This document shows positions 1 to 64,000 of a stretch of 64,000 nucleotides of DNA, in pieces. Within the stretch, counting starts at the first letter, position 1. The number at the start of each line of letters is the position of its first letter. Position numbers and translations under genes: made by a program. This DNA comes from Brytella acorum. GTDB taxonomy: Bacteria; Pseudomonadota; Alphaproteobacteria; Acetobacterales; Acetobacteraceae. The stretch covers positions 124,001 through 188,000 of the forward strand of contig NZ_JARBJP010000004.1 of NCBI RefSeq assembly GCF_029309905.1. Reading direction: 5' to 3'. The notes beneath the pieces are model-generated. The model had not been told where the DNA came from, did not search any database, and saw only the letters and a program-made list of their open reading frames with translations.

Positions 1-477
1 GCCCTCGGCGAAGCGTTCATCGCGGCCTGCCGTCTGGCGATCCTGCAAAAAGCCCCGCTGATCGTTTTCACGTCTTCGGGCGGCGCACGCATGCAGGAAG
101 GCATGCTGTCGCTGATGCAGATGCCGCGCACGACCATCGGCGTGGAAATGCTCAACGATGCCCAAATTCCCTATATCGTCGTTCTGACGAACCCGACGAC
201 GGGCGGTGTTTCGGCTTCTTTCGCCATGCTGGGCGACATCCAGATCGCGGAACCACAGGCGCTGATCGCGTTCGCAGGCCCGCGCGTCATCCAGGATACG
301 GTGCGCGAGAAACTGCCGGAAGGCTTCCAGCGCGCCGAATATCTGCTGGAACACGGCATGATCGACCGCGTCGTCAAGCGCGGCGACCTGCCTCGGGAAC
401 TGGCGCTCGTCATCGGGCTTCTGACGGCTGGACGCGCGATGTCGTCCATTCCGACACCCGGCACCGAAGCGGCCTGA
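1..477 (+). CDS. accD: Acetyl-CoA carboxylase carboxyltransferase beta subunit (3' part)
   Basis: The frame is open from the first base, so the gene's 5' end lies outside the window. AccD is the biotin-carboxyl transferase subunit that, with AccA, makes malonyl-CoA for fatty acid synthesis in the cytoplasm. The visible 158 codons hold the crotonase-like carboxyltransferase core, with [10 protein letters not shown] near the start, [16 protein letters not shown] in the middle and [18 protein letters not shown] towards the end, all characteristic of AccD. The N-terminal zinc-finger part is not visible. It stops 13 nt before folC on the same strand, the usual accD-folC operon order in proteobacteria. 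Confidence 0.95.
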
Positions 478-490
478 AGGCCCCGGACGC

Positions 491-1810
491 GTGACCGTAA
501 CGGGAGCCCCAGTCAGACTGAGCGACGAATATCAGGGTCGGGCGGGAGAGATTCTGGCCCGCCTTCAGGCGCTTTATCCCAAGCTGATCGACCTCTCGCT
601 CGATCGGCTGCGAGCCCTCCTTGCCCGGCTTGGGCATCCTGAACGGCAGCTACCGCCCGTCATCCATGTGGCCGGGACGAACGGCAAGGGCAGCACCTGC
701 GCCAATCTCCGCGCCATCGCCGAAGCGGCTGGCTGGCGCGCCCATGTGATGACGAGCCCCCATCTCGTCAGCGTCGTCGAGCGCTTTCGTGTGGCGGGTA
801 CACTGGTCTCCGAAGATGCGCTCATCGACGTTCTCGAAGAAATCGAACGGGTCAATGACGGCGCGCCCATTACGGTTTTCGAGGTTCTGACGGCGGCGGG
901 CTTTCTGCTCTTCGCCCGGACACCGGCCGATCTCGCCATCATCGAGGTGGGTCTGGGTGGGCGTCTCGACGCCACGAACGTCATCCCTCACCCGGCGGCA
1001 TGTATCATCACGCCCATCAGCCGCGATCATGAAGCCTTCCTGGGCGATACGCTGGAAGCCATCGCGTACGAGAAGGCGGGCATCATCAAGCAGGGCATTC
1101 CCGTGATCTGCGCGTCGCAACCGCCAGAAGTTCTGGCGGTCGTGGAAAAACAGGCGCGCGGGCTTCAGGCGCCCCTCTGGCGCCTCGGCCACGAGGTCGG
1201 GGTTCAGGATTCTGCGGAAGGATTGCGTTATCGCGATCCTCTCGGCCCTCTCGATCTCCCCAGACCCGGCCTGCTGGGGGTCCATCAGGTCGAGAACGCG
1301 ACTCTGGCCGTCGCCGGGCTACGGGCGAGTGGCCTGCCCCTCTCGGAAACGGCGTGGGCGGGCATTGCCCGGACAAGCTGGCCCGCGCGTCTCCAACGCC
1401 TGACCGGAAATCTCAGCCGTCAACTTCCGCCGGACTGGGAACTCTGGCTCGACGGTGGCCATAACCCGGGCGCCGGGATTGCGTTGGCGGCGACGCTCTC
1501 TCAATGGAAAGACAGACCGCTTCATCTGATCGTCGGCATGAAGCAGAGCAAGGACGCTCGTGGTTTCATAAACCCACTTCTATCGCTGGCCGAGACGACT
1601 CAAGCAGTCAGCGAGCCGGGACAGCATCTGGCGCTCAACGTGGACGAAATCATCCAGGCTTCGGGCGGCCGGGCTGTCGCGGGGCCCACGATCCTCGCGG
1701 CCCTGACGAGACTGCGCGCGCAGGGCGGACCCGCTGCCCGCGTGGTTCTATGCGGCAGCCTCTATCTCGCGGGCGTGGCTCTCGCGCAGGACGGCACCCA
1801 CCCGGTCTGA
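491..1810 (+). CDS. folC: Bifunctional dihydrofolate synthase / folylpolyglutamate synthase
   Basis: 439 residues, normal for FolC. It adds glutamate to dihydropteroate and to reduced folates in an ATP-dependent, Mur-ligase-like reaction. The ATP-binding loop GTNGKGST is at residues 62-69, the SPHLVSVVERFRV segment follows near 90, and EVGLGGRLDATN lies near 155; DGGHNPG in the C-terminal domain is also typical. The start is GTG, 13 nt after accD, which implies co-transcription and possibly coupled translation. Confidence 0.93.
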   Translation: MTVTGAPVRLSDEYQGRAGEILARLQALYPKLIDLSLDRLRALLARLGHPERQLPPVIHVAGTNGKGSTCANLRAIAEAAGWRAHVMTSPHLVSVVERFRVAGTLVSEDALIDVLEEIERVNDGAPITVFEVLTAAGFLLFARTPADLAIIEVGLGGRLDATNVIPHPAACIITPISRDHEAFLGDTLEAIAYEKAGIIKQGIPVICASQPPEVLAVVEKQARGLQAPLWRLGHEVGVQDSAEGLRYRDPLGPLDLPRPGLLGVHQVENATLAVAGLRASGLPLSETAWAGIARTSWPARLQRLTGNLSRQLPPDWELWLDGGHNPGAGIALAATLSQWKDRPLHLIVGMKQSKDARGFINPLLSLAETTQAVSEPGQHLALNVDEIIQASGGRAVAGPTILAALTRLRAQGGPAARVVLCGSLYLAGVALAQDGTHPV

Positions 1811-1835
1811 CTCCTTCGTCGGACCGTGCGGGATA

Positions 1836-2048
1836 TCAGGAAACGGCCGCCACGCCACGTATGATCGCCCAGATCGTCCAGACCCACCATGCCGCGATCA
1901 TGGCCCAGGGCACGACGAGAAGAACGCTGCCCGCGCCGAAAGTTATGGCTGCGATGCCAGCCACGAATGTATGCGCGACCGCGACTGCGATGGTCACCAG
2001 AACCCCGACCCAGAAGATCTTGATCTGCCAGTCGAATGTCTCGCGCAT
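1836..2048 (-). CDS. Small membrane protein, C-terminal half of a DUF4870-like domain
   Basis: 70 residues with two hydrophobic segments and a W-rich end. It begins RETFDWQIKIFWVG, which resembles the middle of DUF4870/Tic20-like membrane proteins, where a soluble loop leads into xFRWQIRTFW. Its ATG shares one base with the stop codon of the upstream ORF (TGATG), so the two halves would be translationally coupled. Together the two ORFs have about the length and order of one DUF4870 protein. This may be a natural split or an old frameshift. Function unknown. Confidence 0.55.
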   Translation of the reverse strand: MRETFDWQIKIFWVGVLVTIAVAVAHTFVAGIAAITFGAGSVLLVVPWAMIAAWWVWTIWAIIRGVAAVS

Positions 2049-2248
2049 CAGAGGCCCGTGACGATAGCGGTGATATAGGCGAGGACCACGCCAATCGGGG
2101 CCGTGATGGCTGTGAAGAACGCCAGAACGTAGAGCACGTAAACCGTCATGGCCCAGAAGCGACCGCCGGTTCGGCTTTCCACAGGGTAAAAACGCCGCCG
2201 AGAGAAGGCATCGTAGTCAGACTGATATCCATAATGATAACGCGTCAC
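2048..2248 (-). CDS. Small membrane protein, N-terminal half of a DUF4870-like domain
   Basis: 66 residues: a soluble Tyr/Arg-rich head followed by one long hydrophobic stretch with VYVLYVLAFFTAITAPIGVV, matching the first helices of DUF4870-like proteins. It ends exactly where such proteins enter the loop between helices 2 and 3, and the next ORF continues that loop in another frame through a TGATG junction. The assignment to the family is by pattern only. Confidence 0.55.
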   Translation of the reverse strand: MTRYHYGYQSDYDAFSRRRFYPVESRTGGRFWAMTVYVLYVLAFFTAITAPIGVVLAYITAIVTGL

Positions 2249-2468
2249 GGACTTGTCCTTTCAGAACAATTCATTCTGATTTTTTAAGAGCAAAATTCAT
2301 GCCAAATTACCTTGACGGCCCGATTATCCTTTTTTCGCTTCCATAATGGTGGTTTGCGCCAAAACAGCTTCGAAATGCACTTTTTTTGCCATTCCAGATG
2401 TCCGTGACTTCTCGTTCTCGCTTATCTTTTCATGAAAAGCGGTGTCTACGGCATTCAGCGTATCAATG

Positions 2469-2503
2469 AAAAAGCGAGAGTGGTTCGATCACTGACGAAC
2501 CAC
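2469..2503 (-). terminator. Probable intrinsic terminator after the WG-repeat gene
   Basis: The inverted repeat GTGGTTCG (2480-2487) / CGAACCAC (2496-2503) has 8 perfect pairs and an 8-nt loop. On the minus strand it is followed within 7 nt by TTTTT (complement of 2469-2473). It lies about 20 nt beyond the stop of the minus-strand gene ending at 2523. Nothing else is recognisable in 2249-2522. Confidence 0.55.
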
Positions 2504-2522
2504 GTGGACAGAGCCTGAACGC

Positions 2523-2840
2523 TCAATGTCCAGTGAGAAAAATTCTGGTGTCTTTCGCCGCGTCCGATCCCCAGGCGCCGATTTTTTGACCGGTCTTCTT
2601 CCCCCACTTGCCAATGTTCCGACCAGTATCCGCGCCCCAGCGACCAACCGTGTTTCCGGTTTTATGGCCCCATTCGCCCGTGACATGAACCGCGTTTTCC
2701 GTACCGTTCTTTACGGTGTTCCAACTCTTCCGGGCTGTCTTGCAGGAAGAAGACGCACAGGGGCGTGTATCGTGAGCGCTACCTGACGTTACAGACAAGG
2801 TCACGGCGAACGCCATCAGCAATGATAAAGCCTTCTTCAT
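2523..2840 (-). CDS. Exported protein with tandem WG repeats
   Basis: 105 residues. The N-terminus (MKKALSLLMAFAVTLSVTSG) is a clear signal peptide, so the product should leave the cytoplasm. The mature part has a short cysteine-containing head (CASSSC) and then four spaced Trp-Gly units (EWGHKTGN, RWGADTGR, KWGKKTGQ, AWGSDAAKD), a tandem repeat of about 11 residues. I recognise no family. It is Lys/Arg/Gly-rich and could bind an envelope polymer, but that is only a guess. Confidence 0.6.
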   Translation of the reverse strand: MKKALSLLMAFAVTLSVTSGSAHDTRPCASSSCKTARKSWNTVKNGTENAVHVTGEWGHKTGNTVGRWGADTGRNIGKWGKKTGQKIGAWGSDAAKDTRIFLTGH

Positions 2841-2923
2841 GGAAATATTTCCAATGGCGCCGATCCCGTCTCGAAGGCAACACGATACGCGCCATCGGGA
2901 TGAGACCGACCTCCGTCAAAAGA

Positions 2924-3373
2924 TCAGATCAGATTTTTGGCGCGATCCAGGACCATGTTGCAAACCTTTTTCTTGATGCCGCTCGTCAGGCTCGAGAGGG
3001 AAAAAGGATTGTCTCCACCTGTAAGAAGTTGGCCTTGCTGGCCGGCCGTATAATCACTTGAGGACGTGACATCCTGCTTGCCGGTCAGGCTGCCGAGAGC
3101 GGACGTCGCGCCGCTGCCATTCAGATAGTTGTTCTGGACGCAGTAGCTCAAAACCCCGGCGACATTACCCATGCTGGCTGAGGAAACGTTCGGCAACATG
3201 CTCCCCATCGCGCCACTGGCCATATTTCCCATGCCACCCGTCATGCCACTCATCGCACTGCCCGCGCTATCGACCCCGGGCAATGATTGCGCCTGTGCGC
3301 CGGAGACCGTGAGACCGGAAACCGTAAGAACCGCCACCGTGAGGCAGACAGCAAAACCGTTCGAATTACGCAT
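2924..3373 (-). CDS. DUF2501 family exported protein
   Basis: 149 residues from the ATG at 3373, preceded by an AGAAGGGA ribosome binding site. The signal peptide ends around SGAQAQ. The mature part is Gly/Met/Ser-rich, then carries the DUF2501 core: NVAGVLSYCVQNNYLNG, a GLLTGG-like segment (GQLLTGGDNPF) and a C-terminal helix KKVCNMVLDRAKNLI with the second conserved Cys. Family function is unknown (E. coli YjjA is a member). A divergent paralogue lies at 8667-9110. Confidence 0.8.
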   Translation of the reverse strand: MRNSNGFAVCLTVAVLTVSGLTVSGAQAQSLPGVDSAGSAMSGMTGGMGNMASGAMGSMLPNVSSASMGNVAGVLSYCVQNNYLNGSGATSALGSLTGKQDVTSSSDYTAGQQGQLLTGGDNPFSLSSLTSGIKKKVCNMVLDRAKNLI

Positions 3374-3658
3374 CGTTTTATCCCTTCTGAGAAGCGTCGA
3401 GGGCAGCGCCTGTCCAGCTTCAGAATGCACCCGCTGCCACGATCAGGTTAACGCACCTCGCGAGAACACGCACCTTTACGACGACAGGAAAACTTACGGA
3501 TATACAGAAGAGTCGCGCCAAAACCTGCGCTCTTCAAGGATTTTCACGATTTCCGAGGAGAGTTGGCGGAGCCAATCTCCACCTAACTTATGTCTCCGGT
3601 CGTCCCTCAGCATCCTTTTAATGCACTGTTTTCTATATTCTTAATTCTTATACCGTCT

Positions 3659-3853
3659 CTAACCGTCTCGGCGCGGCATCCTGGTATTCGGTGGCTGAAC
3701 TGGCTGCATTGGCGTTGCCTGGGCTGTCTGCAACAAAGCCGGGTCTTCAGACCCGAGCGGCGTCGGAAGGCTGGCATGCGGAGGATGAGAAGGGGATGAC
3801 TGTCAGGGCGCGGGATTTTCGGTAGCGAGCGCTCCAGCATCTGACCCGTTCAT
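3659..3853 (-). pseudogene. Possible small Pro-rich ORF interrupted by an in-frame TGA
   Basis: An ATG at 3853 overlaps the stop of the upstream gene (TGATG) and reads MNGSDAGALATENPAP, then TGA. The same frame continues for 47 codons of Pro/Gln-rich, protein-like sequence (PLGSEDPALLQTAQA, then PMQPVQPPN) to TAG at 3659-3661. If the TGA came from TGG, a 64-residue third member of the upstream pair would result. Low-complexity sequence could give the same picture by chance, so this is weak. The rest of 3374-3658 shows no convincing gene. Confidence 0.25.
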
Positions 3854-4404
3854 CAGTGCGCTTTATGCGGGCGGAAATGCCCGGTCGCTTTCCGATGTGT
3901 TGTCTTTAGCGGCGGGACCGGCACGACCTCATAGAACGAGTTACCCTGATAATTGCCGATTAGTCGAAAGTTTCTGCCCGGCGCTCCACGCCCGGTCGTG
4001 CGCCAGGCGGCGACAGTGGTGGAAGCAGCTCCGCTGGTGGGTGCGGACACCACCTCTATTGCGTCCCTGATGAAGGTCGCGACGGCTGGATACCTGGCCG
4101 ACTCTGACACCAGCTTTGCAAGCTTGCCAGCCAAGAGCCCCGGAAGTGTCGGATAGTCCCTGAAGCCTGCGAACTGATTGCCCAGCCGGACGATGTCCTG
4201 CTCGCTGGTTGCACCGGCTGCCATGTAACGGGCTGGTGTACGCAAACGGTTCTCCACGACCTGACGCATGAGGCGCATCGCCTTCAGCGACTCATCGCGA
4301 TTGTAGCTGCTTTCCAACGGACCGATCGTTTCCAGAAGCAGCAACCGTACAAGTGCACCCGCATCCGTGTTCTCGGGGGGAAGTGGATCGCTCGCTGTGG
4401 CCAT
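3853..4404 (-). CDS. Conserved hypothetical protein, distant cell-wall-hydrolase-like pattern
   Basis: 183 residues from the ATG at 4404, which shares its A with the stop of the upstream gene (TAATG). No signal peptide. A segment about 40-90 residues in (VVENRLRTPARY, then IVRLGNQFAGFRDYP) resembles the VVLNR...CQFS layout of SleB-type hydrolases, but the Cys is absent and the match is only by eye. The C-terminal part (NFRLIGNYQGNSFYEVVP) reads like a short beta domain. With its exported partner it could act on peptidoglycan, or be an unrelated pair. Confidence 0.55.
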   Translation of the reverse strand: MATASDPLPPENTDAGALVRLLLLETIGPLESSYNRDESLKAMRLMRQVVENRLRTPARYMAAGATSEQDIVRLGNQFAGFRDYPTLPGLLAGKLAKLVSESARYPAVATFIRDAIEVVSAPTSGAASTTVAAWRTTGRGAPGRNFRLIGNYQGNSFYEVVPVPPLKTTHRKATGHFRPHKAH

Positions 4405-4856
4405 TACTTCCTGCCTTCCGGTCCCTCGACCTTCACCGTCACGCCATATCGGCGACAGGCTCTCTCGGTATCGGTGAGCCATTTGCGCGTCACGAGGTAG
4501 GTGCTTGTTCCAACCTCCGCGTCCGATGCCACGACATCCTTGGCGGTATCGATCACGTTAGTTTCATCGGCCAGAGACTTCGGATCGTCAACCGTGCTGG
4601 GATGCCACGTGATCACCTGCTTCTGAGCGGGCCAGATGACAATGCCTTGCGTCACAGCACTCTGGCGGTCCGCCTGGCCGACGAGACACACGGACTGCTT
4701 TCCACCCTTTCCGCGCCTGAGGACGAGTTCCTGAACCTGACCCCTCCAACCGTGAAACACGGCATCGGAATCAGGGGACACCCATCTGACCTGAGCATGC
4801 GCAGCCATGGGTGCGGTGAGAACGACAAGGAGAGTGCTCGACCACAGAAATCTCAT
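4404..4856 (-). CDS. Exported hypothetical protein, coupled to the next gene
   Basis: 150 residues starting at the ATG at 4856. MRFLWSSTLLVVLTAPMAAH is a signal peptide with an AHA-type cleavage site. The mature protein is mostly beta-like, with two cysteines (SVCLVGQ and RACRRYG). It overlaps the following gene by one base, so both are probably made together. No family recognised; periplasmic location is the only safe inference. Confidence 0.55.
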   Translation of the reverse strand: MRFLWSSTLLVVLTAPMAAHAQVRWVSPDSDAVFHGWRGQVQELVLRRGKGGKQSVCLVGQADRQSAVTQGIVIWPAQKQVITWHPSTVDDPKSLADETNVIDTAKDVVASDAEVGTSTYLVTRKWLTDTERACRRYGVTVKVEGPEGRK

Positions 4857-5053
4857 CACTCGAATCCCCGGTTGCGGCACTATCATAATCGGCCAAATAT
4901 TCTGCGACGGCAATACAACATGGAGGGATCGAAGAACCGTTGATTGGTTCCCCTTTTGCCTGATTTCAGGTTTTTGGCGTGTTGATTGCTGGTTCCTGGA
5001 CCTGATTTTCGCTCTGCGTTTTGAGGAGAGAGAGGGTTTCATGCTCAGGATGT

Positions 5054-5182
5054 CTACGCGGCGGCGTCAATCCACTGCAGGAGGAGAAAGCGGCGCATGT
5101 TGTAGACGATATTGGCCAACCAACAGGCTTCGAAACGGAAAGCATGTCTCTGGGTATCCCAGAACGTGCCCAGAAAGCCCAT
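5054..5182 (-). pseudogene. Transposase C-terminal remnant (DDE, probably IS5/IS4-type)
   Basis: On the minus strand about 42 codons read GTFWDTQRHAFRFEACW followed by LANIVYNMRRFLLLQ and WIDAAA, then TAG. This resembles the extreme C-terminus of IS5/IS4-superfamily transposases, with the YNMRR block. Stops interrupt the frame just upstream and no N-terminus, DDE residues or inverted repeats are seen, so only an end fragment remains. It sits 80 bp from tRNA-Ala, a usual site for insertions. Confidence 0.55.
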
Positions 5183-5262
5183 GCGCTATCATGGGTTTCA
5201 TCGTGGGTACAAAACTACGCCATTTAAAAAATAGCTGTTTTCTGCGATTTTTTTAGTGGAAG

Positions 5263-5338
<76 letters not shown>

Positions 5339-5348
5339 GCCAGATCAG

Positions 5349-5374
5349 ACCGGTTTCCTTGGGGAGAAACCGGT
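5349..5374. repeat. Inverted repeat between maf and tRNA-Ala
   Basis: ACCGGTTTC (5349-5357) and GAAACCGGT (5366-5374) form a perfect 9-bp stem with an 8-nt loop. It lies after the maf stop and before tRNA-Ala on the same strand. No T-run follows, so it may be a processing or weak termination structure. Confidence 0.45.
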
Positions 5375-5440
5375 GCGCGCGGTATAGCGAGGCTATTTCT
5401 TCATGGCAAGCGACAAAGCGCACTATTTTCAAATGTCATT

Positions 5441-6046
5441 TCAGCTTTCCAGAACACCGTATTGCCTCAGAGCCTCGAGCACAGCGATGCGGGGCAGACC
5501 GAGGACAGCATCAAAAGCGCCGTCAATGGCATCCATGAGCTGGATACCCCGTCCTTCCACGCGATAGCAGCCGACGCAGGAGAGGATCGCCTCGCCTTCC
5601 TCTTCCAGATAGCGCTCCAGGAACGCATCCGAGAAGCGTCTGACACTCACGCGTGGCGTTTCGACATGCGACCAGAGTTCCGCGCCGTCCCTATATAGAG
5701 TGACGGCCGTATGGAGAGCATGGGTCCGTCCGCGGAGGATCGTCAGATGGTGCCGGGCCTGCTCGATATTGGCGGGTTTGGCAAAAATCTGCCCGTCGAG
5801 TTCCAGAATCTGATCGGCCGCCAGGACATAAGCGCCATCGGGCATGGAACGGAGGTCGAAAAGCAGACGCGCCTTTGCCCGCGCCAGTTCCAGAGCAAGG
5901 CCGCGCGCATTCATTCCCTGCGTGTCCAGGGTTTCTCGCAACGCATCTTCGTCCAGGGGTACAGGGAGAGCGTCAATGGCAAGCCCGGCTTCTTCCAGAA
6001 GACGTCTGCGGATTGCCGATCCGCTCGCCAGCACCAGCTTCGACAT
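5441..6046 (-). CDS. maf: Maf family nucleoside triphosphate pyrophosphatase
   Basis: 201 residues from the ATG at 6046. Maf proteins hydrolyse non-canonical or modified NTPs to NMP and pyrophosphate and are linked to septum control. Visible motifs are the N-terminal LASGSAIRRRLLEEAGL, YVLAADQILELDG in the middle, TVTLYRDG-like strand TAVTLYRDGAELW, then FLERYLEEEGE, GCYRVEGRGIQL and IDGAFDAVLGLP at the end. Divergent from hemE across the putative origin; in many alphaproteobacteria maf is near this origin, usually behind a PPSR/RP001 gene that is missing here. Confidence 0.9.
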   Translation of the reverse strand: MSKLVLASGSAIRRRLLEEAGLAIDALPVPLDEDALRETLDTQGMNARGLALELARAKARLLFDLRSMPDGAYVLAADQILELDGQIFAKPANIEQARHHLTILRGRTHALHTAVTLYRDGAELWSHVETPRVSVRRFSDAFLERYLEEEGEAILSCVGCYRVEGRGIQLMDAIDGAFDAVLGLPRIAVLEALRQYGVLES

Positions 6047-6121
6047 CCGTTCCCGCCCAACTCCGACGGTTGTTTCCCTTCTGTCCAAACCGAGTCCCTC
6101 CTTTTGACCTGACCGTAAAAC

Positions 6122-6418
6122 CTGTCGACGAGTACCGTCAGTACTGGGGTACATGGGGACAGTACAGACCTTAGGCCACGAGCCTGTCTAGTACCGGGGA
6201 TGGTACTTCCGGCGGGCGGTACGGTGGGTTGTACACAGGTCGTCTGGGGAGTTTTCGGGATAAGACTCCACAAGCGGCGGAAAACGGCGAGTCGAAGGTT
6301 GTACACAGTGTGGGAAAGTCGGGGTACGTTTTCGGAAAGACGGGTACCCCATCTTCCACAGGCATCAACCAATCCGACAGGATTTCTTTATTTTATCTTT
6401 CGTGGTTAGTGAGCAGCC
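6122..6418. other. oriC: Putative chromosomal replication origin (oriC)
   Basis: The 370-bp gap between maf (minus) and hemE (plus) is non-coding. It holds two TTGTACACA boxes (6229-6237, 6299-6307), TCTTCCACA (6352-6360) and TTTCCCACA on the minus strand (6309-6317), each one mismatch from the DnaA consensus TTWTNCACA. There are two GANTC sites (6264-6268, 6289-6293), possible CcrM targets, and an AT-rich stretch (about 6381-6403) that could unwind. In Caulobacter and Rickettsia oriC lies beside hemE. The location and the boxes together make this likely; it is not proven. Confidence 0.7.
6132..6347. repeat. Cluster of 11 GTAC tetranucleotides in the origin
   Basis: GTAC starts at 6132, 6141, 6149, 6162, 6191, 6203, 6219, 6231, 6301, 6324 and 6344. 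About one would be expected by chance in 216 bp. Many are GGTAC. Two lie inside the TTGTACACA boxes, so part of the cluster may be variant DnaA-like sites; the others match no site I know. Confidence 0.75.
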
Positions 6419-7483
6419 ATGGTTCGTGATCCTTCTTTCCCGGTGGCTCGCAATGTCGCCGCCAAACCGCTGCTGCGTGTCCTTCATGGCGAAGCCGTAT
6501 GGCCACCTCCGATCTGGCTGATGCGACAGGCCGGTCGCTATCTTCCCGAATTTCGGGCCATGCGGGCTCAGGCGGATTTCCTGACGCGCTGCATGACGCC
6601 CGATATCGCGACGGAACTGACGTTGCAGCCCATTCGACGCTACGGCATGGATGGGGCCATCCTGTTTTCGGACATTCTGATCCTCCCCTGGGCGCTCGGT
6701 CAGAAACTCGAATTCATTGAAGGACGCGGGCCTGTTCTCGATCCGATCCGCACCCGTGCGGATCTGGACCGGCTCGATCGGAGCCGCGTCGAAGAGGTGA
6801 CGGCGCCGGTGCGTGAAACGCTGCGGCGTCTGACCACGGAATTGCCGTCTCACACGACTCTGCTCGGTTTTGCGGGAAGCCCGTTTACCGTGGCCTGTTA
6901 CATGGTCGAGGGCGGCGGTTCGCGGGACTTCGCCGCGACACGCACCATGGCTTTGACGGAAACGGCCCTTTTCGAGCGCCTGATCGATCTGTTGACCGAA
7001 CAGACCGCAACGATGCTCGTGGGGCAGATCGATGCCGGCGCCGAAGCCGTCGTGCTGTTCGACAGCTGGGCGGGTCTCCTGCCGCCGTCACAGTTCCGCC
7101 GCTGGGTGATCAAGCCGACCCGCCGGATCGTGGATCATATCCACGCGGCGCGGCCTCATGCGAAGATCATCGGCTTCCCCCGTCTCGCGGGCGTGATGAC
7201 GGCGGAATATGCAAGCCGGACGGGCTGCGATGCCCTGGCCTGCGACACGGGCGCGGATCTTGCGGTCGTGGCCGCCAGCACGGCTTCGACTTTGCCGCTA
7301 CAGGGCAATCTCGACCCGGTCATTCTTCTCGCGGGCGGTGAAACACTTGTCTCGGAAGCCCGCGCCATTCGTGACAGCATGCGAGGACGGCCCCACATCT
7401 TCAATCTGGGGCATGGCGTGATGCAGGAGACGCCGCCCGAACACGTGGCCGCTCTTGTCAAGGCTGTGCGCACTCTGACATGA
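6419..7483 (+). CDS. hemE: Uroporphyrinogen decarboxylase
   Basis: 354 residues, normal for HemE, which decarboxylates the four acetate side chains of uroporphyrinogen III to give coproporphyrinogen III in haem synthesis. The hallmark PPIWLMRQAGRYLPEFR spans about residues 30-46, with active-site arginines; FSDILILPWALG lies near 80, GFAGSPFTVACYMVEGGGS near 150 and FNLGHGVMQETPPEHV at the end. The ATG lies directly after the AT-rich end of the origin. The stop overlaps the next ATG (ATGA), so hemE heads an operon with a HAD gene and hemJ. Confidence 0.96.
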   Translation: MVRDPSFPVARNVAAKPLLRVLHGEAVWPPPIWLMRQAGRYLPEFRAMRAQADFLTRCMTPDIATELTLQPIRRYGMDGAILFSDILILPWALGQKLEFIEGRGPVLDPIRTRADLDRLDRSRVEEVTAPVRETLRRLTTELPSHTTLLGFAGSPFTVACYMVEGGGSRDFAATRTMALTETALFERLIDLLTEQTATMLVGQIDAGAEAVVLFDSWAGLLPPSQFRRWVIKPTRRIVDHIHAARPHAKIIGFPRLAGVMTAEYASRTGCDALACDTGADLAVVAASTASTLPLQGNLDPVILLAGGETLVSEARAIRDSMRGRPHIFNLGHGVMQETPPEHVAALVKAVRTLT

Positions 7484-8175
7484 CAGACGCTCTCGACCCG
7501 GGATGTCGCCCGAAGCTGGTCATTTTCGACTGTGACGGCGTTCTGATTGACAGTGAGGGACCGTGCATCCGCGAGATCGCAGCCCAGGTCCGTCAGGCCG
7601 GGATTGCGATTTCGGATGACGAAGCTCTCTCGATGTTTCCCGGCATGGCCCTTGGCGACGTCCAGAAGCAACTGGAGGCTCGTGGGGGCCTGTCGCTGGG
7701 AAGCGACTGGGTCGCGCGGATGCAGGCGCGCTTTGTGACGCTTATGGGCGAGCAGGCGGAGCCGATCGAAGGCGCGGGGCGGGTTCTGGCGTCTCTGGCC
7801 GAGGCGGGGCTGCCCTTTCGTGTGGGCTCCAACTCGTCGATCGTGGAAATGGATGCGAAATTCGGGCGTGTCGGGTTTGATCGGTATATCCCTCGCGAGC
7901 GCGTCCATTCCGCCAGGGAGCTGGGGCGTCCGAAGCCCGATCCTCATGTCTATCTGCATGCCGCCGCACAGGAGGGCGTGAAGCCGGAAGACTGCGTGGT
8001 GATCGAGGATTCCGATCCCGGCGTTCAGGCCGCGCATGATGCGGGAATGGCCTGCATTCTCCTGCGTGAAAGCGGGCCGATGCCGCCGCGACAATGGCCC
8101 GGCCTGATCCGGGTCCGTCATCTGGATGAGGTCTTACCGCTGCTCGTCGGGACACGGAGGTCGTCGAACGCATGA
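7480..8175 (+). CDS. HAD superfamily phosphatase (phosphoglycolate phosphatase-like)
   Basis: 231 residues. Motif I FDCDGVLIDSEG has the nucleophile pair Asp17/Asp19; SNSSIVEMD gives motif II; GRPKPDPHVYL gives the Lys of motif III; VIEDSDPGVQAAHDAGM gives motif IV. The helical cap between motifs I and II is the subclass I type seen in Gph, beta-phosphoglucomutase and YieH-like enzymes. The substrate cannot be told. It is locked between hemE and hemJ by 4-nt overlaps on both sides, which suggests co-expression with haem synthesis. Confidence 0.85.
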   Translation: MTDALDPGCRPKLVIFDCDGVLIDSEGPCIREIAAQVRQAGIAISDDEALSMFPGMALGDVQKQLEARGGLSLGSDWVARMQARFVTLMGEQAEPIEGAGRVLASLAEAGLPFRVGSNSSIVEMDAKFGRVGFDRYIPRERVHSARELGRPKPDPHVYLHAAAQEGVKPEDCVVIEDSDPGVQAAHDAGMACILLRESGPMPPRQWPGLIRVRHLDEVLPLLVGTRRSSNA

Positions 8176-8624
8176 TCGTTTTTCTGCCCTGGCTTCGCTG
8201 GTTGCTTGCCTTCCATGTCATGGCGTTCGTCGCCTGGATGGCGGGCACGTTCTATCTGCCCCGGCTTTACGTCTATCATTGCCAGACGATGGTCGGCTCG
8301 GCGGAGAGCGAGCGGTTCAAAGGCATGGAACGCCGCCTGCTACGTCAGATCATGACGCCCGCGGCGATTGCGACGCTCGTTTTCGGCGCCATCATGGCAG
8401 CCATTCCCGGTGTGATCGACTGGTCCGCGCCCTGGTGGTGGCTCAAGCTCGCCGGTGTGGCCGGGCTGTTCGCATTTCATGGGGCGTGCGCGCGCTGGCG
8501 GCGTGACTTCGAGGAAGATCGCCGGCCTCATCCCGAACGCTATTACAGGATCGCCAACGAGGTCCCCACGCTGCTCATGGCGCTGATCGTGATCATGATC
8601 ATCATCAGACCGTGGGGGGGATGA
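8172..8624 (+). CDS. hemJ: Protoporphyrinogen IX oxidase, HemJ type
   Basis: 150 residues and four predicted membrane segments. LLAFHVMAFVAWMAGTFYLPRLYVYH at the N-terminus is the HemJ/UPF0093 signature with its conserved His residues, and YYRIANEVPTLLM marks the C-terminal part. HemJ oxidises protoporphyrinogen IX to protoporphyrin IX in the inner membrane in bacteria that lack HemG/HemY. It overlaps the HAD gene by 4 nt and is the last gene of the hemE operon. Confidence 0.87.
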   Translation: MIVFLPWLRWLLAFHVMAFVAWMAGTFYLPRLYVYHCQTMVGSAESERFKGMERRLLRQIMTPAAIATLVFGAIMAAIPGVIDWSAPWWWLKLAGVAGLFAFHGACARWRRDFEEDRRPHPERYYRIANEVPTLLMALIVIMIIIRPWGG

Positions 8625-8661
8625 GCCTTCTTCTTCCGCTGGAACGGCGGTGAAGAAGGCT
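8624..8661. terminator. Hairpin between convergent hemJ and DUF2501 genes
   Basis: AGCCTTCTTC (8624-8633) and GAAGAAGGCT (8652-8661) pair perfectly over 10 bp, with a further CCGC/GCGG pairing possible in the loop. It occupies the 42-bp gap between two converging genes, as a bidirectional terminator would, but there is no U-run on either side. Confidence 0.5.
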
Positions 8662-8666
8662 TCGGA

Positions 8667-9110
8667 CTACTGCGAGATCAGGCTGTAGGCACGATCCTTG
8701 AGCTGTGCGCACACTTCGCCCCGATGATCGTGATCAAGTGAATTGATGTCGAAGGCGGCGGAGCCCGTCTGAAGCAGGCCGGTGCCGCCGAAGGCATACC
8801 ACGGGTCGTTTTGCACATCGGCGCGCGCGGCGAGCGTCCGAGCCGCCACACGGATCGCTGTTCCATCGTAGTAGTCGGCGCTGATGCACTTGGCGAGAAG
8901 ACCGGCGACATTGCCCGCATCGGCATGATCGATGAGGGGAACACCGAACGGCCCCAGAGCGCCGGGGGTCGAAACCGTTGCGACGGGCGGAAGCGCGGGA
9001 ACGGTGATGGATGCGCCGGTCTGTGCGAAAGCCGTCCCCGAACACAAAATCGCGCCAAGCAGACTGGCGGTCATGAAACGGCGCGGTGAAAAGGCGAAAA
9101 ATCGGATCAT
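8667..9110 (-). CDS. DUF2501-like exported protein (second copy)
   Basis: 147 residues from the ATG at 9110. The signal peptide ends near SGTAFAQ. The core NVAGLLAKCISADYYDG followed by a GLLQTG segment and the C-terminal VCAQLKDRAYSLIS aligns by eye with the DUF2501 protein at 2924-3373, including both Cys positions, but the N-terminal Gly/Met-rich region is replaced by a Pro/Val-rich one. Function unknown. Confidence 0.72.
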   Translation of the reverse strand: MIRFFAFSPRRFMTASLLGAILCSGTAFAQTGASITVPALPPVATVSTPGALGPFGVPLIDHADAGNVAGLLAKCISADYYDGTAIRVAARTLAARADVQNDPWYAFGGTGLLQTGSAAFDINSLDHDHRGEVCAQLKDRAYSLISQ

Positions 9111-9169
9111 CGGGACCTCATTGATCTGGAGAAATTTCGAAGACACGGACGGGAAGCCATGGCTGGATG

Positions 9170-9478
9170 TCAATAGCCCGACCCTGCCAGGAGGGATGTG
9201 ACGATGGCGCGCCATTCTGTCTGCAGATCACCATGCTGCATGGTGCGATGCGCACGGCGATACCAGTAGCGCGCATTGGGGATATCGTCTTCCTGCCGGT
9301 GAAGCCACGCATGGACCCAGTCGCTGTCTGCTTCTCCCTCGTGCGCCTGAGTGAGGCGATGGGCTTCTTTCCAGTCTTTCTTACCGGCCCACCAGAGGGC
9401 CAGAAGGGCCGGAGACAGCTCTGTTGGAGGAATGTCCTCGTCGAGCGTCTCGAGATAGGCCGACAAGGTTATGCTCAT
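9170..9478 (-). CDS. Conserved hypothetical protein
   Basis: 102 residues, acidic and Trp-rich (LALWWAGKKDWKEAH, DWVHAWLHRQEDD, ARYWYRRAHRTM), likely all helical and cytoplasmic. The spacing of Trp and Ala residues recalls a tetratricopeptide-like helical pair. It overlaps the end of the SDR gene by 4 nt (ATGA), so the two are co-translated. No function can be assigned. Confidence 0.65.
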   Translation of the reverse strand: MSITLSAYLETLDEDIPPTELSPALLALWWAGKKDWKEAHRLTQAHEGEADSDWVHAWLHRQEDDIPNARYWYRRAHRTMQHGDLQTEWRAIVTSLLAGSGY

Positions 9479-10440
9479 GATGCCTTCTCCCAGTCGAAAA
9501 TCGTGCCAGTCAGTTCTTCCGAAACCTGCCAGAGCTTGCGGGCCAGTTCCGGATCGGCGGCTTTCGGGGGGATGAGAGCGGCTCCTGGCGGTCCGCGCCG
9601 TTCTCCCCTGCCCTGTGGACCATAATAACCACCATCGAGCGCATCCGGCGAGAGCGCGGCGTGGAGAAGTGGCAAAGCACCCTGTGAGACGTCTTGTCCC
9701 ATGGCATGGAATACGGCGCTCCCGATCCGCTCCTGTGCCTGTCGGAGCACACGCTGGATCAGGCTGTTGTTTCGGCCCAGTGCTGCGCTGTTGGCGATGA
9801 TGTCGCTGCTCGACCAGCCGGGATGGGCGGCGCGCGAATGGATTTTATCGCCATGCAGGCGGGCGCGACGATCGAGTTCGATGGCAAAATTCAGATTGGC
9901 GAGCTTGCTCTGGCGGTAACGGCCGAACGGGCTGTAGTGCTTTCGCGCATTGAGGTCCTGAAAGGGCAGATCCCCCTTCCACGCGGCCAGAGACGCCACC
10001 GTGACCACGATACCGCTCCCGCGCGTCAGGATGGGGAGAAGCTGAGCCGTTAGCGCAAAGTGACCCAGGTGGTTCGTGCCGAACTGAAGCTCGAAGCCGT
10101 CCTGTGTCGCCAGTCGTTGCGATGGTCCCATGACCCCGGCGTTGTTCACGAGAATATCGAGGGCGGGGAGACTGTCTTTGAGCTGGTCGGCACCGTCGCG
10201 GATATCGGTCAGGGACGTCAGGTCCAGCTTCAGAAAGCGGATATCGGCATCCGGGACGGCGGCTCTGATTCTGGCCAGCGCGGCCTCGCCTTTCTGCGGG
10301 TTGCGCCCCGCAAGAATTGTCCGGATGCCCTGCCTTGCGAATTGATGGGCGAGTTCCAGGCCCAGGCCACCAGTGGCTCCCGTAACGACGGCGGTTCTTT
10401 GGGTGGGTTGCGTCGAAACGGCGGGCGTGGAGGAGATCAT
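9475..10440 (-). CDS. SDR family NAD(P)-dependent oxidoreductase
   Basis: 321 residues. The Rossmann nucleotide loop VTGATGGLGLELAHQFA is near residue 20, LAGRNPQKG follows strand 2 (an Arg there favours NADP), DILVNNAGVMGP is the NNAG motif and YRQSKLANLNFA supplies the catalytic Tyr and Lys. Length and motifs fit the retinol-dehydrogenase / protochlorophyllide-reductase-like branch of classical SDRs. Its substrate is unknown. It is followed by a coupled small gene and preceded by a DedA-family gene. Confidence 0.88.
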   Translation of the reverse strand: MISSTPAVSTQPTQRTAVVTGATGGLGLELAHQFARQGIRTILAGRNPQKGEAALARIRAAVPDADIRFLKLDLTSLTDIRDGADQLKDSLPALDILVNNAGVMGPSQRLATQDGFELQFGTNHLGHFALTAQLLPILTRGSGIVVTVASLAAWKGDLPFQDLNARKHYSPFGRYRQSKLANLNFAIELDRRARLHGDKIHSRAAHPGWSSSDIIANSAALGRNNSLIQRVLRQAQERIGSAVFHAMGQDVSQGALPLLHAALSPDALDGGYYGPQGRGERRGPPGAALIPPKAADPELARKLWQVSEELTGTIFDWEKAS

Positions 10441-10449
10441 GGGGTGTTC

Positions 10450-11040
10450 CTATCCCTGGGGTTTGGCTTTGCTCTCCTCCTGACGCGCATCGGCCAGAGC
10501 TTCGTCCGTGAGGCGTTTTTCGTTGCGTTTGAGGAAAATCATCATAAACACGGCGGAGATGACGACCACGACACCAGCGACGATGGCGACGGGGCCCGAG
10601 AGTTTGAGAAATCCCTTTCCCAGATAATAGGTGGCGATCGCGTAGCCGCCCGCCCAGCACAGGCCGCCCAGCGCGTTATGCCATAGGAACGACCGCCACG
10701 GCATTCGGTTCGCTCCGGCCAGCAAGGCGACGAAAACCCGAAGGATGGCTACGAACCGGCCCAGAAAGACGATCAGGCCGCCGTGACGCTTGAAGAGGTA
10801 GCGGCCCAGCATCAGGCGCTCGTCTGTCAGGCCGATCTTTTTGCCGTAACGCCGCAGCAGGCGGTAGCCCAGCGCCCGCCCGATGAGGAAGCCGAAATTA
10901 TCGCCCATGATCGCGCCCGAGACGGCGGCCAGGACGATCCATCGGATCTCGAGATGATGGGTGGCGGCTGCGTAAAGTGAAGCACCGATGATGATGCTTT
11001 CGGCCGGGAGTGGCAGGCCCATGGATTCAAACATGACCAC
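10450..11040 (-). CDS. DedA family membrane protein (start uncertain)
   Basis: From the GTG at 11040 the product has 196 residues with ESMGLPLPAESIIIGASL, GDNFGFLIGRALGYRLLRRYG and FLGRFVAILRVFVALLAGANRMPWRSFL, all typical of DedA/SNARE-associated membrane proteins, which act in undecaprenyl-phosphate or phospholipid transbilayer movement. The family's N-terminus continues upstream of this GTG: in-frame codons read HFLEHLLVQYGYGVIGLVV without any ATG, GTG or TTG before the stop at 11188. The true start is probably non-standard; CTG at 11097 has AAGGG 7 nt ahead. Confidence 0.85.
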   Translation of the reverse strand: MVMFESMGLPLPAESIIIGASLYAAATHHLEIRWIVLAAVSGAIMGDNFGFLIGRALGYRLLRRYGKKIGLTDERLMLGRYLFKRHGGLIVFLGRFVAILRVFVALLAGANRMPWRSFLWHNALGGLCWAGGYAIATYYLGKGFLKLSGPVAIVAGVVVVISAVFMMIFLKRNEKRLTDEALADARQEESKAKPQG

Positions 11041-11200
11041 GAGACCGATGACGCCATACCCATACTGGACGAGCAGGTGTTCCAGAAAATGAAGCAGAGC
11101 TGCGCCCTTTCGGAAGATATTTGCCGCGTCACAAGCCGTGGCTCCGCTTGTGAAGTCAAGTCCGCTCGCCAGATCGGTACAGGATCTCTATTCTATCGGT

Positions 11201-13150
11201 ATGGCCTCTTCATCTGTCTCATCCTCTGTTCCCGCCGGTTTCTGGTCCTCCTGGGTGACGCCCGATCTTGTGGCGGGCCAGAGCGTGCGGCTTTCCGAAC
11301 TGCGTGCGGCGGGAGGCTGGCTCTACTGGCTGGAAGGACGTCCCCTGTCAGGCGGAAGGACTGTTCTGGTCGGGGTGGACCTTGAGGGCGGCGCTCGGCG
11401 CGTGGATATCTCACCGCCGGACAGCGATGTCGGATCCCGCGTTCATGAATATGGCGGAGGGAGCTACGCCGTCGCGCCGGACGGTCGTATCGTCCTCAGT
11501 GATCGAAAAGAGGCCGGCGTCTGGCTCCGGGACAGGAAGGGTGCCTGGCGCAGACTGGGCGGCCTGTCGGGCCGTCGTTATGCGGATTTTGCTTTCGATC
11601 CCGGTGGAGAAGGTCTTTTCGCCGTGTGCGAAGATCTCGGGGTCGAGGGTGCGGAGCCGCAGGCGTCCCTTGTATGGTTTGGACCGGACGGGACAGAGCA
11701 TCGGATCGTATCCAGCGCCGATTTTTATGCGTCACCCCGGCCCGCGCCCGATGGGGCTTTTCTCGCCTGGTATGAGTGGCATCATCCGGACATGCCCTGG
11801 GATGCGACGACGCTGAAGGTCGCGTCGATCCTTCGAGACGGATCGGGTCCAGTCGTGGCGGACGTCAGGATCATGGCTGGTGGTGAGGCGCGCTGTAGCG
11901 TGATCGAGCCTGTCTGGCAGTCTGCGCGGGTGCTTCTGGCCAATTCGGACGCCGTTGGTGGATGGCGGCCGTATCGTTTTGATCTGGCTGATGAGGGTAG
12001 CGCGGGCCGTATGGCATCTCCTCTTCCCGATCCGGAAGCCGAGGTGGGTTTCCCGCCATGGGTTTTCGGACAGGAAACGCTGCGTCCTCTACCGGATGGC
12101 GGGCTGCTGGCTCTGGGGACGCGCAACGGGCTGCCCGTCGTGCTGCGATTGAACGGCGAAGCGTGGCAGGAGATGACACTGGGGGCGCCCGCTTCCTGTC
12201 CGGTGGTCATAGGCGACAGATTTGCCTGGCTGGATGCTCCGCCGGATCGCGCCTCAAGAGTGGTCAGCGGTCGGCCGGGGGAAGATCCTGTCGTGCTTGG
12301 AGAGGCGTTCGCGTGGCCGGAGGGCGTCTTTCCAGACGATGTGGCCGCGCCGATGCCCCTCACCTTCCCTACGACCGACGGTTCACAGGCCCATGCTCTG
12401 TTCTATGCGCCCGCCAGTGCTCGTCATATTCTGCGAGCGGGTGAAAAACCGCCTCTCGTGGTCATGGCGCATGGGGGGCCGACGGCAGCGGCCAGCCCTG
12501 CTTTTTCATTTAAGGTTCAGTGGTGGACGTCCCGTGGTTTTGCCGTGATCGACGTCAATTATCGAGGCTCGACCGGATTTGGCCGAGCATACCGACAGGC
12601 TCTGGATGGCGAATGGGGTGTTCTGGACGTATCCGACTGCCTCGATGCGGTGCGATATGTTCTCGCAGAAGGTCTTGCCGATCCGGCCAGATGTGTCATT
12701 CGGGGCAGCAGCGCGGGAGGGCTCACGGTTCTCGGCTGTCTCGCCCGATCGTCTCTTTTCGCGGCAGGCACGTCTCTTTATGGCGTTACCGATCTGCGCT
12801 CCCTTGCGGAGGAGACCCATAAATTCGAGAGTCGCTATCTGGATCGCCTAGTCGGGCCCTATCCTGAAGATGAAGCCGTTTATCTGGAGCGGTCTCCTGT
12901 TTCTCATGCGGACGGGATACAGGCGCCTGTCCTGTTCCTGCATGGTTCGGAAGACAGGGTCGTACCGCTCGGTCAGGCGGAGCGTATGGTCGAGCGGCTG
13001 CGCGCGCGCGGAAAGCGGGCCGAACTTCATGTCTATCCCGGGGAAGCCCACGGCTTCCGGAGTCAGGATACGCTGATGGACAGTTTCGAGCGCGAACTGC
13101 GCTTCTACCGTGATGTCTTCACGCGGGATGTCGTCAAAGAGCGCGAATAA
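11201..13150 (+). CDS. S9 family prolyl oligopeptidase-like peptidase
   Basis: 649 residues from the ATG at 11201. The N-terminal about 380 residues are a beta-propeller-like region; the C-terminal alpha/beta-hydrolase domain has the nucleophile Ser504 in GSSAGG, Asp585 in HGSEDRVVPL and His617 in GEAHGFRS. PLVVMAHGGPTAAASP and DVNYRGSTGFGRAYR are classic S9C acylaminoacyl-peptidase/dipeptidyl-peptidase features. No signal peptide, so cytoplasmic peptide turnover is likely. Its 3' end overlaps the converging MATE gene by 17 bp. Confidence 0.9.
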   Translation: MASSSVSSSVPAGFWSSWVTPDLVAGQSVRLSELRAAGGWLYWLEGRPLSGGRTVLVGVDLEGGARRVDISPPDSDVGSRVHEYGGGSYAVAPDGRIVLSDRKEAGVWLRDRKGAWRRLGGLSGRRYADFAFDPGGEGLFAVCEDLGVEGAEPQASLVWFGPDGTEHRIVSSADFYASPRPAPDGAFLAWYEWHHPDMPWDATTLKVASILRDGSGPVVADVRIMAGGEARCSVIEPVWQSARVLLANSDAVGGWRPYRFDLADEGSAGRMASPLPDPEAEVGFPPWVFGQETLRPLPDGGLLALGTRNGLPVVLRLNGEAWQEMTLGAPASCPVVIGDRFAWLDAPPDRASRVVSGRPGEDPVVLGEAFAWPEGVFPDDVAAPMPLTFPTTDGSQAHALFYAPASARHILRAGEKPPLVVMAHGGPTAAASPAFSFKVQWWTSRGFAVIDVNYRGSTGFGRAYRQALDGEWGVLDVSDCLDAVRYVLAEGLADPARCVIRGSSAGGLTVLGCLARSSLFAAGTSLYGVTDLRSLAEETHKFESRYLDRLVGPYPEDEAVYLERSPVSHADGIQAPVLFLHGSEDRVVPLGQAERMVERLRARGKRAELHVYPGEAHGFRSQDTLMDSFERELRFYRDVFTRDVVKERE

Positions 13151-14537
13151 CGCGGAAAGCGACGAGGACGGCGGCAGTTCCGAAGATCACCACCCCGAGA
13201 GACTGTCCGTACAGGATACCGATCGGCCCGTAATGGGCGCCGATCCACACGAACGGAATCGTGCCCAGCGTGGCTCGGCCCCAGTTGAATCCGGTCGAAT
13301 AAAACGCATGTCCGAGGTTGTTGAACGCTGTATTGGCGACGAACAGCAGGCCAACGAAGAAGTAGCTTGCGACGAGCCATTCACAGAACAGCGTGACGAT
13401 GTCCGCGCCGATGCCTCTGAGGCCAAAGATGTGAACGATTTCCTGATGGAACAGTGCAAGCAGGAACCACGTGATCGCCACACACAGCGCGGTGAGCTTG
13501 AGTGCCGAGACCAGAGCTTCCCGGACGCGATGCACCTGACCCGCACCAAGATTTTGCGACATGATGGGGCCGACGGAGCCGGTAAGCGCAAAAACCAGTG
13601 CGAAGGCGACAGGCACGATCCGATCGATCGTCGCTTGTCCGGAAATGGCTTCAAGGCCGAATCGCGACATGAAATGGGTAACGAAGACGGTGCCGAGCGG
13701 AGTGGCGAGGTTGGTCGCGATCGCGGGTAATGCGACTTTGCCGATCTGACGTGTCGCAGGCGCTATGGCCCAGAGTCTGGGCCATTCGATCATGCGGTGC
13801 TCCCGCACACACAGGAAGCCTGCGACGACGACAGCGCTGCGCGAAATGATGGTCGAGATGGCGGCGCCCGTAAGACCCAGGTGCAGTCCGAAGATCATGA
13901 TCGGATCCATGATGGCCGAGATCATGGCGCCGATGAGCGTGACCTGCATCGCGCGCCGGGCGTCTCCGACGGCACGTAGAAGGGCGGACTGCGCCATGCC
14001 GAAGCAGGTCAGGGGCAGGGCCGGCGCGATGATGTGCAGGAATCCCGTGGCCTGACTCTGGGCTTCGCCGGTCGCACCGAGGGCTTCGAGAAGTTCGGGA
14101 GCAAGCAGGGCGGTCAGGATACCAAGAATGGCACTGGAGAAGAGCATGACCACCAGAAAGCCGGATGCGAGGTGCCGGGCGCGGATCGAACGGCATGCCC
14201 CGATCAGACGCCCGGTGACGGCGCCAAGGCCAATCATCATGCCGATGCAGACGGAGAGCTGCACGTAGCTGATCGCCGTTGCGAAACCGATGGCCGCGGT
14301 CAGCGCCGGGTCTCGGAGGTGTGAAATGTAATAGAAATTGAGCAGGTCCACGGCGAAAACCGCCATCATTCCGATAGCGCCTGTGCCGGCCATGACGGCG
14401 ACGTGTCGCATGATGTTGCCGGTGACGAAGCGTGCGGGCCGCGTTGCGCTCCTGTCGACCTTGGGAGGGGGCGGGCTCGAGTCGGCTTCATTCAGCCTGT
14501 CGGAAGCTTCGTGTGGAAGGGAGACGGTCTGGGGCAT
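13134..14537 (-). CDS. MATE family efflux transporter
   Basis: 467 residues from the ATG at 14537, with about 12 hydrophobic segments. Characteristic stretches are GMMAVFAVDLLNFYYIS, GAVTGRLIGA, SQATGFLHIIAPALPLTCFG, LRAVGDARRAM (LLRAxGDA is a MATE hallmark) and, in the second half, VGPIMSQNLGAGQ. MATE carriers export organic cations or drugs in exchange for Na+ or H+. The upstream ATG at 14591 is also in frame, but the next one begins MPQTVSLPHE with a more usual length. Confidence 0.88.
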   Translation of the reverse strand: MPQTVSLPHEASDRLNEADSSPPPPKVDRSATRPARFVTGNIMRHVAVMAGTGAIGMMAVFAVDLLNFYYISHLRDPALTAAIGFATAISYVQLSVCIGMMIGLGAVTGRLIGACRSIRARHLASGFLVVMLFSSAILGILTALLAPELLEALGATGEAQSQATGFLHIIAPALPLTCFGMAQSALLRAVGDARRAMQVTLIGAMISAIMDPIMIFGLHLGLTGAAISTIISRSAVVVAGFLCVREHRMIEWPRLWAIAPATRQIGKVALPAIATNLATPLGTVFVTHFMSRFGLEAISGQATIDRIVPVAFALVFALTGSVGPIMSQNLGAGQVHRVREALVSALKLTALCVAITWFLLALFHQEIVHIFGLRGIGADIVTLFCEWLVASYFFVGLLFVANTAFNNLGHAFYSTGFNWGRATLGTIPFVWIGAHYGPIGILYGQSLGVVIFGTAAVLVAFRVIRAL

Positions 14538-14630
14538 CGACGACCATTGTGCACGGTCTTTTGGCCGCTTGAAACGCATGGATCGCGTCAAAGATCACTT
14601 TTCATGCGTTTTTCGCGATCATGACTCGGA

Positions 14631-14638
14631 GCCGATAA
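14631..14638 (+). promoter_or_regulatory. Possible flagellar sigma-28 -10 element before flgE
   Basis: GCCGATAA is an exact match to the FliA-type -10 consensus and lies 95 nt before the flgE start. A matching TAAA box 15 nt upstream is not present (TTCG there), so the assignment is weak. Confidence 0.3.
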
Positions 14639-14732
14639 GGGCTTTGTTAACGCTTGAATGCGACCCTTCCCGTCTGGGCCGCCTGTCATGCGTGCCCTTG
14701 AAAGCACGTCAGCGCGTCAAAGGGGCATCAAG

Positions 14733-15983
14733 ATGTCGATTTTCGGTTCGGTCATCACGGCGGTCAGTGGATTGAATGCCCAGTCGAAGGCATTCAGTAA
14801 TCTCAGCAATAATATCGCCAACAGTCAAACTGTCGGGTACAAGGCCACGAATACGGCCTTCCAGAACTTCGTCACGACCGATCAGGATTTCACGTCGGAC
14901 ATTGGCGGTGACGATAGCGTGAGGGCGCTGACGATCCAGAACGCGGCTGCGCAGGGCGAGATTACGTCCTCGACCAACAACCTGGCGCTTGCGGTATCGG
15001 GTAATGGCTACTTTAATGTTCTTCAACAGGCTGGAACGTCGACCAGTTCGAATCCGGTACCGGGAAATGAACAGCTTTACACGCGCAACGGTGACTTCTC
15101 CTTCGATAAGTCCGGCTACCTCGTAAATACTTCAGGTTATTTTCTTGAGGGCTACAATGTATCGAACGGAAAAGTCAGCGGTGATCTGAAGCCCATTCAG
15201 ATCAAGAACGTTTCCTTCGTGCCCACCCAGTCCACGACACTGACCATGTCCGGCACGTTGATCAATAATGGAAAAACCGTTTCCACGACTTCTGCCGTGT
15301 ACGATAGTTCCGGGAAAAAAAGTCAGGCTGAATTCGACTGGACGCCGAGCGTCACGACAACCGCGCCCGATGGAAGCGCCCAGTATAACTGGACGGTGAC
15401 GAGTCCGACGGATTCCACGCTTTCGATTCCGGTTGCATTCAGTTCGGATGGCAGTCTTCTTTCGGTCAACGGGAACTCGACCACATCTCAGGAAGGAAGT
15501 TTCACGTCTCAGGGGCTGACGGTTAATCTGGGTACGATCGGCAGCGCTGGCGGTATGAGTTTCGACGCATCGACGACGAGCGGCACCGCTACAGCGCCGG
15601 CGACGACATCGGACAGTGTGACGACCGGGAATTTTGAGGGTCTGTCCATGCGCTCCGACGGATCAGTCATGGCGACATTTGATAACGGTCAGTCGCAACT
15701 GGTCGCAAAAATTCCCCTGGCGACCTTTGCCGCTCCAGATGGGCTCGCTTTGCAGGATGGACAGGCTTATTCCGCGACGTCCGCGTCCGGGAACGCTCAG
15801 ATCAATACCGTCGGGCAGAATGGTGCTGGAACGCTTGATACGTCCTCTGTGGAAGCTTCCACCACGGATATGACCAGTGATCTCTCGAAATTAATTGTTG
15901 CCCAGCAGGCTTATGGCGCCAATACGAAGATCGTTACAACAGCAGATCAGCTGATGCAGACGACTATCGCGATGATTCAGTAA
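14733..15983 (+). CDS. flgE: Flagellar hook protein FlgE
   Basis: 416 residues from the ATG at 14733. The N-terminus (MSIFGSVITAVSGLNAQS, then LSNNIANSQTVGYK) is the flagellar rod/hook signature, NGYFNVLQ and LYTRNGDFSFDKSGYLV follow in the FlgE core, and the C-terminal coiled-coil segment carries LIVAQQAYGANTKIVTTAD. FlgE polymerises into the hook outside the cell after export by the flagellar type III system. It heads a three-gene hook-completion cluster. Confidence 0.94.
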   Translation: MSIFGSVITAVSGLNAQSKAFSNLSNNIANSQTVGYKATNTAFQNFVTTDQDFTSDIGGDDSVRALTIQNAAAQGEITSSTNNLALAVSGNGYFNVLQQAGTSTSSNPVPGNEQLYTRNGDFSFDKSGYLVNTSGYFLEGYNVSNGKVSGDLKPIQIKNVSFVPTQSTTLTMSGTLINNGKTVSTTSAVYDSSGKKSQAEFDWTPSVTTTAPDGSAQYNWTVTSPTDSTLSIPVAFSSDGSLLSVNGNSTTSQEGSFTSQGLTVNLGTIGSAGGMSFDASTTSGTATAPATTSDSVTTGNFEGLSMRSDGSVMATFDNGQSQLVAKIPLATFAAPDGLALQDGQAYSATSASGNAQINTVGQNGAGTLDTSSVEASTTDMTSDLSKLIVAQQAYGANTKIVTTADQLMQTTIAMIQ

Positions 15984-16011
15984 CGTTATCCGCTGATAGG
16001 GGTCGACACTC

Positions 16012-17517
16012 ATGAGCTTGAATACTTCTCTCAACATTGCCACAACCGGACTTCGGGTAACGGAATATGCGATCGGGGTTGCGTCCCAAAATATCGCGAA
16101 TGCCGGAACAAATGGCTATATTGCCGAGATCGCCAATGTCCGCTCGTTGAATACCAACGGACAGGGTACAGGTGTTCAGGCGACCGGGACGACGCTTGCT
16201 TCGAACGACGCGCTTAATAACGCCGTTCTCACTCAGAATGCCCAGACGGCGCTGCTGACGGCGCAGAAAGGCGCTCTTTCCGCTCTGACCAGCGTACAAG
16301 GATCGACGGACGCCAGTTCGGGCAGTAGCGGCACGCTTTCAGATCAACTGGGCAATCTGCAGTCGTCCCTGATTTCATTGCTGAGTACACCGACAAGCTC
16401 AGCGGGTCAGAATACGGCTGTGACCGACGCGACGGAGCTTGTTTCTACCGTTCATACATTGGCCGATACATACCAGACTCAACGTCAGACAGCCCAGGAC
16501 ACGATCGTGTCCAGCGTGGGCAGCATCAATACAGATCTGACGACGATTGGGTCACTATCGACGCAGATCATGCGGTTGAAAGCCCAGGGGCAGAGCACGG
16601 CTGAGCTCGAAAACCAGCGTAATACGGCCGTGACGGATCTGTCGACGCAGATTTCCATCAAGACGACGGCGACCGCGAATGGCGATATGGTCGTGAAAAC
16701 AGGAAGCGGTCTTGTATTGCCCACGCATGATGTGGATGGCAGCACAAACGGCGCGATTTCGTCTTCATGGCCTCTTGATACGTCGTCAGCGACGGTTACG
16801 TCTGCGATGGCTTATCCTGGTACGGACAGTTCAAATGCTATCCCGAAAATCATGCTGGGGGACCGGGACGTCACATCCCTCCTTCAGGGCGGGACTTTGG
16901 GCGGCAATGTTGCGCTGCGCGACACAATCCTTCCTACAATGCAGGCGCAGCTTGACTCGTTTTCCTACTCCCTGGCCACTCGTTTCGATGCGCAGGGTAT
17001 GACGTTGTTTACAAATAGCGTTGGAGCGTTGCCTTCAGCAGACGGAACGGCAAATGCGCCGTCCGGGATCGTTGGATTTTCCCAGAATCTTCAGGTCAGT
17101 GCTGCGTATACGAGTGATCCCAGTAAGCTCGTCAACGGATCGAGCGCGGATACGTCCGTGTTGCAGGCTGTCATTTCGAAAACCTTTGCGTCTTCCGCGA
17201 CATCTGCGCCAAGTGCACAGCTTGGTATCAACGGCGATCTGTCAACCGGGTATGATGGTACGGAGGATATTCTTTCTCTCGCCACGACCCTGACGGCCTC
17301 GCAAGCTGCTGTTGCCGATAATGTCAGTTCAAACCTGACGACGGCTCAGGCGACCCAGACAAGTCTCGCGACAAGTTTGTCGAGTGCTGTTGGGGTTTCT
17401 GTCGATGACGAAATGTCGAAAGTGGTCGCGTTGCAAAACGCCTATACGGCTAATGCCAAGGTCGTCGCGGCGGTGCAGTCCATGTTCCAATCCCTTATGA
17501 GCGCGATCGGAGCCTGA
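16012..17517 (+). CDS. flgK: Flagellar hook-associated protein 1 FlgK
   Basis: 501 residues. N-terminal LNIATTGLRVTEYAIGV and SQNIANAGTNGY match the FlgK/FlgE heptad region; the C-terminus has VSVDDEMSKVVALQNAYTANAKVV, the usual FlgK ending. The middle is Ser/Thr-rich and variable. FlgK forms the first hook-filament junction ring. It starts 28 nt after flgE and ends 2 nt before flgL, so the three are one operon. Confidence 0.92.
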   Translation: MSLNTSLNIATTGLRVTEYAIGVASQNIANAGTNGYIAEIANVRSLNTNGQGTGVQATGTTLASNDALNNAVLTQNAQTALLTAQKGALSALTSVQGSTDASSGSSGTLSDQLGNLQSSLISLLSTPTSSAGQNTAVTDATELVSTVHTLADTYQTQRQTAQDTIVSSVGSINTDLTTIGSLSTQIMRLKAQGQSTAELENQRNTAVTDLSTQISIKTTATANGDMVVKTGSGLVLPTHDVDGSTNGAISSSWPLDTSSATVTSAMAYPGTDSSNAIPKIMLGDRDVTSLLQGGTLGGNVALRDTILPTMQAQLDSFSYSLATRFDAQGMTLFTNSVGALPSADGTANAPSGIVGFSQNLQVSAAYTSDPSKLVNGSSADTSVLQAVISKTFASSATSAPSAQLGINGDLSTGYDGTEDILSLATTLTASQAAVADNVSSNLTTAQATQTSLATSLSSAVGVSVDDEMSKVVALQNAYTANAKVVAAVQSMFQSLMSAIGA

Positions 17518-17519
17518 AA

Positions 17520-18590
17520 ATGGTCGGAATTTCGACGTCCTTTGGCATGACCGGTCAGGGATTGTCCCTGCGGGCAGGGATCTCCAACCTCTCATCGCAG
17601 CAACAGGCACTCCAAACGCAAGTCGCGACCGGTGTCGCTTCCGACACTTATGCCGGCTTAGGCGTCAATCGTGTACAGGCGCTCGCGCTTCAGCCCGCAC
17701 TGACTCAAATATCTGCATGGTCGAGCAATGTGACTTCGGCGCAGAACACGTTGACCACAACCCAAACTGCGTTGTCGGGCATCAGCGATATTGCGGCTTC
17801 GCTATCCAAATCCCTGCAGAATATAAGTGGAACAGCCAATTCGGCCTCCGTAGCGGCTGTGGTCCAGGAGGCACAGCAGGATCTCGCGAGCCTTGGCGGC
17901 CTGCTAAATACGAAATCCGGGAATTCGTATGTTCTGGCCGGGCGACAGAGCACGGTTGCTCCCGTGACATCGTCGAATCTGGCGACATCCGAATTGGCTA
18001 CATCGATTACAAACGTTGTTAAAGCTCTGGGTTCGACAAGCGCCGATGACGTGCTGACTGCGACACAGTCGCTCGCAGCGACAACCAGCGCAGATTCGCC
18101 ATTTTCTGCCAATTTGTCTGTGAACGGAACGGAGGCTTCATCTCTGACTTCGGTAGTGCAGATCGGGCAGGGAGAGTGGATATCTGTCGGCACGACAGCG
18201 ACGGCTGGCACAGCGGGGACGGATAGCTCGACGGGTTCTCCAATCAGGGATCTGATGCGGAACCTCATGGTTGTCGCATCTTTGGGAAGCACGACGCCCG
18301 GCACGGCAGAATACAAGAATCTCATTCAGGGACTGACGACATCGAATGGTGACGTCACGTCTCAACTATCAGATCTTTCAGCGAATCTCGGCGTTACGCA
18401 GAATCGTCTATCATTTCAGAGTAGTAGCTTGTCGCAGATGCAGACGGCGCTGCGCACGCAGTTGGGCAATGCCAAGAATGTTGATTATGCGACCGTATCA
18501 ACGCAATTGAGCGCGGTCAAAGCCCAGTTGCAGGCATCATATTCCGTTATCGCTGACATGAAGAGTTTGACGTTGGCTCAGTTCATATAA
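17520..18590 (+). CDS. flgL: Flagellar hook-associated protein 3 FlgL
   Basis: 356 residues. It begins GISTSFGMTGQGLSLRAGIS and has a flagellin-like N-terminal helix (LSSQQQALQTQVATGV) and C-terminal helix (YATVSTQLSAVKAQLQASYSV), as expected for FlgL, the second hook-filament junction protein. Its ATG is 2 nt after the flgK stop. Six hairpins follow immediately after its stop codon. Confidence 0.88.
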   Translation: MVGISTSFGMTGQGLSLRAGISNLSSQQQALQTQVATGVASDTYAGLGVNRVQALALQPALTQISAWSSNVTSAQNTLTTTQTALSGISDIAASLSKSLQNISGTANSASVAAVVQEAQQDLASLGGLLNTKSGNSYVLAGRQSTVAPVTSSNLATSELATSITNVVKALGSTSADDVLTATQSLAATTSADSPFSANLSVNGTEASSLTSVVQIGQGEWISVGTTATAGTAGTDSSTGSPIRDLMRNLMVVASLGSTTPGTAEYKNLIQGLTTSNGDVTSQLSDLSANLGVTQNRLSFQSSSLSQMQTALRTQLGNAKNVDYATVSTQLSAVKAQLQASYSVIADMKSLTLAQFI

Positions 18591-18598
18591 GTCATTGG

Positions 18599-18760
18599 AA
18601 TGACCGGGCGTAGTACGGTCATTCAAAGCGGCGGCTGGAAAGCTATCCGTTAACGGATAGCCGGTATCGGCGACAGAAAGTCGTCTCTGAAAACATGAGA
18701 CGGCTGATCCTGTCTTTCACAGGACAACGGTCGTAACTTCATATCCCTGTAAACAGGATA
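18599..18760. repeat. Array of six consecutive inverted repeats after flgL
   Basis: In 162 bp there are AATGACCG/CGGTCATT (18599-18623), the perfect 20-bp palindrome of GCTATCCGTT and its complement (18642-18661), CGAC/GTCG (18671-18683), CGTCTC/GAGACG (18682-18702), TCCTGT/ACAGGA (18708-18724) and TATCCCTGT/ACAGGATA with one bulge (18742-18760). The array fills the gap between converging flgL and the asparaginase gene. It may be a strong bidirectional terminator or a folded RNA. Confidence 0.65.
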
Positions 18761-18764
18761 GGTT

Positions 18765-19778
18765 TCATTGTATTAAACAGGCGGCTGGCTGCATCGAACC
18801 AATGGGGAAACCGTTCCAGTTGCGGAGCGGGTAATTAGCCTGCTCCGTCATGAAGGCTTCATCGTGCGGCGACCAAAGCGACGCGCCAAAACGCTGCAAC
18901 AAGACTGTAACCGCGACTTCCACTGCACGATTTCCACCATCATCCGCCTTCAGGGCGAACCCCAGGCCCAGTTCCGGCAGAGCCGCGACCATCACGCCTT
19001 CCGCTCCCATCTTGCAAAAGACGCGCGTCTGGAAATGTTCCATGATCCGCGTATCGAAGCGTCCTGTGCCTGCGACCATGAAGGGGGCCGCAGCGATCGC
19101 TTCGCGTAATTTTGTGGCTGCGACGGCCCGACCTCCGGACATATGGGTGCTGCTTCCGAAGCGAGCAAAACCAGTGGCCAGGGCCCGAAGAGGAATGGCG
19201 TAGGTTGGCATTGAGCATCCGTCTGTGCCACGATTCTGCTCGTTATGGGCTGTGCCGGTGAGCGTGGCCAATATTTCCGTTGCTTCGCGCTGGACCGGAT
19301 GTTTTGGCAGGACATACCCCGTGGGATCGAGGCCCAGATCGCAGGCCGTGCATATCATCGCGGCATGTTTGCCTGAGCAATTGTTATGCAGCGCTGTTGG
19401 ATGGTGTCCTTCCGTCGCCAAGGCACGCGCGGCAGCCTCGTAGGTGGGCCAATGAACTCCACATTCCAGACAGGTGACATCGCGGCCGACCCTAGAAAGA
19501 AGGCGGGCGGCAGCGTCTGCGTGGCGCTGCTCGCCGTTATGGGAAGCGCAGGCGAGGGCGAGTTCTTCCTGGCTGGCTCCGAGACGCTCTGCCGCGCCGC
19601 TCTCCACGAATGGAAGTGCGAGGAGAGCCTTGACGGTGGAGCGGGGAAAAATCGGCGCCTCGACATCGCCTAAGGACCATAAAATGTCGCCCTCGCTATC
19701 CACGACGACAGCGCGGCCCAGGTGGCTCGATTCGACGCGACCGCCTCGGAAAACTTCGGCAAGAAGACCGGATGTCAT
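18765..19778 (-). CDS. Asparaginase (Rhizobium etli type II family, PF06089-like)
   Basis: 337 residues. It hydrolyses L-asparagine to aspartate and ammonia. Recognisable family segments are GRVESSHLGRAVVVD at the N-terminus, FPRSTVKALLALPFVESG with the SxxK-like catalytic pair, ASHNGEQRHADAA, LHNNCSGKHAAMI with the conserved Cys, and GTDGCSMPTYAIPLRALA. This family is unrelated to E. coli AnsA/AnsB and resembles penicillin-binding-type hydrolases. No signal peptide, so cytoplasmic. Confidence 0.88.
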   Translation of the reverse strand: MTSGLLAEVFRGGRVESSHLGRAVVVDSEGDILWSLGDVEAPIFPRSTVKALLALPFVESGAAERLGASQEELALACASHNGEQRHADAAARLLSRVGRDVTCLECGVHWPTYEAAARALATEGHHPTALHNNCSGKHAAMICTACDLGLDPTGYVLPKHPVQREATEILATLTGTAHNEQNRGTDGCSMPTYAIPLRALATGFARFGSSTHMSGGRAVAATKLREAIAAAPFMVAGTGRFDTRIMEHFQTRVFCKMGAEGVMVAALPELGLGFALKADDGGNRAVEVAVTVLLQRFGASLWSPHDEAFMTEQANYPLRNWNGFPIGSMQPAACLIQ

Positions 19779-19798
19779 CGATACATAACCTTTTTCGT

Positions 19799-20128
19799 TC
19801 AGGATGGTTCTTGATTGCCTGTCAGCAGATAGCAGAAACCTCCGAGGCGCGCGGACTCATCGGGTTCGACTTCGAGCCAGGTTTCTATAAGGGTTTTTCG
19901 TATGCGCAGCACAACGGGCAACGTTTCGTCCGGCGTATGGCTTTGTTCGGCCCGGGATTCAATCAGGGAAAGAAGGGCGCCGGGCTCCACGAATGCCAGA
20001 GGATGGCGCTTATCAAGGGGTAGTCCGGTTTCCCGGAGTGTCGTCTCGATGACTGGGTCTGTGACGAGATAGAGATATCCGTCGGGCCGATGAGATGCTG
20101 GAAGACGACGAAAATCGACAGACGTCAA
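19799..20128 (-). CDS. Hypothetical protein downstream of zur (start uncertain)
   Basis: 109 residues from a TTG at 20128. The frame continues upstream without ATG, GTG or TTG to a stop at 20346-20348, and the upstream part reads like real protein (PVLPLEGGSTTATPP, HTLRTHILPEEAPL). A CTG at 20338 followed by AGC ACG AAA would give MSTKKNIPVL and 179 residues, starting 10 nt after the zur stop. The core (GYLYLVTDPVIETTLRE) matches nothing I recognise. Probably in the zur operon. Confidence 0.55.
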   Translation of the reverse strand: MTSVDFRRLPASHRPDGYLYLVTDPVIETTLRETGLPLDKRHPLAFVEPGALLSLIESRAEQSHTPDETLPVVLRIRKTLIETWLEVEPDESARLGGFCYLLTGNQEPS

Positions 20129-20348
20129 CGGAGCTTCTTCAGGGAGAATATGTGTTCGAAGCGTGTGCTCTGGAGCGATTTTGGTCTGATGAGGTTGTGA
20201 TGGGAGGGGGCTGAACAGATCGTGCTGCTCGCTGCTATCCTCTTTGGTGACGGAGGCGCGAGTCTGGCGTTGAGGCGGTGTCGCCGTCGTGCTGCCACCT
20301 TCGAGCGGCAGGACAGGAATATTCTTTTTCGTGCTCAGTTTTTCTTAC

Positions 20349-20855
20349 TCAGGAAACGTGTTCCGCGCATTGGGCGCAGATTCCTTCGACTTCGATCGTT
20401 GTATGTTCCACGTGAAACCCGACGTTCCGAGCGGCGAGATTTACCGCTGATTCCGTTTCGTCATTTTCGAGTTCTTTCACAATGCCGCACGTGCGACAGA
20501 TGAGGAACTGAGCGCGATGACCGCAAGCCTTGCCGTGATGGCAGCGCAGGCGGTGAGAACAACCGACGAACGCCGAAAGGCGCTCGATCTTATGAATGAG
20601 ACCGTGATCGGAGAGAAATTCAAGAGCGCGATAAACCGTCGGAGGAGCGGCATTGCGATGATGGCTGCGTAACAGATCAAGAAGATCGTAGGCGCCGATG
20701 GGACGGGGCGAGGACAGGATCATGCCGAGAACCTGCCGCCGTGTGTCCGTGAGGCGACTGCCTTGTAGAGCGCAATAGCGTTCCGAGAGAGACAACCGGT
20801 CTTCCACGTCGCCTGGGAACCGCATTTCATTCATTTGAACAGATGGTCCCGGCAT
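20349..20855 (-). CDS. zur: Fur family zinc uptake regulator Zur
   Basis: 168 residues from the ATG at 20855, with AAGGTGAG as ribosome binding site. The winged-helix part has LTDTRRQVLGMILSS and PTVYRALEFLSDHGLIHKI. The metal part has HRLRCHHGKACGHRAQF and two Cys pairs, CRTCG and CAQC, for the structural zinc. Fur family in general; the Zur call comes from the divergent znuACB operon and the palindrome in between. As Zur it would repress zinc uptake when zinc is sufficient. Confidence 0.85.
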   Translation of the reverse strand: MPGPSVQMNEMRFPGDVEDRLSLSERYCALQGSRLTDTRRQVLGMILSSPRPIGAYDLLDLLRSHHRNAAPPTVYRALEFLSDHGLIHKIERLSAFVGCSHRLRCHHGKACGHRAQFLICRTCGIVKELENDETESAVNLAARNVGFHVEHTTIEVEGICAQCAEHVS

Positions 20856-20919
20856 GTCGGCTCACCTTCTTTCGCTCTTGCCCAGTCGTATCATGGACCT
20901 CTATACCCGGTTTGCCCCT

Positions 20920-20932
20920 GTTATAACATAAC
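20920..20932. promoter_or_regulatory. Zur box
   Basis: GTTATAACATAAC is a GTTAT-N3-ATAAC inverted repeat, matching the Zur operator seen upstream of znuA in alphaproteobacteria. It lies between the divergent starts of zur (20855) and znuA (20946), 13 nt before znuA. Confidence 0.8.
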
Positions 20933-20945
20933 GAAGCAGTGCCGC

Positions 20946-21830
20946 GTGCTCCGACGTCTCGTCTTTTCGCTTTTTCTGAACTGGGTGATTGCCATCGCTC
21001 CTGCTCTGGCGCAGACGCTGACCCAGTCTCAGGTTAGGCATGTTGTCTGTGCTGAGGCCGTCTGGTGCGACATTACATCCCAGATCGGGGGCTCGGCCGT
21101 GACAACGCAGGCGATCGTCGTGTCTCCACAGGCGGATCCTCATGACGTCATGACGTCTCCCGCGATGGCGCGTGATATCGCCAAAGCGGATATCGTGATC
21201 GTCAACGGTGCGGAATATGACGAATGGGCACTGCGTCTCGCCGCGACGTCACGGGGCGCGGGACGCGAGACGCTCGATGTGGGGCGACTGACGCGAGCAT
21301 CCCCGGATGCCAATCCTCATCTCTTTGATGATCTGGGCGTGGTGGAGGCTTTCGCGCATCATATGACCGCGGAACTGATCGGCAATCAGCCCCGGAAAGC
21401 TCCGGAGCTGATGCAGAGGGCGAGCGCTTTCGACGGCGCGATCGAGCGCTTGCGTCAGCGGGTCGTCTCGGTGAAGTCCGAGGTGACGGCGAAGCGGATT
21501 GTCGCTACCGAGCCTGTCGGCGGCGCTCTGTTCACGGCTTTGGGCCTTGAGGTGATCTGCCCGCGTTTCGCTCTGGCGGTCATGCATCATACGGAGCCTG
21601 CGCCGCGTGACCTCGCGCTTGTGGAAGGAGCGTTGGAGACAGGACAGGCCGCGGCCCTGATCTTCAATCCCGCGGTCACCAGTCCGGCTTTGAATGGGTT
21701 GGTCGATACGGCCCGCGCGCATGGAGTGCCAGTCGTGCCGATGTCGGAAATGCCCATGCCGGGGCAGCACTGGCAGGATTGGTATGAGGGCCGCCTTACA
21801 ATACTGAAACAGGCTTTATCTGTTCGGTGA
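20946..21830 (+). CDS. znuA: Zinc ABC transporter substrate-binding protein ZnuA
   Basis: 294 residues from a GTG at 20946; the next residues (LRRLVFSLFLNWVIAIAPALA) form a signal peptide, which fixes this start. Periplasmic zinc-binding residues are expected in ADPHDVMTSP, ANPHLFDD and AVMHHTEP, and IFNPAVTSP lies where the fourth ligand is found. The His-rich charged loop of other ZnuA proteins is absent. First gene of znuACB, under the Zur box; it overlaps znuC by 4 nt (GTGA). Confidence 0.88.
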   Translation: MLRRLVFSLFLNWVIAIAPALAQTLTQSQVRHVVCAEAVWCDITSQIGGSAVTTQAIVVSPQADPHDVMTSPAMARDIAKADIVIVNGAEYDEWALRLAATSRGAGRETLDVGRLTRASPDANPHLFDDLGVVEAFAHHMTAELIGNQPRKAPELMQRASAFDGAIERLRQRVVSVKSEVTAKRIVATEPVGGALFTALGLEVICPRFALAVMHHTEPAPRDLALVEGALETGQAAALIFNPAVTSPALNGLVDTARAHGVPVVPMSEMPMPGQHWQDWYEGRLTILKQALSVR

Positions 21831-22507
21831 GCCCTCGTTCTCCTCTTGTGTTTTCAGGTCTCGAACTCAGTCACGGAGAACGCAAACTCTGTGCCGACGT
21901 AAACTGTGCGCTGCCGACGGGTAGCGTCACCTTGTTACAGGGACATAATGGGGCCGGTAAAACGACCCTGTTTCGGGCTATTCTGGGCCTGCATAGGAGT
22001 CGGGCGGGCGAGATCCGCGTGTTTGGAGGAGCACCGGCGCAGGGGCGCTCGCGCATTGGATATCTGCCGCAGACGCGCCCTCTTTCCGCCCCGCAGCTTG
22101 CGGCCCGCGCTTTCGTGACGGCGGCGTGGCGTGGCTCCCGGTTCGGGTTGCCTAGTTTCGGGCGAGCCTGTCGGAACGCCGTCGACGAAGCTTTGACCTG
22201 TGTCGATGCGTGCGCTTTGGCGACGCGACCGATGTTTCAGCTTTCAGGCGGAGAACGCCAGCGGATCGGACTGGCAGCGGCGCTTCTGGATCGACCTCGA
22301 TTGCTTTTGCTCGATGAGCCGCTGGCCGGTCTCGACACGGCTCACCAGGAGCAGCTCGCCGTTCTTTTGCGTCATCTGCAGAGGACGGCTGGTGTCACGA
22401 TTTTCGTCTCCGTGCATGGTCGTTCGCCATTGGACGATGTCGCGGATTTCCGACTGACTCTTCGTCCGCGGGGGGCATCGTTCCTGCCGGTCCATGTTGA
22501 TTCCTGA
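21827..22507 (+). CDS. znuC: Zinc ABC transporter ATP-binding protein ZnuC
   Basis: 226 residues, GTG start overlapping znuA. Walker A is GHNGAGKTTLFRAILGL, the Q-loop is IGYLPQTRPL, the signature is FQLSGGERQRIGLA, Walker B is RLLLLDEPLAGLD and the switch His is in FVSVHGRSP. It powers zinc import with ZnuB. The short C-terminal tail lacks the extra domain of E. coli ZnuC. Confidence 0.92.
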   Translation: MSPRSPLVFSGLELSHGERKLCADVNCALPTGSVTLLQGHNGAGKTTLFRAILGLHRSRAGEIRVFGGAPAQGRSRIGYLPQTRPLSAPQLAARAFVTAAWRGSRFGLPSFGRACRNAVDEALTCVDACALATRPMFQLSGGERQRIGLAAALLDRPRLLLLDEPLAGLDTAHQEQLAVLLRHLQRTAGVTIFVSVHGRSPLDDVADFRLTLRPRGASFLPVHVDS

Positions 22508-22518
22508 AAGCCGTCGCG

Positions 22519-23361
22519 ATGCTTGAGTTCGAGTTTATGCGGCATGCCTTTATGGCCGCGGCGTTGGTGGGTGCGCTGAGTGGCGTCACGGGGTGGTTTC
22601 TGGTCCTGCGCGGACAGAGCTTCGCGGGACACGCGCTTTCCCATATCGGGTTTGCGGGCGCGGCGGGCGCTGTGCTTCTGGGCTGTCCGCCCCTGCTTGG
22701 CATGACGTTCACGACCGCACTGGCGGCGTTGGGTATGGGCTGGGAATCGTCCGGGGACAGTCGAGGGCATGTATCGGCGGGGCGGGACAGCATCATCGGC
22801 TTGATTCTGGCGGCGAGTCTCGGATTGGGAACGCTTTTTCTTCAGTGGAGCAATGCGCCGTCCAACCGAGCGACGGCTTTGTTGTTTGGCAACATTCTGG
22901 GGGTCGATGGAACGACGTTGTTGTTGCTTGGCGGAATGTCCGTGGCCTGTTTCGGCACCCTGGCCTGTATCGCGCGTCCCCTGCTTTTTCTCAGCCTCGA
23001 TCCGGACATGGCGGTTGCCCGGGGCGTTCCGGGACGTTTGGTGTCGTTGGTTTTTATGGTGCTTGTGGCTCTTTCGACCGCGATGTGCGCTGAAGTGACT
23101 GGCGTTCTGCTCGTCTTCAGCCTGCTCGTTGGTCCTGCCGCCACCATGTTGCGGCTGGGGCTATCACCCTGGAAAGGTGTATTTGGAGCGGCGGTGCTGG
23201 CGGTCGTCTATGGCTGGGGCGCGCTGGCGTTGTCCTGGTGGACGGATGCGCCCGTATCGTTCTGGATCGGACTTTTCGCGGCTGTCGGATATGGTGCTGC
23301 CTGGGCCAGCGCCCGGATCAGCGGGGCAGGCTCCAGTCGAGCCATGCGACGAGGCCGATGA
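22519..23361 (+). CDS. znuB: Zinc ABC transporter permease ZnuB
   Basis: 280 residues and about eight hydrophobic segments. Family features are FMRHAFMAAALVGALSGVTG, FAGHALSHIGFAGAAGAVLLG (the ABC-3 permease EAA-like region) and LVFSLLVGPAATMLRLG near the end. Eleven nt after znuC. It forms the inner-membrane channel of the zinc importer. Confidence 0.92.
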   Translation: MLEFEFMRHAFMAAALVGALSGVTGWFLVLRGQSFAGHALSHIGFAGAAGAVLLGCPPLLGMTFTTALAALGMGWESSGDSRGHVSAGRDSIIGLILAASLGLGTLFLQWSNAPSNRATALLFGNILGVDGTTLLLLGGMSVACFGTLACIARPLLFLSLDPDMAVARGVPGRLVSLVFMVLVALSTAMCAEVTGVLLVFSLLVGPAATMLRLGLSPWKGVFGAAVLAVVYGWGALALSWWTDAPVSFWIGLFAAVGYGAAWASARISGAGSSRAMRRGR

Positions 23362-23440
23362 AGGTAGCCAGAAATATGTGCATGATGACCAGCGCTCGAT
23401 AGCCGATTACCGGCACGTCGTCTTTGACTTTGTTGGCCAT
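23318..23440 (-). CDS. Small single-pass membrane protein
   Basis: 40 codons reading MANKVKDDVPVIGYRALV and then the hydrophobic IMHIFLATFIGLVAW, ending LDWSLPR. A GGAG lies 13 nt upstream. Head-helix-tail composition is convincing for a real small protein, but it overlaps the znuB 3' end by 44 nt on the other strand, and no homologue is known to me. Confidence 0.5.
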   Translation of the reverse strand: MANKVKDDVPVIGYRALVIMHIFLATFIGLVAWLDWSLPR

Positions 23441-23461
23441 GGATTCTGTCTCCGTCGCGAT

Positions 23462-23493
23462 CTGTCGGCAATTCTATGCTGAAATGCCGACAG
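23462..23493. repeat. Inverted repeat upstream of the small membrane gene
   Basis: CTGTCGGCA (23462-23470) and TGCCGACAG (23485-23493) form a perfect 9-bp stem with a 14-nt loop, between convergent znuB and the RND efflux operon. It may be a terminator or an operator for the small gene at 23318-23440. Confidence 0.45.
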
Positions 23494-23511
23494 CGACCAT
23501 GCCTCTTTCGT

Positions 23512-23540
23512 GGAGCAGTTCTTGGGGCCGCTCCCTTTTT
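23512..23540 (+). terminator. Possible intrinsic terminator, plus strand
   Basis: GGAGC (23512-23516) and GCTCC (23530-23534) form a short stem followed by CTTTTT (23535-23540). It would end znuACB transcription just before the converging efflux operon. The stem is short. Confidence 0.4.
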
Positions 23541-23549
23541 GTCCTTCGT

Positions 23550-25142
23550 TCAGGGTGACGGGATAACCGGACCTCCTGGCGCATTCGTCGCACGGAGATT
23601 TTCGAATGTTGCCGGGTCCTGTGAAATCGTGACGCCTCCGACCGGGGCCGGGTGATGCAGATCGGAATACTGGAGGGGTTCAATCGACAGGGTCTGGTCC
23701 ATCGTCGGCATGAGATGCACGTTCCAACCGCCGCCGAGGGCGCGGATAAGCCCGACATCCGCCTGGAAGAGCCGGGTGGCGACTTCGACCTGATGGATGC
23801 GGGTATCGAGGGTCTGGACCTGGGAAAAGAGGGCATCGAGATAAGTGCCGACGCCACCCTGATAGAGCGTCATGGTCATGTTTTGCGTGTCCAGCGTTGC
23901 GCGGACGGCCTTTTCCAGCGTGTTGTTTTCAAGATTCAGGCGATCGGTACGTGAAAGCCCGTCTTCGACTTCCCGAAAGGCATTGAGGACCTTGCTACGA
24001 TAGGTATCGCGTGTTTCGCGATATCCTGACCAGCTGCGTTGGAGTTCCGCACGTCGGAGGCCGCCTTCGAAGAGAGGCAGCTCGAAACTGGCTCCGTAAG
24101 TCCATAGGGAATTGGCCAGATTGGCGAGATCGAAGCCGTTCTGGGCGAAGCCGCCGCCGACATTCAGTGAAATATGGGGGTAGAAGGCGGCGCGTGCGAT
24201 ACCGATTTCGCGATTGGCCTGGGCCATTTCGCGTTCGGAGGCCGCGATATCGGGGCGACGCTGGAGCAGTTCCGAGGGGATGCCCGTTGGGATCGCGGGT
24301 TGTGCTGACAGCATTCTGCTTTGGGAGGCGATGTGGAAGCCCGACGGCGCGGTGTTGGTCAGGACGGCGATCGCGTGTTCCGTCACGGCGCGCGCGGCCT
24401 CTACATCCAGTTTGGCGGCCTGGGTGTTGTAAAGCTGGGTCTGGGCGCGTGCGACATCGAGGCGGGGTGCCGCCTGATTGGCAAGCTGGTTCTGCGTAAT
24501 TTTGAGGGCTTTTTCGTAGTAGCCGATGGATTGTTCGTAGATCGCGATCTGGGCGTCATAGCCCCGTAATTCGACGTAATCCGATGCGAGTTCCGCCTGG
24601 AGGCTCAGGCGGGACAGGGCGAAGTCGGCTGCTTTTTCCTGGGCGTACTGCTTCTGGGCGCGGACATGATTGCGAATGGCGGACCAGAAATCGGGCTCCC
24701 ACGAAGCCAGACCACCATAGCTTTCATCTGTGGCCGTCGTCTCGCCCTTATAGCGGAACAGTCGATCGGCGGACTGTTTGTTGTCGGATGCGCCCGCTGC
24801 GAGCGCGAGATGTGGCAGGAGTTCGGAACGGGCTTTCACCACCATCGCGCGTGCCTGGATGAAGCGTTCGGCGGATGCCTGCAGATCGGGATTGGAAGCT
24901 GTCAGCTTGGCTTCGAGCGATGTGAGAAGCGGGTCGTTGAACAATGTCCACCAATCCATGGGCATGACGGTATCCGCCGGCGTTGCCCGCGCGAAGGGCG
25001 CCTGCCCGTGCCAGCTGTCGGGCACGACGAATTTGGGTTGCTCGTAATTGGGGGCCAGATCGCAGCCGGAGAGCGCAAGCATGGCGGTGGCCGCGCCGCA
25101 TGCGAGGGCTATGCGGCCGAACGGGAGGAAACGATGGATCAT
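23550..25142 (-). CDS. RND efflux outer membrane factor (NodT/OprM family lipoprotein)
   Basis: 530 residues. The N-terminus ends in LALSGCDLAPNYEQP, a lipobox followed by the CxxxPxYxxP start of NodT-type proteins. Two repeated helical-hairpin/beta-barrel halves follow, with VARAQTQLYNTQAAKLD, QRRPDIAASEREMAQANREIGIARAAFYP and EVEDGLSRTD, all typical. It forms the trimeric exit duct of the tripartite pump. Last gene of the operon; it overlaps the adaptor gene by 4 nt. Confidence 0.92.
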   Translation of the reverse strand: MIHRFLPFGRIALACGAATAMLALSGCDLAPNYEQPKFVVPDSWHGQAPFARATPADTVMPMDWWTLFNDPLLTSLEAKLTASNPDLQASAERFIQARAMVVKARSELLPHLALAAGASDNKQSADRLFRYKGETTATDESYGGLASWEPDFWSAIRNHVRAQKQYAQEKAADFALSRLSLQAELASDYVELRGYDAQIAIYEQSIGYYEKALKITQNQLANQAAPRLDVARAQTQLYNTQAAKLDVEAARAVTEHAIAVLTNTAPSGFHIASQSRMLSAQPAIPTGIPSELLQRRPDIAASEREMAQANREIGIARAAFYPHISLNVGGGFAQNGFDLANLANSLWTYGASFELPLFEGGLRRAELQRSWSGYRETRDTYRSKVLNAFREVEDGLSRTDRLNLENNTLEKAVRATLDTQNMTMTLYQGGVGTYLDALFSQVQTLDTRIHQVEVATRLFQADVGLIRALGGGWNVHLMPTMDQTLSIEPLQYSDLHHPAPVGGVTISQDPATFENLRATNAPGGPVIPSP

Positions 25143-26326
25143 TCGTCGGAGTCCGAACCGTCATTGGTGGCGAGATACCCGGCGGCGGGTTGGGTGACAT
25201 GCACTTCCTGACCTTCGAGGAGGTCGGCGGGGGGATTGAGAATGACGTGATCTCCGGCGGCGAGACCGCTCTGGATTTCGCTGTCACGGTCTCCCTGGCG
25301 TCCGACGACCACGTTACGGAAATGCACATGGTTTGTGTCGTCAACGACGACGACCTGCATGCCTTTTTCCATAAACACGAGGCAGCCTGTCGGGATTTCG
25401 AAAAGCTTGTCGTTCGTATTCTTTGCCGTCAGGTCAACCGACGCGAAGGTCCCAGGCCAGAGTTGCCGATCGTGGTTGTCGATCGTGAATTCGGTGATGG
25501 CGGTACGGGTATTGGGGTCAAACCCGCGTGCGACGGTCAGGAACTGGGCTATGAAAGTTTTGCCGGGAAACTGCGGAACCGAAAATTTGGCTTCGAGGCC
25601 TGGTTGGAGGATGTAAGCAAAGACTTCCGGTACGGAGACGAACAGGCGGAGTTTGTGGACGTCCGCGACGGTGAAGAGTTCGGTGGCCGAACCCTGAGCC
25701 GTCAGGTTGCCTCCGCCTGCGTTGACATAGTCGCCGACACTGACGTCACGGGCGGTGACGACACCGTCGAAAGGCGCGACGAGTTGTTTGAATCGTTCGA
25801 GCGCTTCGAAGCGATCGACATTGTGTTGCGCGGCTTCCAGATTCGCTTTTTCCGACTGCAGGTTCGCAAGGGAAACAGACACGGACTGCCCGGAGACGGA
25901 CTGGGATTTACCCATGGCCTGCCACCGTTGGGCCGTGACGGCCGCGAGGTTGTACTTTGCTTCGGCGGCCGCGTAGTCTGCCTTGGCCTGTGCATATTGC
26001 GCATCAAGGCTCGGAGCGTTGATTTCGGCGAGAATATCGCCGGCCTTCACTTCTGCGCCGTAATCACGGTACCACATTTTCACGTAGCCCGAAGCCTGAG
26101 GATAAATCGGGGCCTGATACCAGGCGTCCAGTGTTCCGGGGAGTGTGATCGCGACCTTCCGTGCAGCATGCCGAGGCGTTACGATCGTGACGTCCTGAAT
26201 GGCGGCAGCGTTGGTATCCGCGCGAAGTTCGCTGGCGGCGTGAACGCGTCCGACGACGAGGACTGCGATATAAAGTCCGGCGATGCAGACGCCGACGCTG
26301 AGAATGGCTTTACGGGAGGCGGCCAT
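25139..26326 (-). CDS. RND efflux periplasmic adaptor (HlyD/AcrA family)
   Basis: 395 residues. An N-terminal membrane anchor is followed by a lipoyl half-motif (YPQASGYVKMWYRDYGAEVKAGD), a helical hairpin (LDAQYAQAKADYAAAEAKY), the second lipoyl half (LVAPFDGVVTARDVSVGDYV) and a beta barrel. It couples the permease to the outer membrane factor. Its start shares one base with the permease stop (TGATG), so it is translated with it. Confidence 0.92.
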   Translation of the reverse strand: MAASRKAILSVGVCIAGLYIAVLVVGRVHAASELRADTNAAAIQDVTIVTPRHAARKVAITLPGTLDAWYQAPIYPQASGYVKMWYRDYGAEVKAGDILAEINAPSLDAQYAQAKADYAAAEAKYNLAAVTAQRWQAMGKSQSVSGQSVSVSLANLQSEKANLEAAQHNVDRFEALERFKQLVAPFDGVVTARDVSVGDYVNAGGGNLTAQGSATELFTVADVHKLRLFVSVPEVFAYILQPGLEAKFSVPQFPGKTFIAQFLTVARGFDPNTRTAITEFTIDNHDRQLWPGTFASVDLTAKNTNDKLFEIPTGCLVFMEKGMQVVVVDDTNHVHFRNVVVGRQGDRDSEIQSGLAAGDHVILNPPADLLEGQEVHVTQPAAGYLATNDGSDSDE

Positions 26327-29300
26327 CAGATAGACTCCTGGCGACGGGAAGGACGGTGGTGAAGAATGGCGTAGACGCTCGGGACGAACAGCAGCGTCGA
26401 GAGTGTGGCGACCAGCAGTCCTCCGATGACGGCGCGGCCCAGGGGGGCGTTACTCGAATTGCTGATTGCCATCGGCACCATGCCGACAATCATCGCGAGA
26501 GCGGTCATAAGAACGGGACGGATACGTCCGAATCCGGCTTCGACAGCGGCCTTGAGGGCATCTCCATGTATGTCCATGCGTTCACGGGCATACGAGACGA
26601 CGAGAATGGAGTTAGCCGTTGCCGTGCCCATGCACATGATTGCGCCTGTGAGTGCCGGGACGGAAAGGCGAGTGCCGGTCAGAAACAGTGCCCATGCGAT
26701 GCCCGCCAAGGCGCCAGGCAGGGCCGTTATGATGACGAACGGATCAAGCCAGGACTGAAAGTTCACAACGATGAGCAGATAGATGAGCAGGATGGAGACA
26801 ACGAGACCAAGAACCAGCTGGCTGTAAGCCGCGTGCATCGTTTCGGCCTGTCCGCGCACGTTCACGACTGCGGTCTTTGGCAGGGAGGACTTGGTCTGAG
26901 CGAGGACGCGATTAACGCCGGAAAGAACGGAACCGAGGTCTGTTTTCTCGGCAGCGACATAAATGTCGACCTGCGGCATCGAGTTGTAGTGAGTCACCTC
27001 TCCGGGTGTGCCGGTTGGTATGATACGCGCGAGGCTCCCCAAAAATTGAGACGGTTTGTTGGAAGGATTACCGTCGCCTTTGGTGACAGGAATTGTCAGG
27101 AGATCATTGAAATGTGTGAGCTGATTCTGGCTCACGTAGGTGTTGAGCGGGAACGTCACGTTTTCTTTGGGATCCAGCCAATATTGAGGATCGACCGTGA
27201 TGCTGCCTGAATCTGTCATCAACTGATTGTTCGCCATATCTCCTTCAGTCAGGTCGGTGGCCTGCATGAAGGTGCGGTCTCCAGTCACGAGCAGTGTCGG
27301 GGTTTTCATGGTCTGTTGGATCACGACGTCTGCGGCACCGGGAATTCGACGTAAAGCATCAATGATATTGCGGGCGTAATCGTAGTCAGCGTGAATTTCC
27401 GGACCGGATATCTGAATATCGATAGGCGCTGGCGAACCGAAATTCAGAATTTTCGCGGTCAGATCTGCTGGCAGGAAGGTAAAGACCGTGCCTGGAAAGT
27501 TGGCGGACAGATCCTTACGCAGCATGGCACGGTAATCCCATACCGGACTTTCGTCATTGGTCAGGTGGATTTCGAGGTCGCAGTCCTGGCTTCCGACTGT
27601 TGGTGTCGGAATGAACGCCTGATTGTGTGGTCCTTCCGGCAAGCCGCAGTTACTAATGACGCTCTCAACTTTGCCGGGGAGGTCGTGCTTGATCCGGTCG
27701 TCAACCAGAGAGGCGATGCGTGATGCGACTTCGATACGTGTGCCCAATGGTGCCCGCATATGCATCTGCAGCATGCCGGATTTGGTTTCCGGGAAAAAAT
27801 CCCGCCCGGCAAATCCGTACAGCGCAAGTGAAGCGATTGATACGAAGAGGAAGAAGCCGACAAATTGGCGACGCTTCGCAACGCAACGCGAGAGGGTACG
27901 CTCGTAGCTGTCGCGGAAGCGCATGAAGCGCGATTCAAACCCTTGCTGGAAGCGGCCGAAGAACCCGCGTGGTGCGGCGTGTGTGTCGTCGTCATGTGCT
28001 CCGTGGTGAACCTGACCGGCGAGAAGATATTTTGCCATGGTCGGCACGAGCGTTCGAGAGAGGATGAACGAAGCGATCATGGCGAAAATGATGGCTTCAG
28101 CCATGGGCATGAACAGCCAGCCAGCGACACCTGAAAGCGTGAAAAGCGGCAGCCAGACGATGCATATGCAGGTTGTCGAAACGAAGGTTGGAATGACGAT
28201 CTGGTTTGCGGCGTCGATAATGGCGATTTCGAGGTCTTTCCCCATTTCAAGATGCGTATCGATGTTCTCGATCATGACGGTGGCGTCATCGACGAGGATG
28301 CCGACGGCAAGGGCCAGGCCTCCGAGTGTCATCACATTGATCGACTGGCCCGCCCATCCCAGGCAGATCAGGGCGCAGAGGATGGCGAGCGGAATAGAGG
28401 TGGCGATGATGACGGTCGAACGCCATGAGCCGAGAAAGAGAAGGACCACGATGCCGGTCAGGAATGCGGCTGTAACCATTTCCCGGACGACGTCCTTGAT
28501 GGAGTCGCGCACGAACACCGAAGCATCTGTAAGGATGCTGACATTGACGTCCGGGGGGAGCACAGCCCGTATACGGGGGAGAAGCTTGCGCACGCCATTG
28601 ACGACATCGAGTGTCGACGCTTCGCCCGACTTCATAGTGACGACTTCAACGCCCTGGCGACCGCCGACGATGACAGCGTTCGTCTGGGGATGACCGCCTC
28701 GATAGACGTCTGCGACGTCGTGGATATAGACCATGGCGTTCCCGACTTTTTTCACGGGAATATTGCCTATGTCCTTCATACTTTGAGGTGTGGCGTTGGT
28801 CTGCACCATCCAGTCGACCGCGTCGATTTTCTGATCGCCGGCTGGCAGAACGATGTTTTGATCGTGAAGCGCGTTCTGAACATCCATCGCGGACAACTGG
28901 TGCGCGCGAAGCTGCTCCTGATTGAGTGCGACCATGACAAAGCTGTCCATGCCACCGTACGGGTGCGGTACAACAGCGCCCGGTACGGTTACGAGCAAAG
29001 GACGCACGCGTATCATGGCCAACTTATAGAGATCTGAAGGCGTCTGATGATCCGAGGTAAGTTGCAGAGAAATGACGGGCACTGAGGACGCGTCAAGACG
29101 CATGATCATCGGGGCGGGGATGTGGGCGGGAAGCTGCTGGATCACTGTTTGGGATATGGCGACAACATCCGCCTCAGCTGGTCCAAGGTCAGTTCCAGGC
29201 TGAAAGAAGATTTCGACAATTCCTCGACCATAATAGGAGTTTGACTCCATATGTTCGATCCCCTCAACGGTCGAGGTGACGCCCATCTCGTAGTTCCAGA

Positions 29301-29493
29301 TAATTCGGCCCGCGAATTCTTCTGGAAGCATGCCGCCGTAAGTCCATACAACTGCAACTACTGGTATTTTTATATTCGGAAATACGTCAGTAGGAGTTTT
29401 CAAGATTGACATGACACCAAGCATGACGATCAAGATAGACATTACGACGAATGTTAGGGGACGCCTGAGAGCGGTAACCACAATAGCATTCAT
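26326..29493 (-). CDS. RND efflux permease (AcrB/MdtB-like)
   Basis: 1055 residues with the RND plan of two repeats of six membrane helices and a large periplasmic loop each. TPTDVFPNIKIPVVAVVWTYGG at the start, GGLALAVGILVDDATVMIENI in TM4 with the proton-relay Asp pair, and LTGAIMCMGTATANSILVVSYARER in the second half are diagnostic. Substrates cannot be told; the loop sequences resemble the poorly characterised branch often found in acetic acid bacteria. First gene of the three-gene operon; promoter expected in the AT-rich region upstream of 29493. Confidence 0.93.
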   Translation of the reverse strand: MNAIVVTALRRPLTFVVMSILIVMLGVMSILKTPTDVFPNIKIPVVAVVWTYGGMLPEEFAGRIIWNYEMGVTSTVEGIEHMESNSYYGRGIVEIFFQPGTDLGPAEADVVAISQTVIQQLPAHIPAPMIMRLDASSVPVISLQLTSDHQTPSDLYKLAMIRVRPLLVTVPGAVVPHPYGGMDSFVMVALNQEQLRAHQLSAMDVQNALHDQNIVLPAGDQKIDAVDWMVQTNATPQSMKDIGNIPVKKVGNAMVYIHDVADVYRGGHPQTNAVIVGGRQGVEVVTMKSGEASTLDVVNGVRKLLPRIRAVLPPDVNVSILTDASVFVRDSIKDVVREMVTAAFLTGIVVLLFLGSWRSTVIIATSIPLAILCALICLGWAGQSINVMTLGGLALAVGILVDDATVMIENIDTHLEMGKDLEIAIIDAANQIVIPTFVSTTCICIVWLPLFTLSGVAGWLFMPMAEAIIFAMIASFILSRTLVPTMAKYLLAGQVHHGAHDDDTHAAPRGFFGRFQQGFESRFMRFRDSYERTLSRCVAKRRQFVGFFLFVSIASLALYGFAGRDFFPETKSGMLQMHMRAPLGTRIEVASRIASLVDDRIKHDLPGKVESVISNCGLPEGPHNQAFIPTPTVGSQDCDLEIHLTNDESPVWDYRAMLRKDLSANFPGTVFTFLPADLTAKILNFGSPAPIDIQISGPEIHADYDYARNIIDALRRIPGAADVVIQQTMKTPTLLVTGDRTFMQATDLTEGDMANNQLMTDSGSITVDPQYWLDPKENVTFPLNTYVSQNQLTHFNDLLTIPVTKGDGNPSNKPSQFLGSLARIIPTGTPGEVTHYNSMPQVDIYVAAEKTDLGSVLSGVNRVLAQTKSSLPKTAVVNVRGQAETMHAAYSQLVLGLVVSILLIYLLIVVNFQSWLDPFVIITALPGALAGIAWALFLTGTRLSVPALTGAIMCMGTATANSILVVSYARERMDIHGDALKAAVEAGFGRIRPVLMTALAMIVGMVPMAISNSSNAPLGRAVIGGLLVATLSTLLFVPSVYAILHHRPSRRQESI

Positions 29494-29945
29494 CTGTGGG
29501 TCTGTCCTTAAGCGGTTACTACCATTCTATTTTTATATAAATGGCAGATGTTGTTAGTTCTATTGTATAAGTCACATTTCTTATTCATATTGTAGCATAG
29601 TGTTTTTGACACATAATGTCGCGTAAATGTTATTTTATGTTGCTTCAGAGCGTCCTGAAGCATCCGGACTTGAAATGCGCGGGCAACATATTTGGCAAAT
29701 AGCCATATTTCTGTGTTGACTTAGTGGCATGGCGCCATTAATAAATCATTAATCGGGGAAGAAGCTCACGTGATCCGATGGCTCGAAGGTCGTCCGGATG
29801 ATCACGAAAACAGCGAGGGCGTTCATGAGAGCGAAAAGTAATGATTGCTTTGTTCCTGTTTTGTTCCTACTTTGATCTCAATGGTGAACGACTGGCGAAT
29901 CGGTGGGAAAGGCAGAGCCTGATATGGCTATCGAGAGAGAACCCC
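29494..29945. other. AT-rich non-coding region at the left edge of the phage cluster
   Basis: No convincing gene. It holds the hairpin TGCTTCAG/CTGAAGCA (29641-29662), two operator-like palindromes (29693-29737) and a possible rightward promoter TTGACT (29716-29721), 17-nt spacer, TAATAA (29739-29744), with the second palindrome inside the spacer. Downstream is a possible 23-codon GTG ORF (29770-29841, MIRWLEGRPDDHENSEG...), too short to trust. Near-repeats TTGTTCCTG / TTGTTCCTA lie at about 29850-29870. I find no matching direct repeat at the right end, so no att site is proposed. Confidence 0.5.
29693..29737. promoter_or_regulatory. Left operator pair of the phage repressor
   Basis: Two copies of a 13-bp inverted repeat TGGC-N5-GCCA lie at 29693-29705 (TGGCAAATAGCCA) and 29725-29737 (TGGCATGGCGCCA), 32 bp apart. 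The same motif occurs twice on the other side of the repressor gene. Binding by the repressor is inferred. Confidence 0.6.
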
Positions 29946-30338
29946 TCAGTGGAGGTCCTCATTTGGTTTCGTGGGCGACGCAGGCTTGTCGAAAGGCGTG
30001 CTTCTGTCCGTGTGAGTCTCCGTGTCTTGCCGCTGGAGCACCAGCTCTGGGTGCAGAGCCGCAAGTCGCAGCGCCAATTCTTCGTCGGTTCGACCGTTCA
30101 GGACACCTTTCAACAGAAAGTCGGTTGATACGCGGAGACGGTTTGATAAAGCCGCGATAAGGAAAACATTGGGTGCCCGGTCTCCCTTTTCTATCTTGTT
30201 CAGAGTCGAGGCGTCTACACCGAGCAGGCGCGCACATTCGCTCTGGTTTGGTATGACGAGTTCTCTTGCCCAGGAGATCCGCATGCCGATGGCACGCTGC
30301 AGCGTGGCGAGGGAATTGGGTCTCTTGTGTTTGGCCAT
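29946..30338 (-). CDS. XRE family phage repressor-like regulator
   Basis: 130 residues with a helix-turn-helix (NQSECARLLGVDASTLNKIEKGDRAPNVFLIAAL, split as turn helix SECARLLGVDAST and recognition helix LNKIEKG). The tail after about residue 90 is acidic and Pro-rich with no protease or dimerisation domain seen. It is transcribed leftwards from between two pairs of palindromes, as a lambda-type repressor would be, and diverges from the phage genes. Best candidate for control of the cluster. Confidence 0.85.
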   Translation of the reverse strand: MAKHKRPNSLATLQRAIGMRISWARELVIPNQSECARLLGVDASTLNKIEKGDRAPNVFLIAALSNRLRVSTDFLLKGVLNGRTDEELALRLAALHPELVLQRQDTETHTDRSTPFDKPASPTKPNEDLH

Positions 30339-30354
30339 ATGGCATTCATAGCAA

Positions 30355-30414
30355 TGGCTTTATGCCAAATCTAGTGGGTAGTGAAATTTTGAGCGTGGTA
30401 GTGGCATATTGCCA
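30355..30414. promoter_or_regulatory. Right operator pair of the phage repressor
   Basis: TGGCTTTATGCCA (30355-30367) and TGGCATATTGCCA (30402-30414) share the TGGC-N5-GCCA form with the left pair. They lie between the repressor start (30338) and the first rightward gene (30434), where they could control both promoters. Confidence 0.65.
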
Positions 30415-30433
30415 CATCCCTGGAGTGCGAGAC

Positions 30434-30721
30434 ATGTTGGATAAAAGCGCCAGAGTGAAACAGAAACGCGAAAAGGTGAGCGCAGAGGAAGTTGCTGCCG
30501 ATCTCGCACTGGATGAACATACGAGGAAGTTTCCTCGAGCACCGAATTCTTTTTCGTATCGGAGTTCCGTTGATCGGGACAGTGGAGACGCTTTGCCTTC
30601 GGGACACCCGCTGAGTTGGGGGGCTCTATGGCAAACCGAAGTGATACCGCTCTTTCCGGGCCTCATGCCGATGGGCATGCCCGAGGCAGGCATTAGAGAA
30701 AGATCGCCGGTCGTTTGGTGA
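30434..30721 (+). CDS. Small phage early protein, unknown
   Basis: 95 residues from an ATG at 30434, divergent from the repressor and just after the right operators. It is charged at the N-terminus (DKSARVKQKREKVSAEEVAADLALDE) and Pro/Gly-rich in the C-terminal half. No family recognised. Position suits a Cro-like or early regulatory role, but no helix-turn-helix is visible. Confidence 0.4.
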   Translation: MLDKSARVKQKREKVSAEEVAADLALDEHTRKFPRAPNSFSYRSSVDRDSGDALPSGHPLSWGALWQTEVIPLFPGLMPMGMPEAGIRERSPVVW

Positions 30722-30739
30722 AAAAAACGATTTCCGAAC

Positions 30740-31279
30740 ATGATGGGAAATGTGAAGGAGCAGACCGTGCCGCTGACAGTGTCTGAAAATCAGAAAGAAG
30801 AATCGTTTCAGGAGCCCACACCAGAGCGGCAGAGAAGAGATATTTTTCGACGCGTCGGGGATGCATACAAAGTCGTCAATACGGTTCAGGTTCTGAGAGA
30901 AGCTGGCGATATTGGAGATGATGAGATCAGAGCTGCTGATCGCTGGAGCCGTGAGTATATTTTCTCAACACTTGGTGTTGTGGATCAACCGATACAAACG
31001 AGATCTGAATCGATACGGGGCGATGTTCATACCTGGATGCTGGGTCGGGGAAAATGCGCCGAACGCCTCAGTCTGATTCGTGAAACGCTGGGGTTGGGGG
31101 CGCATGTCAGGTTGGAAATGATGCTTGGGCGAGAGATGTCTTTTTCGGCAATGGCAAACCGACTTTATCCGGACCTTTCATCGGCCAGAGCCAGAATGAA
31201 AGTCTCGGCCCAATGTGCCTTCCTTCTTGAGCAGCTTTCTCATTTTTATAGGAATAATAAATCGAGAAATCATAGTTGA
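30740..31279 (+). CDS. Phage protein with DUF6456-like C-terminal HTH
   Basis: 179 residues, cytoplasmic. The middle (RVGDAYKVVNTVQVLREAGDIG, then AADRWSREY) and the end (LRLSLI-like CAERLSLIRETLGLGAH, then FSAMANRLYP) resemble alphaproteobacterial DUF6456 / late-regulator proteins, where a final helix-turn-helix binds DNA. The match is by pattern only. It precedes the packaging genes, fitting a regulator of late expression. Confidence 0.5.
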   Translation: MMGNVKEQTVPLTVSENQKEESFQEPTPERQRRDIFRRVGDAYKVVNTVQVLREAGDIGDDEIRAADRWSREYIFSTLGVVDQPIQTRSESIRGDVHTWMLGRGKCAERLSLIRETLGLGAHVRLEMMLGREMSFSAMANRLYPDLSSARARMKVSAQCAFLLEQLSHFYRNNKSRNHS

Positions 31280-31340
31280 CGTATGCGCGCTTTATGTATA
31301 TAGATTCAATTATAATAGAGTATTTCTATTGGAGCTCGAT

Positions 31341-31745
31341 GTGTTGTCTTGCTCAAAAATAATTTCAGAAAATAATATAGTGTATTCTGGTTATCAATAT
31401 TTTATTCTCGTGGAGAAAGAAGCGGAGAATCTTCTTATATGTCCGTTTGTGAGAGATGGACAACCTTTCCACCGACATGATCTTGAATTGACCTGGGTTG
31501 AATTTTCGGGAACCGGATTGCCTTGCGCGGATATGCGTATACGCGCCATTCCTTGTCGGCGGCATGCGAGCCGTGTGCAGTTTGTCGGCACTGCCGACGT
31601 GCGCCTAACGGCTCGCGTCAAGAAAGCTTTACGTGTGGAAATGAAGGCACGTTCGCAGGAGGACAGGAGTTCTCCTCTTCTATCGATGCGGAACATCCAT
31701 GATAGAGGGCGGCATCGACCCACGATCAGGGCGGTTTATTTTTAA
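31341..31745 (+). CDS. Phage hypothetical protein, weakly MazF/PemK-like
   Basis: 134 residues from a GTG at 31341 with GGAG 6 nt upstream; this start is chosen because the stretch before it is very AT-rich and hydrophobic. IVYSGYQYFILVEKE is followed by a Pro/Phe segment and ends SRVQFVGTADVRLTARVKKALRVEM, a layout that recalls the end of MazF/PemK RNases (GRV...L..ALR). No catalytic Arg can be aligned with confidence and no antitoxin gene is next to it. Could equally be an unrelated phage protein. Confidence 0.4.
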   Translation: MLSCSKIISENNIVYSGYQYFILVEKEAENLLICPFVRDGQPFHRHDLELTWVEFSGTGLPCADMRIRAIPCRRHASRVQFVGTADVRLTARVKKALRVEMKARSQEDRSSPLLSMRNIHDRGRHRPTIRAVYF

Positions 31746-31772
31746 TAATTATGACCGTTTTATACGGAGAAA

Positions 31773-32222
31773 ATGAAGGTTATGGACAATAAAAAGCCTT
31801 CTACGTCTATCAGACGCCATTCTTCCATTGTGAAAACAAAGCGTATTTTTCTCAATCATCTGGCTCTTAGCGCGAACGTGACGTCATCCGCGCGTGTCGC
31901 GCATGTGGAGCGCGGAACTGTCTATCGCTGGAAGGAACAAGATTCCGTATTTGCGGAGGCCTGGGCGCAAGCCCTTGAGGAAGCAACGGATATTTTGGAA
32001 GCTGAAGCGCGACGGAGGGCAGTTGAAGGTATTGAGGAGCCGATTCTGTCCGGCGGAAAAATTCTAAATGACCCCGTCACGGGCAATCGTTTAATGCGCA
32101 GGCGATACAGTGATGGCTTGATGCGTTTTCTTTTGAGAGCTCATAGGCCGTCGCGCTTCGGGGAGCATGAAGGGGAGAGAAATATATCCATTCATATCAC
32201 TTGCGATGACGCGGCTCTTTAA
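31773..32222 (+). CDS. Phage terminase small subunit-like protein
   Basis: 149 residues. A helix-turn-helix near residues 28-55 (FLNHLALSANVTSSARVAHV, then GTVYRWKEQDSVFAEAW) is followed by an acidic helix and IEEPILSGGKI...GNRLMRRRYSDGLMRFLLRAHRP, as in TerS-like proteins that recognise phage DNA. It overlaps the terminase large subunit start by 17 nt. Confidence 0.75.
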   Translation: MKVMDNKKPSTSIRRHSSIVKTKRIFLNHLALSANVTSSARVAHVERGTVYRWKEQDSVFAEAWAQALEEATDILEAEARRRAVEGIEEPILSGGKILNDPVTGNRLMRRRYSDGLMRFLLRAHRPSRFGEHEGERNISIHITCDDAAL

Positions 32223-33513
32223 ATTAAATCCCGGACAAATTGAGGCTAATCGTCTGTTGGGCAAGAGCGCTCGGCATATTCTGCTGCGAGGGGGATCACG
32301 ATCTGGGAAAACATTTGTGCTTCTCCGGGCAATCGTTATCAGGGCCTTACGCGTTGGCGCAACAAGGCACGGCGTTTTTCGATATCATCTGACGTCTTTA
32401 CGTGCGAGCGTTCTGATGGACACATTTCCTGCCGTGATGCGACTATGCTTTCCGGGCGTTCAGTATCGTTTTGATCGGCAGGATAGCGTTATTGTTTTTC
32501 CCAATCAGTCTTCGATTTTTTTTGGAGGTCTTGATGATGCCGAGCGTACCGAAAAAATTCTCGGGTTAGAATTTTCTACGGTTTATCTGAACGAGGCGAG
32601 CCAGATCAGTTTCGGCGCGAGAAATATGCTTTTGACTCGTTTGGCTCAAAAAAGTGATCTTATTGTTCGTGAATATATCGATGCTAATCCGCCTACGATG
32701 GATCATTGGCTATATTCTCTTTTTGAGCTTCAGGTTGATCCAAAATCCGGCGAACCCCTGACGACGCCTGAGATGTACGCCACGATGATTTTGAATCCGG
32801 AGTTCAATCGGGAGAATTTGAGTTTCGATTATCTTGAACAACTTGAAGCACTTCCAGAGCGGGAGCGGAGGCGTTTTCTGCTTGGAGAGTATCAGACTAC
32901 CGTTGATTGTGCTTTGTGGCACATGGATAAGATAAGGCGTCTGCCAGCGATTGACGCTCTGAATCGTGCAGACGCTGCTAGAAAGATGCGTCGTATTATC
33001 GTGGCCATCGATCCGTCAGGCGCATCGGGACCGGATGACGTCCGTTCGGATGAAATTGGGATTATTGTTTGCGGTCTTGATTCTGATGGCAACGGTCATG
33101 TTCTTGAAGACGCCTCCATCAAGGAGGGGCCTGCGGGTTGGGCTGCTCGGGCGCTGAAAGCATTTGACGACTGGGGCGCCGAGAGATTGGTTGCGGAGAA
33201 AAATTTTGGCGGCGCGCTCGTCGAGGCGACGATCCGAAGCATTCGTGGGCATGCTCCCGTAAAAATGGTTTCTGCGGCGCGAGGAAAAGTGGCACGCGCG
33301 GAACCTGTTGCCGCGATCTATGAGCTTGGTCGTGTTTTCCATCATGGTCGTTTTCATGCGTTGGAAGACCAGCTCTGTCGATTTTCTGCAAGTGGGTATC
33401 AAGGTGCAAGGTCACCGGACCGGGCGGATGCTCTGGTGTGGGGATTGAGTACATTGATGCTGGAGACCCAAACCTCGACTACATGGGGGCCTAGCCTGAA
33501 TTTTGCGCGTTGA
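32206..33513 (+). CDS. Phage terminase large subunit
   Basis: 435 residues from the ATG at 32206. The ATPase has a Walker A-like RGGSRSGKTFVLLRA (about residues 28-42) and Walker B STVYLNEASQ; the nuclease half has IVAIDPSGASGPD and ENFGG-type KNFGGALVEATIR, with RSPDRADALVWGL at the end. PBSX-type TerL pumps DNA into proheads and cuts it. Intact, so packaging may still be possible. Confidence 0.9.
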   Translation: MTRLFKLNPGQIEANRLLGKSARHILLRGGSRSGKTFVLLRAIVIRALRVGATRHGVFRYHLTSLRASVLMDTFPAVMRLCFPGVQYRFDRQDSVIVFPNQSSIFFGGLDDAERTEKILGLEFSTVYLNEASQISFGARNMLLTRLAQKSDLIVREYIDANPPTMDHWLYSLFELQVDPKSGEPLTTPEMYATMILNPEFNRENLSFDYLEQLEALPERERRRFLLGEYQTTVDCALWHMDKIRRLPAIDALNRADAARKMRRIIVAIDPSGASGPDDVRSDEIGIIVCGLDSDGNGHVLEDASIKEGPAGWAARALKAFDDWGAERLVAEKNFGGALVEATIRSIRGHAPVKMVSAARGKVARAEPVAAIYELGRVFHHGRFHALEDQLCRFSASGYQGARSPDRADALVWGLSTLMLETQTSTTWGPSLNFAR

Positions 33514-33542
33514 GCGCATCTGTTTAAATATGGGAATATCAA

Positions 33543-34976
33543 ATGGACTGGCTGTCGTTGCAGCGTCACTATGTGGCGCCGCCGGGTTTGCCTGCGCGTG
33601 CGGCACGACTTCTGGCGCTTGAACGGGTTCTCTCGGGGACGCAATATGATGTTCTCCCCAATCCGTTTTCGCGGGAACGTTCCGGGGCTGGCGAATATAT
33701 CCCCCTGGCATTGAGGCGTCCGTCTGTTCGCACCAATTTGTGTCGGATCGTCGTGGATGAGGCTGTTTCTCTGCTTTTCGGAGATACGCACTGGCCCTCT
33801 CTGGTCGCTGCGGATTCACGGACCGTCAGAGGGCTTGTCGCTTTTGCGCGTGATGTCGGACTGCCTTCTCTTATGACGGAGGGGGCCATTCGAGGAGCCG
33901 TGGGTTCAGTCGCCATCTTGTTCGAGGTTGCGCATCACGTTCCGCGACTGTCAATTTTGAATACGGCATATCTGACACCGCGTTGGGATACGCAGACGGG
34001 CATACTTCTCGAGGTTGTGGAACGATATCAGGTTATCGGTCACGTTCTCGCCGAGCAGGGGCATGTCATAACTTCTGACATGCTGGAGGCTCATTTCTGG
34101 TGGAAGCGGGTGTGGGATGTTGATTCCTGCACGGTTTTTGTTCCCACGCCGCTCGGGGAAGAGCCTTCCGTTCCGGATACGCTTCGTTCAATCCATCATG
34201 GACTTGGATTTGTTCCGATTGTCTGGACGCGTAACCTGAGTACGACAGGGATGGGGGAGCCTGACGGTGAATGCACTTTTGAGCGTGCCATCGATACGGT
34301 TATCGAAGCCGATTATCTCCTCTCCCAGGCTGGGCGAGGGCTCAAATATGGTTCTGACCCGACGCTGGTTCTCAAAACCAACGGTTTTCCTGAAAATGAC
34401 GTGCGTCAGGGAGGCGCGGCTTCTGCGTTGACCTTGCCGCCAGAAGGGGACGCCAAATTGCTGGAGATCAATGGCAATGCCGCAGGTGCGGTTCTTGCTC
34501 ATTACAGAGAGCTTCGACAGCTTGTTCTTGAGCAGTTGCATGGCAATCGTGCGCATGGTGACCGGCTTTCTGCCGGACAGTCGGGGCGGGCGCTTGAAAT
34601 GATGAGCCAGCCGCTGATCTGGCTTGCGGACAGGTTGAGGCATTCGTATGGGGAAGGGGGATTAATCCCCATTTATCGTATGGCCTGCCGATTTTCTTCT
34701 GTCCTGGAGGACGGATTGTATCTCGGCGGAGAAATGGTGCGGAGTATGGACCCCAATGGTCTGGCTCTGCATTGGCCTCCATGGTTCGCTCCGGGGGAGA
34801 TGGAACTTCTTTCGCTTGCACAGGGGCTCGTTGCGGCATGGCGTGGCGGCATTCTGAGTCGCGAGACTGCAGTACGTCTTTATGCAACGGCGACTGGAAA
34901 TCCAGATCCTTCCGGAGAGTGGGATCGCGTGTGTGCGTTTATGGCGGACGATACCGCTGAAAACGAGGAGTTTTAA
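33543..34976 (+). CDS. Phage portal protein
   Basis: 477 residues. The portal forms the dodecameric DNA gate at one capsid vertex. PRVDEAVSLLFG-like IVVDEAVSLLFGD, AIDTVIEADYLLSQAGRGLKYGSDPTLVLK and SGRALEMMSQPLIWLADRLRHSYG match SPP1/gp6-type portals by eye. It lies between terL and the scaffold, the usual place, and its stop shares an A with the next start (TAATG). Confidence 0.8.
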   Translation: MDWLSLQRHYVAPPGLPARAARLLALERVLSGTQYDVLPNPFSRERSGAGEYIPLALRRPSVRTNLCRIVVDEAVSLLFGDTHWPSLVAADSRTVRGLVAFARDVGLPSLMTEGAIRGAVGSVAILFEVAHHVPRLSILNTAYLTPRWDTQTGILLEVVERYQVIGHVLAEQGHVITSDMLEAHFWWKRVWDVDSCTVFVPTPLGEEPSVPDTLRSIHHGLGFVPIVWTRNLSTTGMGEPDGECTFERAIDTVIEADYLLSQAGRGLKYGSDPTLVLKTNGFPENDVRQGGAASALTLPPEGDAKLLEINGNAAGAVLAHYRELRQLVLEQLHGNRAHGDRLSAGQSGRALEMMSQPLIWLADRLRHSYGEGGLIPIYRMACRFSSVLEDGLYLGGEMVRSMDPNGLALHWPPWFAPGEMELLSLAQGLVAAWRGGILSRETAVRLYATATGNPDPSGEWDRVCAFMADDTAENEEF

Positions 34977-35410
34977 TGAGCGAAGATATTGAGTCGTTGC
35001 AGCGGTCGCTTTCCGAAACTCGGAAAGCGATGGAAGAAATGCGTAAAAGTCATGAGCAGAGACTCAGCGAAGTGCGTCTTGAGGGAGACAGAGCCGTGGT
35101 CCTGGCGACCTTAAAGGCGGAGGCATTGCGCCTTGGGGCTCATAACCCGGAAGACGTCGTACGCTTAATGGACTGGACCGAGATCAAGCGCGACGATGAT
35201 GGCCAGGTTGCGGACGCGTCATCCGCGATTGAAAAAATGCGGCGGGAACGCGCTTATCTTTTTTCAGCGCTGACTGTTTCCGGAAAATCGAGTGGTTCAA
35301 CGGTTGGAGGTCTTGCCCCAAGGCCGGGCGCGCCTCCATCATTCGACGCGCGCAAGGCATCTGATCAGGATTATGCCGCAAGAAAGTGGCAGTTTCTGGC
35401 AGGGAAATAG
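34976..35410 (+). CDS. Phage scaffold-like protein
   Basis: 144 residues. The N-terminal half is a charged coiled coil (ESLQRSLSETRKAMEEMRK, then HEQRLSEVRLEGDRAVVL), the rest is a flexible Gly/Pro-rich tail. This layout and the place between portal and capsid genes match GP20-type minor structural/scaffolding proteins. Confidence 0.65.
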   Translation: MSEDIESLQRSLSETRKAMEEMRKSHEQRLSEVRLEGDRAVVLATLKAEALRLGAHNPEDVVRLMDWTEIKRDDDGQVADASSAIEKMRRERAYLFSALTVSGKSSGSTVGGLAPRPGAPPSFDARKASDQDYAARKWQFLAGK

Positions 35411-35496
35411 CAAGCTTATTGCCTGTGGCTCATAAGCTACGCTGATATTATCTTTATTTCTGACCGTAATTCTATAATAAATTGGAAGAAACCTTC

Positions 35497-36876
35497 ATGG
35501 GTATCGAAAATTTCCCCGTTCAGCTCCAGGCCGCAGTTCAGCAGGGGTTTCTCGCGCGTGAATTTGAGAACGGTCTACGTTCGCGTCTTGGCTTCCGTCA
35601 GATTGCAGATCGTGAGGTATTTCCGAATGCCATCGGCGAAACACTGACAAAGACACGTAAAAGCCTGAAGGCTCCCGTAACAACGCCGATGCTGCCGACG
35701 GGGAATACGAATTTCGATAATGGCCTCTCGCCGAGCGGTTGGTCTATTGAGCAATACACTTTGTCGATCAATCAGTACGGCGACACGATTGACCTGAATA
35801 TGGTCACGTCCGGCGTCGGGATTGCGTCTCAGTTTTTGGCGAATGCCAATACGAACGGTATTCAGGCTATGCAGTCGCTGGACCGTCTGGCCCGTAACAC
35901 CCTTTTCGGTGGCGCGCCGAATGGTGTTGGCGGCTATCTTGGCGGGAATACGCGCGTGACGACAACGCTGGGCTCGGCTGGAGATACGATCGAAGTCGAC
36001 GATATTTCCGGATTCCAGAATGTTATTGTAAACGGCCAAGTGACCTCGATCGGCTCCAGCCATGGGATGACTGTTACCGTCGGATCCGGTGTGTATACTT
36101 TGATTGCTGCGCAGGCGGATGCGACCAATGTGTCGACAGCTCCTAATGGTATTTCCGGAACGTTGACGTTTTCGGCTGCCGTCTCTGTATCGGACGGCAC
36201 AAATGGGAACGCTGTGGTAGCGGCTACGGCGCCTCTTGTGATCCGGCCGAATGGTCGTCTTACAACCGCAGCCCTTCAGACGGCCAGCGTCAATGGTCCG
36301 GCGGACACGCTGAGCATTCAGAATGTTCTGGCGGGTGTTGCCGCATTGCGTCGGAACAATGTTCCCGTGATCGACGGAGCTTACCACTGCTATCTGGACG
36401 ACCTGCAGTTGCTGTCTATGTTCCGTGATGCGGACTTCAAATATCTGTATCGTGGTGCTTATGGTTCGGAAGAATATCGTTCTGGGCAGGTTGTCGAACT
36501 GCTGGGGGTGCGCTTCATTCCGACCACAGAGGCACCTCAGCAGGCGTCGCTTGGTGCCGGTTCGATTCATCGGGCACTTCTCGTGGGACAAGGTGCGATT
36601 GTTGAGGGTGATTGCGCATCTGTCGGTCATAGCGACATTCCGGATATGGAGCGGTCTCTGATTGAAATTGTTGATGGTGTCGCGATGGTGACGCGCGAGC
36701 CTCTTGATCGCCTACGTCAGATTATTGCGCAGTCCTGGTATTGGATTGGCGGTTTTGCACTGCCGACAGATGTGACGGCGAATACGTCTATTATTCCGAC
36801 GGCGACCAATGCGTATCTCAAGCGTGGTGTGATTATTGAGAGCCTTGGAACGGATGCTCTCGGGTTGGTGAGCTGA
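35497..36876 (+). CDS. Phage major capsid protein
   Basis: 459 residues from the ATG at 35497 (GGAAGA 7 nt upstream). The product contains AQFLANANTNGIQAMQSLDRLARNTLFGG-type helix (spine-helix-like), a beta-rich insert of about 95 residues near positions 150-250 (Gly/Val/Thr-rich) and NVLAGVAALRRNNVPVIDG, YHCYLDDLQLLSMFRD and the C-terminal WYWIGGFALPTDV, as in HK97-fold capsid proteins with an insertion domain. Follows an 86-bp gap holding the inverted repeat AGCTTAT/ATAAGCT (35413-35438), which may separate expression of the abundant capsid. Confidence 0.75.
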   Translation: MGIENFPVQLQAAVQQGFLAREFENGLRSRLGFRQIADREVFPNAIGETLTKTRKSLKAPVTTPMLPTGNTNFDNGLSPSGWSIEQYTLSINQYGDTIDLNMVTSGVGIASQFLANANTNGIQAMQSLDRLARNTLFGGAPNGVGGYLGGNTRVTTTLGSAGDTIEVDDISGFQNVIVNGQVTSIGSSHGMTVTVGSGVYTLIAAQADATNVSTAPNGISGTLTFSAAVSVSDGTNGNAVVAATAPLVIRPNGRLTTAALQTASVNGPADTLSIQNVLAGVAALRRNNVPVIDGAYHCYLDDLQLLSMFRDADFKYLYRGAYGSEEYRSGQVVELLGVRFIPTTEAPQQASLGAGSIHRALLVGQGAIVEGDCASVGHSDIPDMERSLIEIVDGVAMVTREPLDRLRQIIAQSWYWIGGFALPTDVTANTSIIPTATNAYLKRGVIIESLGTDALGLVS

Positions 36877-36889
36877 TTGGAGGAAGGGC

Positions 36890-37291
36890 ATGTCTGAGTC
36901 CACGGGTTTTTCGGACATGCCGCTCAGTGACGCCGAAAAAACGGATGTGCGTCGATTCTGCGGTTATCCGGCAATTGGTGCAACGGCGAGCGGTGAAAAT
37001 TCCTGGCGTTTTTTTCAAACCTATGGGGCGCTTGAGTGGCGGATGAACAATCTTTCCTCAAGCGAACTGATCCAGGCGCGGACTTACGTGGCGCAAATCC
37101 TACCGCTTGAAGTCGCGATTCTGGGCGTGTCTGCCAATTTGGATACCGATCAGGCGGCTGTCTGGAAGCATAATGCCAACGAGACAAGGGACCGAATGTC
37201 TCTTTTCTGTCTCTGGCGCAAACGATTTTGCGGCTTCCTGGGAGTGCCGCCTGGGCCTGACCTGCAGAGTATGGCCGACATCATAATCTGA
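36890..37291 (+). CDS. Phage head-tail connector-like protein
   Basis: 133 residues, mostly helical: PLSDAEKTDVRRFCGYPAIG, then QTYGALEWRMNNLSSSELI and LPLEVAILGVSANLDTDQAA. Helical connector proteins of about this size normally follow the capsid gene and seat on the portal. Family not firmly recognised. Confidence 0.6.
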   Translation: MSESTGFSDMPLSDAEKTDVRRFCGYPAIGATASGENSWRFFQTYGALEWRMNNLSSSELIQARTYVAQILPLEVAILGVSANLDTDQAAVWKHNANETRDRMSLFCLWRKRFCGFLGVPPGPDLQSMADIII

Positions 37292-37335
37292 AATAAGAGA
37301 TTTTGACGCCGTTCAAGGAGGATAGGGAGAATATT

Positions 37336-37932
37336 TTGGAGCGCGATGCACTCGATAGACTTGTGGCTGTCGGCTTCGGACATGCGGCGCTGCATCTTGG
37401 CATGAAGGGTGTACAGTATCGCCCAACGGATGCGCTGGCCCCGATGGCGTCCGTATATGCGGCGCCAGTCATGGCGTTCGATCGTCAGCCAGGCTTCAGG
37501 TTTCTGGCGCCGGGCGGGTGGGGAGCCATAAGTCGTTTTGTTCTGATGGATGTTTCCGACGTTCTGACGGGTGATATTCTGGTCAGCGGCCAGGATACAT
37601 ATTTCGTGGCGCGAACGGATGATTTCCGGCCGCCGCTCTGTATCCAGTGCAACCGTGTCGTGACCATTAGCAATGTAACGGGAACAAGCGGGAACGTCGT
37701 TGCGTCCTGCCCGGCTGCGATCGAAATGAAGGGCAGGGGAGAGGGGGAAAAGAGCGGAATGCCGGGGTCACTGCGACCGGGGCAATTTGTCCTGCTGCTT
37801 CCGTCTTTGCCGGGCGTTTTGCTGCAGCCGTATATGACGGTTACGAGTGATCTCGGGACATCCTACACGTTGAATGCGGTCGAAACGTCATCTTACGGCT
37901 TTCGCTGCATTATTTCGATGCAGCAGGTATGA
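37336..37932 (+). CDS. Phage structural protein, head completion or adaptor
   Basis: 198 residues from a TTG at 37336 (GGGAG 6 nt upstream); an upstream TTG at 37303 is also possible. A helical start (ERDALDRLVAVGFGHAALH) is followed by beta-rich sequence (YAAPVMAFDRQPGFRFLAP, VSDVLTGDILVSGQDTYF). Position suggests a head-completion or tail-terminator role. No family recognised. Confidence 0.55.
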   Translation: MERDALDRLVAVGFGHAALHLGMKGVQYRPTDALAPMASVYAAPVMAFDRQPGFRFLAPGGWGAISRFVLMDVSDVLTGDILVSGQDTYFVARTDDFRPPLCIQCNRVVTISNVTGTSGNVVASCPAAIEMKGRGEGEKSGMPGSLRPGQFVLLLPSLPGVLLQPYMTVTSDLGTSYTLNAVETSSYGFRCIISMQQV

Positions 37933-37933
37933 T

Positions 37934-38911
37934 ATGGCGGATGTGTCTCAGGTCTCGTTAGCTCTTGCGTTTGAATGTGCGACGCTTGTCTACCCGCTCG
38001 GGCTGGACAAGGCGTCCGTGACGGGACGACAGACTTTTGTGCGCCGAGGATGGTTGTTGCCCAGCGACGTCTTTTCGGCCGAATCTGTCAGGAGCAATGT
38101 TGATTATATCACCGTAACGGCGGCACTTGAGGATTACAAGGGTCTGGCGGAACCGCTGGGGCGACCATGGACCCAGGATCTTAAAATTGATCCCACGATC
38201 AGCGTTTCTTGTGACGATAATGTCGCGACGGTTGCTTTTGCCAGTGGAGGCGCTCCTTGTGGTATCGTGGGGTTGCGTTGGGATGGCGGTCCTATCCGCT
38301 CGGCGACGAGTGCCTATGCGGTTTCAGCGAATGATACGCCACAAAGCGTCGCGGCGGGATTGGCCGCGGGGTTCAGCGGTGCGATCGCTGTGGGCGCGCA
38401 AGTCAAAGTTTTAGAGGGCTCGTTGACGGCCCGCGTGGCGGGTTATGGCCGTTCACGTCGCGTGACGCGACGACAAACCCAGAAATTGCGACTTTCGATA
38501 TGGACGAGCAGCGCAGACGCTCGCGAGCAACTGGGACAGCTCCTGGACACCTCGCTCAGTGAGATCAACTGGTTGCCGACTGCGGATTGTGGTCAGGCGC
38601 AACTTTCGTTCGAGGGATCTGGAGATATCGATACTTTGCAGACGCAGACCCTGTATCGCCGAGACCTTATTTTTCGAACGGTTTTTGACACCTTTCAGAG
38701 TGAATGGTCGGCATACATGATGTTCGGCGTGGGACAGCTATCAGGACCAGAATGGGAGGCTGGCTTCGGAGATGCGCTGCCCAGTCTGGACGGGCAGAGC
38801 GATCTGGCGGTGCTGGCCGCAGAGGCTGCCGCGACCCAAGGTATTGTGGCTGATTGCTCCTATCCAGGTCTTACGACTGACGCATTTGGAACGGTCCGAT
38901 CGGCATCGTGA
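37934..38911 (+). CDS. Phage structural protein upstream of the tail sheath
   Basis: 325 residues from the ATG at 37934. The middle holds Thr/Val-rich segments (ALEDYKGLAEPLGRPWTQ, RLSIWTSSADAREQLGQLL), and LLDTSLSEINWLP resembles tail-terminator or tail-completion proteins. It starts 1 nt after the previous stop. Function is assigned by place only. Confidence 0.55.
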   Translation: MADVSQVSLALAFECATLVYPLGLDKASVTGRQTFVRRGWLLPSDVFSAESVRSNVDYITVTAALEDYKGLAEPLGRPWTQDLKIDPTISVSCDDNVATVAFASGGAPCGIVGLRWDGGPIRSATSAYAVSANDTPQSVAAGLAAGFSGAIAVGAQVKVLEGSLTARVAGYGRSRRVTRRQTQKLRLSIWTSSADAREQLGQLLDTSLSEINWLPTADCGQAQLSFEGSGDIDTLQTQTLYRRDLIFRTVFDTFQSEWSAYMMFGVGQLSGPEWEAGFGDALPSLDGQSDLAVLAAEAAATQGIVADCSYPGLTTDAFGTVRSAS

Positions 38912-38915
38912 GACA

Positions 38916-38999
38916 ATGATTTTGGCTGAAATTTTACAGGCCGACTCTCACTGCAACCGTCCTGCTTATGAGTGTGCCGCAGTTCGAAGGGAAATTTAA
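38916..38999 (+). CDS. Possible 27-residue phage peptide
   Basis: ATG at 38916, TAA at 38997-38999, and the stop shares its last A with the sheath start (TAATG). The peptide is MILAEILQADSHCNRPAYEC and seven further residues. It may couple translation of the sheath. Short length makes it uncertain. Confidence 0.35.
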   Translation: MILAEILQADSHCNRPAYECAAVRREI

Positions 39000-40483
39000 T
39001 GTCGCGTATTTATCAGGCTGGAACGTTGAACACGTCTGCGCTGACGGTTCCAGACCTTTATGTGCAGATTGCTCAGCCGCAATCTTTAACGCTGTCTGGC
39101 GCATCGACGGGTATTCTTGGAGTTGTTGGAACCGCGTCATGGGGGCCGACAAATGTACCCACGCCTGTCGGCGGCATGGGCGACTATATGTCGAGTTTTG
39201 GTGCGAAACGGGGCAACACGACGGATGCCGGGCTTGCCGTTAATATCGCTCAGCTTCAGGGGGCGAATCTATTTCGGGTCGTGCGCGTCACCGATGGAAC
39301 GGATAAGGCGGCCGCAGGGGCGCTCAGTGGCGTAACGCTTACGGCGGCTTGTACGGGATCGGCTGGTAACGACATTGTGGCAACATTGGCTGTTGCGAGC
39401 CGGGGATACTCTCTGGTCGTGTCTCATCCGGTACTCGGCGTCTCGAATTACATGGGTGCAGACTGGCCCGCGCTTGCACAGGCGGTCGCGGCCGATTCCG
39501 CAGCTCTGGTCGTGTTGGAGATTCCTTCGGAGGCGCCGACGTTCAGCGCGGGTGGAGTTACCCTCTCTGGGGGCAGCGATGGTGGGATTCCTCCGACCTC
39601 CGCATTTATTGGTGTGGATGGTGTGAGCCGGACCGGCATGTATGCTCTGCGTGGGCAGGGATGCTCACTCGTTATACTGCATGGTATTACTGACTCGAGT
39701 TGTTTCACCATTCAGGCTGCGTTTGGCCTTGGTGAAGGGGCTTATATGGTTGTGAGTGGACCGCAGGGAGATACGCTGGCCAATGCCGTGGCGAACAAGG
39801 CATCAGCGGGGCTGGATTCCTATGCTGTCAAACTCATGTTTGGTGACTGGATATGGTGGAATGACGATACGAATGGGCTGATGCTTGTCAGTCCTCAGGC
39901 ATTTTCTGCGGGAATCCTGGCGGCTCTATCACCGCAGAGATCGAGTTTGAACAAGGCGCTCTCTGGCGTGGTCGGTAGCCAGAAAGCGGGCATGTCCGGA
40001 GTGGGAACAACTTATTCTGTCGCTGAACTGGCGATGTTGTTCGAGGCGGGGATCGATGTGATCTGTAACCCCGCGCCGGGTGGTTCATATTGGGCTGTTC
40101 GCTGTGGGCATAATAGCTCCAGTAATGCCGCAATTTGTGGCGATAATTATACACGGATGACGAACTACCTGGCCTCGTCTCTGGCGGGAGGCATGGGCGC
40201 TTATGTGGGGAGCGTTATCAACGACACGTTGTTCGGGGATATTCGTGCCACGCTTCTTGGATTTTTGTCTTCACTTGTTTCGCAGGGAATTCTTGGAATC
40301 ACCAATAATACGCTGCCTTATGCGGTTGTTTGTGACGCGAGCAATAACAGCGCGGCCCGGATTGCGTTGGGTTATGTCCAGGCTGATGTTCAGGTCCAAT
40401 ATCAGGGCATTAATGAGAAGTTTATCGTCAATCTACAGGGCGGAACGTCTGTAACTGTCTCCAACTCTGGGGGGAATGTTTAA
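38999..40483 (+). CDS. Phage contractile tail sheath protein
   Basis: 494 residues from the ATG at 38999. Sheath features are the N-terminal TVPDLYVQIAQPQSL and TGILGVVGTASWGPTNVP, a long variable middle, and the C-terminal QGILGITNNTLPYAVVCDASNNS with IALGYVQADVQVQYQGINEKFIVNL, the conserved core strand arm exchange region of Mu/P2-type sheaths. It shows that this is a contractile (myovirus-like) tail. Confidence 0.88.
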   Translation: MSRIYQAGTLNTSALTVPDLYVQIAQPQSLTLSGASTGILGVVGTASWGPTNVPTPVGGMGDYMSSFGAKRGNTTDAGLAVNIAQLQGANLFRVVRVTDGTDKAAAGALSGVTLTAACTGSAGNDIVATLAVASRGYSLVVSHPVLGVSNYMGADWPALAQAVAADSAALVVLEIPSEAPTFSAGGVTLSGGSDGGIPPTSAFIGVDGVSRTGMYALRGQGCSLVILHGITDSSCFTIQAAFGLGEGAYMVVSGPQGDTLANAVANKASAGLDSYAVKLMFGDWIWWNDDTNGLMLVSPQAFSAGILAALSPQRSSLNKALSGVVGSQKAGMSGVGTTYSVAELAMLFEAGIDVICNPAPGGSYWAVRCGHNSSSNAAICGDNYTRMTNYLASSLAGGMGAYVGSVINDTLFGDIRATLLGFLSSLVSQGILGITNNTLPYAVVCDASNNSAARIALGYVQADVQVQYQGINEKFIVNLQGGTSVTVSNSGGNV

Positions 40484-40485
40484 GC

Positions 40486-40911
40486 ATGACCAAACCATAT
40501 AGTATCGGTCGTGACTGCCGCGTGACGTTTTTGTGGAATGGCTCTCGGATTGACCTGAGAGATGTTACCGGGTTTCAGGCAATCCAGCAGACGCGCACGC
40601 AGAGGGCCGATCCTCTTAACGGAATGCCCGTCGTCTTTAATACGCCGAATGGGTGGAGCGGAACATTTACGATTGCGCGCGCCAATGCCAATCTCGACGA
40701 GCTGGTGGCGGCGATTGAATCATCTTTCTGGAATGCAGGCGTCATCGGGAGTGGTACGATTTATCAGTATATCACCGAGCCGGACGGAAGCATGACAACC
40801 TGGGAATATCTGAATGTTTCCATGACGTTGGAAACGGATCGTTGGCAAGCTGAGGGCATGATCCATCAATCCGTTCACTTTTTTGCATCTACGCGAGTGA
40901 AAATTTCATGA
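40486..40911 (+). CDS. Phage tail tube protein
   Basis: 141 residues directly after the sheath. Beta-rich with DVTGFQAIQQTRTQRADPLN, GWSGTFTIARANANLDELVA and NVSMTLETDRWQAEGMIHQSVHFFAS, matching tube proteins of contractile tails, which stack as hexamers inside the sheath. Its stop overlaps the next ATG (ATGA). Confidence 0.82.
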   Translation: MTKPYSIGRDCRVTFLWNGSRIDLRDVTGFQAIQQTRTQRADPLNGMPVVFNTPNGWSGTFTIARANANLDELVAAIESSFWNAGVIGSGTIYQYITEPDGSMTTWEYLNVSMTLETDRWQAEGMIHQSVHFFASTRVKIS

Positions 40912-41228
40912 CCATGCTTCCTCATGAGATAAAGACCTCTGGGGGGCGGAAGTTAACGCTTCGTGAGGTCGATCCCGCCGACATGTTGGATTTAATCGAA
41001 GCTGCTGGCTCGGCCATGAACGGGGCTTCGGCCGCTACATGGCTGGGTTATGCGCAGATGGTTTGCTCGGTCACAGCGATAGACGGCGTTCCAGTACAGA
41101 TGCCTGCCACGAAGTTGGAGGTCAAGGATCTTGCCCGCCGTATTGGTAATGACGGGGTGTCAGTATTGTGTCCTTTGTTCGAAGGGGAGATCGCTCAGTC
41201 GGAGATCGAAGCTTCAGCAAAAAACTGA
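40908..41228 (+). CDS. Tail assembly chaperone, short form (gpG-like)
   Basis: 106 residues; begins HEIKTSGGRKLTLREVDP and ends just after the slippery sequence at AKN. The position (between the tube and the tape-measure slot), a helical core (MLDLIEAAGSAM, then WLGYAQMVCSVTAIDGVP) and the frameshift site at its 3' end fit lambda gpG-type chaperones, which bind the tape-measure protein during tail assembly. Confidence 0.75.
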   Translation: MTMLPHEIKTSGGRKLTLREVDPADMLDLIEAAGSAMNGASAATWLGYAQMVCSVTAIDGVPVQMPATKLEVKDLARRIGNDGVSVLCPLFEGEIAQSEIEASAKN

Positions 41229-41395
41229 GTCGGCACCCCGTTTTTGGAGAAATGCTCTATCTTCTTCGAAATGGGGTGCCGTGGGATGTAATGAAGCAAT
41301 GGTCGCGAGCGCGCCGAATGGCTGCATGTGTGGCAATTGCCGAACAGGATGGGGCCATTTTTGACTGGGATTTCATGCGATATCGTTCCGAATAG
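40908..41395 (+). CDS. Tail assembly chaperone, frameshifted long form (gpGT-like)
   Basis: A -1 shift at A AAA AAC (41219-41225) joins the 106 residues of the short form to a second frame, giving LSRHPVFGEMLYLLRNGVPW and then DVMKQWSRARRMAACVA up to the TAG at 41393-41395, 162 residues in all. The second frame has no good start of its own. A small T-domain following gpG is the normal lambda-type arrangement. Confidence 0.75.
41219..41281 (+). other. Programmed -1 frameshift signal
   Basis: The slippery heptamer A AAA AAC (41219-41225) is in the canonical register, directly before the TGA stop (41226-41228). After a 5-nt spacer the perfect 9-bp GC-rich stem CGGCACCCC (41231-41239) / GGGGTGCCG (41273-41281) closes a 33-nt loop, in the right place to pause ribosomes. 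Confidence 0.85.
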
Positions 41396-41396
41396 G

Positions 41397-42191
41397 TTGA
41401 TTCCTGTTCGCGTCCCACGAGCAGCTAAAGTTGCCGTGGGACGGATTCTGAGTGTATCGCGCCTTATGAATGTGGTGCCGCGTCGGAAGGCTATGGATAT
41501 TCCGCAGAAATCTGCTGAATCCGAGTCTGCGAATGCCGTACATTTGGTGTCCTTATTGCGCGGTATTCGTGATAAATTTGTTTTGCGACATGTGAATTTT
41601 GAACGAAAACAATTATTGTCTGGCACGAAATCAAAACATTTTTCGTTCAAGTCCCTGGGAGCTAAGAAGTTTGGCCTGGGTGCTGGCTCGAATGCGAAAA
41701 TGTCGAGAGTAATGTATTTCTTGGATCGATCTCGAAGTAATAATATTCGTCCTTATTCCGGCCAGTTTATGTCGCCGACTGTCAGGGCAATATTGCATCG
41801 CTCCAAGGTGATGGTCGGTCAGACTCTTTATCCGATGGAAAGCGGTGCCAAAAAAGCGCCATTTACGAATAATCGATCATCACTGGGACTTGTTTCTGTG
41901 CCTAAAACCAGTTTTGGTCGGCAGACCGACGGTATCCGGTGGGTGCCTCCATATCGTGCGCCGATGTCAGAGGTTAACAAACGAAGGGGTGGCGGAGTTG
42001 GGCGATCGGTCGATGATGCGGGCGTCCATATCGACGGTTCGTTTTCAAATCATCTTTCTATGTCTGCGACAATCAACAGAGGCGTCGTGGATATTGTGCC
42101 CGGTAGCGGATATCTTGCAGCGAGGAGTCGCTCCGCGATGTTCGATGAGCTGGCACACCCACAATATGCCGGAACGAGTGTTGGATTTTAA
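41397..42191 (+). CDS. Protein in the tape-measure position, 264 residues
   Basis: From a TTG at 41397 the product has 264 residues; in-frame starts further up (GTG at 41328, ATG at 41349) would overlap the chaperone gene. It is basic (many Lys/Arg), not strongly helical, with KSLGAKKFGLGAGSNAKM in the middle and VDDAGVHIDGSFSNHLS and GSGYLAARSRSAMFDELAH at the end. In contractile phages this slot holds a tape-measure protein, often over 500 residues and coiled coil. It is either a much reduced tape measure or a different protein. Confidence 0.55.
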   Translation: MIPVRVPRAAKVAVGRILSVSRLMNVVPRRKAMDIPQKSAESESANAVHLVSLLRGIRDKFVLRHVNFERKQLLSGTKSKHFSFKSLGAKKFGLGAGSNAKMSRVMYFLDRSRSNNIRPYSGQFMSPTVRAILHRSKVMVGQTLYPMESGAKKAPFTNNRSSLGLVSVPKTSFGRQTDGIRWVPPYRAPMSEVNKRRGGGVGRSVDDAGVHIDGSFSNHLSMSATINRGVVDIVPGSGYLAARSRSAMFDELAHPQYAGTSVGF

Positions 42192-42228
42192 TAACGCATT
42201 TTATGCTTGAGATACGAGACTTTGTCGC

Positions 42229-43137
42229 ATGGGCGTTGGAATAACAGAAATTGAGTCTGTAGTCGGTGCGATAGGACGGGCATCTGCTGCGGCACCTGTC
42301 TTGATTGGCAACATGGTTCTGACCGGGCTGGAAGTTCCCGATGAACTTATCGTGGGAGGGCGACAGGAGCTGGTTGTGCATCGCCTCCTTGGTGGTGGTC
42401 GGGTTATCGACACGCTTGGTAATGATCCGTCGAGACTGATGCTGCGGGGGAGGTTTGTCGGGCCAGAAGCGCAGATGCGCGCCAGGATACTTGAGCGCAT
42501 GCGCATGGCAGGCGCAGCTGTCGCCTTTTCGGCCGCGGGGTTATCGTGCCAAGTATGGATCGTGCAATTCCAATACGCGTACGAAGCGAAGGGCGCTTTG
42601 TGCCGTTATTGGCTCGAACTTGAGCGTGCCGCGGAACAGGTATCGAATACCGCGTCTCAGGAGAACGGCTGGTCAAATGATGTGGGAAATGCGCTTTCAA
42701 CGTTAACGTCCTTTGTCGGAGGCGTATCCAGTGCGACGTATGTTCTGGCGGGGCAGATCGGGACGGTGGGTGGTCAAGTTACGCCGCTGGCTACAATGGT
42801 CGGCGCAGGTGGGGCCGTTGCCAAGGTTTCCGATGCTTTGGGAGTCGTGAATGGTATCTCCCAGACAGGAGTGGACTTGGCGACTTCTCCAGAATCCGTT
42901 GCCTCAATGCTCTCCGGATTTCGACAGGCTGGTGCGGGTCTTACTTCTGTTTTGAGCGAAAGTGGCGCCAATCTGGAGGGAATTGCTCTCATGAATAGCA
43001 ATTCCCTCTCGGCTCTCACAGTCAATGCCGGACTAGCCAGTACGGCGGCTGACACGGGGGGGCTGCTCAATCGTGCATCTGCGAATGTGTCGATTGCGGG
43101 GGGCATAGTTCCTACCGCTGCGAATGCTACCGTCTAA
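42229..43137 (+). CDS. Phage tail/DNA-circulation protein (Mu gpN-like N-terminus)
   Basis: 302 residues. MVLTGLEVPDELIVGGRQE, LVVHRLLGGGRVIDTLGND, RGRFVGPEAQMRARILERMRMAG form the conserved N-terminal domain of 'DNA circulation'/baseplate hub-proximal proteins of Mu-like phages. The C-terminal about 130 residues are Gly/Ala/Val-rich and non-conserved. It probably joins the tail tube to the baseplate. Confidence 0.72.
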   Translation: MGVGITEIESVVGAIGRASAAAPVLIGNMVLTGLEVPDELIVGGRQELVVHRLLGGGRVIDTLGNDPSRLMLRGRFVGPEAQMRARILERMRMAGAAVAFSAAGLSCQVWIVQFQYAYEAKGALCRYWLELERAAEQVSNTASQENGWSNDVGNALSTLTSFVGGVSSATYVLAGQIGTVGGQVTPLATMVGAGGAVAKVSDALGVVNGISQTGVDLATSPESVASMLSGFRQAGAGLTSVLSESGANLEGIALMNSNSLSALTVNAGLASTAADTGGLLNRASANVSIAGGIVPTAANATV

Positions 43138-43190
43138 AGTAAAACTAACTTCATATATGGTAAAAGTGGTGAAATGCGAGGGTCGTGACA

Positions 43191-43394
43191 ATGATAATCC
43201 AGGTCACAGCGGCGGATATTTCTCTTTTTCACGTAGCCGCGCGGTACTTGGGTGATGCAACTCAATGGTGGCGGATCTCCCAGTTAAACGGTATCTCCGA
43301 TCCTGATCTGAGTCGTCTGACGTCCCCAATTTCGGTTGCATTGCCGTCACAGAGTGCGACTTTAACGGCAGGTCTGCCGGAGTTGGTCGCATGA
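43191..43394 (+). CDS. Phage tail protein X (LysM-like)
   Basis: 67 residues from the ATG at 43191 with GAGGG 9 nt upstream. FHVAARYLGDATQWWRISQLNGISDP is a LysM-type motif as in P2 gpX, which sits in the tail and helps hub assembly. It overlaps the hub gene start by 4 nt. Confidence 0.75.
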   Translation: MIIQVTAADISLFHVAARYLGDATQWWRISQLNGISDPDLSRLTSPISVALPSQSATLTAGLPELVA

Positions 43395-44467
43395 GCAACG
43401 CGCGAGCGTGGGACATAAGGCTGCTGGTCGACGGGGAGGTTCCACTTGGGACGCCGGTTATGGCCTTCAAGGTGTCAACAAGCCGTTATGCGGAGTGTGA
43501 TACGGCCGAAATGCATCTCGCGGTAGATCGGCTGGCTCTTCAGGGTGTTCGCCCCTGGTTTGATTCTATGGTTTCGACGCGCCCGGACGTCCAGTTACAG
43601 CTTTTGAGGCGGAATACAAAAGGGGCATCATGGCAAACTATTTTCCATGGCATTGCAGACTATGTTATCTGGTCTCGTGATAACTATCGTGTAACGATAG
43701 AGTGTCGCGATTATTTATCATTGCTATTGGACGCACGTGTACAGGATGCATGGCTTAATTGCCGCGCTTCGGAGTTGATCGAACGTGTTGTAGCGACGTC
43801 AGGTCTGTCTTCCGATATTGACCTTGGGAGCACTGATAGTCCTGCGACAGGAATGACAGGGCAATTCTGGCAGGTTGAACACAAACGTGGGAGCGCTCTG
43901 GCACAGCATCGCTTTCAGACGGCGTTTGATATCGCTTTTTTTCTGGCGCGTGAGGCTAATTGTGACCTTTTCGCGTCCGGAAAGACGATTGTCGCCCGGC
44001 CCATTCTTTCTTCAGATGACCAGAATGCGATCATACATGAAAACAGCACGGGAGCATTGACGACCTTGTTGTATCGGGATCTTGCAGCTCCGGACGGTGT
44101 CGTTGTGCATTTTGCGTCCTGGGATAGTCGCCAGAGAAGCCGTACCGAGACGTTTTTTGATGGACACACATTCTCTTCAGAGCGTCCTGCAAAAGGGTTG
44201 ATTCATAGTTTTCGTGTGCCTGGCCGAAGACTGGATGATCTGCAGGTTATGGCGCGTGGAAAATATATGAGGATCGTGGCGCAGCAGAGGCACGTACATT
44301 TGCGTCTTCCCGGGTGTCCGGATATTCGACCTCGGAGTTTCATGAAGCTACCGGAGAACGCCGTTACGGCTTGGCCAGACATTATGGGCATCGATCGTGT
44401 GGTTTCCCAAGTCTCACCGACAGAAGGATTTATTCAGGATATTGTTTTTTCTGAGAGGTTGGCTTGA
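43391..44467 (+). CDS. Phage baseplate hub protein (gpD/late control D-like)
   Basis: 358 residues. It has FHGIADYVIWSRDNYRVTIE, LLDARVQDAWLNCRASELIE and KGLIHSFRVPGRRLDDLQVM, typical of gp27/gpD-type hubs with four barrel-like domains. It pairs with the spike gene that follows through a TGATG junction. The hub carries the spike at the tail tip. Confidence 0.75.
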   Translation: MSNARAWDIRLLVDGEVPLGTPVMAFKVSTSRYAECDTAEMHLAVDRLALQGVRPWFDSMVSTRPDVQLQLLRRNTKGASWQTIFHGIADYVIWSRDNYRVTIECRDYLSLLLDARVQDAWLNCRASELIERVVATSGLSSDIDLGSTDSPATGMTGQFWQVEHKRGSALAQHRFQTAFDIAFFLAREANCDLFASGKTIVARPILSSDDQNAIIHENSTGALTTLLYRDLAAPDGVVVHFASWDSRQRSRTETFFDGHTFSSERPAKGLIHSFRVPGRRLDDLQVMARGKYMRIVAQQRHVHLRLPGCPDIRPRSFMKLPENAVTAWPDIMGIDRVVSQVSPTEGFIQDIVFSERLA

Positions 44468-45087
44468 TGGATAACCATTTCGCTGCGGTCACCACAACCA
44501 ATAGAATCGCTCACACAGTTCATGGTATTGTTTCGGCTGTTGATCCGGCGAATCATGCCGTCAAGGTCTTATTGCAGCCGGAGAATATCGAGACTGGCTG
44601 GATTCCGGATGCTGTCTTGACACAAGTTGGAGATCTTCGAATTTCCTGCCCGACTGTTCCTGGAACACATGTCGTTCTTCAACCGATTGAAGGGGACGGG
44701 GAGCATCTGGTTGTTACAAGTGTCGTTTACGATGCCGTTGTCATGCCTGTCGTGTCGCCGGCGACAGGTCTGGTGGCCCAGCCCGGAGAGTTGTTGATCG
44801 TGACAGGGTGTGGAGCGCCCCCTCAGGGCAACGATGATCCTGTCGGAGCTTCCAATGGCGTTGCCGGGTGGTGCCATGTGACACCTACCGGAGTTTTTCT
44901 CGGGGCTGGAGATGCGAGGCTGAGCATAAATGACGGGGAGGTGGTCATTTCTGTTGACGGCACGACGGCAAGTTTATCTTCCGCCGGTCTCAAGTTGGAG
45001 GGGGGAGATATCATGACCGATCTCCATTCGCTGAATTCGCATCGACATCCCCTGGGCAACCAAGTGACGGGAGGACCGCTGGGATGA
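44467..45087 (+). CDS. Phage baseplate assembly/spike protein (gpV-like)
   Basis: 206 residues from the ATG at 44467. The N-terminal OB-like part (AHTVHGIVSAVDPANHAVKVLL, WIPDAVLTQVGDLRISCPTVPGTHVVL) and a C-terminal beta-helix-like region (ARLSINDGEVVISVDGTTASL) ending LNSHRHPLGNQVTGGPLG match spike proteins, where His residues hold a metal ion at the tip. Confidence 0.75.
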   Translation: MDNHFAAVTTTNRIAHTVHGIVSAVDPANHAVKVLLQPENIETGWIPDAVLTQVGDLRISCPTVPGTHVVLQPIEGDGEHLVVTSVVYDAVVMPVVSPATGLVAQPGELLIVTGCGAPPQGNDDPVGASNGVAGWCHVTPTGVFLGAGDARLSINDGEVVISVDGTTASLSSAGLKLEGGDIMTDLHSLNSHRHPLGNQVTGGPLG

Positions 45088-45446
45088 ATGCGATCGCGCA
45101 TGTCATGGGGGCGGACCTTACACTGGCGGCGGGCACGGGTCTTTCTGTAATTTCGGGCGCAGACTGTGTTCGTCAAAAAATATTGCGACGTCTTTGTACC
45201 AATCCTGGCGCTTATATCTGGCAACTTGATTATGGTGCGGGGCTTCCCGCGATGATCGGAGATCCGACTTCGACGTCCCTTATCGAGAGCATTGTGAGGG
45301 CTCAAATGGCACTGGAGGCGGGTGTCGATCAGACTCAACCGGTGTCGGTCAGTGTCGAGCAATTCTCTGATGGGGGCGTGCGCTGCGTTATAACGTATGT
45401 CGATGCTCAGACTCAACAGACGCAATTGCTCAGCGTCCTCAACTAA
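45084..45446 (+). CDS. Phage baseplate protein (gp25/gpW-like)
   Basis: 120 residues: CVRQKILRRLCTNPGAYIWQLDYGAGLP, then IVRAQMALEAGVDQTQPVSVSVEQF. The 'RR L.T..G...WL..YG.GL' pattern is that of gp25-like wedge proteins, which here has a Gln in place of the usual acidic/aromatic residue. An intrinsic terminator follows 67 nt later. Confidence 0.75.
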   Translation: MNAIAHVMGADLTLAAGTGLSVISGADCVRQKILRRLCTNPGAYIWQLDYGAGLPAMIGDPTSTSLIESIVRAQMALEAGVDQTQPVSVSVEQFSDGGVRCVITYVDAQTQQTQLLSVLN

Positions 45447-45512
45447 GGGGAAGCGGCCTGGGTGCGCAAGACGCAATTCTCAGGGCTGACAGCGGGAATA
45501 TTGGAGAACGGC

Positions 45513-45536
45513 AGGGCGCTTTTCGGCGCCCTTTTT
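45513..45536 (+). terminator. Intrinsic terminator between gp25-like and baseplate J genes
   Basis: AGGGCGC (45513-45519) and GCGCCCT (45526-45532) form a perfect 7-bp stem with loop TTTTCG, and TTTTT (45532-45536) follows. It lies inside the late operon, 14 nt before the start of J (45550), so it may act as an attenuator. Confidence 0.6.
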
Positions 45537-45549
45537 GTTGGGTGCGGAT

Positions 45550-46692
45550 ATGTCTCTTACTTTTCGATCTTTCGCGACGACCGTTGCGACAGCGGTCGCA
45601 ACGGCGCAGGCATCCTGTGCTCAATTATTAAATATGGATGTGGGGACGCCCGGGCGGGCGTTGATGGAAAGCGTCAGCGGTGTAGGGCTCTGGTTTCAGT
45701 ATCTGGCCCTGCAAGTTTTATCGCGTACGCGCCTTGCGACATCTCAGGGAACAGATTGCGATAGCTTCGTAAACGATTTCGGAATGATGAGACTATCCGG
45801 AACGCCTGCGACCGGCATGGTGACAATGACCTGTTTTTCGTCTCAGGGACAGTCGGCCGTTATCCCTGCCGGTGTCACCGTCCGCACAGTTTCTGGCATA
45901 ACATTTACTGTCATCGAGGATAGTGCGCTTCCGTACTGGTCTACGACATTGGGGGGATATGTTCGGACTGCCGGGGTGGCGTCAATCTCTGTTCCTGTTC
46001 AAGCCGTTATCGCCGGTGGATCGGGGAATGTAGCGATCGGGGCCATCTGCCTGATGGGAACGGCTGTCGCCGGTATCGATACCGTCACGAATTCCGCCCC
46101 CCTGTTGAACGGCTCGGATATGGAAACCGATGAGGCGCTTCGTGATCGATTTCCGTTATGGTTGGCGGCGAAAGCGACGGGGTGTCCTGCTGCGGTGGAA
46201 AATGCAGTGGCCGGTGTGCAGAGCAACCTGAGTTGCGCGCTGATGGATGGACAATCCCCGGACGGCAGTTCGCGAGCCGGATACTTTACTGTCGTGGTGG
46301 ATGATGGAACCGGAGCGGCCTCGGATGCCGTTGTGAGTGCCGTTTATGACGCCGTAGATGCGGTGAGAGCCTGCGGGGTCGCCTTTGCTGTCCAGAGACC
46401 GAGCGTCATGACGCTCAATGTCTCCATGACCATTACGGTGCCGGTAAATTCGGATACCCAGCTCGTGCAAACGGCTTTGTCGGCAGCCGTTATGGCTGAC
46501 ATTGAAGCTGTGGGCGTCGGCGGTGGCTACGCCTATAGCCGCCTTGCCTATCTTGCATATGTCAACGCCGGTGTCACGGTTCTCGCCGTGACGAATGTGC
46601 TTTTGAACGGAAGTCAGGCAGACATTACTTCGCAAAAAAATCGCATTCTTTTGCCGGGATCCGTGTCAATTCAAGTTATCGGAGGATCATGA
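45550..46692 (+). CDS. Phage baseplate assembly protein J
   Basis: 380 residues from the ATG at 45550. MDVGTPGRALMESVSG, LSRTRLATSQGTDCDSFVND and ETDEALRDRFPLWLAAKATGCP (the 'TDEALR.R' signature) are standard for gpJ/baseplate J, a wedge protein. The in-frame TTG at 45535 overlaps the terminator, so ATG is preferred. Confidence 0.85.
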   Translation: MSLTFRSFATTVATAVATAQASCAQLLNMDVGTPGRALMESVSGVGLWFQYLALQVLSRTRLATSQGTDCDSFVNDFGMMRLSGTPATGMVTMTCFSSQGQSAVIPAGVTVRTVSGITFTVIEDSALPYWSTTLGGYVRTAGVASISVPVQAVIAGGSGNVAIGAICLMGTAVAGIDTVTNSAPLLNGSDMETDEALRDRFPLWLAAKATGCPAAVENAVAGVQSNLSCALMDGQSPDGSSRAGYFTVVVDDGTGAASDAVVSAVYDAVDAVRACGVAFAVQRPSVMTLNVSMTITVPVNSDTQLVQTALSAAVMADIEAVGVGGGYAYSRLAYLAYVNAGVTVLAVTNVLLNGSQADITSQKNRILLPGSVSIQVIGGS

Positions 46693-47927
46693 TGCCTGCG
46701 TTTAATAATTATCCGAAGCGCGGTACGGTTCGGGGCGATGAAGTTCTTGTTGTTGCTGATAGCAGTGGTATTCAGACCCTGAATGTCACGGCCTCTCAAC
46801 TTGCCGGCGCTCCGGCTGTTTCACCAGCCACGGGCGAATTCTATGTTGACGATGGCGCGAAAGTCAGTCGTTTTGGTGACCGACTTTTTGTGGGTGCCGC
46901 AGTGGATTATCCGGCACAGTCGTCTCGGGATGTGACGCCGCAGGACTGGCTGTCTGGACTGATGGCCGAGACCTCTATCGGACCCTGGGCCATGCAGACC
47001 GCGCAGAGTGCCTCTCTCGCAAGATTTGGAACCACGGCATTTGTGGGTGCTTCGCGCACTTCTGACTCACAGTCTGCGGGTTCCATGATGGGCTTCGTGC
47101 CGAGTTCAATTGGCATTGGTGCCTGGGGTGTTGCGGATGCGACAGAAAATCCGACGTCGACGACGGCCTATGCTTATTACGGTGAAGGGTGGCGTCTGGC
47201 GGGTGTAAATTATCAACCGACGTTCTGTATGGAATTAGAGGCCGTCAATCTCGGCGGACCGGCTTCAGGTATGTCGACCCCGTATCATCCGAATTGCGGC
47301 GGAGGGACGTACGCTATTCAGCTTGGAGCGGGTGGAGGGCAGACGTCGGGAACCTCGGACGCCGAAGCTGGAATCGTTTTTGTCAGCAATCCCAATGCGT
47401 TTAAGACTGGTATCATATTTGGTGCCTCGTCGCTGACCGGGACAGAGGGATCGGATAGCGGTTACGGAACCGCGATTTCAATGAGCAAGGGACATGGCAT
47501 CCAATGGCAGACGCCGGAAACAGTCCAGAATGTTCAAGGCGCGTCTACGGGTGCGATGATTTATTCCACAGTAGAGACATCTACCAAGGGCTCTCGGATA
47601 CAGTTTCTGGATGATGTTCTTGCCATTGAGGACGCGGCAGGAAATGCGGTTTTTTCCGTCGGTATTAATGAAAATCCGACAAATGTTCTGCAGGTGCAAG
47701 CCGGTAGCGGTCAGCAGGCGGCGGGAATTTACGTGCAAGGTGGTTTGGGAGGATCTCAGAACCTGGGTCTTTATCCAGGTTTGGGAGGAGAAATTCAGAT
47801 GACTTCTCCTGTTTCGGGTCTTGCCGGGGCGGTGCCAACGACGGCGTCTGGAGGATTTTTACACATTAATATCAATGGCCAAGACTATCGGATTCCGCTT
47901 TTTGAAGCAACGCAGGTGGGAGGCTGA
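46689..47927 (+). CDS. Phage tail fibre or receptor-binding protein, candidate
   Basis: 412 residues, no signal, almost all beta-type, Gly/Ser/Thr-rich: PKRGTVRGDEVLVVADSSG at the start (a common tail-fibre opening), then YHPNCGGGTYAIQLGAGGGQ and PNAFKTGIIFGASSL. It lies between J and I, where a fibre-like protein is unusual in P2/Mu order. Overlaps both neighbours by 1-4 nt. Confidence 0.65.
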   Translation: MMPAFNNYPKRGTVRGDEVLVVADSSGIQTLNVTASQLAGAPAVSPATGEFYVDDGAKVSRFGDRLFVGAAVDYPAQSSRDVTPQDWLSGLMAETSIGPWAMQTAQSASLARFGTTAFVGASRTSDSQSAGSMMGFVPSSIGIGAWGVADATENPTSTTAYAYYGEGWRLAGVNYQPTFCMELEAVNLGGPASGMSTPYHPNCGGGTYAIQLGAGGGQTSGTSDAEAGIVFVSNPNAFKTGIIFGASSLTGTEGSDSGYGTAISMSKGHGIQWQTPETVQNVQGASTGAMIYSTVETSTKGSRIQFLDDVLAIEDAAGNAVFSVGINENPTNVLQVQAGSGQQAAGIYVQGGLGGSQNLGLYPGLGGEIQMTSPVSGLAGAVPTTASGGFLHININGQDYRIPLFEATQVGG

Positions 47928-48613
47928 TGAGTGAACTGAAAGATGTAGCCTCGGTTACGTTATTGGCAACGGATGGAAAGCCGTTGCTCGATCTCTCTCC
48001 TGTACTGGGTTCGAAAGAAGATTTTGCGGGACGTCTGAGATCGTTGCTGCCCACAGGATGGTTTCCAAGTCCTCCTCAGGACGAGGAAATCGAAGAGGCC
48101 CCTGCCCTTGCGGCAGTCTTACTTGGTTTTGGTTCTGTTTTTTCCTGGGCATGGGCATTGCTGGGAGGCGTGGCGAAACAAAGCCGCATCGGCAGCATGG
48201 ACGGGGCCTTTCTGGATATCGCCGCAGCAGATTATTTTGGGAATGCCGGTTTGCTGCGACGTCAGAATGAAACAGATTCCCGTTATCGGGCGAGAATTGC
48301 GAGCAGTCTGGTCGATGTCCGTAACACGCGGACGGCCGTCGAAAGGGTTCTGACGAGTATTACGGGTGCCGCGCCGCGTATCGTCGAGCCGATGAATGCC
48401 GGAGACTGCCGGGCGCTTGGAGGTCTTGATATTCCGATCGCCGGAGGCGGATACGGTTGGGGATCATCGTCGCTTCGATATGGTCATCCTGCCGGGGGAC
48501 AGTTTTTTGTGGAGACGGTCCCGGGGAACGCCTCTGGAGCCGTTGAAATTGCAGCAGCGGTCGAGCGGACCAAAGCGCTTGGTGTCATGGCATGGATAAG
48601 GGTTGAAAGCTGA
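47927..48613 (+). CDS. Phage tail protein I (DUF2313-like)
   Basis: 228 residues. LRSLLPTGWFPSPP near the N-terminus is the gpI/DUF2313 opening (LLPxGW), and SRYRARIASSLVDVRNTRTAVERVLTSITG is the central helix region. The C-terminal about 90 residues are Gly-rich (GGGYGWGSSSLRYGHPAGGQFF), as in tail-fibre attachment domains. It links baseplate and fibre. Confidence 0.75.
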   Translation: MSELKDVASVTLLATDGKPLLDLSPVLGSKEDFAGRLRSLLPTGWFPSPPQDEEIEEAPALAAVLLGFGSVFSWAWALLGGVAKQSRIGSMDGAFLDIAAADYFGNAGLLRRQNETDSRYRARIASSLVDVRNTRTAVERVLTSITGAAPRIVEPMNAGDCRALGGLDIPIAGGGYGWGSSSLRYGHPAGGQFFVETVPGNASGAVEIAAAVERTKALGVMAWIRVES

Positions 48614-49872
48614 TGGATCGTGCGATCGTTTATGCGGGCTCCATTCCGATGGATACTGATTTTCTGAAAGCAGGACGCTACGCGAAAGAGGGATTGGGGC
48701 GTTTCGCCGAGATGGTGTTCGGTGTGAATGCTACCGCCGCGTGTGGTCTTTCCTGCAGTGTGTCGACGACAGCTTTAGAGATTTCTATCGGGGTTGGTTC
48801 GATTGTGGCGCCAGGTGTTCTGGATGCCAATCCTATCGGAGGGGCCGGTGCGGGTCTTGCCGCTGATGAAACGGTGCTTTCCGTTCAGTATTTAAACAGC
48901 AATGTACAGACGGTCACTATTCCGACCAGCGGTATCGTTTGCACGATTTATGCTGTGTGTCAGGAATCGGATATCGATTTTGATGTTCTGCCATTTTACA
49001 ATTCCGCGCAGCCGAGCCAGACATTGGCGGGAGTGTCGAACGATGGGCAGGCTCTTCCGACGCGCCGAACGGGCACGATGAATTTCATCGCGGCAACGAC
49101 ACCGCCGTCAGGTCCCGCAGGTGGTATCGTGGTGCCGCTTTATACGCTTGTCGTCCCCTCGAATGTGACCAGTCTCGCGGGTGTGACGGCAGAGGCGGGG
49201 CAGGTCTTCTGGCCGACCATACCGGAACTCGCGACGATGACACTGTTGAAGGCCGTCGCTGCGCCGCCTTCCATCATGTTGAATGGCGGCACACTCGTTA
49301 TTCCGGCCTGGGCCTCACGGATCGAGTTGCGTGCTGTCGGTGGTGGCGGTGGTGGCTCGACTTCCAGCGCGTCCTCGGCGGATACAGGTTCGTTTTCCGG
49401 TTCCGGTGGTGGCGCCGGAGGCGATGCGTGGGGTGTGTATAGTGTGGATCCGGCATCTTCCAATGCCCTGGAGGTGACGATCGGCAGCGCCGGAGGACAA
49501 CAGGAAACGGGTGGAACGACCCTGGTCAGCTACGGAGGAGTTACTCTCCTGCAGGCTGCAGGCGGGGCGCCAGGAAGTTTTTATTCAAGTCGCGGGTCTT
49601 CCGGTGGCGGCGGCGGCGCAGCCTCTGGAGGAACGATCTGGAACCTGACCGGCGGCTGGGGGGGGGACGGCCAAAACAACGCGTATTCTCTGTCCGGCTA
49701 TGGAGCCGACGGCCCCTGGGGCGGTGGCGGTCGTGCCGGAGCGGATGGTGGTATGGGGGCGACCAAATTCGGCGCGGGCGGCGGCGGCGCTTATACGGTG
49801 GCGTCCGAAAACACGGTCTCTTCGGGAGGCTCCGGCTATCAGGGATGCGTTATGTATCGTTTTCTTCCCTGA
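48613..49872 (+). CDS. Phage tail fibre with poly-Gly receptor tip
   Basis: 419 residues. The N-terminal half is fibre-like and binds the baseplate region; from about residue 230 it becomes extremely Gly/Ser-rich with GGGGGGSTSS, GSGGGAGGDAWG, SSGGGGGAASGG, PWGGGGRAG and GAGGGGAYTV runs. This composition resembles the poly-glycine sandwich tips of T-even-type adhesins (S16 gp38). The last residues VMYRFLP are aromatic, as in such tips. Last gene of the cluster. Confidence 0.75.
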   Translation: MDRAIVYAGSIPMDTDFLKAGRYAKEGLGRFAEMVFGVNATAACGLSCSVSTTALEISIGVGSIVAPGVLDANPIGGAGAGLAADETVLSVQYLNSNVQTVTIPTSGIVCTIYAVCQESDIDFDVLPFYNSAQPSQTLAGVSNDGQALPTRRTGTMNFIAATTPPSGPAGGIVVPLYTLVVPSNVTSLAGVTAEAGQVFWPTIPELATMTLLKAVAAPPSIMLNGGTLVIPAWASRIELRAVGGGGGGSTSSASSADTGSFSGSGGGAGGDAWGVYSVDPASSNALEVTIGSAGGQQETGGTTLVSYGGVTLLQAAGGAPGSFYSSRGSSGGGGGAASGGTIWNLTGGWGGDGQNNAYSLSGYGADGPWGGGGRAGADGGMGATKFGAGGGGAYTVASENTVSSGGSGYQGCVMYRFLP

Positions 49873-49890
49873 TCGCCAGTTCTCTCATCT

Positions 49891-50727
49891 TCAGGGTTGT
49901 GGCAGCTTGAGAACGCCAGGTTGTGGCGAGCGAGCCTTGACCTCCGGTGAATCCGTGGCGGGCGTATCGCTGTCGTCGTCACCCGTAGGAAAAACAGCGT
50001 CGGGAGCGGCGGGTGTTTTCTTTGCCGTGGCGGTGGATGCGGGAATGGCGGAAGATTGAGCCGATGGTGCGTCAGGCGCAGTGTCGCTGGTCGCGGGCGG
50101 TGTTTCTGCCGGCGTGTCTCCAGTAAGGTTTTGCTGCTGGATCGCGCCTTCCAGAGGCGCGCCTCCGGCATCCACCAGCCAGTCTTTCAGTGATTTTTTG
50201 ACCTGAAATTCAAGTTCGACATTCATGTCCTGCATCATCTGGGATGTCAGGGCATAGAGGACGGGGCGAGATTCCGGGTCCTGATCTCCGGGACTCATGG
50301 AGCGGCTCACATGGGCCTCAGCATAACCGGCTTTTGCTCCGATTGGAGATTGGACTTCCACATGGACGCTCATGTCGCCTTTTAACGTGCCGCCCGGCTC
50401 ATGCAGAATGGAGGCGTGCGTAATGGTAAAGGTCGCTGTACCGTCGCTCCCGCTCGCAATCAGGCGGTCTCGAGCCATTTCTTGCAACGCCTGATCGGGT
50501 GTCGTCGGGGCCTTGGCCGAAATATCTCCCGCTTCGCTTCCCGGAGGCGCGTGGTCGACAATATCGATACGGCTGACGTTGAGGTGCAGTTGGGAGAGAT
50601 ACGTATAGGTGAGCGGCGGAAAATTCTGGGTTGTGTCATCGTCTGCACAACCCGCCAGCATCAAAGGCAGCGTGAACACGCTACCGAGGATCATTGTGCG
50701 TATCGACCGCCTGGAAAGAGCATGCAT
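49891..50727 (-). CDS. Putative lipoprotein
   Basis: 278 residues from the ATG at 50727. Signal sequence with lipobox LPLMLAGC (Cys is +1). The mature protein has a periplasmic domain (TYTYLSQLHLNVSRIDIVD, FQVKKSLKDWLVDAGG) and a long Pro/Ala/Asp-rich C-terminal tail that looks disordered. Related lipoproteins of unknown function occur in acetic acid bacteria. It converges on the phage cluster with an 18-nt gap. Confidence 0.65.
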   Translation of the reverse strand: MHALSRRSIRTMILGSVFTLPLMLAGCADDDTTQNFPPLTYTYLSQLHLNVSRIDIVDHAPPGSEAGDISAKAPTTPDQALQEMARDRLIASGSDGTATFTITHASILHEPGGTLKGDMSVHVEVQSPIGAKAGYAEAHVSRSMSPGDQDPESRPVLYALTSQMMQDMNVELEFQVKKSLKDWLVDAGGAPLEGAIQQQNLTGDTPAETPPATSDTAPDAPSAQSSAIPASTATAKKTPAAPDAVFPTGDDDSDTPATDSPEVKARSPQPGVLKLPQP

Positions 50728-50765
50728 CGTCTTCGTCTCCCGTGAACTGGCAATATATGCCGCAA

Positions 50766-51770
50766 TCAACGACGCCTGAACATGCCTTTCAGGCGTGACA
50801 GCAGTCCCGGACGGTGTGGATTTGTCGCTGACGTGGATCGTGTCTCGGGCTGAGTCGGAGAAAATGCGCCGACGTCGCTGTCCGGCATGTTCGTCAGATA
50901 TTGCCAAGCTTCGGACTTGGACGTGTTTTCCGTCAGGTGGCCGGGTGCTTCGGGGATTTCGGACACGCGTGACGCAGAACCCAATCCATATTCCTGAGCC
51001 GAAAGCACCGACGCATTATGGATGTCCTCAATGTGTTCGGGATGGCTCATGTACCACGCCAGAATGCGGGCTGGCAGCAGGGTCGGATTGGGTTGGTCCG
51101 ATATCAGGAGCTCCGCTGTCGGGCAGTATAAGGCCGGGGTCTGGTCGAGCTGCGTCTCGTCCCAGGCAAGATAGAAAGCGGAATTCACCGTTTCGTCATA
51201 GAATCGGTAGACGCGCTGGCCTTCGATGGAAAAAACGATCTGTTCCAGCAGCGGACGGGAAGAATACGGAGATGTGGTGAGAAGGGGGCCTTCACCTGAT
51301 CGGGTAGCCAGAGTCAGGTGAATGCGATCGTCCGTAAGATGTTGCTTGTCCTGGGTGGGCGAGATCGCAGAAGGATGGCGCACCATCCAGGCGATGGCGA
51401 GCTGGATGGCCAGGAATTGCGGTAATGCCGGGAGGTTGCCCGGTCCCTCGGTGGGCATGGTCGCGAGGCTGCTCAGCGTGAGCGGAATGAGGTCGCGTTC
51501 AAGTGGTGCGAGAATGGCGTCCGCCGAGAATTTATGCGTAACTTCGATATGAGAGCCGAGATAGCATCCTGCGGTGTCGAGGTACCAAACAGCTTCTCGA
51601 CCGGAGTCAGAATCGCGCAGCAGAAGACATTGAACTTCCGGGGAAAGCTGAAGGCGCTGTTCGGGCTCCCACCGATCATACAGATTTCGGATCGGGCATC
51701 CATCCTGTGTAATGCCTTCAAGCAACGGGGACTGAGCGGCCGGAATGGCAGCGACGGCGGATGAAGTCAT
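50766..51770 (-). CDS. Hypothetical protein downstream of hslO
   Basis: 334 residues, cytoplasmic. No family recognised. The N-terminal two thirds look folded (PRNLYDRWEPEQRLQLSPEVQCLLLRD type sequence), with ILAWYMSHPEHIEDI near 230; the last third is Ser/Pro/Thr-rich and ends with basic FRRR. It starts 14 nt after hslO, so it is the last gene of the argD-argF-hslO operon or nearly so. Confidence 0.6.
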   Translation of the reverse strand: MTSSAVAAIPAAQSPLLEGITQDGCPIRNLYDRWEPEQRLQLSPEVQCLLLRDSDSGREAVWYLDTAGCYLGSHIEVTHKFSADAILAPLERDLIPLTLSSLATMPTEGPGNLPALPQFLAIQLAIAWMVRHPSAISPTQDKQHLTDDRIHLTLATRSGEGPLLTTSPYSSRPLLEQIVFSIEGQRVYRFYDETVNSAFYLAWDETQLDQTPALYCPTAELLISDQPNPTLLPARILAWYMSHPEHIEDIHNASVLSAQEYGLGSASRVSEIPEAPGHLTENTSKSEAWQYLTNMPDSDVGAFSPTQPETRSTSATNPHRPGLLSRLKGMFRRR

Positions 51771-51784
51771 GACGCGGGCACCTT

Positions 51785-52717
51785 TCAGACGTCTTGGCTA
51801 TGGGCGCCACTAATATCCGCTTGCGAGAAGTGGAAATCGATATCGCAAAACTCGCATGTCATGGTCACGGTGCCATCCTGACTCATATGGTCTATGTCGT
51901 CCGGCGGGAATGTGGCGAGCAGACTGGCCAGTCGTGCCCGGCTGCAACGGCAGCCATAGGCCAATGCCCTCGGCTGATCCATCTCAACGCCCAGTGTCCC
52001 GAAAAGTCTCGTAATCAGTCGACGTGAGTCGAGCGTTTCATCAAAAATCTCGTCCTGGCGCATTGTCTCGGCGAGAATGCATGCCGTCTGCCATGTATCT
52101 TCCGTGATATCATGGCTGTCGTCCCGAATGCCGCCTTCGCTGGCGATACGCTCGAGGATCAGACCTCCGGCTTGCCATCCGGTATCTGTCATGTCGCAGA
52201 ACAGCTCGATCCAGCAGGGATGCTGCTCGCTGGTATCAAAGTAATGCATGGCCATTTCGGCGAGAGTTTGCCCCTCAATGGACACGATGCCCTGATGACG
52301 ATCGGTTTCCGCACCCTGATCGATCGTGAACGCGAAATATCCCTCTCCAAGGAGTTTGGCAGGGGATTGGATGTGTGTGTCTTTGTCCGAGCGCACATAC
52401 AAGCGGAGATCGCCCGTATCCGTGCAGTCGGTCACAAGCGAGGCGATTGGACCGTCCCCCTTGATCTGGAGGGAAAAGGACCCCTTAAATTTGAGAGCGG
52501 AACTCAGTCCGGCGACCAGTGCCAGAGCCTCGCCGCCCAGAGCCAGAACTGCGGGCTGATCGTCTCGTCGGGACAATAGCAGGTCAGCCAGATGACCCAG
52601 CCGAATGAGGCGCCCGCGCACGGGGGATCCTCGCAGATAAAACGGCGTTACGCCTCGCGGGACGACGAGATTAGGAACGTCAGGTCGTCGCGTGTCGAGA
52701 AATGCCGGGGTACTCAT
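51785..52717 (-). CDS. hslO: Redox-regulated chaperone Hsp33
   Basis: 310 residues. The zinc cysteines are Cys256 and Cys258 (GCRCSRARL) and Cys288/Cys291 (CEFC), the CxC...CxxC of Hsp33. On oxidation the zinc is lost and the protein unfolds at the C-terminus to hold aggregating proteins. The N-terminal domain is normal. It follows argF by 44 nt, an arrangement common in alphaproteobacteria. Confidence 0.9.
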   Translation of the reverse strand: MSTPAFLDTRRPDVPNLVVPRGVTPFYLRGSPVRGRLIRLGHLADLLLSRRDDQPAVLALGGEALALVAGLSSALKFKGSFSLQIKGDGPIASLVTDCTDTGDLRLYVRSDKDTHIQSPAKLLGEGYFAFTIDQGAETDRHQGIVSIEGQTLAEMAMHYFDTSEQHPCWIELFCDMTDTGWQAGGLILERIASEGGIRDDSHDITEDTWQTACILAETMRQDEIFDETLDSRRLITRLFGTLGVEMDQPRALAYGCRCSRARLASLLATFPPDDIDHMSQDGTVTMTCEFCDIDFHFSQADISGAHSQDV

Positions 52718-52761
52718 TGAACTTGCTGTCCACCTGAAATGTGTTTGGCAGATACCTGGAA

Positions 52762-53742
52762 CTACGATTCCCGAGCGACAGATTGCCAGTTATCTCCACC
52801 CAGCGCCCATAGCAGAAGTCCCTTCTGTGCGTGGAGCCGGTTCTCCGCCTCGTCGAACACCACGGATGAAGTTCCTTCGAAGACGTCTTCTGTGACCTCT
52901 TCGCCTATGTGGGCTGGAAGACAGTGCATGAAAAGGGCTTTTGGGGTGGCTTTTGCCATGAGCGCGGCATTCACCTGATAGGGTTTGAGCGTGTCGAGAC
53001 GGGACTGGGATTCTTCGTCCGACATGCTGGTCCAGGTGTCCGTCACGATGCAATCCGCATTCCTGACGGCGTCGGCCGGGTCCGACGTCAGCGTAATTCT
53101 GGCTCCCTGCGCTCTTGCCCAGGCTACGACGTCCGCGGCCGGTTGCATGGATGGCGGGGTGGCGAGCGACAGGGAGAAGCCGAAACGGGCCGCGCCTTCG
53201 ATCAACGAATTGGCGACGTTGTTTCCGTCTCCAACCCAGGCCCAGTGGCTATCGCGAACCGCCCCCCGATGTTCCTCGAACGTCAGAATGTCAGCCAGAA
53301 TCTGGACCGGGTGCGAGTGGGGCGTGAGACCATTGATAACCGGAATGCTCGCCCAGTGCGCCAATTCCGTCAGGCGGGAGCGTTCACCCGTCCTGACGAC
53401 CAGCGCATCCAGAAAGCGTGACAGCACGCGTGCCGTGTCGGCCAGCGTTTCGCCCCGGCCAAGTTGCATGTCGGTCGGGGAGAGAATGGCGACATCCCCA
53501 CCGAGTTGACGCATCCCGATTTCGAAGGACAGGCGCGTGCGGGTCGATGGCTTGGACATGATCAGTCCAAGAGTCCGCCCTTCGAGGGGGCGACCCGGAT
53601 GTACAGGACGCGTGCGATCGTGCTGCATCCGCTTCACGGCGGAAGCCACGTCCACAATGGCCCTTAAAGTAGCGGCATCCAGATCGCGCAGATCGAGGAA
53701 ATGACGGAGTAGCGTTGGGGAGCCGCGCGAAATGATTGTCAT
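52762..53742 (-). CDS. argF: Ornithine carbamoyltransferase
   Basis: 326 residues from the ATG at 53742. Carbamoyl phosphate binds at STRTR (residues 66-70) and the HCLPAHIGEEV loop near the C-terminus carries the Cys/His active-site region; the SMSDEES segment marks the ornithine (SMG-like) loop. It makes citrulline in arginine synthesis. Its start overlaps the argD stop by 4 nt. Confidence 0.95.
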   Translation of the reverse strand: MTIISRGSPTLLRHFLDLRDLDAATLRAIVDVASAVKRMQHDRTRPVHPGRPLEGRTLGLIMSKPSTRTRLSFEIGMRQLGGDVAILSPTDMQLGRGETLADTARVLSRFLDALVVRTGERSRLTELAHWASIPVINGLTPHSHPVQILADILTFEEHRGAVRDSHWAWVGDGNNVANSLIEGAARFGFSLSLATPPSMQPAADVVAWARAQGARITLTSDPADAVRNADCIVTDTWTSMSDEESQSRLDTLKPYQVNAALMAKATPKALFMHCLPAHIGEEVTEDVFEGTSSVVFDEAENRLHAQKGLLLWALGGDNWQSVARES

Positions 53743-54932
53743 TCCGAAGCCCCTTTCATGGCGTCCGTCAATTTCTGAGCGGCGCGAGAAAGGCGCAGGC
53801 ATGCCTCGCGACATTCCTCGTTCGTGACGTTCAGGGGTGGGACCAGACGCAACACGTTGTCGCCTGCGGTGACACAGAGAAGCCCTTCGTGCAGCGCGGC
53901 GTTGAGCACTTCTCCGACGGGTGGCTTGCAGCGCAATCCCCATATCAGGCCGCGCCCCCGGGCCAGTTCGAAAATTTCCGGCCAGTCTTTGGCCAGCAGC
54001 GACAGCATCTCGCCGAATGCCGCTCCGGTCGTCTGCACATGCTCCAGGAAGCCCGGGGCCAGAATAGCGTCGATAACGGCGTTTCCGGCCGCGCAGGCCA
54101 GCGGGTTTCCACCAAATGTCGAACCGTGCGAGCCCGGCGTCATGTGAGACGCGACTTCTTCAGTAGCGAGGATGGCGCCCATCGGGAAACCACCGCCGAT
54201 GCCCTTGGCGACTGAAATGATATCGGGTTTGACGTCATACCATTCATGGGCAAAGAGCTTGCCCGTGCGTCCCATGCCTGTCTGGACCTCGTCAAAAGCC
54301 AACAGGAGACCGAATTCATCGCAGACCTGACGCAGGCCCCGGATAAAATGGGCATCAGCCTGCTTGATTCCGCTTTCTCCCTGGATGAGCTCGACCATGA
54401 CGCCGGCTGTTTCCGGTGTGATCGCCGCACGAAGCATGTTCAGATTGTTGAACGGCACATGGTCGAAGCCTGGAGCGGGCTCTCCAAAACCATCGAGATA
54501 GGCTGGATTGCCGGTGGCCGCGAGCATGGCGATCGTGCGGCCATGGAAGGCGCCGTCACAGCAGATGATGCGCGTCCGTTCCGAATGGCCCCGACGCGCC
54601 TGATCGCGGCGCATCATCTTGACCATGCCCTCATTGGCTTCCGCGCCGGAGTTGCAGAAGAAGACGCTGTCGGCGAAGGAATGCGCGACCAGCTTTTCCG
54701 CCAACGTTTCCGCTTGCGGAATATGATAGAGGTTCGAGACGTGAATGACGCGTGCGGCCTGCTCAGCGATGGCCGCGACCAGCCTGGGATGACCATGCCC
54801 CAGGGCGGACACCGCGATCCCGGCTCCGAAATCAAGAAATCGTCGCCCGTCCGCCGTGTAAAGCCAAGCGCCTTCGCCCCGCTCGAAAGCGAGGTCGGCA
54901 CGTTTGAACGTTGGCATCAGAGCGGAAATCAT
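53739..54932 (-). CDS. argD: Acetylornithine aminotransferase
   Basis: 397 residues from the ATG at 54932. PLP-binding Lys243 lies in VAKGIGGGFP; the cofactor phosphate region is FFCNSGAEANE; LLAFDEVQTGMGRTG is the aspartate motif. Class III aminotransferase of arginine (and lysine) synthesis. Operon argD-argF-hslO; its leader carries a strong hairpin (54980-55017). Confidence 0.95.
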   Translation of the reverse strand: MISALMPTFKRADLAFERGEGAWLYTADGRRFLDFGAGIAVSALGHGHPRLVAAIAEQAARVIHVSNLYHIPQAETLAEKLVAHSFADSVFFCNSGAEANEGMVKMMRRDQARRGHSERTRIICCDGAFHGRTIAMLAATGNPAYLDGFGEPAPGFDHVPFNNLNMLRAAITPETAGVMVELIQGESGIKQADAHFIRGLRQVCDEFGLLLAFDEVQTGMGRTGKLFAHEWYDVKPDIISVAKGIGGGFPMGAILATEEVASHMTPGSHGSTFGGNPLACAAGNAVIDAILAPGFLEHVQTTGAAFGEMLSLLAKDWPEIFELARGRGLIWGLRCKPPVGEVLNAALHEGLLCVTAGDNVLRLVPPLNVTNEECREACLRLSRAAQKLTDAMKGASE

Positions 54933-54979
54933 GGAGACGGTTTGCCTGGTTTGAAATTGCGAAGCACGAAACGACGACA

Positions 54980-55017
54980 CCCCGCCTCTGTCCGCCCAGT
55001 AAGGAGACAGGGCGGGG
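54980..55017. repeat. Strong hairpin upstream of argD
   Basis: CCCCGCC-T-CTGTC (54980-54992) pairs with GACAG-GGCGGGG (55006-55017), 12 pairs with one bulged T and a 13-nt loop. It lies between the upstream serine hydrolase gene and argD on the same strand. No U-run follows on the minus strand, so a leader structure or a Rho-type terminator are both possible. Confidence 0.45.
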
Positions 55018-55070
55018 CGCAAAGACGTTCCGCTACGCCATGATGCTCAATTTCATGTAAATCCGTCAAA

Positions 55071-56633
55071 TCATGGATGCGCGCGCTCATAAAAGAGATT
55101 GCGTGCAAGCCAGCATCCTACGGAAACGCCGCGGATATCACCCTGGTCGCCACGCGTGAAAGCAAGGGTCCATTGACCCGGCGGCGCGTGATCCAGAGCG
55201 CGCAGGCACGGCAGTTGCCACAAATCATCGGAAAGCGGTTGCAACTGTTCCATGCGACCGGCTCCCAGCATGCCCGAGAACGTCGCATAAAGCGTGCCGC
55301 CGGCGTTCACGATGTGAAGTGCGGCGTCCAGTTCACCGCATAGATATTCCCCCGCGATGTCGAGTTTTCCGATGGTTTTCTCGCGTTTTACCAAAGTCGT
55401 GACGCGGTTTTCGAGGGGGCGGGTCACCGTGAGCCGATCGCCGTCCAGAGCGATGCGGGTGCCATCCGTGCCAGCGTGCGTCGGGGAAACGGTGTCGAGA
55501 TATTCCGCGCCATAAGCGTAACGCAGGCGCATCGATCCTTCGGATGCGTCGACCTGCAGGGCCAGTCCGGTCTCTCGTTCGAAATAGAGTCCCGGCAGGC
55601 GGCTATCGACTTTGCCCGGATGAGGCGGAACTTCGATCGGAAGATCGAGCGTCGCAGCCACGAGATCGTGAACGGCATTCAGGGTGTTCGACATATGATT
55701 GAACAGGACGATCACGGATAGCCGCTCCGAAGCGATGTGTATCCGGTTGCTGCGCCAACCGCGCAACGCGCCCCCATGCCCTGTGGCGACGAGGCCGAAG
55801 GGCGTCGTGCGTGCGAGGCCGAACCCATATCGCGCGGGCGATCCGTTCGAAAATGCGACGGGAGCGCTCAGCCGGTTATACAGTCCATCCGGGTTGTGCC
55901 GGTCGCGATCGATCGCTTTTTCCCATGCGATCATGTCGTCGAGGCTGGCGCCGAGGCCGGCATCGCCGGTCCAGAGAACGTTGTTTTCCGCCGCGCGGAA
56001 GCCTGAACTTTCGGAACCTTCATAGCCGGTCGTTCCATCGGGCATGGATCGCGTGTCCGCGGCGAGAAAAGCATGCTCCATATCGAAAGGTTCGAAAACG
56101 TGCTGTCGGAGCAGATCCGCGAAGCTTCGGCCCGTGTGATCCTGCAGGATGTCGGAAAGGAGGCGGAAGTTCTGGTTGACGTAGGAATAGGCGCTGCCAG
56201 GCGCGAATTGCAGGCTTCTGGTGCCGCGTATGACGCGCCCCGCTTCCCTGTCTCCGAAGTGACCTTCCACCGGGCTGCCATGAAGCATGGCCACGGCCCA
56301 GTAATCACGCAGGCCGGACTGGTTGTGAGCGAGATGAAGGATGCCGGGCGCTCTTTCCTCGAGGTTCGGCAGTTTCGCGGCCACGGCTGTATCCAGGACC
56401 GTTGGATCGCGGAGCGCCTCCAGCAGCACGGCGCAGGTGAACTGCTTGGTGATGGAGCACATCCGGAAAAGGGTGGACGGTTTGAAGGGAATCGCGGCTT
56501 CCGCATTGGCGAAGCCCCAGGCATGTCGAGCTAGAACCTCTCCGTCCTTGACCACCGCTGCCGCACCGCCCGGACCGGGATAGCGTATGGGTAGGGAAGC
56601 AAGGGTTTCTTCCAGGCGGCTTATATTGGTCAT
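55071..56633 (-). CDS. D-aminopeptidase (DAP)-like serine hydrolase
   Basis: 520 residues from the ATG at 56633, the same length as Ochrobactrum D-aminopeptidase. The beta-lactamase-like domain has Ser60-x-x-Lys63 in MCSITKQFTCA, Tyr151-x-Asn153 in YSYVNQN and HGGALRGWR near 290; two C-terminal beta-barrel domains follow, as in that enzyme. It should release N-terminal D-amino acids from peptides or D-Ala amide; an esterase role is possible. No signal peptide, cytoplasmic. Confidence 0.78.
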   Translation of the reverse strand: MTNISRLEETLASLPIRYPGPGGAAAVVKDGEVLARHAWGFANAEAAIPFKPSTLFRMCSITKQFTCAVLLEALRDPTVLDTAVAAKLPNLEERAPGILHLAHNQSGLRDYWAVAMLHGSPVEGHFGDREAGRVIRGTRSLQFAPGSAYSYVNQNFRLLSDILQDHTGRSFADLLRQHVFEPFDMEHAFLAADTRSMPDGTTGYEGSESSGFRAAENNVLWTGDAGLGASLDDMIAWEKAIDRDRHNPDGLYNRLSAPVAFSNGSPARYGFGLARTTPFGLVATGHGGALRGWRSNRIHIASERLSVIVLFNHMSNTLNAVHDLVAATLDLPIEVPPHPGKVDSRLPGLYFERETGLALQVDASEGSMRLRYAYGAEYLDTVSPTHAGTDGTRIALDGDRLTVTRPLENRVTTLVKREKTIGKLDIAGEYLCGELDAALHIVNAGGTLYATFSGMLGAGRMEQLQPLSDDLWQLPCLRALDHAPPGQWTLAFTRGDQGDIRGVSVGCWLARNLFYERAHP

Positions 56634-56929
56634 GCTCGGTTCCATTGAGACGGGAAAGTGTTCGGCAAGAGGCTTGGAATTTACAGAAGATTTGGGATTT
56701 CACGTCTACTCTCTTCCTGTCGGCCATCCGGGCGGCTAAGAGGCGGCATGTCAAGGACGGGTGTGACGCCATGCCCACCGAGCGGGGGATTTCGAGGCCC
56801 GCCGGTTGTTCGGTCCTATGGTGCGGGTCAGGATGGAAGAGCGGTTCGGACACTGGGTCCGGCTGCGCGACATTGGTGTCCGGCGATGGTCATGCTTCCG
56901 CCACGAAAAGGTGTTTGATTGCTGTTGTA

Positions 56930-57574
56930 ATGGCAGAAAAGCGCGAAATGACGGCGCCAGTCGCGCCCGATGTGACGACATTGCGAGAGTTCGCTCTCAA
57001 TCATCTGGCCCGCTTCGCGACGACGGAGCAGGGGCTGGAACAGGTGCTCGTGCGCTACATGCGTCGCTGGGCGCGTCGCGCCGAAAAGGCTCATGTCGAA
57101 GGCGACGTCATCGAGCGCGTCGTTGCGTCTTCCGGCGCGGAAATCGCACAGGTCTGTCAGGATATCGTCCGGCTCGGCATCGTCGATGACGGGTCTTACG
57201 CCCGCTCGAGGGCGCGGGGCCTGACCCGAACGGGCCGATCGCGTCAGGCCGTGGCGGCGACGTTGATCCAGCGCGGAGTCGCAACGCCCGTTCTGTCCGA
57301 GGCGCTGGATGAAGTTCTCGGATCATCGGGCGATGAGGACGGGCGCAGGCATGAACTTGGCGCCGCACTCGTTATGGCGCGGAAACGCCGGCTCGGCCCC
57401 TTCTCACCACGCGAGAGTGACGAGGCGCCGGACGACGCGGCGGCCGGAGACGATACGCGCAAGGCCCTCGGGATCTTCGCCCGTCACGGTTTCAGCCGGG
57501 ATGTTGCTGAAACCGTGTTGTCCATGGATTTCGAAGAAGCGGAGGAGCGCGTGATTGCGATCAGGGGGCTATGA
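56930..57574 (+). CDS. recX: Regulatory protein RecX
   Basis: 214 residues. Three-helix repeats: LREFALNHLARFATTEQGLEQVLVRYMRRWA, then IVRLGIVDDGSYARSRARGLTRTGRSRQAVAATLIQRGV, and KALGIFARHGFSRDVAETVLSM. The 'GSYARS...GRSR' core is characteristic. RecX caps RecA filaments. The ATG at 56930 is chosen; an ATG at 56948 is also possible. Overlaps the next gene by 4 nt. Confidence 0.82.
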   Translation: MAEKREMTAPVAPDVTTLREFALNHLARFATTEQGLEQVLVRYMRRWARRAEKAHVEGDVIERVVASSGAEIAQVCQDIVRLGIVDDGSYARSRARGLTRTGRSRQAVAATLIQRGVATPVLSEALDEVLGSSGDEDGRRHELGAALVMARKRRLGPFSPRESDEAPDDAAAGDDTRKALGIFARHGFSRDVAETVLSMDFEEAEERVIAIRGL

Positions 57575-58110
57575 TGTTGCCCGTACGCATGGCGATCGGT
57601 CTCCGATGCGTCGCGGGAGGGGGAATCGGCCTTCTTCTCGTGGCCTGCGGTGGGCCGTCACGTTATGAATACAGTCGCTCGGCGTTTAACGGTCGGCTGC
57701 AATGCGCTCCGTATGCTCGGGCCAGAACCGGCCTTCAACTCCATGGCAGCGCGGCGAGCTGGTGGCCGCAGGCGGCGGGCAGATATCGACGCACCAGCCA
57801 GCCTGAAACGGGAGATGTGCTGGTTTTCCGGGCTTCGGGACGTTTGCCTAGCGGGCATGTGTCGATCGTCCGCAAGCTGGTCAGTTCGAGGGAAATTCTG
57901 GTCGAGCACGCGAACTGGGAACCGGGACGCATTGATCGCGCAGCACCCGTCGTCGATGTTTCAACCGCCAATGACTGGTCGCTGGTGAGAGTGTACTGGG
58001 CGCCGATACACCATCTCGGCGCGCGTTCCTATGCGGCTTATGGCTTCATCGTTCCCGGAGCCCTTGATTCGATCGCGAGCTTGCAAGTTCCCGCGGGCCG
58101 CGCCATGTGA
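57571..58110 (+). CDS. CHAP-domain lipoprotein
   Basis: 179 residues. A signal with lipobox-like LLLVACG; then LQCAPYARARTGLQLHG with the catalytic Cys of the CHAP fold, QPETGDVLVFRASGRLPSGHVSIVRKLV with the His, and ILVEHANWEPG with the third residue. CHAP enzymes are amidases of peptidoglycan cross-bridges; here it is a probable periplasmic cell-wall hydrolase. Overlaps recX by 4 nt. Confidence 0.78.
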   Translation: MMLPVRMAIGLRCVAGGGIGLLLVACGGPSRYEYSRSAFNGRLQCAPYARARTGLQLHGSAASWWPQAAGRYRRTSQPETGDVLVFRASGRLPSGHVSIVRKLVSSREILVEHANWEPGRIDRAAPVVDVSTANDWSLVRVYWAPIHHLGARSYAAYGFIVPGALDSIASLQVPAGRAM

Positions 58111-58161
58111 GATAAAGATTACGGGTCCCGTCGAGCGGTTCCCGTCGGAAGGAGTTTGATT

Positions 58162-58419
58162 ATGGGTAGCATGAGTCCTCTTCACTGGCTCGTTGTGCTT
58201 GCCGTCGTGCTGGTCCTCTTCGGCGGTGGCAGCAAGATCAGCGGGCTGATGGGCGATTTCGCCAAGGGTATCAAATCGTTCAAGAAGAACATGGCGGAAG
58301 ACGAGTCGCTGGAGCACAGCAATACGTCCGCGCCGAACGGCCAGATCCAGTCTCCCGGCTATCAGCAGGCCAATTATACAGCGCCGAACACCACGCCGAC
58401 CGGCACGCCGCGTTCTTAA
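58162..58419 (+). CDS. tatA: Sec-independent protein translocase subunit TatA
   Basis: 85 residues from the ATG at 58162, with GGAAGGAG as ribosome binding site. One N-terminal membrane helix ([19 protein letters not shown]), the [22 protein letters not shown] amphipathic helix and a polar tail, as in TatA. It forms the pore for folded twin-arginine substrates. tatB and tatC are not next to it here. Confidence 0.88.
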
Positions 58420-58432
58420 AGACGGTCCTGAC

Positions 58433-59047
58433 ATGACGGAGATGGACGCGGCATGGGACGATGCCGCCAGCGAGATCGTGCGCGCGGGCCAGAGAATGGA
58501 TCAACGCGGCTGGGTGCCCGCGACCGCAGGAAACATCAGCCGCCGTCTGGCTGACGGGCGTATCGCGATCACGCGTTCGGGGGGCCACAAGGGCTTCCTG
58601 ACGTCGGCGGACGTGATCGAGGTGGATATCGATGGCCGTCCGCGGGTCGAAGGCCAGCGTTCCAGCGCGGAGACGCTTCTGCACACGCAGCTTTATGCGG
58701 CGGACCCGGCGATCGGAGCCGTTCTCCACGGTCATTCGGTGGCCGGGACCGTGCTGTCGATGGTCGTGCGCGATGCCGCGATCCCTCTTTCCGGATATGA
58801 AGTTCTGAAAGTGTTCGAGGGTCAGGTCACGCACGACACCACGGTCGAGGTGCCGCTCTTTGAAAACGATCAGGACATCGCCCGACTGGCGACGGTCGTC
58901 GCGCCCCATCTTGGCCGCATGCCTGCCGGTTACCTGATCCGCGGACACGGGGTGTATGTCTGGGGCGCGGACATGGCGACGGCTCTCGCCCGGCTGGAAG
59001 GGCTGGAGTTTCTCCTCGCATGCACGCTTGAAAGGTCGAAGCTATGA
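58433..59047 (+). CDS. mtnB: Methylthioribulose-1-phosphate dehydratase
   Basis: 204 residues, class II aldolase fold. ATAGNISRRLADGRIAITRSGGHKGFL and VLHGHSVAGTVLS with its zinc-binding His pair are typical, as is YLIRGHGVYVWG near the end. It dehydrates methylthioribulose-1-phosphate in methionine salvage. Overlaps mtnD by 4 nt. Confidence 0.88.
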   Translation: MTEMDAAWDDAASEIVRAGQRMDQRGWVPATAGNISRRLADGRIAITRSGGHKGFLTSADVIEVDIDGRPRVEGQRSSAETLLHTQLYAADPAIGAVLHGHSVAGTVLSMVVRDAAIPLSGYEVLKVFEGQVTHDTTVEVPLFENDQDIARLATVVAPHLGRMPAGYLIRGHGVYVWGADMATALARLEGLEFLLACTLERSKL

Positions 59048-59589
59048 GCCGCCTGACCGTCTATCGCGATGACGCGCCCGACCAGCCCGTTCTCGAAACT
59101 GCGGATGCGGCACAGATCGCGGGAGCGCTCCGGCCCCTGGGCGTGCGTTTCGAACGGTGGAATGCCCCGGTCGTGCCGCCACGGGATGCGGACGCGGAAA
59201 CGGTCCTTGAGGCCTATCGTCCCTATCTTGACGGTTTGATGGGAGAGACGGGTGCCGGGTCCGCCGATGTCGTGCGGATCAACGCGCAGACCCCCAATCT
59301 CCAGGCGTTGCGCGACAAGTTCCTGTGCGAGCACGTCCACAGCGAAGACGAAGTCCGTTTCTTCGTGCATGGACAGGGCGCGTTTGTGCTGCATGTGAAG
59401 GATCACGTGTATTCCGTGCTGTGCGCGCAGGGCGATCTCATATCCGTGCCTGCCGGAATTCCACACTGGTTCGATGCCGGGCTTTCCCCCGACGTCGTCG
59501 CCCTGCGTGTTTTTACCGATAAAACGGGCTGGATCGCCGATTATACCGGTGATGACATCGCCGCCCGATTTTCCACCGAACTCGCATAG
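59044..59589 (+). CDS. mtnD: Acireductone dioxygenase
   Basis: 181 residues, cupin fold. EHVHSEDEVRFFVHGQGAFVLHV carries the metal-binding His/His/Glu and PAGIPHWFDAG the final His. With Fe it forms the 2-keto acid precursor of methionine. Between mtnB and mtnC with a 4-nt overlap upstream. Confidence 0.9.
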   Translation: MSRLTVYRDDAPDQPVLETADAAQIAGALRPLGVRFERWNAPVVPPRDADAETVLEAYRPYLDGLMGETGAGSADVVRINAQTPNLQALRDKFLCEHVHSEDEVRFFVHGQGAFVLHVKDHVYSVLCAQGDLISVPAGIPHWFDAGLSPDVVALRVFTDKTGWIADYTGDDIAARFSTELA

Positions 59590-59600
59590 GTTCTGACGTT

Positions 59601-60293
59601 ATGACCGCCATCCGACTGGCTCTTCTCGATATCGAGGGAACGACCCTTCCGGTCAGTTTCGTTCATGACGTCCTTTTCCCTTACGCGGCCGAGGCTCTTC
59701 CCGGCCTTCTGGACACACGCGAAGAGGATCCGAAGGTGAATGTCGCCCTCGAGGATATCGAGCGTGAATTTCCCGGCTCATCGCCTCTGGATGTTTTGCG
59801 CGAATGGATGGCGAAAGATGTCAAGGCTGCTCCGCTCAAGACCCTTCAGGGCCTCGCATGGGACGGCGGCTTTCGCGACGGCACGCTTCACGCCAAGCTT
59901 TATCCCGACGTCGCGCCGGTTCTGAAAGCCTGGCACGATGCGGGACTGCGGCTGGCGGTCTATTCTTCCGGCTCCGCGAGCGCCCAGCGCCTGCTTTACG
60001 GCTACACGACGGAAGGCGACATGACACCGCTCTTCGAGGCGTTTTATGATCTCGATATCGGGAGCAAGAAGGTCGCGGAAAGTTATGCCGAGATCGCGGG
60101 ACGCGCTGGCGTGATCGCAGGGGAAATTCTCTTTCTGTCCGATATCGCAGCCGAGCTGGAGGCCGCGCGTGACGCCGGGTACCAGATCTGCCAGCTGGTG
60201 CGCCCGCAGGACGGAACCCAACCCGCCGCCGACATGCCCCATGCCGCCGATCTGCATGAAGTCTCGTCCCTGTTCGGCCTGACAGGCGCGTGA
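59601..60293 (+). CDS. mtnC: Enolase-phosphatase E1
   Basis: 230 residues, HAD fold. The nucleophile motif is LLDIEGTTLPVSFVHDVLFPYA; YSSGSASAQRLLYGYT gives motif II, and EILFLSDIAAELEAARDAG motif IV. It converts the 2,3-diketo phosphate to acireductone. The start is 11 nt after mtnD; the end overlaps ribF by 4 nt. mtnA and mtnK are not in the window. Confidence 0.92.
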   Translation: MTAIRLALLDIEGTTLPVSFVHDVLFPYAAEALPGLLDTREEDPKVNVALEDIEREFPGSSPLDVLREWMAKDVKAAPLKTLQGLAWDGGFRDGTLHAKLYPDVAPVLKAWHDAGLRLAVYSSGSASAQRLLYGYTTEGDMTPLFEAFYDLDIGSKKVAESYAEIAGRAGVIAGEILFLSDIAAELEAARDAGYQICQLVRPQDGTQPAADMPHAADLHEVSSLFGLTGA

Positions 60294-61222
60294 TGCTCCA
60301 CACGGACTGGCGGGATATCCCCTCGAACGCGCGCGGCACGGCAGCCGCGCTCGGCAATTTCGACGGCGTTCATCGCGGCCATGTCCACCTGCTGCATGCG
60401 CTGCACGCCGCGCGACCGGACTGTCCGCTGGGAGCCATGACATTCGAGCCTCATCCGCGCGAATTCTTCCGTCCCCAGGACCCGCCCATCCGCCTCACAT
60501 TGCCCCCCATGAAAGCCCGATATCTGACGGAGCATGGCGTTCGGCACATCTTCCAGCTTGGCTTTGACAAGGCTTTCTCGCTGTTGACCCCGGAGGCCTT
60601 CATCGAGGAGGTTCTTATCGACGGTCTGGGCGTGAAGCATGTGGCCTGTGGGCCTGACTTCGCTTTCGGCCATCGGCGCACGGGCGGAATCGCCTTCCTC
60701 GAACGCGCGCTGGAACGTCATGACGTGGGCCTCACGGTGGTGCCTCCGTTGTCCGACACGAGCGGTCCTTTCTCATCGAGTCGTATCCGTCGGCTCCTGC
60801 AGGATGGATATACCGAGCGCGCCCGCGCCGAACTGGGACGCCCCTGGGTGATCGTCGGCACGGTGGCGCACGGCGACAAGCGGGGGCGGCTTCTGGGATT
60901 CCCGACGGCCAATGTGCCGCTTGGCCGCCATGTCGAGCCCGCGCGCGGCGTCTATGCCGTAACGGTCGCTATGCCCGATGGCAGGACGCGCCAAGGCGTC
61001 GCCAATGTGGGGCGTCGCCCGACGGTCAATGACGGGCCGGAAAGCCGCGTCGAAGTCCATATTTTCGATTTCGACGGTGATTTGTATGGCCAGGAACTCG
61101 AGGTCGCCCTGCATGTCATGCTGCGCGAAGAGCGCCGTTTCAGCGGTCTTGATGCTCTGAAAGCGCAGATCGCGGTCGATGCGGCGCAGGCCCGCGAAAT
61201 CCTCGATCAGCGGCTCGACTGA
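60290..61222 (+). CDS. ribF: Bifunctional riboflavin kinase / FAD synthetase
   Basis: 310 residues, GTG start overlapping mtnC (an ATG at 60293 follows at once). The N-terminal adenylyltransferase half has GNFDGVHRGHVHL and SSSRIRRLLQDG; the C-terminal kinase half has GRLLGFPTANVPLGR and the YAVTV...GVANVGRRPTV strand. It makes FMN and FAD from riboflavin. No riboswitch is seen; it sits behind the methionine-salvage genes. Confidence 0.92.
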   Translation: MMLHTDWRDIPSNARGTAAALGNFDGVHRGHVHLLHALHAARPDCPLGAMTFEPHPREFFRPQDPPIRLTLPPMKARYLTEHGVRHIFQLGFDKAFSLLTPEAFIEEVLIDGLGVKHVACGPDFAFGHRRTGGIAFLERALERHDVGLTVVPPLSDTSGPFSSSRIRRLLQDGYTERARAELGRPWVIVGTVAHGDKRGRLLGFPTANVPLGRHVEPARGVYAVTVAMPDGRTRQGVANVGRRPTVNDGPESRVEVHIFDFDGDLYGQELEVALHVMLREERRFSGLDALKAQIAVDAAQAREILDQRLD

Positions 61223-61234
61223 CAGCGTCCCCGT

Positions 61235-62017
61235 TCAGGGAGATCCAGCGGTTCCGGCACCTAACCGGAAGTGCACCGGCAGGCGGAGCTGACTCGCGGC
61301 ACCGGTTGCATTGGTACAGCGCGCCTCGTGCGCCGCGGCGACGGCGACGTCATCGAGATCGTCATATCCGCTGCTCTGCTCCAGTCGGACCGCCGTGACC
61401 GCGCCGCCCGGCGCGACCGTCAGGAGCACGACAGCGGCTCCCGTTTCCCGCATGACGCGCGCGCTCGCGGGATAAGCCGGAGTCATCGCTCTGCAACCAG
61501 GCGCCTGAGATGCGGGCGCGGCGGGCATGGAAGACGCCGTCCGGGGCTGCGACGCTGGAGCGGTCCCGGCGCCCGGTCTCCCACGGGCGGCACTGTCCTG
61601 AGGCGCCGCTCCGGTGGCGCCGGGCAGGGCGGCAGGTCGATGCGGGGAGGACGACGCGGAGACCGGAGGGCGGGCGACGGGCAGGTGTTCCGGCACCGGT
61701 AGGGAGAGTTCCTCCGGTTCCGCTGGCAATGGCTGAGGGGCCGTCGTCATTTCTGACGGCGCTTCCAGAGGGATCTCGGACGGCGGCGGCTGAAGCGCGG
61801 GTTTCGCTGGCGGGGTAAAGACCATCTCCACAGCGACATCGCGCACCTGGTGGCGCTTCGAATGAGCCGTCAACGTCCAGAGAAGCGTCAGATGCACCAG
61901 AAGCGCCACGACGATTCCCGCCCCGAGAAACCCAAGGCCGTCCTTTGGATTGTCTCGCGAGAGCGCCTGAGACGCATCCGTGCCGTGAACGCGGAGGGGG
62001 CTGTCTTCCGGTATCAT
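61235..62017 (-). CDS. tonB: TonB energy-transducer protein
   Basis: 260 residues: an N-terminal membrane anchor (LGFLGAGIVVALLVHLTLLWTL), a Pro/Ala/Ser-rich spacer typical of TonB, and a C-terminal domain with YPASARVMRETGAAVVLLTVAPGGAVTAVRL and SGYDDLDDVAVAA. It carries energy from ExbBD to outer-membrane receptors. It is divergent from a DUF2946-like gene and the copper receptor, so probably serves that receptor. exbBD are not in the window. Confidence 0.85.
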   Translation of the reverse strand: MIPEDSPLRVHGTDASQALSRDNPKDGLGFLGAGIVVALLVHLTLLWTLTAHSKRHQVRDVAVEMVFTPPAKPALQPPPSEIPLEAPSEMTTAPQPLPAEPEELSLPVPEHLPVARPPVSASSSPHRPAALPGATGAAPQDSAARGRPGAGTAPASQPRTASSMPAAPASQAPGCRAMTPAYPASARVMRETGAAVVLLTVAPGGAVTAVRLEQSSGYDDLDDVAVAAAHEARCTNATGAASQLRLPVHFRLGAGTAGSP

Positions 62018-62082
62018 GGCCGGTAGCTATGTGCCCCTCGCGCGGATTTGACAATGACGGAGTGTGGGAGGACAACGCAGCC

Positions 62083-62556
62083 ATGTCCTGTCGGCGCGCC
62101 ATGATGGATCTGTCGCGACCCTCCCAATGGTGGGTGATGCTGGCGCTGGTCTCCCTGATCGGCCAGCTCGTCGTCATGGGAGCAGGCCGACCGGGCGAGA
62201 TGCCACGGGCCACGATCGAACGCCTGATCGGGCAGAGGATCGTCCCGGCCTCCGCCGTCATGCCCGATTGCGGCATGCCCGGCATGGGGCATGTCACGGC
62301 GCGTTCCGGAACCGCCGACAAATCCGACAAGCCCGGTCATGACGCAGACGCGCCGTGCTTCCTGTGCCCGCTTCTGACGCTGGCTCCCGCGATCTTTCAG
62401 GTCATGCCCAGCCTTCCGCGGCCCCGGAGCATCATCCTGCGACGGGCCTGGGCCGGACTGCGCGCGCGCGCTCCGCCCGCGGCCACGCGTCGCAATGCCC
62501 TGCCTCGCGGGCCTCCAGTGTCTCTTCGTGAGCAGCGATTCATCATCGCTGCCTGA
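62083..62556 (+). CDS. DUF2946-like protein
   Basis: 157 residues from the ATG at 62083 (an ATG at 62101 is also in frame). One N-terminal membrane helix (WWVMLALVSLIGQLVVMG), PDCGMPGMGH in the middle, a Cys pair CFLCPLL and the C-terminal ALPRGPPVSL, the last two typical of the DUF2946 family found beside copper receptors. A perfect -35 element TTGACA lies at 62048-62053. It may bind Cu with Met/Cys/His; that is an inference. Confidence 0.72.
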   Translation: MSCRRAMMDLSRPSQWWVMLALVSLIGQLVVMGAGRPGEMPRATIERLIGQRIVPASAVMPDCGMPGMGHVTARSGTADKSDKPGHDADAPCFLCPLLTLAPAIFQVMPSLPRPRSIILRRAWAGLRARAPPAATRRNALPRGPPVSLREQRFIIAA

Positions 62557-62615
62557 GCACCGATAAGCCTGCGTTCGCGCATGGCTGCCGTGGTTACTCC
62601 GAAGAGAACGATCTC

Positions 62616-64000
62616 ATGTCTTTTCTGTTTTTCCGCTCGCGCCCTCTGGCGCGACGCATGCTGCTGGCCGCATTTGCCCTTGGGCCGGTCAGCCTTCATG
62701 CCGCACCCGTTGTCACACTTCCCGAACTCGACGTGGACGCGGCCGATACGCCCCCGCTTCTCGATCGGACCGAAAATGCCAACGCGGTCTCCGGACGTAT
62801 GCTGCGACAGCGCGCCCTGAGTTCGCCGGACAGCGCCGATCTCCTGTCACGCCTCCCCGGAGTCAGCCTCTATGGCGCAGGCGGCATATCCTCCCTGCCG
62901 GTCATCAACGGCATGGCGGATGACCGTGTCGCCACATCCGTCGATGGCGTGCGGATTCCCCCTGCCTGTCCCAATCACATGAACCCGGCCATGTCTTACA
63001 TCTCGCCGGATATGGTGACGGAAGCCACGGCGGTCGCGGGCATCACCCCGGTCAGCATGGGCGGCGACAGTATCGCGGGCACGATCAGCGTCGAGCGCAA
63101 GGACCCGCGTTTCGCCCGGCGCGGCAAGATCCTGTTCACCGGCTGGGCACGCGGCGCCTATCACAGCAACGGCAACGGCTGGGAAGGCGGCCTGAGCAGC
63201 ACCGTCGCCGGTGACTGGTGGAGCCTCAATTACAGCGCCTCCTACGCCGAGCGGGGCGATTACCACGCGGGCGGCAGCGGCGGTCGCGTCCTGTCCAGTT
63301 CCTACAAGACCTACAGCCACAGCGTCACGGCGGGTTTCCACAAGGACAACCACCTCCTCGCGCTGACCTTCGCCCAGACCGACACCCCCTATGAAGGGTT
63401 TCCGAACCAGTACATGGACATGACGAACAACCGTTCGTCTTCCGTGAACGGTAAATATTCCGGCGCTTTCGACTGGGGGACGCTGGATGTCCGGGGGTAC
63501 TGGCAGCGCGTCAACCATGCGATGAACATGCTGGATGACAAGGGCGGCCATACGGCGACAACCGGCATGCCGATGAACGATGATTCCCGCTCGGCGGGCT
63601 ACAACATCAAGGCCACCATACCGCTCGGCGCACGGAACACCCTTCGGCTGGGCAATTCCTTCGATCATCAGGGCCTGAACGACTGGTGGCCGCCGCTGGC
63701 GGGCAGCATGATGATGGGGCCGGATACGTATCACAACATCAATGGCGGCGTGCGTGACCGCCTGGGCGACTATGCCGAATGGGAGTCGCGAATCACGCCT
63801 TCGTTCCACACGCTTCTCGGTTTCCGCAACGACCTCGTCATGATGAACACGGGCAGCGTGTCACCCTATGCCTGGGCCAGCGGCATGTCATCCATGGGCG
63901 GGATGAGCGGGATGGGCGGCATGGCGGGCATGGCCGCGACCGACAGCGCGGCGGCGAACGCGTTCAATGCCCAGAATCATCGCCATACGGACATCAATTT
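62616..64000 (+). CDS. TonB-dependent copper receptor (OprC-type), 3' end beyond window
   Basis: At least 461 codons, still open at base 64000. Signal peptide ends around SLHA; the plug carries ANAVSGRMLRQRALSSPDSADLLSRLPGVSL, NGMADDRVATSVDGVRI and PPACPNHMNPAMSYIS, with Cys118-x3-Met122, corresponding to the copper ligands Cys143/Met147 reported for Pseudomonas OprC. Beta-barrel strands follow, with a Met-rich loop (SSMGGMSGMGGMAGM) near the end. It imports copper into the periplasm with TonB energy. Confidence 0.92.
   Translation, partial: MSFLFFRSRPLARRMLLAAFALGPVSLHAAPVVTLPELDVDAADTPPLLDRTENANAVSGRMLRQRALSSPDSADLLSRLPGVSLYGAGGISSLPVINGMADDRVATSVDGVRIPPACPNHMNPAMSYISPDMVTEATAVAGITPVSMGGDSIAGTISVERKDPRFARRGKILFTGWARGAYHSNGNGWEGGLSSTVAGDWWSLNYSASYAERGDYHAGGSGGRVLSSSYKTYSHSVTAGFHKDNHLLALTFAQTDTPYEGFPNQYMDMTNNRSSSVNGKYSGAFDWGTLDVRGYWQRVNHAMNMLDDKGGHTATTGMPMNDDSRSAGYNIKATIPLGARNTLRLGNSFDHQGLNDWWPPLAGSMMMGPDTYHNINGGVRDRLGDYAEWESRITPSFHTLLGFRNDLVMMNTGSVSPYAWASGMSSMGGMSGMGGMAGMAATDSAAANAFNAQNHRHTDIN

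Follow-up and report, generated by a model that had tools for sequence, protein, structure and literature searches.

A conserved slip site and 3' hairpin point to programmed -1 frameshifting in a putative tail-chaperone gene of Acetobacteraceae phage-like clusters

A phage-like cluster and its two-frame gene

The window analysed here is a 64,000-nt stretch of the Brytella acorum contig NZ_JARBJP010000004.1 (GCF_029309905.1), and all coordinates given below are relative to it. It carries a head-and-contractile-tail cluster of ~19 kb (30740-49872, + strand). The head and packaging block (30740-38911) was assigned by Pfam and PHROG matches and comprises TerS, TerL, portal, scaffold, major capsid protein and head-tail genes. 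It is followed by the tail sheath gene (38972-40483; phrog_23, E 3e-48), a probable tail tube gene placed between sheath and chaperone (40486-40911; phrog_12993, of unknown function), the chaperone pair and a tape-measure slot (41388-42191). Profile matches in the baseplate and fibre block (42229-49872) identified a phrog_36820 protein, gpV-, gp25- and gpJ-like proteins and a fibre. Integrase, replication and lysis genes were not recognised within the cluster. An XRE-type regulator gene adjoins it on the - strand (29946-30338). Each of the 10 acetous genomes tested has this regulator in the same position, at 78-87% identity; it is a candidate controller of the cluster.

The 0-frame product of the chaperone gene (40908-41228, +) is a 106-aa 'G-like' protein. 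The reading frame ends in TCA GCA AAA AAC TGA, so that the slippery heptamer A_AAA_AAC (41219-41225) stands in the canonical X_XXY_YYZ register and abuts the TGA stop (41226-41228). The -1 frame (41225-41395, +) is open up to its own stop at 41393-41395 and encodes a 56-aa 'T-like' extension, which would be read only after a shift and would bring the product to 162 aa (106 + 56). A 5-nt spacer (41226-41230) separates the heptamer from a predicted hairpin at 41231-41281, which is built of at least 13 nt per arm (41231-41243 and 41269-41281, with one G.U pair) and an inner helix. The predicted minimum free energy is -29.7 kcal/mol, with a z score of -3.8 against dinucleotide shuffles.

The sequence-only reading of this DNA had listed the in-register heptamer directly before TGA, the 5-nt spacer, the 162-residue -1 product and a perfect 9-bp stem (41231-41239 with 41273-41281), and each of these is present in the sequence. 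The stem proved to be the base of the longer, nearly fully paired hairpin. A further suggestion, that a 33-nt loop might form a pseudoknot, found no support and is not needed: the remainder of the supposed loop folds, in the prediction, as an inner helix stacked on the stem, and the long hairpin covaries. AAAAAAC occurs 10 times in the window against 5.7 expected, and the heptamer by itself is therefore unremarkable; what exceeds chance is its combination with the hairpin and the conservation of that combination.

Several lines of evidence bear on the identity of the protein. The 0-frame product matches phrog_20383, a family of unknown function (E 2e-17 in the window; matched by 32/32 relatives), and one of the 32 members has a weak match to the tail assembly chaperone family phrog_508 (6e-4). 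A Pfam search returned no match for the chaperone, and nothing credible came from a PDB sequence search with it or from a PHROGs search with the extension. The fold model of the 0-frame product (pLDDT 88) has the HK97 tail chaperone 2ob9 as its top PDB match, a weak one (E 0.4, TM 0.41), and several annotated tail chaperones are among its weak viral fold matches. The extension is modelled as three helices (pLDDT 92); one row from a phage database record was left out in making both structure models. The window and its relatives share one order of genes, running from the sheath through the probable tube to the chaperone pair and the tape-measure slot, which places the chaperone between tail tube and tape measure. 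Gene order together with the weak fold and profile matches supports assignment as a G/GT-type tail assembly chaperone.

The extension itself carries a conserved motif (LSRHPxxxExLYLVxxGVPW...FDW). Its dN/dS between Gluconobacter species, the only genus compared by the simple pairwise Nei-Gojobori method used throughout, is 0.00-0.23, indicating purifying selection on the -1 frame.

Conservation of the slip site and the hairpin

A protein search of viral contigs yielded 26 relatives, which together with the window made up the first 27 loci. AAAAAAC followed by TGA or TAA was found in 27/27. The -1 extension is 55-62 aa long in all of them except L012, where 24 residues are visible before the contig end cuts the frame. 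The 0-frame sequence immediately 5' of the slip site diverges among these viral-contig relatives. Another 33 loci came from a scan of genome contigs; most belong to Gluconobacter, and the others to Asaia, Neokomagataea, Tanticharoenia, Acidomonas, one Acetobacter and further Acetobacteraceae. When 300 Acetobacteraceae genomes were searched by profile, 124 of them proved to carry the chaperone pair, mostly at a single locus; they represent 49 of the 102 genera sampled.

Both halves of the pair could be read in 100 loci (80 distinct sequences; the viral-contig and genome collections overlap). All 100 contain an X_XXY_YYZ heptamer at the frame junction in the correct register, as expected for a programmed -1 frameshift, and the shift to the -1 frame falls at the same position in every one. 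The heptamer is AAAAAAC in 88, GGGAAAC in 11 and AAAAAAT in one. Most relatives have their 0-frame stop, TGA or TAA, at the position seen in the window. In five distant loci (L117 and L123-L126) it lies 18 nt further downstream, with the heptamer, the stem and the spacing between them kept. In the Asaia astilbis locus (L055), the extension is broken by a 1-nt deletion affecting the hairpin region, perhaps a sequencing error.

The exchange of one canonical heptamer for another at a fixed site is strong evidence for ribosomal slippage over either reinitiation or polymerase slippage. Reinitiation would make the pair two genes, with the downstream frame translated from an internal start of its own after termination, as the annotation of Komagataeibacter phage phiKX1 implies: two coding sequences are recorded there (12001-12348 and 12363-12542), each as a 'hypothetical protein', and internal GTG, TTG and ATG codons do occur near the junction. 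Such a mechanism would need no heptamer, yet a canonical one is kept or replaced by another in all 100 loci; the extension is conserved precisely from the slip site onward (AKN-LSRHP), and the hairpin sits where it would stimulate a shift. We regard separate initiation as very improbable, albeit the strongest of the competitors.

The hairpin was examined in an alignment of 45 distinct rows. Across its 24 pairs, 83.8% of cells are paired compared with 41-58% in slid registers, and 12 pairs show double-sided changes. The covariation score of 0.243 (0.154 in shuffled alignments) was reached in 0/500 shuffles. The clearest compensatory changes are the series C-G to U-G to U-A at columns 19/57 and a G-C to U-A exchange at columns 24/52. 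The sequence-only reading had staked its claim on the heptamer and stem being kept in related clusters, and both are indeed retained, with compensatory changes.

Because the stem lies within the -1 coding frame, synonymous codons were randomised as a control. The hairpin was lost in these codon-preserving shuffles, the native folds being more stable with a mean z of -3.4 over 31 representatives and -3.1 for the window; the weakest individual hairpin gave -0.7 (L094), and that of L008 was also weak (-1.1). Codon choice inside the stem is correspondingly skewed: Val is encoded by GTG in 78/78 cases (background 0.43), Gly by GGG in 69/80 (0.25) and His by CAC in 74/78 (0.23), whereas the third position of the Pro codon, at the edge of the helix, shows no bias (0.60 against a background of 0.55). 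These values bear directly on the proposal that coding constraint, rather than an RNA signal, accounts for the inverted repeat. The R-H and G-V-P residues encoded there do rank among the most conserved of the extension, but amino acid constraint would not fix synonymous third positions within the helix while sparing the one at its edge, nor produce compensatory changes, and we consider this origin of the repeat very unlikely. The hairpin thus starts 5 nt 3' of the heptamer, within the 5-9 nt range for a 3' stimulatory structure, and passes both the covariation and the codon-shuffle tests.

Least probable of all is transcriptional slippage, in which mRNAs gaining or losing an A on the six-A run at the slip site would fuse the two frames, for the run shrinks to just three A in the 11 GGGAAAC loci with the frame relation unchanged, and the conserved hairpin at 5-nt spacing would be left unexplained.

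Taken together, the position of the gene, its weakly chaperone-like fold, the universal slip site, frame and hairpin, the compensatory changes and the constraint on synonymous sites support the proposal that a contractile-tail chaperone is subject to a programmed -1 frameshift, which on this comparative sequence evidence we hold to be very probably real. In the mechanism we propose, ribosomes translating 40908-41228 would pause at the hairpin 5 nt 3' of A_AAA_AAC, and in a minority of them the paired P- and A-site tRNAs would slip back by one base, so that AAA AAC re-pairs as AAA AAA. The slipped ribosomes would bypass the TGA and add 56 residues, yielding the 162-aa G-T protein beside the 106-aa G. 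By analogy with lambda gpG/gpGT, G would bind the tape measure and the T part would recruit tail-tube subunits, with the efficiency of the shift setting the ratio of the two proteins.

One point counts against the proposed slippage: in E. coli, ribosomes slip less readily on A_AAA_AAC than on A_AAA_AAG (PMC5009743). The tRNA complement of the host partially supports a preference for AAC over AAG. It includes a gene for tRNA-Lys(CUU), a tRNA that would reduce slippage on A_AAG; no gene for tRNA-Lys(UUU) turned up in the set of tRNAs examined, and it presumably sits in an assembly gap.

Inheritance of the cluster and its tape-measure slot

The chromosomal surroundings of the cluster are shared among relatives. 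Of 10 acetous genomes tested, 8 have the same RND efflux-pump gene on the upstream flank; downstream, Hsp33 and then argF follow in 11 loci from several genera, with argD as well where the stretch reaches that far. In one of the loci (L094), only metabolic genes lie between the fibre and the Hsp33-argF flank. Other genera have flanks that differ from those of the window yet are shared at least partly among their own species. Judged by this synteny, the cluster appears in several genera to be passed on vertically at a constant place in the chromosome, as gene transfer agents (GTAs) are.

Selection on its genes points the same way. In the Gluconobacter comparison, dN/dS is 0.00-0.17 for the head and packaging block and 0.00-0.23 across the full set of tested genes, with terminase and capsid among them. 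Purifying selection on structural and packaging genes, combined with a cluster in which no integrase or lysis genes were recognised, is the pattern expected of a GTA. A decaying prophage is ruled out by the dN/dS values of all tested genes, and a tailocin is disfavoured because the head and packaging genes are kept.

The slot downstream of the chaperone pair, assigned to the tape measure by its position, encodes a short basic protein of at most 267 aa in the window. In short-form relatives the slot protein is also basic and measures 254-486 aa; in related phage-like loci it reaches 743-807 aa. In one other genus, the C-terminal end of the slot protein is similar to that of the phiKX1 tape measure, which is 743 aa long (E 2.7e-8). 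The slot protein is fast-evolving, and relatives keep only a C-terminal motif (DELAxPQYPGxSxGF-like). Two phage-like loci (L095 and L111) have 11-12 kb from the chaperone to the next conserved tail gene, including a tape measure of ~770 aa; the genome that carries L111 (G048) also has a second copy, of the short form (L093). The tail of phiKX1 is 98.9 nm long (PMC8566455). If length scales as in phiKX1, with 98.9 nm for 743 aa, the tail specified by the window would be about 35-40 nm long.

The cluster looks like a domesticated phage-like particle, possibly one with a GTA-like function, a likeness that the sequence-only reading had missed. At least part of the industrially important Acetobacteraceae seems to have kept this phage-derived particle cluster as its own. 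A tentative reading, to which we give somewhat less than even weight, is that the cluster is a viriform: a gene transfer agent with a contractile tail, inherited in Acetobacteraceae. This reading draws on the head, terminase, portal, sheath and chaperone genes kept under selection, the fixed site, the failure to recognise integration or lysis genes in the cluster and a tape measure cut from ~740-810 to ~250-490 aa. Were it correct, very short tails would be predicted.

Comparison with known systems

RcGTA and BaGTA resemble the window cluster in being vertically inherited head-and-tail clusters under purifying selection. A text search of the GTA classification paper (PMC9662315) found no contractile-tailed member.

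Frameshifting at -1 in tail chaperones is well known from lambda, P2 and other phages (PMC5009743, PMC3091744), and a report of this particular pair was not found in the limited set of literature searched. The sequence-only reading had described the signal as lambda-like in its anatomy, which does not hold: the window has a strong, conserved 3' hairpin, whereas downstream structures are described as uncommon among the tail frameshift sites of phages and as lacking in P2 E/E' (PMC3091744). The pair further differs from lambda gpG/gpGT in its contractile tail, in its A_AAA_AAC or G_GGA_AAC slip site and in having no detectable sequence relation to Pfam chaperone families. P2 gpE/gpE+E' is closer in being a contractile-tail chaperone with a -1 shift and products of 91 and 142 aa (106 and 162 aa here), but it uses T_TTT_TTG without a predicted 3' structure (PMC3091744). 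The two main slip-site forms found in this study are exactly those of the g-t sites of HCTV-1 and HCTV-2, G_GGA_AAC and A_AAA_AAC (PMC5009743); these are archaeal (haloarchaeal) viruses, and the likeness lies in the slip-site sequences.

The Komagataeibacter phages phiKX1 and phiKX2 have a homologous chaperone pair, which in phiKX1 has the same heptamer and hairpin. Unlike the window cluster, both are 53-kb temperate phages (PMC8566455), and phiKX1 has a 743-aa tape measure and a pair annotated as two hypothetical proteins; a joined coding sequence at 12001-12542 (L028) is likely the correct annotation. The analysis assigns a testable function to a widespread, unannotated gene pair and provides a well documented case of structure-stimulated frameshifting in a tail chaperone. 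Among the known systems, the unusual feature here is not the shift but its strong, conserved hairpin.
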